The translations under genes and the position numbers were made by a program. Below, one piece after another: positions 1 through 27,600 of a stretch of 27,600 nucleotides of DNA. The notes under the pieces are model-generated. The model had not been told where the DNA came from, searched no databases, and saw only the letters and a list, made by a program, of their open reading frames with translations. This stretch comes from a virus. Numbering within the stretch: position 1 is the first letter of the stretch; the number at the start of each line of letters is the position of its first letter. Location of the stretch: positions 1-27,600 of IMG/VR virus record IMGVR_UViG_3300035211_000203; one strand, 5' to 3'.

Positions 1-1111
1 CTTCCGCAAATATAGCTTTTTGGGCTATTTCCTGACCTTCCGTTTCATACAGGTATTGAACAATATCATTTTCGGCTTTATTATATTCCCTTCGGTTATT
101 TATTTCTAAGGGAATTACAGTTCTTTGTTTTGGCGGTAATTCTTTAAGGACATCTTTTTTTAAACGACGGATCATAAATGCGTCTTCTAATATTTTATGT
201 AATTTATCAGTATTGCTGTGTCCCTTGAATCCATTTTCCATATCACCGCCGCAGAACTCCATTCCAAAATGGAACCAGTTAGGGAATAATTGATGATTAA
301 GCATATTTAGAGTAGTGAAGAATTCTATAGGGCGGTTAGTGATTGGTGTTCCGCTAAGGCAGATAATTTTATTTATCCGTCTGGATATTTTTTTGACTAC
401 TTTTGTTCTCATTGCTTTTGGATTTTTTATCGCGTGGCTTTCATCAAGGATCATTATTTTATATCCCACCTCGGTTAACAAATCCACGTAATCTTTTAAA
501 ATATCATAATTTATAATGGTTATTTTGTAATCATCATTGAAGACGGCTTGCCTGCCTTGTATAATTTGTACGTCATCCGCTTCTTCAGGGATCCATTTTC
601 GGATTTCTCTATGCCAATTAAGTTTTAACGTTGCCGGCACTATCAATAATGCAGGGCGTAATTCCGGATGCATTTTCATGTAAACAAGGCTTTGACAGGA
701 TTTTCCTAAGCCCATGTCGTCAGCCAGTAAAGCTCTGCCATTAAATTTTTCAAGCAGGCGGACGCCTTCTTCTTGAAAAGGATATAATTTTAATTTTGTT
801 TCGCCTGGAATATTTATTTCCACAGGTTTTTCTTGTATTTCATTTTCAATCTCAAAACCTATTTTTTTTAATGTATCGAGGCTGAATTTATTTACAGGCA
901 AAGTCCATTGTTTAATATCCGGATGCCATTGCCTTCCGGGTAAACTTCTTATTTGATTTAAAATAATATCAAATTCTGTTTTTAATTCAGTTCTGAATTT
1001 GAGATATAAAAGATTGTCTTTTATTATCCCTGTCTTATATTCCTCCAGTTTATTCGCGGGCACAGACACGGGTGTCTTAATCTCAATTCCTGTTTTTATC
1101 ATAGTTTCCAT
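1..1111 (-). CDS. SNF2-family DEAD/H helicase (3' end outside window)
   Basis: An open frame runs from an ATG at 1111 (alternative in-frame ATG at 1102) through the left edge, giving about 370 residues without the C-terminus. Walker A is visible as DDMGLGKS (K137). Walker B/motif II is ILDESH (D223), and motif III is LSGTPITN further on. This order and spacing are typical of SNF2-like superfamily 2 ATPases of the SMARCAL1/phage type. These translocate on double-stranded DNA and act in replication, recombination or chromatin-like remodelling. The second RecA domain is mostly cut off. The SD is weak for both starts, so the exact start is uncertain. It follows the small HTH gene by 12 bp and is the last visible gene of the leftward cluster. 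The family call is firm; the role in this phage is inferred. Confidence 0.92.
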   Translation of the reverse strand, partial: METMIKTGIEIKTPVSVPANKLEEYKTGIIKDNLLYLKFRTELKTEFDIILNQIRSLPGRQWHPDIKQWTLPVNKFSLDTLKKIGFEIENEIQEKPVEINIPGETKLKLYPFQEEGVRLLEKFNGRALLADDMGLGKSCQSLVYMKMHPELRPALLIVPATLKLNWHREIRKWIPEEADDVQIIQGRQAVFNDDYKITIINYDILKDYVDLLTEVGYKIMILDESHAIKNPKAMRTKVVKKISRRINKIICLSGTPITNRPIEFFTTLNMLNHQLFPNWFHFGMEFCGGDMENGFKGHSNTDKLHKILEDAFMIRRLKKDVLKELPPKQRTVIPLEINNRREYNKAENDIVQYLYETEGQEIAQKAIFAE

Positions 1112-1123
1112 AGTTTTGTCTTT

Positions 1124-1438
1124 TTATATCATATTTTCAATATATAATTTATGTTTATATCTTCGGTGTTCTTTTTGTATTTCTCTATTTTTATCTTTAT
1201 CGTAATATATTTTTGATCCTCCACGTTCTTTTCTTAATCTCTTGTTTATTTCCTGCCTTTCAGGAAATAAAATAAATTGTATTAATCTTCTGTTGACTTT
1301 GAAGAGCCTTGTTATTTCTCTTATAGAATATCCTTTTTTATATAAAGATATAATTTTCAATTTATCTTCAGAAGATAATTTTATCCTCCTGTCGAATTTA
1401 GTATATTCGATTTTTATTTTATCGCTTTTATATGGCAT
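1124..1438 (-). CDS. Small helix-turn-helix protein
   Basis: A 104-residue basic protein. Residues about 20-52 (LSSEDKLKIISLYKKGYSIR followed by EITRLFKVNRRLIQFIL) form a resolvase/Hin-like helix-turn-helix, with the recognition helix near VNRRLIQ. The rest is Lys/Arg rich and probably contacts nucleic acid. Similar small HTH proteins are common in phages, often as regulators or near nucleases; this one cannot be assigned a target. The upstream sequence (minus strand) is a degenerate copy of the cassette core, TATAATATAAGGG, with the SD AAGGG 7 bp before the ATG. It lies between a strong terminator and the helicase gene. HTH is a sequence call; DNA binding is inferred. Confidence 0.75.
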   Translation of the reverse strand: MPYKSDKIKIEYTKFDRRIKLSSEDKLKIISLYKKGYSIREITRLFKVNRRLIQFILFPERQEINKRLRKERGGSKIYYDKDKNREIQKEHRRYKHKLYIENMI

Positions 1439-1459
1439 AGTTTTCCCTTATATTATATT

Positions 1460-1469
1460 TATCGGATAA
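1460..1469 (-). promoter_or_regulatory. TTATCCGATA motif upstream of HTH gene
   Basis: The 10-mer TTATCCGATA occurs on the minus strand here and on the plus strand at 9963-9972, 10854-10863 and 11495-11504. At three of the four sites it is followed by an AT-rich stretch and a start codon, so it may be a promoter or operator element. Confidence 0.35.
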
Positions 1470-1482
1470 TTTTGTTATTTTC

Positions 1483-1510
1483 AGAAAAGAAAACCCCGCA
1501 ATTGCGGGGT
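1483..1510 (-). terminator. Rho-independent terminator
   Basis: On the minus strand a perfect CCCCGC-AATT-GCGGGG stem-loop (1494-1509) is followed by TTTTCTTTTC. It ends transcripts arriving from the small gene at 1522-1878 and the sigma-like gene, and separates them from the HTH and helicase genes. It is the clearest canonical terminator on this strand. Confidence 0.85.
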
Positions 1511-1521
1511 AAATATTGTGT

Positions 1522-1878
1522 TTAACTCCATTTCATCAGGGCTCTTAACCTGGCGCTAGCCATAACAATTGCGGTAAAGGATTTATTCAGCTTTTCTTCA
1601 CTGCTTAAATCGTTCCCTGCCATGTGCTTTTCCGCTTCAGATAAGATATTATCGATTTTTTTCAATTCTTTCATTTCATTTTCTGTCATCGTATTCACCT
1701 TTTCAGATTTTCCTTGATCTCCCGGAAAGCAGACATGATCCGGTGTTTTCCCACTCCCCATAGGCAATGCCAGTAATGCCCTTCCATTGAATTTTTCTAT
1801 TTGTTTGAGGTCTGCTCGTTGATAATCATACAAAATATTATCGATTTTTTTCAATTCTTTCATTTCATTTTCTGTCAT
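1522..1878 (-). CDS. Small protein enlarged by a 189-bp duplication/insertion
   Basis: Read from the ATG at 1878 (SD AAAGGTG) the frame gives 118 residues. The first 16 residues (MTENEMKELKKIDNIL) recur at an internal ATG at 1689, from which a compact 55-residue Glu/Lys-rich helical protein is encoded to the stop at 1522. That shorter version, with the same SD copied upstream, is probably the ancestral gene. Between the two copies the frame carries a helicase P-loop fragment (1748-1834) and then an out-of-frame copy of the sigma gene's 3' end, which still reads open by chance. The open frame can be extended upstream to 1944, but those residues are an alternate frame of the sigma gene. Function is unknown; expression of the 118-residue form is uncertain. 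Confidence 0.6.
   Translation of the reverse strand: MTENEMKELKKIDNILYDYQRADLKQIEKFNGRALLALPMGSGKTPDHVCFPGDQGKSEKVNTMTENEMKELKKIDNILSEAEKHMAGNDLSSEEKLNKSFTAIVMASARLRALMKWS
1646..1747. repeat. 102-bp exact direct repeat, copy 1
   Basis: Identical over 102 bp to 1835-1936, in the same orientation, offset 189 bp. The repeat holds (minus strand) the 3' end of the sigma-like gene, its stop, the next gene's SD and the first 16 codons of that gene. Confidence 0.95.
1748..1834 (-). pseudogene. Orphan SNF2 helicase P-loop fragment
   Basis: An 87-bp unique segment between the two 102-bp repeats translates in frame to a helicase motif I region: YDYQRADLKQIEKFNG, then RALLALPMGSGK. It parallels residues around 115-138 of the helicase encoded at 1-1111 (EKFNGRALLADDMGLGKS) but differs in codons and residues. 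It is therefore a fragment of a related helicase gene rather than a recent copy of the neighbour. It has no helicase domain around it and cannot function as an ATPase alone. Confidence 0.75.
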
Positions 1879-1936
1879 CGTATTCACCTTTTCAGATTTT
1901 CCTTGATCTCCCGGAAAGCAGACATGATCCGGTGTT
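1835..1936. repeat. 102-bp exact direct repeat, copy 2
   Basis: Second copy of the repeat at 1646-1747. This copy is in the native position: it is continuous with the sigma-like gene upstream on the minus strand and contains its real stop codon. Confidence 0.95.
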
Positions 1937-2537
1937 CGCTCCATCCCTGATCCTGGAAGTAGTCGTAAATTGCGTGACGTTTTGCTTTTGCCCTGGTCAT
2001 GTGCGCCCGCGTTCTGAAATATTTCTCCATGATTAGATCGAAACTTTCCGTTACCGCCTGTACAATCGTTTTTGCGTCATTGCTCATGCTCTGAAATGCA
2101 ATATCATCAATCAATTTATTTTCGCTTTCTTTCCATGCTATCGCCACTCTGCCGCAGAAAAAAGTATCTTCGTTTGCCTGTTTCTCGTTTCTGATGGAAT
2201 TTGTATTTTCAAATATTTCATTATACAATTCCATCTCCCCTTTTTGGAGTATCTTGCCATAGAAATATTCATTGTTTTTTCTTTTACCGATGCTTTTTCC
2301 TTTTCCCGCATGGCGATAAATTACGTCGTAAAAATCCCAGAACAGCTCTGATGAATAGAAAGTGTGAAAAGCAACTTTTTTAGACGGATCATACTTTTCG
2401 GCGCACTCCATAAATGTTTCATGGGCTGTTCCGATCAATTCGTCCCTGTCTATACTTATCTTTGTTGTTCTCCTGAATTTATTGATATTGATATCAATAG
2501 CTTTCTCTACTTCAGGGGTGTACAATTCTTCGTACAT
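1884..2537 (-). CDS. Sigma-70-like RNA polymerase factor (phage)
   Basis: A 217-residue protein. Residues about 30-80 (DRDELIGTAHETFMECAEKY, then DPSKKVAFHTFYSSELFW) match the sigma-70 region 2 pattern DDLxQEA...A...YDP.KG..F.TY, which binds core polymerase and melts the -10 region. The C-terminus (residues about 190-217, ending GWSEHRIMSAFREIKENLKR) could be the region 4 / helix-turn-helix counterpart but is less clear. Such divergent phage sigma factors redirect host polymerase to phage promoters. The start has SD AAAGGGAG and the cassette core upstream. The 3' end is the source of the duplicated 102-bp segment. Region 2 similarity is visible; promoter specificity is unknown. Confidence 0.7.
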   Translation of the reverse strand: MYEELYTPEVEKAIDININKFRRTTKISIDRDELIGTAHETFMECAEKYDPSKKVAFHTFYSSELFWDFYDVIYRHAGKGKSIGKRKNNEYFYGKILQKGEMELYNEIFENTNSIRNEKQANEDTFFCGRVAIAWKESENKLIDDIAFQSMSNDAKTIVQAVTESFDLIMEKYFRTRAHMTRAKAKRHAIYDYFQDQGWSEHRIMSAFREIKENLKR

Positions 2538-2617
2538 ATTTGGCTCTCCCTTTATAATTATAATTTTAAGACTAAAAGTCTTACTCTTTAGGTATATATA
2601 CCTAAAGAGTAAAATGT
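2538..2617 (-). promoter_or_regulatory. Type I cassette spacer upstream of sigma-like gene
   Basis: In minus-strand order it holds a 32-bp perfect palindrome (2581-2612), a short inverted repeat AAGACT/AGTCTT (2569-2583), the core AATTATAATTATAAAGGG, and the ATG. The long palindrome starts just after the stop of the upstream gene. Confidence 0.85.
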
Positions 2618-2893
2618 TTAATCAAAAGCATTTTCCGGAGTTTCCCAAATTTCTTTTTCTTCAATATTCGTAATCATTGAAAAAATCTCTTTTATTTCTG
2701 ATTTATTCAAAATAACTGGTATGCACTGGTCGCCATGATAATGGAAAATTCTGATTTCATTGATTAAATTTTCCATTTTAACTTTGCTTTTTTCCGGCTC
2801 TCCCTGCCATATAGGTTGACAATTTTTATACTTAGGATAAGTGTTATATTTTATAATACAATCTATTCCTAAAATATTTAATGCTTCTTTCAT
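2618..2893 (-). CDS. Hypothetical protein, 91 aa
   Basis: Not recognised. Acidic and soluble, with a Lys/Glu-rich centre and the segment IRIFHYHGDQCIPVILNKSE, probably a beta hairpin followed by a helix. No signal peptide or membrane segment. The start is set by the AAAGGGG SD in the cassette core, 8-9 bp before the ATG. Single-gene cassette flanked by type I spacers on both sides, which suggests an accessory gene expressed as its own unit. Confidence 0.75.
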   Translation of the reverse strand: MKEALNILGIDCIIKYNTYPKYKNCQPIWQGEPEKSKVKMENLINEIRIFHYHGDQCIPVILNKSEIKEIFSMITNIEEKEIWETPENAFD

Positions 2894-2976
2894 ATAAGTT
2901 ACCCCTTTATAATTATAATTTGTAAACGCTAAAGCGTTTACGCAAAGGGATAAGAATACCCCTAGGCGTAATTGTT
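2894..2976 (-). promoter_or_regulatory. Type I cassette spacer
   Basis: Core TATAATTATAAAGGGG next to the ATG; short inverted repeat GTAAACGC-TAAA-GCGTTTAC (2922-2941). The longer hairpin TTACGC...GCGTAA with inner GGG/CCC pairing spans 2938-2971. Stem sequences differ from all other spacers. Confidence 0.8.
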
Positions 2977-3483
2977 TTAATCCTCTTTTATGTCGATATA
3001 ATACTTATCGATCTCATCTTGTATTGAATCCGGCATATCTTCTTGATCTGCTCCACATATTTCGCATTTTAATTTACTTTTTGAATGAATATAGTTTCTT
3101 CCACATTCGCAATCCCAAAAATTCGGGTTAGTTATTATTTTATTATGGGCTTTGTTTCCTTTCATCACTGTTTCAATTGCTTTTTTGATTGAATCCCAAG
3201 AAACTCCATAATTGTTATCAATATTTTTAAATACAAGATCAAGAACTTCTCCGGCTTGAATATTGTTTATTTCAACATTCATTTCTTCCGCTTGTTCGTA
3301 TACATCTTTAAGAACCCATTGATGAGAGATTGAAATAGTATTATCGTCTTTATCTTTGACGGTAATTATTTCTACTTTATCAGATTCTTTTCTTATGAAA
3401 TCTTCTAAACTGTTTATGAAATCTTCATATATCACAGTTTTACCTTCATAGTTTCTTAGAAATTCCATTATTTCATCTATCAT
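2977..3483 (-). CDS. Hypothetical protein with C-terminal zinc ribbon
   Basis: A 168-residue protein. The first ~110 residues are acidic and mixed helix/strand with no recognised domain. Residues 122-145 (FWDCECGRNYIHSKSKLKCE then ICG) carry C125, C127, C140 and C143, a CxC...CxxC zinc-ribbon arrangement of the kind found on nucleic-acid or polymerase-associated small proteins. Start set by the SD in the cassette core. The gene lies alone between two type I spacers. Zinc binding is inferred from Cys spacing; the function is unknown. Confidence 0.75.
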   Translation of the reverse strand: MIDEIMEFLRNYEGKTVIYEDFINSLEDFIRKESDKVEIITVKDKDDNTISISHQWVLKDVYEQAEEMNVEINNIQAGEVLDLVFKNIDNNYGVSWDSIKKAIETVMKGNKAHNKIITNPNFWDCECGRNYIHSKSKLKCEICGADQEDMPDSIQDEIDKYYIDIKED

Positions 3484-3567
3484 AAAGTTACCCCTTTTAT
3501 AATTATAATTTTAAGTCTTAAAGACTTATGCCCTTCCGCCTGTTCAACGGCGGGAGAGCATAAAACT
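3484..3567 (-). promoter_or_regulatory. Type I cassette spacer
   Basis: Core AATTATAATTATAAAAGGGG; short repeat AAGTCT-TAA-AGACTT. The longer hairpin has outer ATGC/GCAT and inner CCGCC/GGCGG pairing, one of the GC-richest stems of the series. Confidence 0.8.
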
Positions 3568-3762
3568 TTAAAAGGTTTTTTCAACATCAATAACGGTTTC
3601 TCTGCCTGCTTTATCCCAGTATTTTAATTCATAAAAATCAGGGAATTCCGCTTTTACTTCACACTGCATATTCAGCCAGTAATTACGCATATCTTTGTCT
3701 TTAATGTGGGTGCGATCGACGATTTCAATATTATATTTCTTTTCTGCCTGTCTGATAGTCAT
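3568..3762 (-). CDS. Hypothetical protein, 64 aa
   Basis: Not recognised. Short, Lys/Asp-rich, with C-terminal strands around DFYELKYWDKAGRETVIDV. It starts 2 bp after the stop of the gene at 3765-3986 with SD AGGAATAACC. The two are therefore a bicistronic unit, the only such pair among the type I cassettes. No membrane segment or metal motif. Confidence 0.7.
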   Translation of the reverse strand: MTIRQAEKKYNIEIVDRTHIKDKDMRNYWLNMQCEVKAEFPDFYELKYWDKAGRETVIDVEKTF

Positions 3763-3764
3763 GG

Positions 3765-3986
3765 TTATTCCTCTGTCTCCGGTATGTATTTTCTATCCGG
3801 TTCAAGCATTACCGTCGCTGTTCCAACCCTGTTTCCGTTAAAGTCGTTAAATCTTTCAAATAACGATTTTATATCGTCATTTTCTTCGATCTTGTCGCAG
3901 TATTCCCTGAGAATCCTTGCAACTTCCTGACCCGGTATGTCGCAGAATGCGGCATTATCGATATTGATATTAATAACTAGTTCCAT
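3765..3986 (-). CDS. Hypothetical protein, 73 aa
   Basis: Not recognised. The start MELVININIDN at 3986 is chosen because the cassette core with SD AAAGGGG lies 8-9 bp upstream. A longer frame to 4061 would translate the spacer itself and is rejected. The N-terminus is a beta strand, the middle (QEVARILREYCDKIEENDDI) a helix, and the C-terminus another strand, a small alpha/beta fold. First gene of a two-gene unit with 3568-3762. Confidence 0.75.
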   Translation of the reverse strand: MELVININIDNAAFCDIPGQEVARILREYCDKIEENDDIKSLFERFNDFNGNRVGTATVMLEPDRKYIPETEE

Positions 3987-4073
3987 ATAAGTTACCCCTT
4001 TATAATTATTTAAAATAAAAGTGTATAAACACTTTAAAAGATGTCCTGTATAACAGGACATTAATTAAAGGAT
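3987..4073 (-). promoter_or_regulatory. Type I cassette spacer
   Basis: Core AATTATAAAGGGG (here followed upstream by TTTAAAT rather than the usual ATAATT). Short repeat AAGTGT-ATAA-ACACTT and longer hairpin ATGTCCTGT-ATA-ACAGGACAT. Confidence 0.8.
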
Positions 4074-4277
4074 TTAATTAGTGTACTCCTGGTCAGTTAT
4101 TATCCCCGCCCTGCAATCGTCTTGCCACGTAATACAAATAAATTTGTCGTTTTCATAGTCATTACAAGGCAAAGATGATCTATAGCGTTTCTCCCCGGAT
4201 GGCGACCATACCGAGAAAAAACATTCTTTAGAATCATCCTTATTTTTCAGAAATTCTTTTAATTGTTTTACTGTCAT
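4074..4277 (-). CDS. Hypothetical phage protein, 67 aa
   Basis: Begins MTVKQLKEFLKNKDDSKECF, the N-terminal pattern (TVKxLxxxLxxxxD) of small phage proteins of unknown function that often follow with a beta-strand core. No catalytic motif. Start set by SD AAAGGG, 7 bp before ATG. Flanked by a type I spacer upstream and another downstream. The family resemblance is weak and from memory. Confidence 0.7.
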   Translation of the reverse strand: MTVKQLKEFLKNKDDSKECFFSVWSPSGEKRYRSSLPCNDYENDKFICITWQDDCRAGIITDQEYTN

Positions 4278-4421
4278 AACATCACCCTTTTATAATTATA
4301 ATTTTAAGACTATTAAAAGTCTTATCACTAGGGACGTGTAATCCCTAATGATAAAGATTTTAAATAAAGGATTGTCATTCTGCTTGCGCATTACAGCGGG
4401 ACTATTGCCCGCTTGACTCTG
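4278..4421 (-). promoter_or_regulatory. Type I spacer following a type II 3' hairpin
   Basis: The only junction combining both spacer types. On the minus strand it reads stop, GC-rich 3' hairpin (4386-4426), then TATCA...TGATA with inner GGGA/TCCC pairing. These are followed by the short repeat AAGACT-AGTCTT and the core AATTATAATTATAAAAGGG. Confidence 0.8.
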
Positions 4422-4426
4422 CTATT
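4386..4426 (-). repeat. Type II 3' hairpin repeat, copy 1
   Basis: 41 bp identical to 4891-4931. The stem AGCGGG/CCCGCT with a 7-nt loop sits directly after the TAG stop of the gene at 4422-4838, and the stop itself is part of the repeat. Confidence 0.85.
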
Positions 4427-4838
4427 TGTTATTTACTGTACAAATCCACGGGAAATCAGAATAACGACAGTAATAAAAAATATAATTTTCTGTTTCTATT
4501 GTAGTATCAATTCCATCTATCCACGGAGTTTCCGGCATTTCTTTTAATATTTTTTTACTTTCTTCTTTATTCACTTCGTCCCATTCGGAATTTTCAATAT
4601 CTAAATCATTTAAAATTATGCTTTGCCAGTTCCTTCCATCCCAGTAATTCCATGCCATACAAGAAACGTGATCATTATTGTTTTCATTTTCTTCATCAAT
4701 TATACAACCTGCATCATAACATCCTATTTTTTGTCCATATTGGCTGTAGGTCTCACAGAAATTTGTTTTTTTAAAATTATCCTTTTTTGTAATGTAAAAT
4801 TGTTTTTCTGCTGCATAATTATTTTTTAATATTTTCAT
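4422..4838 (-). CDS. Hypothetical protein, 138 aa
   Basis: Not recognised. Rich in aromatic residues and Asn/Asp, with AWNYWDGRNWQSIILNDLD in the middle. The C-terminal half is YIFYYCRYSDFPWICTVNN, suggesting a beta-rich fold. Several Cys are spaced irregularly, so a metal site is doubtful. SD AAGGAG 8 bp before the ATG, without the type I core. Its stop codon lies inside the type II hairpin repeat, like the genes at 4907 and 5224. Confidence 0.75.
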   Translation of the reverse strand: MKILKNNYAAEKQFYITKKDNFKKTNFCETYSQYGQKIGCYDAGCIIDEENENNNDHVSCMAWNYWDGRNWQSIILNDLDIENSEWDEVNKEESKKILKEMPETPWIDGIDTTIETENYIFYYCRYSDFPWICTVNNK

Positions 4839-4906
4839 TTTGTTTCTCCTTATTTATTCTCAGGGCTTGTCACCTGTCCGCAACTGCGGAGCGCATTACA
4901 GCGGGA
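4839..4906 (-). promoter_or_regulatory. Type II spacer
   Basis: Minus-strand order: 3' hairpin of the upstream gene, hairpin TCCGCA-AC-TGCGGA (4877-4890), hairpin CAGG...CCTG with loop containing TGACAAG (4861-4876), then SD AAGGAG and ATG. The TGACAAG loop recurs at 5169-5186 on a different stem. Confidence 0.75.
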
Positions 4907-4931
4907 CTATTGCCCGCTTGACTCTGCTATT
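4891..4931 (-). repeat. Type II 3' hairpin repeat, copy 2
   Basis: Exact copy of 4386-4426. Here the neighbouring gene's frame reads into the repeat and stops at the TAG inside its loop. Confidence 0.85.
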
Positions 4932-5122
4932 ATAGTTTTTAAATTATTTTTTAATTCATCAAATTTAATACAATCATATTTATACAGTTCAATTTGATGT
5001 AAAATTTTCCCAGCTTTTTTAAGTTCTTTTTTTTGATATTTTGGTAATTTTTTTAATTCTTTTACCCAGTCGTTTGAAAGCAAATTAGCAAAAGCTTTAT
5101 CAGACATAATTGATTCTGTCAT
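4907..5122 (-). CDS. Hypothetical protein, 71 aa
   Basis: Not recognised. Strongly helical and Lys-rich (LSNDWVKELKKLPKYQKKEL), without metal or membrane motifs. SD AGAGGT before the ATG at 5122. The last six residues (AESSGQ) are encoded by the type II repeat itself. In the sister genes the TAG at the start of the repeat is the stop, so this gene appears to have lost frame with its native stop by a small indel near 4928-4932. The true function is unknown. Confidence 0.65.
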   Translation of the reverse strand: MTESIMSDKAFANLLSNDWVKELKKLPKYQKKELKKAGKILHQIELYKYDCIKFDELKNNLKTIIAESSGQ

Positions 5123-5223
5123 GATTTTTACCTCTTTTTGTCCGGTATTATTCCGGTATTAAGATTGATCGGACTTGTCACCGATCTTGTGCATTACAGC
5201 GGACAATAGTCCGCTTGACTCTG
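5123..5223 (-). promoter_or_regulatory. Type II spacer
   Basis: Contains the hairpin GATCGG...CCGATC with loop TGACAAG (5167-5186) and two CCGG-containing repeats (TACCGGA at about 5137-5160), then SD AGAGGT. The loop is shared with 4861-4876 while the stem is different and still paired. Confidence 0.7.
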
Positions 5224-5227
5224 CTAT
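5191..5227 (-). repeat. Type II 3' hairpin repeat, diverged copy 3
   Basis: Same module as 4386 and 4891 but the stem is AGCGGAC/GTCCGCT instead of AGCGGG/CCCGCT. Both arms changed together, which supports selection for pairing. It follows the TAG stop of the gene at 5224-5385. Confidence 0.8.
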
Positions 5228-5385
5228 ACATATTCGTGACAGTTCGGACAATAGTGTATGTCCTGTAATTCATCAACTGGACATTCTGCTAAATAACCTT
5301 CCCAGCCGCATGATTCACATTTTACTTGATTTTCATCATCCCATCCAAAATTATCAATACCGTATCCATCAAAATTATTTTCCAT
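5224..5385 (-). CDS. Small zinc-ribbon protein, 53 aa
   Basis: An acidic 53-residue protein starting MENNFDGYGIDNFGWDDENQ. Two Cys pairs, C23-x2-C26 (CESCGW) and C46-x2-C49 (CPNCHE), with a further C35, form a classic zinc-ribbon. The pattern CxxCGW...YCPNCG/H is widespread among very small phage proteins and transcription-associated ribbons. SD is GAGGG, with the repeated TTTTTTGTCCGGTATT-like leader upstream. The stop is the TAG at the start of the type II hairpin. Zinc binding is inferred; no partner can be named. Confidence 0.85.
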   Translation of the reverse strand: MENNFDGYGIDNFGWDDENQVKCESCGWEGYLAECPVDELQDIHYCPNCHEYV

Positions 5386-5435
5386 ATTCCCTCTTTTTTG
5401 TCCGGTATTTTACGCCCGCCGGACTCGGTTCGTTT
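5386..5435 (-). promoter_or_regulatory. Type II leader with GTCCGG hairpin
   Basis: Inverted repeat GTCCGG...CCGGAC just upstream of the SD of the 53-aa zinc-ribbon gene. The sequence TTTTTGTCCGGTATT is shared with the spacer at 5123-5223, where it also lies directly upstream of the SD. Confidence 0.6.
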
Positions 5436-5582
5436 TTATAATGGTTTAATACAACTAGTTTTAAAAAACCAATTCACTCCTGTCCAGTCAGCGTTTTTAC
5501 AGGTCAGCTTTACGATGTAAATTGTTTTCAATTCCTTTAAAATAACACCGTTTCCAATTCCCTTTACATATACTTTTTTCAT
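5436..5582 (-). CDS. Hypothetical protein, 48 aa
   Basis: Begins MKKVYVKGIGNGVILKELKT. Short, basic and beta-strand-like, with no recognised motif. The start is supported by the cassette core (TAATTATAAAGGG) and SD 8 bp upstream, exactly as in its neighbours, so I consider it real despite the size. The next gene, at 5224-5385, switches to the type II leader. Confidence 0.7.
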   Translation of the reverse strand: MKKVYVKGIGNGVILKELKTIYIVKLTCKNADWTGVNWFFKTSCIKPL

Positions 5583-5661
5583 AATATCACCCTTTATAAT
5601 TAGATTTAAGGTTAAAAACCTTAAAAATTCCCTGTTGTTAAACAGGGATAATTTAAGATAT
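5583..5661 (-). promoter_or_regulatory. Type I cassette spacer
   Basis: Core variant AAATCTAATTATAAAGGG; short repeat AAGGTT-AACCTT; longer hairpin TCCCTGTT-GTT-AAACAGGGA. Confidence 0.8.
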
Positions 5662-6519
5662 TTAATTATCGATTAACTGTGGTGCATGTTCTTTTATCAA
5701 TTCGTAATAGTAGTTTGCATATTTTTGCAACAGCGGAATTATGTCTTTTATTTGCATTCTTTTTTTATCTTCAATTCTCGCCCGATGACAAAACTGGTTT
5801 ATGCCTTCCATGCAGGCCCCGGTAAGTTGATGAAACTTTTTCCGGGTAATATAATCTGTCGATTTCCATTCTGAATAAGATTTCTCTTTCGGCCGTGCTT
5901 GCTTTTTGATTTTTCTGATTAATCCTTTTTCTGCATTTTCTGTTGTATCCGCATGAAAAGAAATATTTTTTATCCAGTCGACTGCAATAAAACCGGATTG
6001 CAGACTGACGTTATAACCCCTTTCCTGTGCTATCCATGCCGCGTTATAAAAAGAAATATTATTTTCTCTTTTCAGGAAATCACATTTTAGATTTACGATA
6101 TTATCAAATACACGCAGATTAACAGGGGGAAGATCAAAAAGAACTGGAATTTGTATGCAGGTATAATATCTTTTACCGGGGTGTCCGTATTGTTTTGAAT
6201 ACATATCCCAGTCAAGATTATAATCTGTCCATATAGCGGGGGTTCCTGTCCGCAGTTTTGCCCATTTTGACGGAGTATGCGCCGCATCCGCCGCCGTGCG
6301 ATAGTGTTTTTTTAACATAAAACATATAGTATTATAAACTTTTTTCTGATGTTCTTCTGCTTTCTCCCTGCATTCAAAATGCATTACAGGTTCATCCCAT
6401 TTTGACCAGCCTGCATTTTGTCGCTGTTCATATTTTGCCATTGCCTGCTTATACCATTCTTCCTTAGTCAACCCGCTGGATGCATACCAACTTTTACGAA
6501 TTTTGCTTTTTTGTATCAT
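5662..6519 (-). CDS. Hypothetical protein, 285 aa
   Basis: The largest cassette gene, not recognised. Rich in Trp, Tyr, Lys and His, with no P-loop, metal ligands or signal peptide that I can identify. The N-terminal ~60 residues look helical and charged (WYKQAMAKYEQRQNAGWSKW). The centre (TCIQIPVLFDLPPVNLRVFD and a later GYNVSLQSGFIAVDWI) suggests beta strands, and the C-terminus is helical (PLLQKYANYYYELIKEHAPQ). Start and SD come from the cassette core. The basic, aromatic composition would fit nucleic-acid contact, but this is only a suggestion. Confidence 0.8.
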   Translation of the reverse strand: MIQKSKIRKSWYASSGLTKEEWYKQAMAKYEQRQNAGWSKWDEPVMHFECREKAEEHQKKVYNTICFMLKKHYRTAADAAHTPSKWAKLRTGTPAIWTDYNLDWDMYSKQYGHPGKRYYTCIQIPVLFDLPPVNLRVFDNIVNLKCDFLKRENNISFYNAAWIAQERGYNVSLQSGFIAVDWIKNISFHADTTENAEKGLIRKIKKQARPKEKSYSEWKSTDYITRKKFHQLTGACMEGINQFCHRARIEDKKRMQIKDIIPLLQKYANYYYELIKEHAPQLIDN

Positions 6520-6634
6520 ATAATTAACCCTTTATAATTAGATTTAAATCCCTAATAGGATTTATAAAAAGGGATAAATTTTTTTATCCCTAGATATAAA
6601 TACTTTAAGATACTTTAAGATACTTTAAGATACT
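6520..6634 (-). promoter_or_regulatory. Type I cassette spacer
   Basis: Core variant AAATCTAATTATAAAGGG; short repeat AAATCC-GGATTT; longer AT-rich hairpin AGGGATAAA...TTTATCCCT, followed by a 10-bp tandem repeat that runs into the upstream gene's stop codon. Confidence 0.8.
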
Positions 6635-6643
6635 TTAAGATAC
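6600..6643. repeat. 10-bp tandem repeat (ATACTTTAAG), about 4.4 copies
   Basis: Perfect tandem copies. The stop codon of the gene at 6635-6937 is one of the TAA triplets inside the repeat (minus strand), so copy-number change alters only the 3' flank. Confidence 0.9.
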
Positions 6644-6937
6644 ATTATTTATCATATCTCTTTTTAACCCGTCGCTGACGTTCCATATTATCGGGTAATT
6701 ATTTTCTCGTTCGTACAGATAAGCATTTTTCTTATTATATCCCGGTAACAGATTATTATCCGTCATGATTTCAAGCGTTGTTTGTTTATAGTGTTCTTCA
6801 TAGCCATAAACCATCTTACCGGAAACATAATGTTTCCCTGTTTCTATTTCTTCGATATTGACAGAATGATAAGTATTCCCCGCTGATTTATCAAACCAGC
6901 GAACAGCATTAACAATAAATTTTATTTCTCTTTGCAT
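6635..6937 (-). CDS. Conserved phage protein of unknown function, 100 aa
   Basis: Begins with the segment VNAVRWFDKSAGNTYHSVNI and later has MVYGYEEHYKQTTLEIM. This combination (VRWFDKxNGNTYHSV ... YGYGxxYxQTA) is, from memory, a widespread family of small tailed-phage proteins with no assigned function. Length is typical. Start set by the cassette core SD. It ends inside the 10-bp tandem repeat. Presence in the early cassette cluster fits an accessory role. Confidence 0.85.
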   Translation of the reverse strand: MQREIKFIVNAVRWFDKSAGNTYHSVNIEEIETGKHYVSGKMVYGYEEHYKQTTLEIMTDNNLLPGYNKKNAYLYERENNYPIIWNVSDGLKRDMINNVS

Positions 6938-7025
6938 AATTTAACCCTTTTATAATTATAAATTTACGATCATTAATAATCGTATAAAGTACAGGGATTA
7001 ATTATCCCTGCATAGTATCTGATTA
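6938..7025 (-). promoter_or_regulatory. Type I cassette spacer
   Basis: Core AATTATAAAAGGG; short repeat ACGAT...ATCGT; longer hairpin CAGGGAT...ATCCCTG. The longer hairpin and its flanks (6983-7028) are nearly the same as at 8070-8115, differing mainly in the loop. Confidence 0.8.
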
Positions 7026-7265
7026 TTAAGCGGATAATATATCACATGTTAAGACAAGGCATTCAATTTTGTAAATTTTGAATTGCAAACCATCAGAAAA
7101 AAACATATTAAATTCTTTTATGAAATTAAAAGCTATTTCTTCAGAATCGAAAAATTGAGCATTTTTTATATCTGGAGTAAACTGGATATATTTTTTATCT
7201 TTAAATTGACAATACTCATTTTCCATGTTTTTAATAACATATTGTTTGAACGTTCGATATTTCAT
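7026..7265 (-). CDS. Hypothetical protein, 79 aa
   Basis: Not recognised. Contains YCQFKDKKYIQFTPDIKNAQ followed by FFDSEEIAFNFIKEF, a strand-strand-helix layout. It is rich in Phe, without a transmembrane segment or metal site. Start set by SD AAAGGG in the core. Flanked by type I spacers on both sides. Confidence 0.7.
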   Translation of the reverse strand: MKYRTFKQYVIKNMENEYCQFKDKKYIQFTPDIKNAQFFDSEEIAFNFIKEFNMFFSDGLQFKIYKIECLVLTCDILSA

Positions 7266-7345
7266 ATAATCACCCTTTTATAATTATAAATTTAAGTCTT
7301 AATGACTTATAATATATTCGGTTTAAACCGAATATATTATAAAGA
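7266..7345 (-). promoter_or_regulatory. Type I cassette spacer with 36-bp perfect palindrome
   Basis: The longest perfect palindrome of the series spans 7307-7342 and centres on GGTTTAAACC. It abuts the short repeat AAGTC-GACTT and the core AATTATAAAAGGG. Confidence 0.85.
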
Positions 7346-7549
7346 CTAAGCTTTTATTTCTTCATGTTCTTTTAACTTACTCGCTAGGGCGGTTATTGTA
7401 TGCGATAGACCAATTGCTGTTTTACGACCGTATGAAGTTTTATAAAATCCTTTGTATTTCTTTATGCCTAGAATTTTAGCTATTTCAATACCGCTGTTTT
7501 GTAAATATAGCTGTTCTTTCATAAATTCTTTCTCTTCACTTAATAACAT
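7346..7549 (-). CDS. Conserved small phage protein, 67 aa
   Basis: The segment GFYKTSYGRKTAIGLSHTIT resembles a short motif (YKTxxGxKTxxGLxRTI) that I recall from many small phage proteins of unknown function. The N-terminus is a charged helix. SD and start come from the cassette core. No enzyme motif is visible; a nucleic-acid-binding role would fit the basic centre but is a guess. Confidence 0.75.
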   Translation of the reverse strand: MLLSEEKEFMKEQLYLQNSGIEIAKILGIKKYKGFYKTSYGRKTAIGLSHTITALASKLKEHEEIKA

Positions 7550-7627
7550 AATATTTAACCCTTTTATAATTAGATTTAAGGTTTAATAACCTTATGTATC
7601 CCGGTCGTTAAACCGGGAAACATAAAA
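7550..7627 (-). promoter_or_regulatory. Type I cassette spacer
   Basis: Core variant AAATCTAATTATAAAAGGG; short repeat AAGGTT-TAAT-AACCTT. The longer hairpin TTATGT..CCCGGT-loop-ACCGGG..ACATAA (7592-7625) recurs at 8396-8432 with a different loop. Confidence 0.85.
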
Positions 7628-8026
7628 CTATTCAAACAGGATTTCTGAAAGATTTATCCCGTTAAATAACGATAATTTAACAGTATAGCCGCGCGGATCT
7701 CCCTGAAATTCAATATTAAAAATTCCCTGCCTGTCCGCAATGGAAGTATTTAAATCCTTAACTTCCTCAACAATCAAGTCGTGCAGTCTTTCAGACTCAA
7801 CATCAAACACTGTTCTTTCCTCATCGGCGTAAGCAGACTTGTCGTTAAAAGTAAAAAATCCTTTTCGGGGGATAAATCCTTCTCCATTGCAGTCATTTTC
7901 TGCCTGCCGCTGATAAGCTTTTGCCAGTCTGCGCAGTTTTTTAATTATTTGCACCTGTTCCCATGATAAAATAATTTTTGTGCGTTCGGCAAAGAAGCCG
8001 ACGATTAAATAATAAATTTTATCCAT
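7628..8026 (-). CDS. Conserved phage protein of unknown function, 132 aa
   Basis: A helical N-terminal half (SWEQVQIIKKLRRLAKAYQR) and a C-terminal FNIEFQGDPRGYTVKLSLF. The QGDPRGYxxKL ending, after a segment with a conserved DCN (here ENDCNGEG), is a combination I recall from many phage-encoded proteins of unknown function. Length is typical. Start from the cassette core SD. Flanked by type I spacers. Confidence 0.85.
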   Translation of the reverse strand: MDKIYYLIVGFFAERTKIILSWEQVQIIKKLRRLAKAYQRQAENDCNGEGFIPRKGFFTFNDKSAYADEERTVFDVESERLHDLIVEEVKDLNTSIADRQGIFNIEFQGDPRGYTVKLSLFNGINLSEILFE

Positions 8027-8112
8027 ATAATTTAACCCTTTTATAATTAAATTTAAGGTTTAATAACCTTATAAAGTACAGGGATAATTAATCCCTGTAT
8101 AGTATCTGGTTA
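8027..8112 (-). promoter_or_regulatory. Type I cassette spacer
   Basis: Core AATTATAAAAGGG; short repeat AAGGTT-TAAT-AACCTT, identical to that at 7550-7627. The longer hairpin ACAGGGAT...ATCCCTGT is shared with 6938-7025. Short and long stems are thus combined independently. Confidence 0.85.
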
Positions 8113-8349
8113 TTAAAGTTTTTTTTGATAATTGATTGCCGGAAAACAAGCGGGTATTGATTTTACAAATTGCATTGCATCAGCTATGGGAATATAAAGT
8201 TTTGTCAATTCTCCTGCCGTACCGATAATATAAGAATCGGCAATTCCGGCGGGCTTATAAATTAATCTGTTCCTGTATTTATCAGGTAATTTTAAAAATT
8301 CACCTTTTTCCAGCCATAAGCGACCGTCATATTTTCTGAAATTTGCCAT
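8113..8349 (-). CDS. Hypothetical protein, 78 aa
   Basis: Not recognised. N-terminal MANFRKYDGRLWLEKGEFLK, then a hydrophobic beta-rich part (AGIADSYIIGTAGELTKLYI) and a short helix. No membrane prediction by eye. Start and SD from the cassette core. Confidence 0.75.
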   Translation of the reverse strand: MANFRKYDGRLWLEKGEFLKLPDKYRNRLIYKPAGIADSYIIGTAGELTKLYIPIADAMQFVKSIPACFPAINYQKKL

Positions 8350-8437
8350 AATAATTTAACCCTTTTATAATTATAAATTTAAGTTATTAAATAACTTATG
8401 TAACCCGGTACTAAATAGACCGGGAAACATAAATAAT
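8350..8437 (-). promoter_or_regulatory. Type I cassette spacer
   Basis: Core AATTATAAAAGGG; short repeat AAGTTAT-TAA-ATAACTT. The longer hairpin TTATGT..CCCGGT-loop-ACCGGG..ACATAA (8396-8432) is shared with 7592-7625. Confidence 0.85.
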
Positions 8438-9079
8438 TTAAACAGGGCAGGTTTCTCTTTTATCAAGCGGCACATGATTTATTATATACGCTTTTAACTT
8501 TTTCAGGTGTTCGGAAATTTGTTTTTTCATACTCCATTCAATTTCCGCTTCCCCTTCTTTGATCATGTATTTTATACTGTCATACCCGAAAAATCCCCAA
8601 CATGAGCCGCACTCATTACCGTTTTTATCTCTTGCCATATAGCCGTAAACTTCCCCGGTAAGATACTGGTCATATTCCTTTACTTCACACTCAAGAATAT
8701 TTATCACTTTTTCCCGCAGTTTTTTACTAATACGTTTTACTTTCCATTCTTTTCTTATTTCTTCGGCAGTGACATAAATAATTCCTACCTGCCCCGCATC
8801 CCACCTGTCATTGTACGGATATGAATTGCTAGTTGACATTGTAATTCCCGAATGATCGTACAGATTGAGATTTAAATAAATTACATCTTTTCTCTTGATC
8901 AATTCCAGTACATCGTCAACACTGAAATTATGATCATCGCCTAAATTATAGCGGCGGTGAAAACATATCATATGCCCTAAATTATCCTGTTCTGTCCGGG
9001 GATTGAACGGGCTGTCATCGAGATAGATATTGACCGTACCGTTTTTTACTTCCCTTGACTCAACTAAATAATTACTCAT
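8438..9079 (-). CDS. Conserved phage protein of unknown function, 213 aa
   Basis: Contains the family signature DNLGHMICFHRRYNLGDDHN followed by LNLNLYDHSGITMSTS and WDAGQVGIIYVTAEEIRKEW. Later come KLREKVINILECEVKEYDQY and LTGEVYGYMARDKNG. From memory these segments define a widely distributed tailed-phage protein family (about 170-220 aa) without known function. Length and order of motifs are complete, so the gene looks intact. Start from the cassette core SD AAAGGG. Its presence supports a lytic-phage accessory region. Confidence 0.9.
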   Translation of the reverse strand: MSNYLVESREVKNGTVNIYLDDSPFNPRTEQDNLGHMICFHRRYNLGDDHNFSVDDVLELIKRKDVIYLNLNLYDHSGITMSTSNSYPYNDRWDAGQVGIIYVTAEEIRKEWKVKRISKKLREKVINILECEVKEYDQYLTGEVYGYMARDKNGNECGSCWGFFGYDSIKYMIKEGEAEIEWSMKKQISEHLKKLKAYIINHVPLDKRETCPV

Positions 9080-9162
9080 AATATTTACCCTTTTATAATT
9101 ATAATTTTAAGTTCATAAAAGAACTTATCCCGCTTAACATTAATTAAGCAGGATAAATCATT
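9080..9162 (-). promoter_or_regulatory. Type I cassette spacer
   Basis: Core AATTATAATTATAAAAGGG; short repeat AAGTTC-GAACTT. The longer hairpin has TTATCC..GCTTAA / TTAAGC..GGATAA pairing. Confidence 0.85.
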
Positions 9163-9306
9163 TTAAGCTACACGCTTGATTCTTACCGCTTCCCGGCGAG
9201 TATAAATCCTTCCGTTTTTTGCCTGTTCATAATAGGTTTTTACTATAATGCGGTTACCTTTCAGATCATAAGCGGTTTTATTGATTGTTGTTTTTATTAT
9301 TTTCAT
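9163..9306 (-). CDS. Small basic protein, 47 aa
   Basis: Begins MKIIKTTINKTAYDLKGNRI and ends with REAVRIKRVA. Strongly basic and beta-strand-like, with no recognised motif. I accept it because a cassette core (AATTATAAAAGGA) with SD lies at the standard distance before the ATG at 9306 and a type I spacer follows its stop. It is the most upstream gene of the leftward cluster, next to the divergent intergenic region. Confidence 0.7.
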   Translation of the reverse strand: MKIIKTTINKTAYDLKGNRIIVKTYYEQAKNGRIYTRREAVRIKRVA

Positions 9307-10033
9307 ATTTACATCCTTTTATAATTATAAATTTAATATCATACTGAATAAGACAATTTAATATTGTCTTAAACAGTAACATATTAATAACTGCAAAATA
9401 TTATTTAATGTTGTTATCAAAGTCAATATTGACCGATCAACATAATATTTTGGCTTAATGTTAAATTAAAGTTTTCAGGAATCAAACATCCTGAAAATCA
9501 AAGTTTCTAAACTTCAAACGTGTTTAGAAATTAAAGGGTAAATTATAAAAGGTTTTTTGAGATTAAGACACTTTATCAGGATTTTCGGCTTTTGTGAAGT
9601 TTCCGGCTTCAAGACTTTTTCCCGACCGCATCCGTAAAGATCGGTTACAATGTTTTGTGTCCGTGGAATTTCAAAGATTGCTGTACAATCCCGTCTTTCA
9701 GGGAAGGAATAAATTTAAAATTTTATAAAGTCAATCAGTGAATGTTATATAAAATGTTAAATCTATTATTTAAAAAAAATGATTTAAAACTAACTTACAT
9801 ATATAATATGCTTTATATATCGTCAAAAGTCAAGAAAAAAACGAAAAAAAAGAAAGAAAAGTTTTCATATGTAAACAAAAAGAGCGAATTTTTGAACTTT
9901 TTTTAATTAAAATAGAAAAAATTAATAGAATAAATAAAAAAAATAAGACAAAGAAATATGAATTATCCGATAAGGAAAATAAAGAGAGAGATTGAATTAA
10001 AATTAAGAATAATAAACGGAGTAATAAAAGAAT
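9307..10033. other. Divergent AT-rich intergenic region
   Basis: No convincing gene lies between the leftward cluster and the first rightward gene. The left part holds the core for the 47-aa gene and several inverted repeats: AAGACAA...TTGTCTT (9350-9370), and a large stem CAAAATATTAT...ATAATATTTTG with an inner GTCAATATTGAC. About 9560-9720 is less AT-rich with several small stems (GAAG/CTTC, CCGA/TCGG, GATTG/CAATC). 9730-9957 is extremely AT-rich with purine runs, as seen at origins or strong promoters. A 59-codon frame at 9958-10137 overlaps the next gene and is doubtful. Confidence 0.7.
9472..9558 (+). promoter_or_regulatory. Mirror-oriented copy of the type I module
   Basis: On the plus strand the same order appears: hairpin TTTTCAGGA...TCCTGAAAA (9472-9497), hairpin TTTCTAAAC...GTTTAGAAA (9504-9530), then TTAAAGGGTAAATTATAAAAGG. 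No ATG follows at the usual distance. A TTG at 9556 would start a 26-codon frame, too short to call. Confidence 0.5.
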
Positions 10034-10177
10034 ATGAGAGTAATACTTACTGTAATAATATGTTTGATTGCAATGCCATTTGTAATAATCGGAATAATAT
10101 GCACGGGAATCATCAAACTATTCTATTTAATTATTGATAAAGTATACCCGGACAATAACGATATATTCAGATTATAA
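10034..10177 (+). CDS. Small membrane protein, 47 aa
   Basis: Starts MRVILTVIICLIAMPFVIIG and continues with another hydrophobic stretch before VYPDNNDIFRL. One long or two short transmembrane segments fill residues 3-33. Candidate SDs are GGAG 12 bp upstream and AAAAG 4 bp upstream, neither ideal. The last seven codons lie inside a 22-bp tandem repeat. It could be an inner-membrane effector or holin-like protein, but size alone does not justify a holin call. First plus-strand gene after the divergent region. Confidence 0.5.
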   Translation: MRVILTVIICLIAMPFVIIGIICTGIIKLFYLIIDKVYPDNNDIFRL

Positions 10178-10217
10178 TAACGATATATTCAGATTATAAT
10201 AACGATATATTCAGATA
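10157..10217. repeat. 22-bp tandem repeat, about 2.7 copies
   Basis: Unit AACGATATATTCAGATTATA plus AT repeats perfectly at 10157-10178 and 10179-10200, with a partial third copy. It overlaps the 3' end of the 47-aa membrane gene. Confidence 0.9.
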
Positions 10218-10233
10218 ATACGATATAATAAAC

Positions 10234-10395
10234 ATGGAAGAAATAACATATATAATCTATTGCGAGAAAATAAAGAAAGCTATTCCGGATATACAGTATT
10301 GTAATAATACATGTAAAGAATATCAGTACAGTACAATACGGGAATGCCAAGATATCAATATAACGATACAGGATAATGTAGAGAATAAGAAATAA
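10234..10395 (+). CDS. Hypothetical Cys-containing protein, 53 aa
   Basis: Starts MEEITYIIYCEKIKKAIPDI. Cysteines at 10, 23, 27 and 38 (NNTC at 24-27) do not form a regular zinc site. There is no clear SD, so translation is uncertain. The frame is open and bounded by the tandem repeat upstream and a 32-bp palindrome 4 bp downstream of its stop. Confidence 0.4.
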   Translation: MEEITYIIYCEKIKKAIPDIQYCNNTCKEYQYSTIRECQDINITIQDNVENKK

Positions 10396-10398
10396 TAC

Positions 10399-10430
10399 TT
10401 ATTAACAATTATATATATAATTGTTAATAA
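10399..10430. repeat. 32-bp perfect palindrome
   Basis: A perfect inverted repeat without spacer (TTATTAACAATTATAT and its complement), immediately 3' of a short gene and 3 bp from a DnaA-box match. It could be a cruciform-forming origin element or a binding site. As a terminator it would lack a U-tract. Confidence 0.9.
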
Positions 10431-10433
10431 CTT

Positions 10434-10442
10434 TGTGGATAA
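10434..10442 (-). promoter_or_regulatory. Perfect DnaA-box match (TTATCCACA)
   Basis: The consensus DnaA box TTATNCACA occurs on the minus strand as TTATCCACA. It neighbours a 32-bp palindrome and long AT-only stretches. A single box is weak evidence for an origin. Confidence 0.4.
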
Positions 10443-10844
10443 GTATATAATATATTATCTATATATTATAATATTCAAATAATACGATATATATGATTGT
10501 TTGAAGAAAACAGGATAAAAGATAAATAAGAAAAATACAGGAATATAAGGGCAGAAGAAAGAAAAAAAAGTATGAAGGGTATACTCATTATCTAAATTCA
10601 ATAATCTTATCAATACCGGGATACTCCCCGATTTAATACAAATACGATACAATAAGACATAATAACTATTATAAGCAGTACATTTCATAGTTATTTACAC
10701 AAAAAGCGAAAACCATGTTATACGGCTATGAACCCTTAGTGCAACCCTCTGTTATTCTACCCAGAATTTTTTCCAGGGTCTATTTTGTATAGGCTTACTC
10801 TTCTATCCTGTATATTATTTTCCAGAAAATTTTTTTCAGGGTTC
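10443..10844. other. Non-coding AT-rich gap
   Basis: About 400 bp without a supportable gene. It is AT-rich to about 10690. At 10770-10845 two imperfect copies of CCAGAA(T/A)n-CCAGGGT/CAGGGTTCT occur about 60 bp apart, each with ACCC/GGGT-type pairing, just upstream of the 29-bp repeat at 10845. A 77-codon hydrophobic frame on the minus strand at 10455-10688 has no SD and looks like chance. Confidence 0.6.
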
Positions 10845-10873
10845 TTTTTCTTATTATCCGATATATAAAGTAT
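10845..10873 (+). promoter_or_regulatory. 29-bp repeated upstream element, copy 1
   Basis: Exactly identical to 11486-11514. It contains TTATCCGATA followed by TATAAAGTAT and lies immediately upstream of a small gene, so it is a candidate plus-strand promoter or operator. Confidence 0.6.
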
Positions 10874-11066
10874 GAAACAGTATATATTATTATCCAGAAA
10901 ATGCAATAGCTGCGGAGGGAGAATGGCTATGAAGAGCTTTGATCATTCTCCCTTAGAAGAGGAAATAAAAGAAGTTTCTGAAGAGCTTGGCGGTAATTGT
11001 TGTATAGATTCTTATATCTTTGAATTATGCGATGACAGTATAAGCTTTGTTGATCCGGATATATGA
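10872..11066 (+). CDS. Hypothetical protein with Cys pairs, up to 64 aa
   Basis: From the first ATG (10872) the protein contains RKCNSCGGRM and later GGNCCIDSYIFELCDD, Cys pairs that could bind zinc. That ATG lies inside the 29-bp upstream repeat. If the repeat is a promoter, translation more likely begins at 10923 or 10929; GGAGGG lies 9 bp before 10929. The short form would lose the first Cys pair. I give the long frame because CNSCGGRM looks like a true zinc-ribbon half. Acidic; function unknown. Confidence 0.55.
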   Translation: MKQYILLSRKCNSCGGRMAMKSFDHSPLEEEIKEVSEELGGNCCIDSYIFELCDDSISFVDPDI

Positions 11067-11093
11067 TATGTTAAAATATTTAAGGAGAAAATA

Positions 11094-11483
11094 ATGAAAA
11101 GACATTATGTAATATTTTTTAGCCCCGGTACATTTATGGCTGAAGAGACAGAAAAAGAAATAAATAAATGGGACATAGAAGCTGCGAAAACAACGTCAAA
11201 AGAAATCCAGGAAAGGTATGGAGCAGTTCCTTACGGATTTGTTTTCGTAACAAGGAAACGGAAAAGGAACGAAATGTATCCGAAAACGATTAAAACAAGT
11301 AATATGTATTATCTTGGAGGAAAAATAGAAACGCTTGAAGAAATAAAATTGAGAAATAATTCAGAAGACAAAACATTGATAAGCAATATGGAATGTAACG
11401 GGTATGATAAAGTCGTTGTTAATACAAATTCATGGAAATGGACAATGCCTTTAAAAAAGGACGATATAATACTGGAAATGTAA
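11094..11483 (+). CDS. Conserved phage protein of unknown function, 129 aa
   Basis: Strong SD AAGGAG. Segments YVIFFSPGTFMAEETEKEIN, ERYGAVPYGFVFVTRKR, MYYLGGKIETLEEIKLRN and NMECNGYDKVVVNTNSWKWT match, from memory, a common small tailed-phage family (SPGTF.AE ... YGA.PYGF.F.TR ... LGG.VETLEE). Its function is not known. The order and length are complete. It is followed directly by the second copy of the 29-bp upstream repeat. Confidence 0.9.
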   Translation: MKRHYVIFFSPGTFMAEETEKEINKWDIEAAKTTSKEIQERYGAVPYGFVFVTRKRKRNEMYPKTIKTSNMYYLGGKIETLEEIKLRNNSEDKTLISNMECNGYDKVVVNTNSWKWTMPLKKDDIILEM

Positions 11484-11485
11484 TA

Positions 11486-11514
11486 TTTTTCTTATTATCC
11501 GATATATAAAGTAT
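11486..11514 (+). promoter_or_regulatory. 29-bp repeated upstream element, copy 2
   Basis: Second exact copy of the element at 10845-10873, starting 3 bp after a stop codon and 29 bp before the next start codon. The position is consistent with a promoter for the genes from 11543 on. Confidence 0.6.
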
Positions 11515-11542
11515 AATAATAAATATGCATGGGGATGAATAA

Positions 11543-11686
11543 ATGATGCGTAAAGGTAAGCTTACGGAATGGTTTAAAGATAAAATAAGGAAATGGTCCG
11601 GGCTGCAAGATCTTGAAGATAGATGGGATTTGAATTTAACGGGCATAGCGGGTGATATAAAAACCTTGAACAGCAGAATGGAATAG
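11543..11686 (+). CDS. Hypothetical protein, 47 aa
   Basis: Starts MMRKGKLTEWFKDKIRKWSG. An amphipathic, basic N-terminal helix is followed by LQDLEDRWDLNLTGIAGDIK. SD GGGGATG is 5 bp upstream. No known motif. First gene after the second 29-bp element; the next SD follows within 20 bp, suggesting one operon with 11718-12023. Confidence 0.6.
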   Translation: MMRKGKLTEWFKDKIRKWSGLQDLEDRWDLNLTGIAGDIKTLNSRME

Positions 11687-11717
11687 ATGGGGATATAAAG
11701 CGGATGAAGGGTTTAAA

Positions 11718-12023
11718 ATGGCTGATTCCGCAGTACGCAGGGTAAAACAGGAGCTTCTGCAGGAGATAGCTTACAGACAACAGATGCATAAAGACTGGGA
11801 AGAATTTAAGCGATTGATAGATCTGGGAGTGGATGTGCATGTTAATCCGAAGGGCCAGCCTTCATGGGCAATATTTTGCATTGCTGGGAAGACTGAATAT
11901 ATCAGATTCGTGGAACTTAAACCGCAGGATCTTCGTTCTTTGAGAGAATGGTTAAGGCATTTTGAAGGGACCAATAGAATATTTGATCATCCTCCCGGGA
12001 TGGAAGGATGGTTTATGCATTAA
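11718..12023 (+). CDS. Conserved phage protein of unknown function, 101 aa
   Basis: A helical, basic N-terminus (AVRRVKQELLQEIAYRQQMH), a beta-rich centre (GQPSWAIFCIAG) and the motif EYIRFVELKPQDLRSLREWL, then RHFEGTNRIFDHPPG. The RFVxLxPQDLRxLRxxLRxFE pattern is one I recall from several phage hypothetical proteins. SD AAGGG. It precedes the 12037 gene by 13 bp. Confidence 0.75.
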   Translation: MADSAVRRVKQELLQEIAYRQQMHKDWEEFKRLIDLGVDVHVNPKGQPSWAIFCIAGKTEYIRFVELKPQDLRSLREWLRHFEGTNRIFDHPPGMEGWFMH

Positions 12024-12036
12024 ATCAGGAGGCAAA

Positions 12037-12387
12037 ATGATACTTAAAATGATACTTGAAGAAGCAATCAAGAAAACGCTTTTCAAGTATAAATGGATAA
12101 GGGATCATCTTAAACGAAATCGAACAGGTCATGATGAAATCAAGATGTTTAGTAATAAGTATATTAGATATCTTAATTATCACGATGAATGCCCATTATG
12201 TGAACTTTATTCTGCAGGAAGTCCGCTGTCCCCCGATTGTCCTGAATGTATTTTAAATTCAGATAATTGTTTTAATGAATATGGCAGATTTCAGAAGTTC
12301 ATGAGAGAGATATCCATTCCAAAAAAAAGAAAATTCTGCGATTGGGTAATTAAACAATGCGAGAAAGCGCTTGAAAAGAAAAATTAA
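12037..12387 (+). CDS. Putative zinc-binding phage protein, 116 aa
   Basis: The start at 12037 is chosen because a perfect AGGAGG lies 5 bp upstream; a longer frame beginning at 11962 would overlap the previous gene by 62 bp. Residues about 50-75 carry CPLCELYSAGSPLSPDCPEC and then C in SDNC, a CxxC...CxxC...C arrangement seen in small phage proteins of unknown function. The rest is helical and Lys-rich. Metal binding is inferred. Confidence 0.8.
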   Translation: MILKMILEEAIKKTLFKYKWIRDHLKRNRTGHDEIKMFSNKYIRYLNYHDECPLCELYSAGSPLSPDCPECILNSDNCFNEYGRFQKFMREISIPKKRKFCDWVIKQCEKALEKKN

Positions 12388-12407
12388 TAGCAAATAAAGG
12401 GATAACA

Positions 12408-12587
12408 ATGTTAGTAATTTGCGATCATGCCGGGACAGAACATTGTTGGTCAAGGCCAAATAAAGCATATCAATGTCCACATAAAGAAAAACATGAAAAA
12501 ATGGAAGAATGTGAAAACATGTATTGTTATCCATTTAATGATTTTTTTAAAGTAGAATGTATCCCATACAAGGAGGAAAGCAAATGA
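12408..12587 (+). CDS. Small Cys/His-rich protein, 59 aa
   Basis: Starts MLVICDHAGTEHCWSRPNKA. Residues C5, H7, H12, C13, C23, H25, C35, C40 and C51 are dense enough for one or two metal sites (CPHKEKHEKMEECENMYC). SD AAAGGG. The stop overlaps the next start as ATGA (12584-12587), indicating translational coupling. No family recognised. Confidence 0.7.
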   Translation: MLVICDHAGTEHCWSRPNKAYQCPHKEKHEKMEECENMYCYPFNDFFKVECIPYKEESK

Positions 12588-12754
12588 CAATAAAATTAGA
12601 TACTCATTGGGAACAGATAAAAGATGTAACATTTCAGGCATTAAAACAATTATCTGATATAGATAGAGAAATGTTTATCCGGGAATATAAGGAAAAGTAT
12701 TGTATTTATTGTGGTACGGAGAATCCTGATTGTCAATGTTGGAATGATGAATAA
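12584..12754 (+). CDS. Small protein with C-terminal Cys motif, 56 aa
   Basis: Start at 12584 (AGGAGG 8 bp upstream, ATGA overlap with the previous gene) rather than the earlier in-frame ATG at 12557, which lies inside the previous gene. It is helical through residue 40, then YCIYCGTENPDCQCWND, four Cys that may chelate zinc. Function unknown; one of several adjacent Cys-rich small genes. Confidence 0.7.
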   Translation: MTIKLDTHWEQIKDVTFQALKQLSDIDREMFIREYKEKYCIYCGTENPDCQCWNDE

Positions 12755-12781
12755 TTAAAGCAATAAGGAGAAAGGTGAGAT

Positions 12782-13042
12782 ATGAAAATAGATACAGAAA
12801 AATATATTTTGGATTATATTAAGCATAATCCCGGTGCATCAGTTCTTTCAGCCGAATTAAATGATTTATTTCAAAGATGTGAAGGCATAAAAAATCCTTT
12901 AACTTTTCAAAATAGATTATCCAGATATCTTGCAAAATTATACAAAGAAGGGAAAATTAACAGAAAGAAAGTTGCCCCAGGTATCAATGGGGAAGGACAT
13001 GTTAAATGGGTTTATGCTTATGATTTATTTCTTGATGAATGA
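12782..13042 (+). CDS. Putative winged-helix DNA-binding protein, 86 aa
   Basis: SD AAGGAG plus GGTGAG. The N-terminus (TEKYILDYIKHNPGASVLSA) resembles a wHTH helix 1 and turn. FQNRLSRYLAKLYKEGKINR looks like a recognition helix plus wing, and NGEGHVKWVYAYDLF closes the sheet. This is the general layout of small phage wHTH regulators. Neither target nor regulon can be read from the sequence. Confidence 0.6.
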   Translation: MKIDTEKYILDYIKHNPGASVLSAELNDLFQRCEGIKNPLTFQNRLSRYLAKLYKEGKINRKKVAPGINGEGHVKWVYAYDLFLDE

Positions 13043-13082
13043 ACAGGTAAAAAATGAGATATAAGAAAGCACTGGAGGTCAG

Positions 13083-13691
13083 ATGAAATCAGTAACAATT
13101 GAACAAATAATGTCTTTTGGTCCATGTTCAATTTATACAAGAGAACACATTGAGGAATTGCGAAAAGAAGTTTGCGGAAGAAGAAAGCGAATTACCATAC
13201 AAGACATAATGAATGCGCCTATCCCCGCACAGGATAAAATATGGCTGTTATTACGAGAGGAATTTTTTACGGAATTGCAGCTACACCAGATATCTATCTG
13301 GTGTTGGGAAAAAATTGCAAGGCCTGTATGGGAGAAATATTATCCGGAAGACAAAAGGCCGCATGAGGCAATACGGATAAAAAAATTGTGGCTTAAAGGA
13401 AAAGCTACAGATGAGCAATTGAATGTCGCAAGGAAGGATGCATGGGCTGTAGAGAATGCGGCATGGGCTGCAGAGAATGCTGTATGGGTTGTCGCAAGGG
13501 AAGCTGCAAGGGTTGCTGCATGGGATACTGCATGGGATACTGCATGGGAAGCTGCAAGGGTTGCTGCAAAGGAAGCTGCAAAGGAAGCTGCATGGGTTGA
13601 TGGAAGGGTTGCTGCAAAGGAAGCTGCATGGGTTGCTACATGGAAAAAAATACTAAAACATATAAATAAACTGGGAGTAGAAAGCAAATGA
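13083..13691 (+). CDS. Protein with Ala/Trp-rich helical repeat tract, 202 aa
   Basis: SD GGAGG. Residues 1-118 form an ordinary N-terminal domain ending in AIRIKKLWLKGKATDEQLNV. Residues about 119-190 are a degenerate 4-5-residue repeat of the AxWxA type (AWDTAWDTAWEAARVAA, KEAAKEAAW). They form an amphipathic alanine-rich helix with Trp every 4-8 residues, ending in a short Lys-rich tail. Proteins of this composition after a WL.G.AT.EEL lead-in occur in phages and bacteria, sometimes annotated as putative Imm5-like immunity domains; I cannot confirm that here. Overlaps the next gene as ATGA. Confidence 0.75.
   Translation: MKSVTIEQIMSFGPCSIYTREHIEELRKEVCGRRKRITIQDIMNAPIPAQDKIWLLLREEFFTELQLHQISIWCWEKIARPVWEKYYPEDKRPHEAIRIKKLWLKGKATDEQLNVARKDAWAVENAAWAAENAVWVVAREAARVAAWDTAWDTAWEAARVAAKEAAKEAAWVDGRVAAKEAAWVATWKKILKHINKLGVESK
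13438..13650 (+). repeat. Imperfect 12/15-bp coding repeats (GCTGCATGGGA-type)
   Basis: Units built from GCTGCATGG, GCTGCAAAGGAA and GCATGGGATACT are tandemly arranged, giving open frames on five other readings. Several units are identical, so recent slippage expansion is likely. Confidence 0.85.
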
Positions 13692-13858
13692 TTTATACAA
13701 TAGCATTTAGCGAGGATCCCGAAGAATTTGTAAAGAAGGTAAGGGAGCTCATGAAAAAGGGATGGATACCCCAGGGAGGAGTATCTCACGATACAGTCAT
13801 AATGTCGAACAATCGTTTAGTAGTAACATATTGCCAGGCTTTTGTGTTCGGCAATTAG
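13688..13858 (+). CDS. DUF1737-like small protein, 56 aa
   Basis: Starts MIYTIAFSEDPEEFVKKVRE, then LMKKGWIPQGGVSHDT and ends VVTYCQAFVF. The pattern F...V...L..GW.P.GG.......YYQA matches my recollection of DUF1737-type small proteins common in phages and bacteria. The function of that family is unknown. ATGA overlap with the upstream gene implies coupled translation. Confidence 0.75.
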   Translation: MIYTIAFSEDPEEFVKKVRELMKKGWIPQGGVSHDTVIMSNNRLVVTYCQAFVFGN

Positions 13859-13867
13859 AGGAAAGAT

Positions 13868-13999
13868 ATGAAAAATAATAATCTCAGAAGCTTTTTATGG
13901 GGAATATTTTTTATGATAGTAATTCTGCTTTTCGTTTATTCGTTTTATTATCAGGTTGTTCTCCGCGTAATTTTATTCTGGTTTACAATATCCGAATAA
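13868..13999 (+). CDS. Small single-pass membrane protein, 43 aa
   Basis: MKNNNLRSFLWGIFFMIVIL followed by LFVYSFYYQVVLRVILFWFT. A positively charged N-terminus and a long hydrophobic core predict one or two membrane helices, N-in. SD AGAGGAAAG. It lies eight bp after the DUF1737-like gene. Could belong to lysis or membrane takeover; size and lack of motif leave this open. Confidence 0.6.
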   Translation: MKNNNLRSFLWGIFFMIVILLFVYSFYYQVVLRVILFWFTISE

Positions 14000-14014
14000 G
14001 GATCTGGTTGAGAG

Positions 14015-14236
14015 ATGGGAAATAAATTCTGGACTGAAGATAAGCTTGAAATCGTGAGAGAAGTATATCTTATGCCTCATGTTACCGAACATATTATTGC
14101 CGTTAAGGAATTGAGAAAACGGGGTATAATTGTTACTCTCGCCGCGGCATCGGCACTATCAAATAAAAAAGAAAATAAAATAATTCGTCCGTATATAATA
14201 AAAGGCACTCCTTCCAGGGGAAAGAAACTGGTCTGA
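14015..14236 (+). CDS. Small SANT/HTH-like protein, 73 aa
   Basis: N-terminus GNKFWTEDKLEIVREVYLMP resembles a SANT/Myb-like or phage HTH entry helix (WTxxxxxxLxxxY). It is followed by a second helix and a basic C-terminus (KKENKIIRPYIIKGTPSRGK). Candidate SD AAGGAT or GAGAG. DNA binding is plausible but unproven. It is the last gene before the tRNA region. Confidence 0.6.
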   Translation: MGNKFWTEDKLEIVREVYLMPHVTEHIIAVKELRKRGIIVTLAAASALSNKKENKIIRPYIIKGTPSRGKKLV

Positions 14237-14428
14237 TATTTAGACTCCATTTACCCATCAGGGGATGGAAAAATTTTTAAATAATAAAAGGAGCTATTAA
14301 TGAAAATGTAGATTTCTTTATTTATATATAATATGTTTCATATGATTATATATAAATAAAGATTTGTTTTTTAATCATTATAAGCAGCTTCCGCCGGGTT
14401 TTGGGTCGCATTATTTTCTGGCGGATAA
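14237..14428. other. Non-coding spacer with weak hairpin and a 3-codon frame
   Basis: CCAT..CCC/GGG..ATGG pairing at about 14250-14271, followed by AAAAATTTTT, may terminate the upstream small-gene operon. A strong SD (AAAGGAG) then precedes a three-codon frame ATGAAAATGTAG at 14300-14311, possibly a gene remnant cut by the hairpin at 14315. Confidence 0.4.
14315..14362. repeat. Long AT-rich hairpin (18-bp perfect stem)
   Basis: Arms 14315-14332 and 14345-14362 are perfect complements with a 12-nt loop (ATGTTTCATATG). It lies 66 bp upstream of the tRNA; possibly an RNA-processing signal or the edge of an inserted tRNA segment. Confidence 0.9.
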
Positions 14429-14501
14429 GGGGTGATAGCATAGCGGCAAATGCAACTGATTGTCGATCAGTAGAACGCGGGTTCGAATCCCGTTCATCCC
14501 G
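14429..14501 (+). tRNA. tRNA-Asp (anticodon GUC)
   Basis: A 73-nt cloverleaf. Acceptor stem GGGGTGA/TCATCCC has one G-U pair. D-arm GCAT/ATGC, anticodon arm ACTGA-TTGTCGA-TCAGT with GTC in the loop, variable loop, and T-arm GCGGG-TTCGAAT-CCCGT. Discriminator G; the CCA end is not encoded. Phage tRNAs commonly supplement codon use in late genes. Confidence 0.95.
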
Positions 14502-14540
14502 AATAAAATTTATATTAAACAATAAATACAAGGAGAAAGA

Positions 14541-15155
14541 ATGAAGAAGAAAATATTATTTGGGATTGCTTGTGTATTAATAGGCTTTTTTGCGTTTGCA
14601 ATCGGCACGATAATAGGTGATTTAATGCGCAAAAAATTAGAACCGTCAATTAAAATTGAAAGCCTTACCGATTCAATTCACAGGCTGCAGAAATCTTATA
14701 ATATATTCAAGAGTATGTCCGGAGAGCAGTTGGTATCCGTATGGAATCAATTGTTTCATGACGCGGAATATAAAATGGACGGGAAGATCCGGGAAAATGA
14801 ATACGACTGCGGAACGGCAGAGACCAAATTCTGGAAAGTTCTCGGCGGCAATGTCGTATATGAGAATACTGAAATGAAAGAGCTCAGGCTGCAGCGCGTT
14901 TCGCAGGCTTATACTAAGATAAATGATGTACAGATCGGTGATATAATAATATTTAAAAGAGACGGAAAGTACGGCCATATCGCGGTAATACACCGGGTAA
15001 ATAAGAAAACTCTCGGCTATATGGATATGAATGTTATAGATGACGGGCCGGGTTACAATACGATTGCTTTCAATGATCCCCGGATACAGGGGGTATATGC
15101 CATGAGCTTTGATTATTTTTGCGGAGATATTTTAAATAAATTTGAAAAGAAATGA
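14541..15155 (+). CDS. Membrane-anchored NlpC/P60- or CHAP-like peptidase (lysin candidate)
   Basis: 204 residues, SD AAGGAG. Residues 1-29 are a basic start plus a hydrophobic segment (KILFGIACVLIGFFAFAIGT), an uncleaved anchor or signal by appearance. The catalytic region has Cys in EYDCGTAETKFWKVLG (C90), then VQIGDIIIFKRDGKYGHIAV with H146 and a following Asp/Asn region. Cys in xxDCGT and His in GHIAVI after a GDIIxF strand are the papain-like NlpC/P60-CHAP arrangement, which cuts peptidoglycan peptides or amide bonds. It is intact and probably a lysin or virion-release enzyme. Overlaps the next gene as ATGA. Confidence 0.75.
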   Translation: MKKKILFGIACVLIGFFAFAIGTIIGDLMRKKLEPSIKIESLTDSIHRLQKSYNIFKSMSGEQLVSVWNQLFHDAEYKMDGKIRENEYDCGTAETKFWKVLGGNVVYENTEMKELRLQRVSQAYTKINDVQIGDIIIFKRDGKYGHIAVIHRVNKKTLGYMDMNVIDDGPGYNTIAFNDPRIQGVYAMSFDYFCGDILNKFEKK

Positions 15156-15430
15156 TTAAGCTTGCGACTAAATTATTAAATAAATACAGATATCATCGTG
15201 CAAAAAATGATATAGTATATTTCATGCGGAAAGTATTAAAATTTAAAGTTCCCGATTATATGGCTGATCGCTTTAAGATTTTGGATATATATCATCCGAA
15301 CGAATATTCAGTACATAAATTATGTACACGGACTGAAAATAAAATACAATTGTACGATGCTGTTTGTTATTATGATTATATTAAAAAGCATGATATGCTT
15401 AAAGATGTAATAATTCGCGAATTTAAATAA
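15152..15430 (+). CDS. Hypothetical protein, 92 aa
   Basis: Starts at an ATGA overlap with the lysin gene, implying coupled expression. Basic and Tyr-rich (NKYRYHRAKNDIVYFMRKVL), with helical segments and no membrane span. Not recognised. Its coupling suggests a role near lysis, but nothing in the sequence confirms this. Confidence 0.7.
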   Translation: MIKLATKLLNKYRYHRAKNDIVYFMRKVLKFKVPDYMADRFKILDIYHPNEYSVHKLCTRTENKIQLYDAVCYYDYIKKHDMLKDVIIREFK

Positions 15431-15449
15431 TTTATAGGAGAATATATTT

Positions 15450-15755
15450 ATGAAAAGTATTTATGAGCTGGGATTGCACGAGGCAATTGAAGTTAGAGGG
15501 GATGGAATAGACACTGAAATAAGGCGCGTTCCCGGAGGATGGATTTACAATTTAATGACGAAGGCTAAATCCAACGGAGCAGTAAACTGGATTTCTACCC
15601 CTGTATTTGTTCCGTACAATAATGACATGGAAGGATCATCTGCCGAAGCTGAATTCGTAACTGTATCGTCCGTGAAAGATAAAATACCGGATGATTCGGA
15701 TAGAATGGGCAGGTGGGAAGAACCCGAAATATTCAAGGGTCGAACTCCTAAATAG
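15450..15755 (+). CDS. Conserved small phage protein, 101 aa
   Basis: SD GGAG. N-terminal YELGLHEAIEVRGDGIDTEI then RRVPGGWIYNLM and STPVFVPYNNDMEG. The MRVPGGWIY ... VFVPY pattern is a small phage family I recall, with no known function. The C-terminal 40 residues are acidic and probably disordered. A strong terminator follows 35 bp after the stop. Confidence 0.8.
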   Translation: MKSIYELGLHEAIEVRGDGIDTEIRRVPGGWIYNLMTKAKSNGAVNWISTPVFVPYNNDMEGSSAEAEFVTVSSVKDKIPDDSDRMGRWEEPEIFKGRTPK

Positions 15756-15788
15756 TTATTGACTAAAATCAAATTTATGTTTATTATT

Positions 15789-15822
15789 AAAAACCAGTGT
15801 TCAATGCACTGGTTTTTTGTTA
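15789..15822 (+). terminator. Rho-independent terminator
   Basis: Stem AAACCAGTG/CACTGGTTT with a 7-nt loop, then TTTTTTG. Ends the lysin/small-gene transcript just before the packaging genes. Confidence 0.9.
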
Positions 15823-15849
15823 TATATTAATATACAGGAACGGATATAT

Positions 15850-15951
15850 ATGATTAAGTATTTTATAAAACATTTTATTAAAAAGACAGGAACTCCCAGA
15901 AAATCCGGGTCCGATAATAAGAAAATAGTCAAGAAACAAGCAAATAAGTAA
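15850..15951 (+). CDS. Very small basic protein, 33 aa
   Basis: Starts MIKYFIKHFIKKTGTPRKSG and ends KKIVKKQANK. Highly basic, with SD AGGAACGG. Placed between a terminator and TerS, it may be a leader peptide or a real small DNA-contacting protein. Length and composition leave real doubt. Confidence 0.4.
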   Translation: MIKYFIKHFIKKTGTPRKSGSDNKKIVKKQANK

Positions 15952-15968
15952 ATAAGAGAGAGTCAAAA

Positions 15969-16499
15969 TTGGCAGATAAAAATAATACCCCTGCAATATC
16001 CGGACCATTGGGAGGATTGCCGGGATCCGGCCGCACTCCGAAGGCTTTGATGTTTAAAAATTATCCGCAGGCTATTAAGATGCTGGATGAAGGTCTTCTG
16101 GACGCCATTCAGGTATTGAAAGACGGCCTGAAGGCTACTACGAATGTTTATTCCAAAGACGGAACGCTGGTGGAGGAGAATGTGCCTGATAAGTGGTTTC
16201 GTTACAATTGCGCGATACAGCTTTTAAAGAAAGCTATTCCGGATAAAAAAATTAAAGAAATAACCGGGCCTGAAGGAGGGCCGGTTGAAGTTAATATAAA
16301 TAAAAGAGAAGCAGTATTATCCATTTTGCAAATAATAGAGGATAAACCATTAGAAGAATTAAGGCGGGAAATAGAGGATGGAAGTTTCCAGTTATCTCAG
16401 TCTGACAGAAGAAGAGAAATCGAAGCGGAAGAAGAAATGGAAGGAGAGGCAAAAGAAGAAAGGACAAGGATTAGATCCGGAAGAAGAAATAGCGAATGA
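15969..16499 (+). CDS. terS: Terminase small subunit (probable)
   Basis: A TTG start is used: MADKNNTPAISGPLGGLPGS follows SD-like GAGAGAG. Residues about 15-110 have a Pro/Gly-rich entry, then helices (NYPQAIKMLDEGLLDAIQVL) and a strand-rich joint (DKKIKEITGPEGGPVEVNIN). The C-terminal 50 residues are Glu/Arg-rich, helical and likely contact the large subunit. Small terminase subunits recognise packaging sites and regulate TerL. The call rests on position directly upstream of TerL and on helix layout; the sequence itself is divergent. Its last 122 bp overlap TerL in another frame. Confidence 0.7.
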   Translation: MADKNNTPAISGPLGGLPGSGRTPKALMFKNYPQAIKMLDEGLLDAIQVLKDGLKATTNVYSKDGTLVEENVPDKWFRYNCAIQLLKKAIPDKKIKEITGPEGGPVEVNINKREAVLSILQIIEDKPLEELRREIEDGSFQLSQSDRRREIEAEEEMEGEAKEERTRIRSGRRNSE

Positions 16500-19095
16500 T
16501 AGGGCATTAAAAGCTCTTTATCTTATTAAAAAACATCTTAGCGGTGAGATAACTATATCTGATACTCAGATCAATGTTTTATGCGCGTTAGTTATTGAAA
16601 GAAGCAAGAAATGTCTTTATTTTTTCGCCAAGCATGTATTGGGGTTTGACCTACTTACCGACCAGACTCATAAGAGATGGGCCGATGATCTTATAACTGC
16701 AATAAAAAAAGATATAAGGAGGGTCATGCGCCTCAAGCCGCGAAAAACGTATAAGTGTTTAAAAAAAGGAACACTTTTGCTTAATTATGGTATTGATGGC
16801 AATTATAATATAGTTCCCGCAAAGTTGATTAACCAGAAAGATTTTATAGAAGACGGGATTGAAGTTATTATGAAAAGCGGAAGAAAATATATTTGCACTA
16901 AAGATCATCCTTTTAAAACTATTAATGGGTGGGGGCGCGCTAGAATTGGGTTGAGAACGGCATTGATTCGTAAAATTCCAAATCCATATAAATCAATAGA
17001 TGAGGCAGAAGAATATTTGATGGGGTTATTAGTTGGAGATGGATGTTTAAGAAAGGGGACGCCAAAATTAACATGTTCCAACCAAGAGATTTTAGATAAA
17101 TTAAAAGAATATGGATTCATTGTTAATAAACAGGGTGACTCTAAATATAATTATAGTATATTAAATTTTTATAATAAAGTTAGAGAATGCGGATTAGAAG
17201 GTACAGATAGTTGGAATAAATTTATTCCTCAAAAGTATGAAGGTTCATCCCATTTTTTAAGGGGATTATTTGATGCTGATGCGTCTGTTTCAAATAAAGA
17301 ATCTGAAATTATATTTGTTACTGTTTCGGAGAAACTTGCTGATGATGTTCTTAGAAATTTGCTTTATTTTGGAATAGTGGCTAGGAAAAAATTTTATAAA
17401 TATATTGAAACAGAAAAAAGTCCGGCCGTTGAATGTTATAAAGTTAATATTTATGGTGAATTTATTAAAGAATATCATAAATATATAGGATTTAATTGTA
17501 ATGGGAAGAAAGAAAGATTAAATTCATTAATAAATAATTCCAGAATCGGTAAAAACAGCAATTGTGACACTATCCCTAAAGAATGGAGAAAGTTATTAAA
17601 ATCTAATGAAAAGAGGAATTTAAGATATGATCTAGGATTAAGAATAGATAATCATTATGCGACTTCTAGAAATAAAGCTTTGAAATGTGGAAAATATTTA
17701 AAAAATAGAGATGTGATACAATTAGCTGAAGCTAATATATTTTGGGATGAAATATGTGAAATAAATGATACAGGTCCCACTGAATTTTCTGCTATTGGGT
17801 CTGATATAGAAAATTTTATAACCTCAGATGGGATGATTCATCATAATAGTACATTATATGGGGTTTCTTTTGTATTGTGGTTATGGGGCTGTATCTCTCC
17901 AAAAATAAGGATATTTTATACATCTTCCTCCGGGGCGCTCATAGATGAAATTGCCGATAGCTTCGGAAATTATGTAGGGACAGAAAAGAACGAAACTCTT
18001 TATTCGTTTGTGTTTGGAATTACCAGGCAAATAGATAAAAAAAATACTTCAAACGTATTTAATATCCAGGGAAGAGAAGGAAAAGGATTTTCTCTTACTT
18101 TAAGAACTTCCGGGGGTTCTACTACCGGAACTCATCCTAATGTCATTATCGCAGATGACCCGGTTGGAGAAAAAGACCGTGATTTTGAAGTAGAAAGAAG
18201 AAGCAAGGAAAGATGGTTTGATACGCTTCAGCCGCTTTTAGTGCCTTTTGATGATCCCGCTACCGGGTTGCATTTTGAGTCCATATATTATATCGGCACG
18301 AGATGGCATATACACGATCTTGTTTATTATATCAAAGAAGAGCTTATAAAAAAGAAAGGTCAGCTATGGGATATTGAATCAGAATCCATAATTGGTCCGG
18401 ATGGTCATGCCGCTTATCCTGAATTTTATTCTGATGAAAAAATAGCCGAAGACCGGAAAAGCATGACGGATGTATTTTTTGCCTGCCAAATGCTTAATGA
18501 TCCCTTGCCGGAAGGAATGCAGACCTTTGATCTTAACCGGCTTCATTTTATCCGGCCTTCTCAGTTCAGGGAGATATTCAGGTATGGACAATTAATATGC
18601 GCCTTTGACCCATCTCTTGGAAAAAAGCATTCGGACTATCCTGCCGTTTGGTGGGGGCATTATATAAATGATACGATAACTCTTTTTGATGCAATCGATG
18701 AAAAAGTAGAGCTTACATTGCTGGTTCATCAGATAGCATATAAAAATAAATTATATCACTGCAGAAAAATGGTATACGAGGATAATGGCGTAACCCTTGT
18801 GGGAAAAGCCATAGACGAAGCCCATGAAAGACTTGGATGGAGGATGGATATTGACACGGTGCATCATGGATCCGACAGTAATAAACACGAGAGAATAGTT
18901 TCCACTCAGCCGGATCTGTATTCCGGGCATGTGAGATTTCTTTCTGATTATGAGAGAAGGTATCCGGAAGCAATGAATCAGATAGTATTTTATGGGGCTT
19001 ATTCTCACGACGATTTTCCGGATTGTCTGGAAATGATAATTACATATTTTAAGAAGCCTCATTTCCAGTATGTTAGATACGATGCAAAGCTTTAA
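16378..19095 (+). CDS. terL: Terminase large subunit interrupted by an intein
   Basis: 905 codons; without the intein (residues 127-490) a 541-residue TerL. The P-loop is split: LKPRKTYK (119-126) joins STLYGVSF (491 onward) to give a KPRKTYKST Walker A. Walker B is VIIADDP (D593, D594) and the coupling motif GTRW is at 640-643. The nuclease domain has FDPSLG (D744), YED (E801) and SHDDFPD (D878/D879), the RNase H-like metal site that cuts concatemers. It pumps DNA into proheads at the portal. The start at 16378 overlaps TerS by 122 bp. No better in-frame start is present before the conserved region, so the exact start is uncertain. Confidence 0.93.
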   Translation: MEVSSYLSLTEEEKSKRKKKWKERQKKKGQGLDPEEEIANDRALKALYLIKKHLSGEITISDTQINVLCALVIERSKKCLYFFAKHVLGFDLLTDQTHKRWADDLITAIKKDIRRVMRLKPRKTYKCLKKGTLLLNYGIDGNYNIVPAKLINQKDFIEDGIEVIMKSGRKYICTKDHPFKTINGWGRARIGLRTALIRKIPNPYKSIDEAEEYLMGLLVGDGCLRKGTPKLTCSNQEILDKLKEYGFIVNKQGDSKYNYSILNFYNKVRECGLEGTDSWNKFIPQKYEGSSHFLRGLFDADASVSNKESEIIFVTVSEKLADDVLRNLLYFGIVARKKFYKYIETEKSPAVECYKVNIYGEFIKEYHKYIGFNCNGKKERLNSLINNSRIGKNSNCDTIPKEWRKLLKSNEKRNLRYDLGLRIDNHYATSRNKALKCGKYLKNRDVIQLAEANIFWDEICEINDTGPTEFSAIGSDIENFITSDGMIHHNSTLYGVSFVLWLWGCISPKIRIFYTSSSGALIDEIADSFGNYVGTEKNETLYSFVFGITRQIDKKNTSNVFNIQGREGKGFSLTLRTSGGSTTGTHPNVIIADDPVGEKDRDFEVERRSKERWFDTLQPLLVPFDDPATGLHFESIYYIGTRWHIHDLVYYIKEELIKKKGQLWDIESESIIGPDGHAAYPEFYSDEKIAEDRKSMTDVFFACQMLNDPLPEGMQTFDLNRLHFIRPSQFREIFRYGQLICAFDPSLGKKHSDYPAVWWGHYINDTITLFDAIDEKVELTLLVHQIAYKNKLYHCRKMVYEDNGVTLVGKAIDEAHERLGWRMDIDTVHHGSDSNKHERIVSTQPDLYSGHVRFLSDYERRYPEAMNQIVFYGAYSHDDFPDCLEMIITYFKKPHFQYVRYDAKL
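16756..17847 (+). other. Intein with LAGLIDADG homing endonuclease in TerL
   Basis: 364 residues from C127 to N490 of the TerL frame. Block A starts CLKKGTLLLNYG, and block B has CTKDHPF (T174, H177). LAGLIDADG motifs are EEYLMGLLVGDG (about 211-222) and HFLRGLFDADAS (about 292-303). Block G ends FITSDGMIHHN, followed by Ser of the C-extein. Cys1, penultimate His, terminal Asn and +1 Ser are all present, so protein splicing should be active. The DNA of this insert is visibly more AT-rich in codon choice than the flanking TerL. Confidence 0.93.
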
Positions 19096-19103
19096 TAAAA
19101 ATG

Positions 19104-19131
19104 TTGACAAAATGATATATATGTGTATACA
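19104..19131 (+). promoter_or_regulatory. Sigma-70-like promoter upstream of portal
   Basis: TTGACA (19104-19109), a 16-bp spacer, then TATACA (19126-19131). Placed right after terL and about 130 bp before the portal start. Confidence 0.5.
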
Positions 19132-19132
19132 T

Positions 19133-19260
19133 TAGAATTATGTTTTGGCTCTCTAAAACTACTACTCTCTTTGTTGTTTATTTGTTTCGTAAGCAACCGC
19201 GATAAGGTGCTCTCGCTTGCTCGGCGATAAGAGCAAATTTCATCAATAAGATGAGTCGAG
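19133..19260 (+). other. Structured 5' leader of the portal operon
   Basis: Contains GCTCT...AGAGC pairing with inner CGC/GCG (about 19211-19233) and the repeated GCGATAAG either side. The SD before ATG 19261 is weak (GAGTCGAG), unlike the strong sites elsewhere, so the leader fold may matter for portal translation. Confidence 0.4.
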
Positions 19261-20715
19261 ATGGCGGCGGACACCAATTTAATAATTTTCAATCAAAGAC
19301 ATCCTGAATTAAGCAAGAAAGATGAAAACTGGAAGCTGATATATAATGCTTATATCGGAGGATTGCAGTTTCAGGACGGCAATTATTTAATACAATATCC
19401 AAAAGAATCCAAAGGCTCTTTTAATAAAAGAAAACAAAGAGCTGTTTATTTTAACCAGATGTCCCCTATCGTGGACATGCTTTCCGGGCTTCTTTTTCTT
19501 AATGAGCCTGTAAGAAATATTCCTAAAGAATTAAATTATTTGCTGGATAAAGTATCCGGTAAGAAAAAGCTTAATGAGTTCATGAGAATAGTCGCCGCTC
19601 ATAGTTTTATGTTTACTTGCGGTGTTCTTGTGGATACTCCAAATTTTAATCCTGATATTATACGCACTAAAAAGGACCGGCTTGACGGAGGCATAAATCC
19701 TTATGCCGTTTTATATCTGCCCTTCAAAATACGGGATTTTAATATAAACGCGGATGACGGGCAACTTGAATGGGTGATACTTGATAACTCTTACTGGGAT
19801 CATCCGGACCCTTTTAATCCGGGGCAGAATATAATTAAATATACTTTATGGACGAGGGAGATATGCCAGCATTTTATATTAATGGATAAAAAAGCTGTTA
19901 TTGCTGAACCTCCGAAAAAACATGGAATAGGTTATGTTCCATTTCATTTTATTTCATGGCGCGATGATAATAATGATTTCATAGGTGAAACCGTTTGTGA
20001 AGATATAGCAATGCTTTGTAAGCTCATATATAACAATATGAGCTATATGGACGAGATGCTTGCGTCCGGAACTTTCAAGATGCTTGTTTATCCTTCCAAG
20101 GATGGAAAGGCCCCTACAAGCCTTGTCGACGGCGGGGTAGGCCCCTTGGCTATTATTCCCGTGGATATAGATGCTTCTTTTCCTCCGAGTTTTATCGGGG
20201 CAGAGCTTACTGAAATAAAACCTTTTATAGATGCTATTGTTTTTTATATGGCGGAGACTTTGAAAAAGGTGGGGCTATCAACTGATGAGACAAAGGAATT
20301 TGTCAAGTCCGGGGTGGCGAAGACAATAGATTTTCAAAAAATGCAGGCTCTTCTCACAACAGGGGCGTTGATGATGGGCCGGGCAGAGGAATGGATATTT
20401 CAGACTGCCGCGGCATGGGAAGGGAAGAAATTTGAAAAGGAAAAAATTAAATCCGAATATACTTCAAAATTTTCAATAGGTGATCTGCAGACGGAAGTTA
20501 CGATGCTGAACGAACTGCTTATGCATCCTATTAAAAAGCTTCAGCAGGAGACTTTGAAACTGATTGTAAAAAAATTGTTGGCAAATGATATAACACCTGA
20601 TATATTACAGGTAATATATGATGAAGTTGATAAAGGAAAGAGTTTAGTAAGTCAGCCGGGGATGGATTTAAATTCGGCGGCTCAGAAAATAAAGAATCAA
20701 AACAAAAACGAATAG
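19261..20715 (+). CDS. Portal protein (DUF4055-like)
   Basis: 484 residues. N-terminal IIFNQRHPELSKKDENWKLI and later FNKRKQRAVYFNQMSPIVDM, then LSGLLF, are the helical clip/wing entry typical of portal proteins in the DUF4055-like group. A central GYVPFHFISWRDDNNDFIGE matches the conserved portal core, and PFIDAIVFYMAETLKKVGLS fits the stem/crown helices. Portal dodecamers form the vertex through which TerL pumps DNA. Placement after TerL and before the scaffold and capsid genes supports this strongly. It has its own upstream promoter candidate and structured leader. Confidence 0.85.
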   Translation: MAADTNLIIFNQRHPELSKKDENWKLIYNAYIGGLQFQDGNYLIQYPKESKGSFNKRKQRAVYFNQMSPIVDMLSGLLFLNEPVRNIPKELNYLLDKVSGKKKLNEFMRIVAAHSFMFTCGVLVDTPNFNPDIIRTKKDRLDGGINPYAVLYLPFKIRDFNINADDGQLEWVILDNSYWDHPDPFNPGQNIIKYTLWTREICQHFILMDKKAVIAEPPKKHGIGYVPFHFISWRDDNNDFIGETVCEDIAMLCKLIYNNMSYMDEMLASGTFKMLVYPSKDGKAPTSLVDGGVGPLAIIPVDIDASFPPSFIGAELTEIKPFIDAIVFYMAETLKKVGLSTDETKEFVKSGVAKTIDFQKMQALLTTGALMMGRAEEWIFQTAAAWEGKKFEKEKIKSEYTSKFSIGDLQTEVTMLNELLMHPIKKLQQETLKLIVKKLLANDITPDILQVIYDEVDKGKSLVSQPGMDLNSAAQKIKNQNKNE

Positions 20716-20723
20716 GAGAGTTT

Positions 20724-21584
20724 ATGAGATTTAGAAGCAAGTATTTAAGATTATTTTTAAATTTATTTATGTTCACCCGGTTTTGGGATGGGGATCCTGA
20801 TGAGCCGGGAACTCCCGGAGGGGGCGCAGGAGATGAAGGAAAGGTTAAGTTTAGCGGAGAAATCGTAGAAATTCCAGATCCTAAATCCGGCAATAAAATA
20901 AAAGTTCCAAAAGAGGTGGCTGATTCTGTCAATGCGCTTATAGGCCATTCTATCTCGACAACGAGAGATAAAGTAAGGCAGGAATATGAACCGCTTATTG
21001 AAAAATTAAAAAGCGAAAGCGCGAATTACGAAGAAGTTCAGGCGGAATTGGAGAAACTTAGAGAAGCCACCATGACAGCAGAGCAGAAAGCTGAAGCAAA
21101 TGCCGCGAAAGTTATTCGCGAACATGAGAGAACAGCGAAGATCGCGACAGAAGAGGCGTCTAAATGGAAGGATTTATTTGAAAAGTCTACAATAAAGACC
21201 GATATATACGGCGCTTTTGGGGATGCGAAATTATTTAATCCGAAACAGGTAGCTTTGCTTTTTGAAAATGAAGGAAAGGCAAAGGTAACCGAGAGAATTG
21301 ACAGTACGGGAAAACCTACGGGTGAATTTGAAACCGTTGTAAAATTGATGCTTGAGGACAAGGACGGAAAGCCGGAAGAAGTTGAAGGCACTCCGGAACA
21401 GACATTTAAGAGATGGATTGAACTTGAGCGAAATTTTTATCTGCGGCAGGCAGATATAAAATCAGGAGGGGGAACTCCTCCTTCAAGACAAGGGCAGTAT
21501 TCCCAGGTTGACTGGGATAATATGACCCCTTCACAAAAAGTGACAAAAGCAAGAGAGTTAGGAATAAAGGGAGGGTCGAAATAA
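20724..21584 (+). CDS. Capsid scaffolding protein (probable)
   Basis: 286 residues, SD GGAG. After an N-terminal Gly/Pro stretch (DEPGTPGGGAGDEGK), residues about 81-155 form a Glu/Lys/Ala-rich coiled coil (RDKVRQEYEPLIEKLKSESA, then the repeat-like AEQKAEANAAKVIREHERTA). C-terminal NMTPSQKVTKARELG is a typical terminal helix of scaffolds such as the DUF4355 type. Scaffolds assemble the prohead shell and leave before packaging. The position between portal and capsid fits exactly. No protease motif is seen, so it is probably released rather than self-cleaving. Confidence 0.8.
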   Translation: MRFRSKYLRLFLNLFMFTRFWDGDPDEPGTPGGGAGDEGKVKFSGEIVEIPDPKSGNKIKVPKEVADSVNALIGHSISTTRDKVRQEYEPLIEKLKSESANYEEVQAELEKLREATMTAEQKAEANAAKVIREHERTAKIATEEASKWKDLFEKSTIKTDIYGAFGDAKLFNPKQVALLFENEGKAKVTERIDSTGKPTGEFETVVKLMLEDKDGKPEEVEGTPEQTFKRWIELERNFYLRQADIKSGGGTPPSRQGQYSQVDWDNMTPSQKVTKARELGIKGGSK

Positions 21585-21615
21585 ATCTTTGTGCCATATT
21601 AGGAGGAATTAAACA

Positions 21616-22542
21616 ATGGCATTAACATTAGTAGAAGCTGCAAAGATTTATAAAGGCGATCCGATTCGTTCCGCTATAATTGAACAATTTGCCCGCTCCT
21701 CTGAAGTTCTCAGGACGATTCCTATTGAAACTATTCAGGGTACGGCAATGAGGTATAACAGGGAAGAATCTCTGCCGGGTATCGGTTTCAGGGGTGTTAA
21801 CGAGGCTTTCACCGAAGGAACAGGTATTATAAATCCAATGACAGAACCGCTTGTTATTGCGGGCGGTGATTTGGATGTTGACCGTTTTATCGTTCAGAGA
21901 ATGGGTGAAGGAACCAGAACCACTCATGAAATGATGAAGGTCAAGGCTTTGTCCTTAAACTGGACAAAAACATTTATTAAGGGTGATCAAACCACCGAGC
22001 CTCGTGAGTTTGACGGCCTGCAGGTAAGATGTACCGGAAATCAGCTTATTGCCGCAGGATCAACAGCCAACGGTACTCCTCTTTCGTTAGCGAAACTGGA
22101 TGAGCTTATCGACGCAGTTGATAATCCTACTCATTTGCTCATGAATAAAGCAATGAGAAGGAGACTTTCCGCCGCCGCAAGAAAATATGATGTGGGGGGT
22201 TATATTACATATGAACTTGACGCTTTCGGGCGGAGGGTTACATATTATAATGACCTTCCCATTCTTATTGTGGATAAAGACAGCACTAACACCGATATTT
22301 TGCCGTTCGAGGAAGCCGCTTCAAGTGGAACCGCGACCGCTACATCTATTTACTGTGTAAGTTTCGGTGAAGGTATGTTCAATGCGATTCAGGGCGACGA
22401 TATCGATGTCAGAGACCTGGGAGAAGTTGATGATTCTCCGGTTTACAGAACGAGAGTTGAATGGGATTGTGGTATAGCAATTTATCATGGAAGGGCTGCT
22501 GCGAGATTGTGGACGGTTGCTGATGCCGCAGTAACGGCATAA
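21616..22542 (+). CDS. Major capsid protein (HK97 fold)
   Basis: 308 residues, perfect AGGAGG. N-terminal LVEAAKIYKGDPIRSAIIEQ then FARSSEVLRTIPIE, MRYNREESLPGIGFRGVNEA, and AGGDLDVDRFIVQRMGEG resemble, as I recall, the gp13-like HK97-fold capsid group. A spine-helix region with the A-domain part LDELIDAVDNPTHLLMNKAM follows, and a P-domain/C-terminal TRVEWDCGIAIYHGRAAARL closes. It forms the icosahedral shell. Very strong translation signals and codon usage fit the highest-expressed protein. Confidence 0.9.
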   Translation: MALTLVEAAKIYKGDPIRSAIIEQFARSSEVLRTIPIETIQGTAMRYNREESLPGIGFRGVNEAFTEGTGIINPMTEPLVIAGGDLDVDRFIVQRMGEGTRTTHEMMKVKALSLNWTKTFIKGDQTTEPREFDGLQVRCTGNQLIAAGSTANGTPLSLAKLDELIDAVDNPTHLLMNKAMRRRLSAAARKYDVGGYITYELDAFGRRVTYYNDLPILIVDKDSTNTDILPFEEAASSGTATATSIYCVSFGEGMFNAIQGDDIDVRDLGEVDDSPVYRTRVEWDCGIAIYHGRAAARLWTVADAAVTA

Positions 22543-22553
22543 GGAGGAATAAT

Positions 22554-23000
22554 ATGGCTACTAATAGAATGACTTTTACTTATGACGACTTGCTTTGTCT
22601 GCATGAGTGGGAAACAGCATTAACTGCTTCCGATTACGGCAGTGATGCTGATGATACGGCAATAGTCCTGGATCTCGGCACGGGCTTCTTTGAAGGAAAT
22701 TGTATTATTGATGTATCGGAGCTGGATGTAGATACGGGGAATGAATTGGTTACTTTGTATCTACAGCTATCGGCAGTCGCAGCCTGCGCTTCGGCTCAGT
22801 ATAACATTCCATTGCTGGTTCTTGGGGATGCCACTCAGCTTGACGGTGATACTGATATGGCTACCGGAAGATATACCGTTCCTTTTAACAATATGATAGC
22901 CGACGGCGTATGTAAGCGTTACGCGAGACTCCGTATTGTTATCGCAGGCACGGTTGCCGGATTCCTTTGCAGCGCCTATATTGCCAAGAAAATTCAATAA
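22554..23000 (+). CDS. Bbp16-like capsid cement protein, paralog 1
   Basis: 148 residues, AGGAGG. The pattern AIVLDLGTGFFEGNCIIDVS, then LYLQLS, DMATGRYTVPFNNMIADGVC and YARLRIVIAGTV resembles the Bbp16-family capsid cement proteins found after HK97-like capsid genes. These bind the mature shell and stabilise it. It shares the same layout with the next gene, so the two are tandem paralogs, about one third identical by eye. This copy has a shorter N-terminus and more Cys. Confidence 0.8.
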   Translation: MATNRMTFTYDDLLCLHEWETALTASDYGSDADDTAIVLDLGTGFFEGNCIIDVSELDVDTGNELVTLYLQLSAVAACASAQYNIPLLVLGDATQLDGDTDMATGRYTVPFNNMIADGVCKRYARLRIVIAGTVAGFLCSAYIAKKIQ

Positions 23001-23013
23001 GAGGTGAAAATCA

Positions 23014-23469
23014 ATGGGCGAGAGACGGCGAAAAACTTTTGATGCGGATCTGGAACTTAAAGACGCCGGTTTAGTAGCTGCTTCTGCGGCTGCTCAGGTC
23101 GATAGTGTTAATAAGATACTTGATCTTGGCACAGGAACTGTTGAGGGAGATATCATCATTGATGTCTCTGCTATGGAGGTTTTATCGGATGATGAAAAAT
23201 ATATCATCCATGCCGAGGTTAGTTCAAGTTCCACTTTTGCATCTGATATATATGCGGTAGTCAGCTTAATACTGGGTTCTGCCGGAACTGCTGAATGGGA
23301 TAATATTCCAGGAGATGAGGATATGTATATCGGTCGGTATACTTTACCGTTTATAAACGAAATAGTAAACGGTACACCGAAAAGATATCTGCGTCTTTAT
23401 ACGGAAGTGAGCGGCACGGTTGCAACCGGTATAAATTATACGGCATATCTATCGAAAAGAGACAAATAA
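23014..23469 (+). CDS. Bbp16-like capsid cement protein, paralog 2
   Basis: 151 residues, SD GAGGTG. KTFDADLELKDAGLVAASAA, NKILDLGTGTVEGDIIIDVS, GRYTLPFINEIVNGTPKRYL and TEVSGTVATGINYTAYLSK follow the Bbp16 family order closely. This copy is the better family match of the pair; the upstream copy is more divergent. Its stop is followed by a strong hairpin terminator. Confidence 0.85.
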   Translation: MGERRRKTFDADLELKDAGLVAASAAAQVDSVNKILDLGTGTVEGDIIIDVSAMEVLSDDEKYIIHAEVSSSSTFASDIYAVVSLILGSAGTAEWDNIPGDEDMYIGRYTLPFINEIVNGTPKRYLRLYTEVSGTVATGINYTAYLSKRDK

Positions 23470-23490
23470 TCTCTGATTTGATGTTTTAAA

Positions 23491-23520
23491 ATATTCCCCT
23501 TCGTTCGAGGGGGAATTTTC
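23491..23520 (+). terminator. Rho-independent terminator or attenuator after capsid genes
   Basis: Stem ATTCCCCTTCG/CGAGGGGGAAT (23493-23516) with a short loop and TTTTC. It probably reduces readthrough so that capsid and cement genes exceed downstream genes. Confidence 0.85.
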
Positions 23521-23548
23521 AAGATATTAAATAACAAAGGAGTTAAAA

Positions 23549-24040
23549 ATGAGATTTAAAAAAAATCATAATGGCAAGATTGTATTACTGGATAGAAAAG
23601 GTAATGAAGTGGAATTTTCTTATCCGATAGATGTCACGCAGGCCCTTGAAATGGTAGATGCGGATGGAGAAGCACGCTATACTTGCCCTAAAGAATCTCT
23701 TGTGAGTTTTAGAGATGAAGTAAAGGATGCAAGGAAGAGGAAAGAAATTCGAAAGGAAATAGTCAGACAAAGTGCGGAGCGCAAGGGGATAAGAACAACT
23801 TCAGGGAAAGAAGTCCCGAGTGAATTTTTGATCGATGAGGAAAATTTACTTGATGAAGATTTCATCCAGTCGAATCCGGAGAATATTGATAATCTTGAGG
23901 GTTCAGGCGAAAATGCTTTAAATAAAATGGGATTCGAAGATCCTGATGAACTGGATGAAATTGTTCCGGCGGAGCCGTCTGATGAAAAACCAAAAACTTC
24001 CAGAAGAGGAAGGAAACCTGCCGATAAGAAAACGGAATAA
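23549..24040 (+). CDS. Hypothetical head-region protein, 163 aa
   Basis: SD AAGGAG. A small beta-rich N-terminus (FKKNHNGKIVLLDRKGNEVE) is followed by a charged helix (REEIRK-type, KDARKRKEIRKEIVRQSAER). A long acidic linker and a Lys-rich tail (TSRRGRKPADKK) come last. Not recognised; it is positioned where head-completion or accessory capsid genes lie. Stop overlaps the next start (TAATG). Confidence 0.7.
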   Translation: MRFKKNHNGKIVLLDRKGNEVEFSYPIDVTQALEMVDADGEARYTCPKESLVSFRDEVKDARKRKEIRKEIVRQSAERKGIRTTSGKEVPSEFLIDEENLLDEDFIQSNPENIDNLEGSGENALNKMGFEDPDELDEIVPAEPSDEKPKTSRRGRKPADKKTE

Positions 24041-24561
24041 TGTTAAGTGCGACATATACAGTTGAAGATATAAAAGCCGTTTTAAAAAAAACGTATGATT
24101 ATTATAATTATGCGACAAATGATGAATTTGAAGCGGACTTGAATCTCATTATAAATGATGTAATGAGATTATATTTTTATCCAAAAATAGGGAAAACCAG
24201 GTATGATGAAATCGCAGATAAAGATAAGACGGGCATAGATTTTGATGATGACCCGTATGAAGAATATCTTTACTGGGCGGAAGTTTATACGGTTTGTTAT
24301 GAATTTAATAAATTTTTGACCAGAACGGATAATCAGCAGCAAAATTCTACTGCAGAAAGTTTAAGGGTTGAAGGTTATTCATACAGCACTAAGGGAAGTA
24401 CATCTTCTTCCCTGGGCGCAAAGGCTACTACTGATTTCTGGGATATGGCCTCTCAATACTGGAAAAAAGCCGGTTTTGATTTGAATGGCCTGCAAAGGAC
24501 ATGTACTATTTTTGGAGATTCTGATGATTATCATAATTCTGTCAGGACGATAATTCAGTGA
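24040..24561 (+). CDS. Head-tail connector/adaptor-like protein (tentative)
   Basis: 173 residues. N-terminal YTVEDIKAVLKKTYDYYNYA and DLNLIINDVMRLYFYPKIGK suggest helices, followed by an acidic DDDPYEEYLYWAEVYTVCYE segment and a helical C-terminal part. Helix content, size and position directly downstream of the capsid genes fit the adaptor (gp6/gp15-like) role that seals the portal to the tail. No diagnostic motif, so the call is positional. Confidence 0.55.
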   Translation: MLSATYTVEDIKAVLKKTYDYYNYATNDEFEADLNLIINDVMRLYFYPKIGKTRYDEIADKDKTGIDFDDDPYEEYLYWAEVYTVCYEFNKFLTRTDNQQQNSTAESLRVEGYSYSTKGSTSSSLGAKATTDFWDMASQYWKKAGFDLNGLQRTCTIFGDSDDYHNSVRTIIQ

Positions 24562-25577
24562 TACCCTATGTTAAAATATATACACAAAATCCGGTTAATT
24601 TTTATGATGAATACGAACTGACAGAGGATGAATTATCCCGCCTATATGACATGTTTGAAAAAGGGGAGGATCAGGATGCTACGGATATATTCATTCAGCG
24701 TTTTATTCTCCCTCCTGCGGCAAAATATCAGGATACAATTACTTCTTATTTGGAAAAAATTGACTTCGGAATATTTGATAAAACAGATTCAAATAATCTT
24801 TCGAGAAATATAAATTATCTTACTCTTGGTTTAATTGCAGTTATTAAAAATAATTATTCTAAATACGTAAAGAACGTTTATGGCAAATCTGTTTTAAAAA
24901 GAAATAAAATAACTTTTCCCGATGTAAAGAATTCGATAATAAACGAAGTAATAGAAAATTTTATCGAGCATTTTCAAACCGCGTTGTATAATACAAATAC
25001 ATTTACTATCAATGCCATGAGGACACTGCAGAGAGAACTTATCGCAGAGAATTATAAATTAAGTAAAATGGATCTCTCCGCAGATACTATTAACACGATA
25101 ATTAAAAATTTTAAAGCTTCTTTAAGGACAAGATATCCCGCTATTTATAAAGCTATTCAGAAAAAAAATATTGTAGTAGTTTCCAGAATGACCCCTGACG
25201 GAATAAAATTTATGCATTATAAATTGGATTATTATATCGATATGAGCGTAAGAGCAACATTGCTCAATGTTGACAGGACATCTGTTCAGGTAATGGCCAT
25301 CGCGAATGATGAACCGGTTGTGGAATATTATTTATCTGATAACCGGGCGGTAAAGAAGGATAGGGAAATATGCCAGCAAATACTTACAAATAAAATATAC
25401 GGCAGGAGTATACTTGCGGTTGACGATAATACTGCTAAAAGACTCGGAATCATGTCTATCGATGAAGCAAAATCTACACCTGACTATGCTATGGGAATTA
25501 ATTGCAGACATTCAATCAGGAGATTGGATAAGGCATATCTTAATCAAATAGATAAGTTGTTGCAGGAGGCGGCATGA
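24558..25577 (+). CDS. Minor capsid / MuF-like head morphogenesis protein
   Basis: 339 residues. GTG start at 24558 overlapping the previous stop as GTGA; SD weak. N-terminal half is helical and charged. The C-terminal half has YYIDMSVRATLLNVDRTSVQ, VVEYYLSDNRAVKKDREICQ, NKIYGRSILAVDDN and GINCRHSIRRLDK. This R...R ... C ... G ... NCRHxxxxL sequence resembles the minor capsid (Phage_min_cap2/MuF) family, which sits at the portal or inside the head. Family assignment is from memory and moderately sure. Confidence 0.65.
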   Translation: MIPYVKIYTQNPVNFYDEYELTEDELSRLYDMFEKGEDQDATDIFIQRFILPPAAKYQDTITSYLEKIDFGIFDKTDSNNLSRNINYLTLGLIAVIKNNYSKYVKNVYGKSVLKRNKITFPDVKNSIINEVIENFIEHFQTALYNTNTFTINAMRTLQRELIAENYKLSKMDLSADTINTIIKNFKASLRTRYPAIYKAIQKKNIVVVSRMTPDGIKFMHYKLDYYIDMSVRATLLNVDRTSVQVMAIANDEPVVEYYLSDNRAVKKDREICQQILTNKIYGRSILAVDDNTAKRLGIMSIDEAKSTPDYAMGINCRHSIRRLDKAYLNQIDKLLQEAA

Positions 25578-25987
25578 GTGTTTCGGATCGCATGAATAAT
25601 GCCGCTTTAAGCAGGGCCCAAATACATGTCAGGAATGTATGCGCTTCAGGGTCTGATATTCAGCTTATAAAGCCGTCTACTCCTTCATCAAAAGATGAAT
25701 TTGGAGCAATTACTTCCGCTTCCGCTCTTGATCTGAAAGCTTTTCCGGTAAGATTTTCTCCTTTTGACAGGGTAACTTTGCAGAGGATAACATGGGCGGA
25801 GAATGTGGATATACTTTGTTATGTTTCAAAACTTGCGGTTGATAATTTGTCCGTTACAATAAAACAACTAAAGAAAAAATATTCCAGATTAAAATATGGC
25901 GGATATAATTATGATATAAGATATATTGAATATTATAATGCTTTCGCGAACGACTGGTTATATATTATTGTAGGCGGTACAAAATGA
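25574..25987 (+). CDS. Putative neck/head-closure protein, 137 aa
   Basis: ATGA overlap upstream and SD GGAGG. Begins VSDRMNNAALSRAQIHVRNV; the centre FGAITSASALDLKAFPVRFS and the C-terminal DIRYIEYYNAFANDWLYIIV are beta-rich. The size and place match stopper or head-closure proteins of siphoviruses, which prevent DNA leakage after packaging. No diagnostic residue; positional call. Confidence 0.5.
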   Translation: MSVSDRMNNAALSRAQIHVRNVCASGSDIQLIKPSTPSSKDEFGAITSASALDLKAFPVRFSPFDRVTLQRITWAENVDILCYVSKLAVDNLSVTIKQLKKKYSRLKYGGYNYDIRYIEYYNAFANDWLYIIVGGTK

Positions 25988-26652
25988 TAAACGTTCGCGT
26001 AGAAGTAAGACAGGAAGATATCAATAGTCTTGGTAAAGAGTTGAAGAAGATAGGAAAAATTGTGACTTCTTCAAATCTTCAACTTTATCGGGCAAATAGG
26101 TATAGAAGATATACTGTTGAAATGCTTGAACAAAGAGGACTGGATCTTAAACCAATAAGTGAAGCAACTAAAATAATAGATGGCGGAGATCATAATCCTG
26201 AATATAAATCCGGATCGTTAGCGAGAAGAATGGGAGTAAGACCGATCAAAGGCAACGCGGCAGAAGCAGGTTATTTTGAGAATAGCCCTAAAATTCCGAA
26301 TAAAGAAATTACATATACGCAGGCCGCGATACTGCAGCATACGGGTTTTAGAATTCCCTTGCATGGCGATAAAGGCGCAAGGGTAAGGGCGTGGCTGGCA
26401 TGGAAGGGAGTGTTTGAAAATAAGTCTCCCGGAAAGAATGCTGATCCGGATCCTACATGGGAAACTACAAGCGAGCACTGGATTCATGTTCCTGCCCGTC
26501 CTTTTATGTTAATAAGTTATTTGCAGTACATGATGACAGGCGAGGACGCGAAAGCTGTAGATGAATATTTGCAGAAAATGATGGAATCTCCGATGGAAGA
26601 TCCTACTAAAATAGATCCTTTGAAGACGGCGAGGGGAATGGATGGCATTTAA
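25984..26652 (+). CDS. Putative virion morphogenesis / HK97 gp10-like neck protein
   Basis: 222 residues, ATGA overlap. N-terminal helices (EDINSLGKELKKIGKIVTSS), then LYRANRYRRYTVEMLEQRGL and YTQAAILQHTGFRIPLHGDK, ending IHVPARPFMLISYLQ. The basic, mixed fold with HVPARPF near the C-terminus resembles phage morphogenesis (gpG/Mu I-like) or gp10-like neck proteins, where PARPF is a common signature. The next start lies 11 bp inside its end. Confidence 0.6.
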   Translation: MINVRVEVRQEDINSLGKELKKIGKIVTSSNLQLYRANRYRRYTVEMLEQRGLDLKPISEATKIIDGGDHNPEYKSGSLARRMGVRPIKGNAAEAGYFENSPKIPNKEITYTQAAILQHTGFRIPLHGDKGARVRAWLAWKGVFENKSPGKNADPDPTWETTSEHWIHVPARPFMLISYLQYMMTGEDAKAVDEYLQKMMESPMEDPTKIDPLKTARGMDGI

Positions 26653-27600
26653 CGAGCTTAGTAATGAAATATGGACTCCATCATCTGGGGCCGTTGTTGT
26701 AAGCAATAATACGGATACAAGTATTGATGGGAGCTCAAAGGAAATAGTATGGACAGATGCCGAGAATGAATATGTAACAATATCATTTACCGAGGTTGAT
26801 TTGTCTTTGTGGGAAGAATTGTCTTTTCATATTTTCCTGAAAGATCAGCTCGTAGAAGGCGCTGTATTCAGGTTTACAATAGACGGGAACGATTATGATT
26901 TTACCAGGGAGAATTTAAGACAAAGCAGGTGGAATCATGTTCTTTTTAATTGTTCGGGAATGAGCGCGGTTTCTTCAATCGTGATAACGAGCCTTGTTGA
27001 AAATCTGACTTTGATAGTGGATTATATAGGATACAGGAAAGTATCTTACAATATGGATATAGACGTAATTGAAGCATTGAAGGATCATATAAATCTTGAT
27101 TATGATTATTCAACGACTCTTTCTGCGGATGCCGCTGTCGGAGATAATGAAATTTCTCTCACTGATACCGGTTCCGAATTTATAACCGAGACTTCCGTAC
27201 TGGAACTGGATAACGGCGCGGGTAATACAGAAATCGTAGAATTACTGGACAGAGACGGTACATTATCCGAAGCTCTTACTAATTCATTTTCTTCCGGAGA
27301 TGAAGTCCGGATTCTTTGTCCGGTAAAAGGTGAAGATTATGATTCTGTTGAAGCCGATCCCATTTGCGGCATAAAAATTTATGATGCCGGGGTCAGTAAA
27401 GAAGATATTATTGTCACGATGAAAAACGGAGTAAAACTGAAACAATTTCTTGGAGAACTGGGAATTATTATTTATATTGATTGTAAAAGTAAGAAAAAAT
27501 TATTTCAACTGAAGAGAGAGTTTGATTTTAAGTACGGGCGGGAATTTGAATTTTTATTAGATGGAGAAAGAGTTACTATATATCTGGAATCGGCTTTATT
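26642..27600 (+). CDS. Structural protein, partial at right edge
   Basis: ATG at 26642 with GAGGGG SD, overlapping the previous gene by 11 bp; 319 codons to the window edge. Begins AFNELSNEIWTPSSGAVVVS and contains TWTD/ITF-type beta segments (EYVTISFTEVDLSLWEELSF) and SRWNHVLFNCSGMSAVSSIV. The layout resembles a jelly-roll/carbohydrate-binding-like sandwich followed by a Ser/Thr-rich joint and a distinct C-terminal region. Likely a tail or neck component that may contact the cell surface. Its family is not recognised and the C-terminus is missing. Confidence 0.7.
   Translation, partial: MAFNELSNEIWTPSSGAVVVSNNTDTSIDGSSKEIVWTDAENEYVTISFTEVDLSLWEELSFHIFLKDQLVEGAVFRFTIDGNDYDFTRENLRQSRWNHVLFNCSGMSAVSSIVITSLVENLTLIVDYIGYRKVSYNMDIDVIEALKDHINLDYDYSTTLSADAAVGDNEISLTDTGSEFITETSVLELDNGAGNTEIVELLDRDGTLSEALTNSFSSGDEVRILCPVKGEDYDSVEADPICGIKIYDAGVSKEDIIVTMKNGVKLKQFLGELGIIIYIDCKSKKKLFQLKREFDFKYGREFEFLLDGERVTIYLESAL

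Follow-up and report, generated by a model that had tools for sequence, protein, structure and literature searches.

The window, a 27,600-nt stretch of DNA from an uncultured phage (IMG/VR record IMGVR_UViG_3300035211_000203), holds an array of small minus-strand genes in which almost all intergenic gaps carry one type of RNA element, a pair of hairpins with its anchor at the stop codon of the preceding gene; its shape is kept but its sequence is not, and it has two alternative folds (Table 1). Phage accessory-gene arrays are usually taken as simple operons. Most of the genes in this array were orphans in protein scans. The first-pass annotation had counted at least 14 spacers of one build, and 13 of these do share it: stem 1, stem 2, the near-invariant core AATTATAAA(A)GGG and then the ATG, the module spanning the gap between one gene's stop codon and the following gene's start. 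The remaining spacer, that of gene 9306 (genes are named by their start positions), is a partial copy with a long hairpin and the core, without the order of stem 1 and stem 2. Genes 5385, 5122, 4838 and 3762 lie in the same array and have no module.

Table 1 Modules, ribozyme matches and other elements of the array
Element	Positions	Strand	Evidence or remark
Module before gene 9079 (stop and flank, stem 1, stem 2, core, RBS)	9080..9165	-	59.4 bits, covariance model
Module before gene 8349	8350..8440	-	Core, both stems, covariance model
Module before gene 8026, near-twin of 6937	8027..8115	-	27-nt inverted repeat; covariance model
Module before gene 7549, mosaic	7550..7630	-	Stems, covariance model
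Module before gene 7265	7266..7348	-	Stem 1 a perfect 18-nt inverted repeat; covariance model
Module before gene 6937	6938..7028	-	Stems, inverted repeats, covariance model
Module before gene 6519	6520..6637	-	A 10-bp tandem repeat of the flank lies ahead of it; covariance model
Module before gene 5582	5583..5664	-	Stems, covariance model
Module before gene 4277	4278..4362	-	TAAA at the usual place; real stop upstream of the decayed ribozyme
Module before gene 3986	3987..4076	-	Stems, inverted repeats, covariance model
Module before gene 3483	3484..3570	-	Stems, covariance model
Module before gene 2893	2894..2979	-	Weakest flank pairing of all copies
Module before gene 2537	2538..2620	-	Stems, inverted repeats, covariance model
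Partial copy before gene 9306	9307..9387	-	One long hairpin and core; 26.9 bits
Simple hairpin before A-rich RBS, spacer of gene 5385	5400..5424	-	No module, no ribozyme
Twister-P5 ribozyme, spacer before gene 5122	5169..5225	-	Begins at upstream stop codon; Rfam RF02684, 52.1 bits
Twister-P5 ribozyme, spacer before gene 4838	4861..4928	-	Rfam RF02684, 39.8 bits
Third Twister-P5 copy, probably decayed, upstream of the 4277 module	4366..4423	-	26.2 bits
Candidate promoter motif CGATATATAAAGCAT, head of left operon	9808..9822	-	Motif search

Pairing is kept while sequence changes

The core, as AATTATAAA(A)GG, has 14 minus-strand copies, all at the named genes; with up to two mismatches allowed there are 26 matches against 9.4 ± 3.0 expected, a number reached in none of 100 shuffles. 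Stem 2 stands directly ahead of the core in all 13 full copies, with a perfect Watson–Crick length of 6–9 bp (combined P = 1.3e-11 against dinucleotide shuffles), and its five outermost pairs are formed in 65 of 65 cases, compared with 48.6 ± 2.5 after the arms of different copies are swapped. For stem 1, 109 of 130 pairs are formed, compared with 66.3 ± 5.5 after swapping. Both sides of a pair have changed in 13 cells across eight distinct stems for stem 2, counted with arms set by hand, and in 46 cells for stem 1. The modules are also more stable than expected (MFE z-scores −2.9 to −8.4, mean −5.45). These controls bear out the first-pass view that structure is selected, since pairing persists as the sequences diverge.

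A covariance model of stem 2 and the core, built from the spacers as had been proposed there, retrieved exactly the 13 sites when scanned against this phage, plus 9306, left out of the training set, as the weakest real match (26.9 bits); the plus strand and the right arm gave no convincing match. In Rfam the twin-hairpin module matched no family at the gathering threshold, and the sub-threshold matches at modules were at chance level. G·U pairs were not in excess over A·C mismatches beyond composition, and this comparison therefore gives no proof of the transcript strand.

The covariation concerns copies within one phage genome rather than orthologues, because no module-bearing relative was found. 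Exact core scans of IMG/VR and GTDB genomes returned only isolated matches, without convincing twin hairpins. No relatives came from scans with the 285-aa and 217-aa proteins; the 213-aa and portal proteins did retrieve some, but the available DNA of these relatives lacks the module. Close relatives do exist, as two short contigs have portal identities of 97% (L032) and 80% (L033). A helicase scan gave only two distant matches (29–30% identity), and neither 2500–9400 nor 9300–9850 resembled known phages at the DNA level.

A second fold includes the upstream stop codon

Each spacer contains three mutually complementary strands: F, the stop codon with the next 7 nt or so; A, the 5′ arm and loop of stem 2; and C, the 3′ arm of stem 2. 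F and A stand on either side of stem 1. Besides pairing with C, A pairs with the flank beginning at the stop codon and so prolongs stem 1 (TAAA with TTTA, TAAT with ATTA), which gives each spacer two possible states, one hairpin or two tandem hairpins. The one-hairpin state has a median span of 51 nt and 21 bp, is shorter in 2893 and 2537 and barely forms in 2893. Predicted energies of the two states differ by 0.2–5.4 kcal/mol in 13 of 13 copies, mostly within 5. An internal loop (1×1 to 3×3) interrupts the helix in about nine of 13 copies and is missing from 9079, 7265, 4277 and 2537. The stop codon stands 7–11 nt ahead of stem 1 in 11 of 13 copies and has been lost from this place in 4277 and 6519.

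Several observations tie F to the A of its own copy. First, at fixed register, F pairs with its own A at 116 of 143 positions, compared with 98.1 ± 4.1 with a foreign A (a count reached in none of 20,000 permutations), and the folding gain of F:A has z = −3.5 (P = 6e-4). The test weakens to P = 0.027 without the twin pair 8026 and 6937, and a register-free duplex test is weak (P = 0.035). Second, an independent repeat search found 24–27-nt inverted repeats that run from the stop codon into loop 2. Third, the differences between the near-twins 8026 and 6937 are matched changes in F, A and C. Removal of the flank together with the 5′ portion of stem 1 raises predicted formation of stem 2 from 0.37 to 0.80 (P = 0.0017), a rise that is partly built in, and predicted SD openness from 0.49 to 0.61 (P = 0.017).

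The fit among F, A and C, the inclusion of the stop codon and the replacement of modules by ribozymes (see below) would all go unexplained if the spacers were DNA-level exchange cassettes, with palindromes and a shared core serving recombination or gene shuffling, attC-like or as boundary homology, and RNA folding as a by-product. Mosaic copies speak for such cassettes, as 7549 joins a stem 1 of the 8349 type to the stem 2 of 8026, and so do units that span stop to start among genes that are mostly orphans. The scanned proteins include no recognised recombinase, bar one weak Cox-like excisionase match (E = 0.003). We consider exchange cassettes unlikely. Read by eye, the arms show GTT...AAC, as at the R box ends (GTT/AAC) of integron attC sites, in only a few copies.

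Two of the module-less spacers contain Twister-P5 ribozymes scoring above the RF02684 gathering score of 37.6 bits, and a third copy, beside the 4277 module, falls below it. The two above the score presumably cut the same transcript that carries the modules. Neither the ribozymes nor the stop-codon-anchored alternative pairing figured in the first-pass annotation. Module matches in loci from a Twister-seeded scan were false positives, GC-rich or coding.

Proposed transcript processing and competing readings

The first-pass annotation had kept two readings side by side, promoter–operator units with TATAAT in the core and RNA-processing units. A promoter, or promoter–operator, before each gene now appears very improbable. 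Most cores do hold TTATAATTATAAA, at a distance plausible for a very short leader, and SigA-like promoters do occur in comparable elements, the ESAS sites of cluster K mycobacteriophages (PMC11373665). However, at least four of 13 cores lack TATAAT while the SD-proximal core persists, no −35 is seen, and a lax sigma-70 scan gave 51 matches against 46.4 ± 6.8 expected, no excess, with no systematic match at modules. The arms are variable, so there is no operator sequence common to the copies, and a separate candidate motif, CGATATATAAAGYAT, heads the operon. The leader RNA at 9535–9705 is not more stable than expected.

Mutually exclusive hairpins, as found here, are typical of transcription attenuators, and elements of this kind might tune read-through along the array. 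Five of 13 stems pass a lax scan for intrinsic terminators, defined by a GC-rich hairpin followed by a U-tract, and the region holds 10 terminator matches against 4.7 ± 2.3 expected. However, eight of 13 copies fail even the lax scan, and the U-runs, where present, consist of 4–5 U and are paired in the one-hairpin state. The earlier remark that no U-tract follows the stems was mostly right, apart from those five, and we regard attenuation or termination as improbable.

The modules are probably RNA-processing or gene-insulating signals and not promoters; processing is the better fit of the two first-pass readings, given a fold of ~51 nt and ~21 bp that mostly contains an internal loop, and given the ribozymes nearby. 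As a tentative model, to which we give slightly less than even weight, the spacers would be intercistronic elements of a leftward polycistronic transcript, cut in an RNase III-like manner, with A refolding into a 5′ hairpin. In the uncut transcript, F:A would prolong stem 1 into the single hairpin, about 51 nt long with some 21 bp. Stem 1 would then be cut by an endoribonuclease that acts on double strands, with RNase III of the host as the likeliest candidate; this would part F from A, whereupon A could refold with C. The downstream mRNA would begin with a short 5′ hairpin, which may protect the message, followed by an unstructured A/U-rich ribosome site. In the neighbouring spacers, Twister-P5 ribozymes would perform the equivalent cutting.

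The main rival, possible but doubtful, is a translational-coupling relay without cutting. With the upstream gene untranslated, F would pair A, leaving the 3′ arm free to pair toward the SD. Once a ribosome terminates at the stop codon, it would cover F, so that stem 2 forms and the SD opens. A gene would therefore be translated only if the preceding one had been. Upstream translation unfolding RNA is a known model of coupling (PMC12548453), and here the stop codon itself is part of the F:A helix, at its regular distance from stem 1 in 11 of 13 copies. Masking F raises predicted SD openness in 8349 (0.31 to 0.74), 5582 (0.52 to 0.82), 7549 (0.25 to 0.55, at +6) and 3986 (0.24 to 0.53). However, the effect is clear only in these four of 13, the mean over 13 copies moves only from 0.49 to 0.57, and 2537 changes in the opposite direction; spacers of about 80–90 nt are long for coupling, and the stop is missing from its place in 4277 and 6519. 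As a general rule, SD sequestration is unsupported by the flank-masking predictions across the 13 copies.

A wider reading, which we regard as speculative, is an RNA switch of three strands that would sense when translation terminates: the stop codon would itself supply a strand of a bistable intercistronic hairpin, the operon would use this device 13 times, with self-cleaving ribozymes as its substitutes, and each small gene would become its own processed message with a 5′ hairpin. At almost every junction here there is either a ribozyme or an RNA element whose structure is selected, suggesting gene-by-gene cutting or insulation of the transcript. With 13 natural versions of a single RNA design, the array lends itself to tests of how phages set the expression of adjacent small genes, and it points to a possible role of self-cleaving ribozymes in phage genomes.

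Comparison with known systems

Twister-P5 (RF02684) is present in two module-less neighbouring spacers, at or just after the stop codon, whereas the twin-hairpin module itself belongs to no Rfam family. In coupling by RNA unfolding (phage f1 VII/IX, MS2 coat/lysis; PMC12548453), as could happen here, upstream termination alters structure near the next RBS; the spacers here are much longer, the SD is not generally sequestered and the module is repeated.

The SAS/ESAS elements of cluster K mycobacteriophages comprise about 11–19 copies of a short conserved RBS-proximal sequence at non-structural genes, roughly half of them immediately preceded by an inverted repeat (PMC3203893). The modules likewise repeat an RBS-proximal conserved sequence with an upstream inverted repeat. 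The ESAS repeats, however, are conserved in sequence, with RNA pairing not supported (PMC3203893), and contain SigA-like promoters (PMC11373665), whereas the modules vary in sequence, with eight distinct stem-2 pairs among 13, keep their pairing and show no −35 or systematic sigma-70-like match.

The closest parallels to the proposed processing are the RNase III sites of T7 early mRNA, of which R1.1, a 60-nt substrate with an internal loop, comes from between genes 1.0 and 1.1 (PMC6121014). Like these, the modules form an intercistronic hairpin of about 50–60 nt between a stop codon and the next RBS, recur along a phage transcript, reach the roughly 20 bp of an RNase III site (median 21 bp over 51 nt) and, in most copies, have an internal loop. 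They differ in their 13 copies, in their putative cleavage, in the upstream stop codon inside the helix and in a third strand that lets an arm refold into a second hairpin.

Twin-hairpin modules in the left-arm array

The 27.6-kb record comes from an uncultured tailed phage with a portal, a GP7-like capsid and an intein-bearing large gene; in its left arm, about 18 small genes form a leftward array, from 9306 to 1884. The first-pass annotation described twin palindromes and a common core before 14 genes, here named by start position. Both were recovered: the core, AATTATAAA(A)GG, lies on the minus strand at 14/14 named sites and its total number of matches clearly exceeds that in shuffles, and the order stem 1, stem 2, core, ATG holds in 13 spacers. 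In spacer 9306, a single long hairpin accompanies the core and the twin order is absent. The covariance-model scan that the annotation proposed, run with a model from the 13 copies, returned only those sites and 9306 (weak, untrained).

Across the 13 copies, the five outermost pairs of stem 2 are all formed (65/65, versus 48.6 ± 2.5 with arms swapped between copies), and stem 1 is paired at 109 of 130 positions (66.3 ± 5.5 expected). Compared with dinucleotide shuffles, folding energies are lower by 5.45 standard deviations on average. Stem 2 varies in sequence, with 8 distinct pairs and 13 both-sides-changed cells; stem 1 has 46 such cells. The case for selection is built on copies inside one genome, and no relatives carrying modules were found in the sequence collections that could be scanned.

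In gaps of the array that lack the module, predicted Twister-P5 ribozymes (Rfam; gathering score, 37.6 bits) lie before gene 5122 (52.1 bits) and before gene 4838 (39.8 bits). A third copy, at 26.2 bits, adjoins the module of gene 4277 and is probably decayed. Copies 1 and 3 begin at the upstream stop codon; copy 2 overlaps the 3′ end of the upstream gene. The junction before 5385 holds a plain hairpin only, and that before 3762 is a 2-nt gap.

Sequence features of the phage record
Feature	Position	Strand	Context
Doubled ~90-nt stretch (GGATCATGTCTGCTTTCCGGGAGATCAAGG...GATAATAT)	1650-1930	−	Foreign-looking segment between copies; recent duplication or assembly join
10-bp unit TAAAGTATCT, ×4.8	6600-6647		Right after stop of gene 6635-6937; duplicates flank strand of module 6519
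Candidate phage promoter motif, 15-mer CGATATATAAAGYAT	9808-9822	−	Head of left operon
Same motif	10859-10873	+	Before rightward gene
Same motif	11500-11514	+	Before rightward gene
22-bp unit, ×3	10154-10220		Within 9850-10870, AT-rich and with few genes; may be an origin or control region
Gene of 12/36/48-bp coding repeats	13083-13691		Matches PHROG of unknown function
Perfect 18-nt inverted repeat, 12-nt loop	14315-14362		Just ahead of tRNA-Asp gene
Gene with intein carrying LAGLIDADG endonuclease domain	16378-19095		Directly before portal gene; probably large terminase
Promoter-like, hairpin-rich leader	19100-19260		Ahead of portal gene; similar elements (TTGACA, CGATAAG repeats) in relatives' loci L034, L035 and L038

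A third strand at the upstream stop codon

A third strand with complementarity was overlooked in the first-pass annotation: directly 3′ of the upstream stop codon, a flank that includes the stop pairs with the 5′ arm and loop of stem 2, continuing stem 1. TAAA stands opposite TTTA in seven copies and TAAT opposite ATTA in two (8026 and 6937); modules 4277 and 6519 keep TAAA at the usual place, although the real stop sits further upstream.

With one fixed rule setting the register where stem 1 meets stem 2, flanks pair with their own arms at 116 of 143 positions, versus 98.1 ± 4.1 when swapped, and own combinations give the better folding gain (p = 6e-4). This folding test drops to p = 0.027 without the twin pair 8026/6937, and a duplex test that leaves the register free gives a much weaker result (p = 0.035). 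The twin pair is informative in itself, through matched changes across flank, arm and 3′ arm. The resulting one-hairpin fold (median, 51 nt and 21 bp) differs from two tandem hairpins by −5.4 to +2.7 kcal/mol.

Module function and known systems

A promoter in each module is unlikely, because at least four copies lack TATAAT, no −35 box was found at the modules, a promoter scan stayed at chance and a separate motif heads the operon. Termination is not a general role, as 5/13 modules pass a terminator scan. We infer instead that action at the RNA level is favoured, because three strands covary, the stop codon takes part in the pairing and predicted ribozymes lie next door; a G·U versus A·C test adds no support.

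In its predicted one-hairpin state, the module looks like T7 R1.1 (PMC6121014), an RNase III substrate of 60 nt that derives from the junction of genes 1.0 and 1.1 and contains an internal loop; about nine modules have a 1×1 to 3×3 internal loop. Modelling of the 3′ product predicts more stem 2 formation (0.80, up from 0.37) and a more open SD (0.61, up from 0.49). On this basis we tentatively favour a process in which the spacer RNA would be cut and then refold. The main rival is translational coupling through the module: four copies show a clearly more open SD when the flank is masked, yet average openness moves only from 0.49 to 0.57.

The nearest published pattern, SAS/ESAS of cluster K mycobacteriophages, consists of RBS-proximal sequences that recur and are preceded by inverted repeats (PMC3203893). 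Those repeats are conserved in sequence, RNA pairing is not supported in them (PMC3203893) and later work placed SigA-like promoters within them (PMC11373665). The module is therefore no member of the SAS/ESAS family and, on present evidence, acts in another way.
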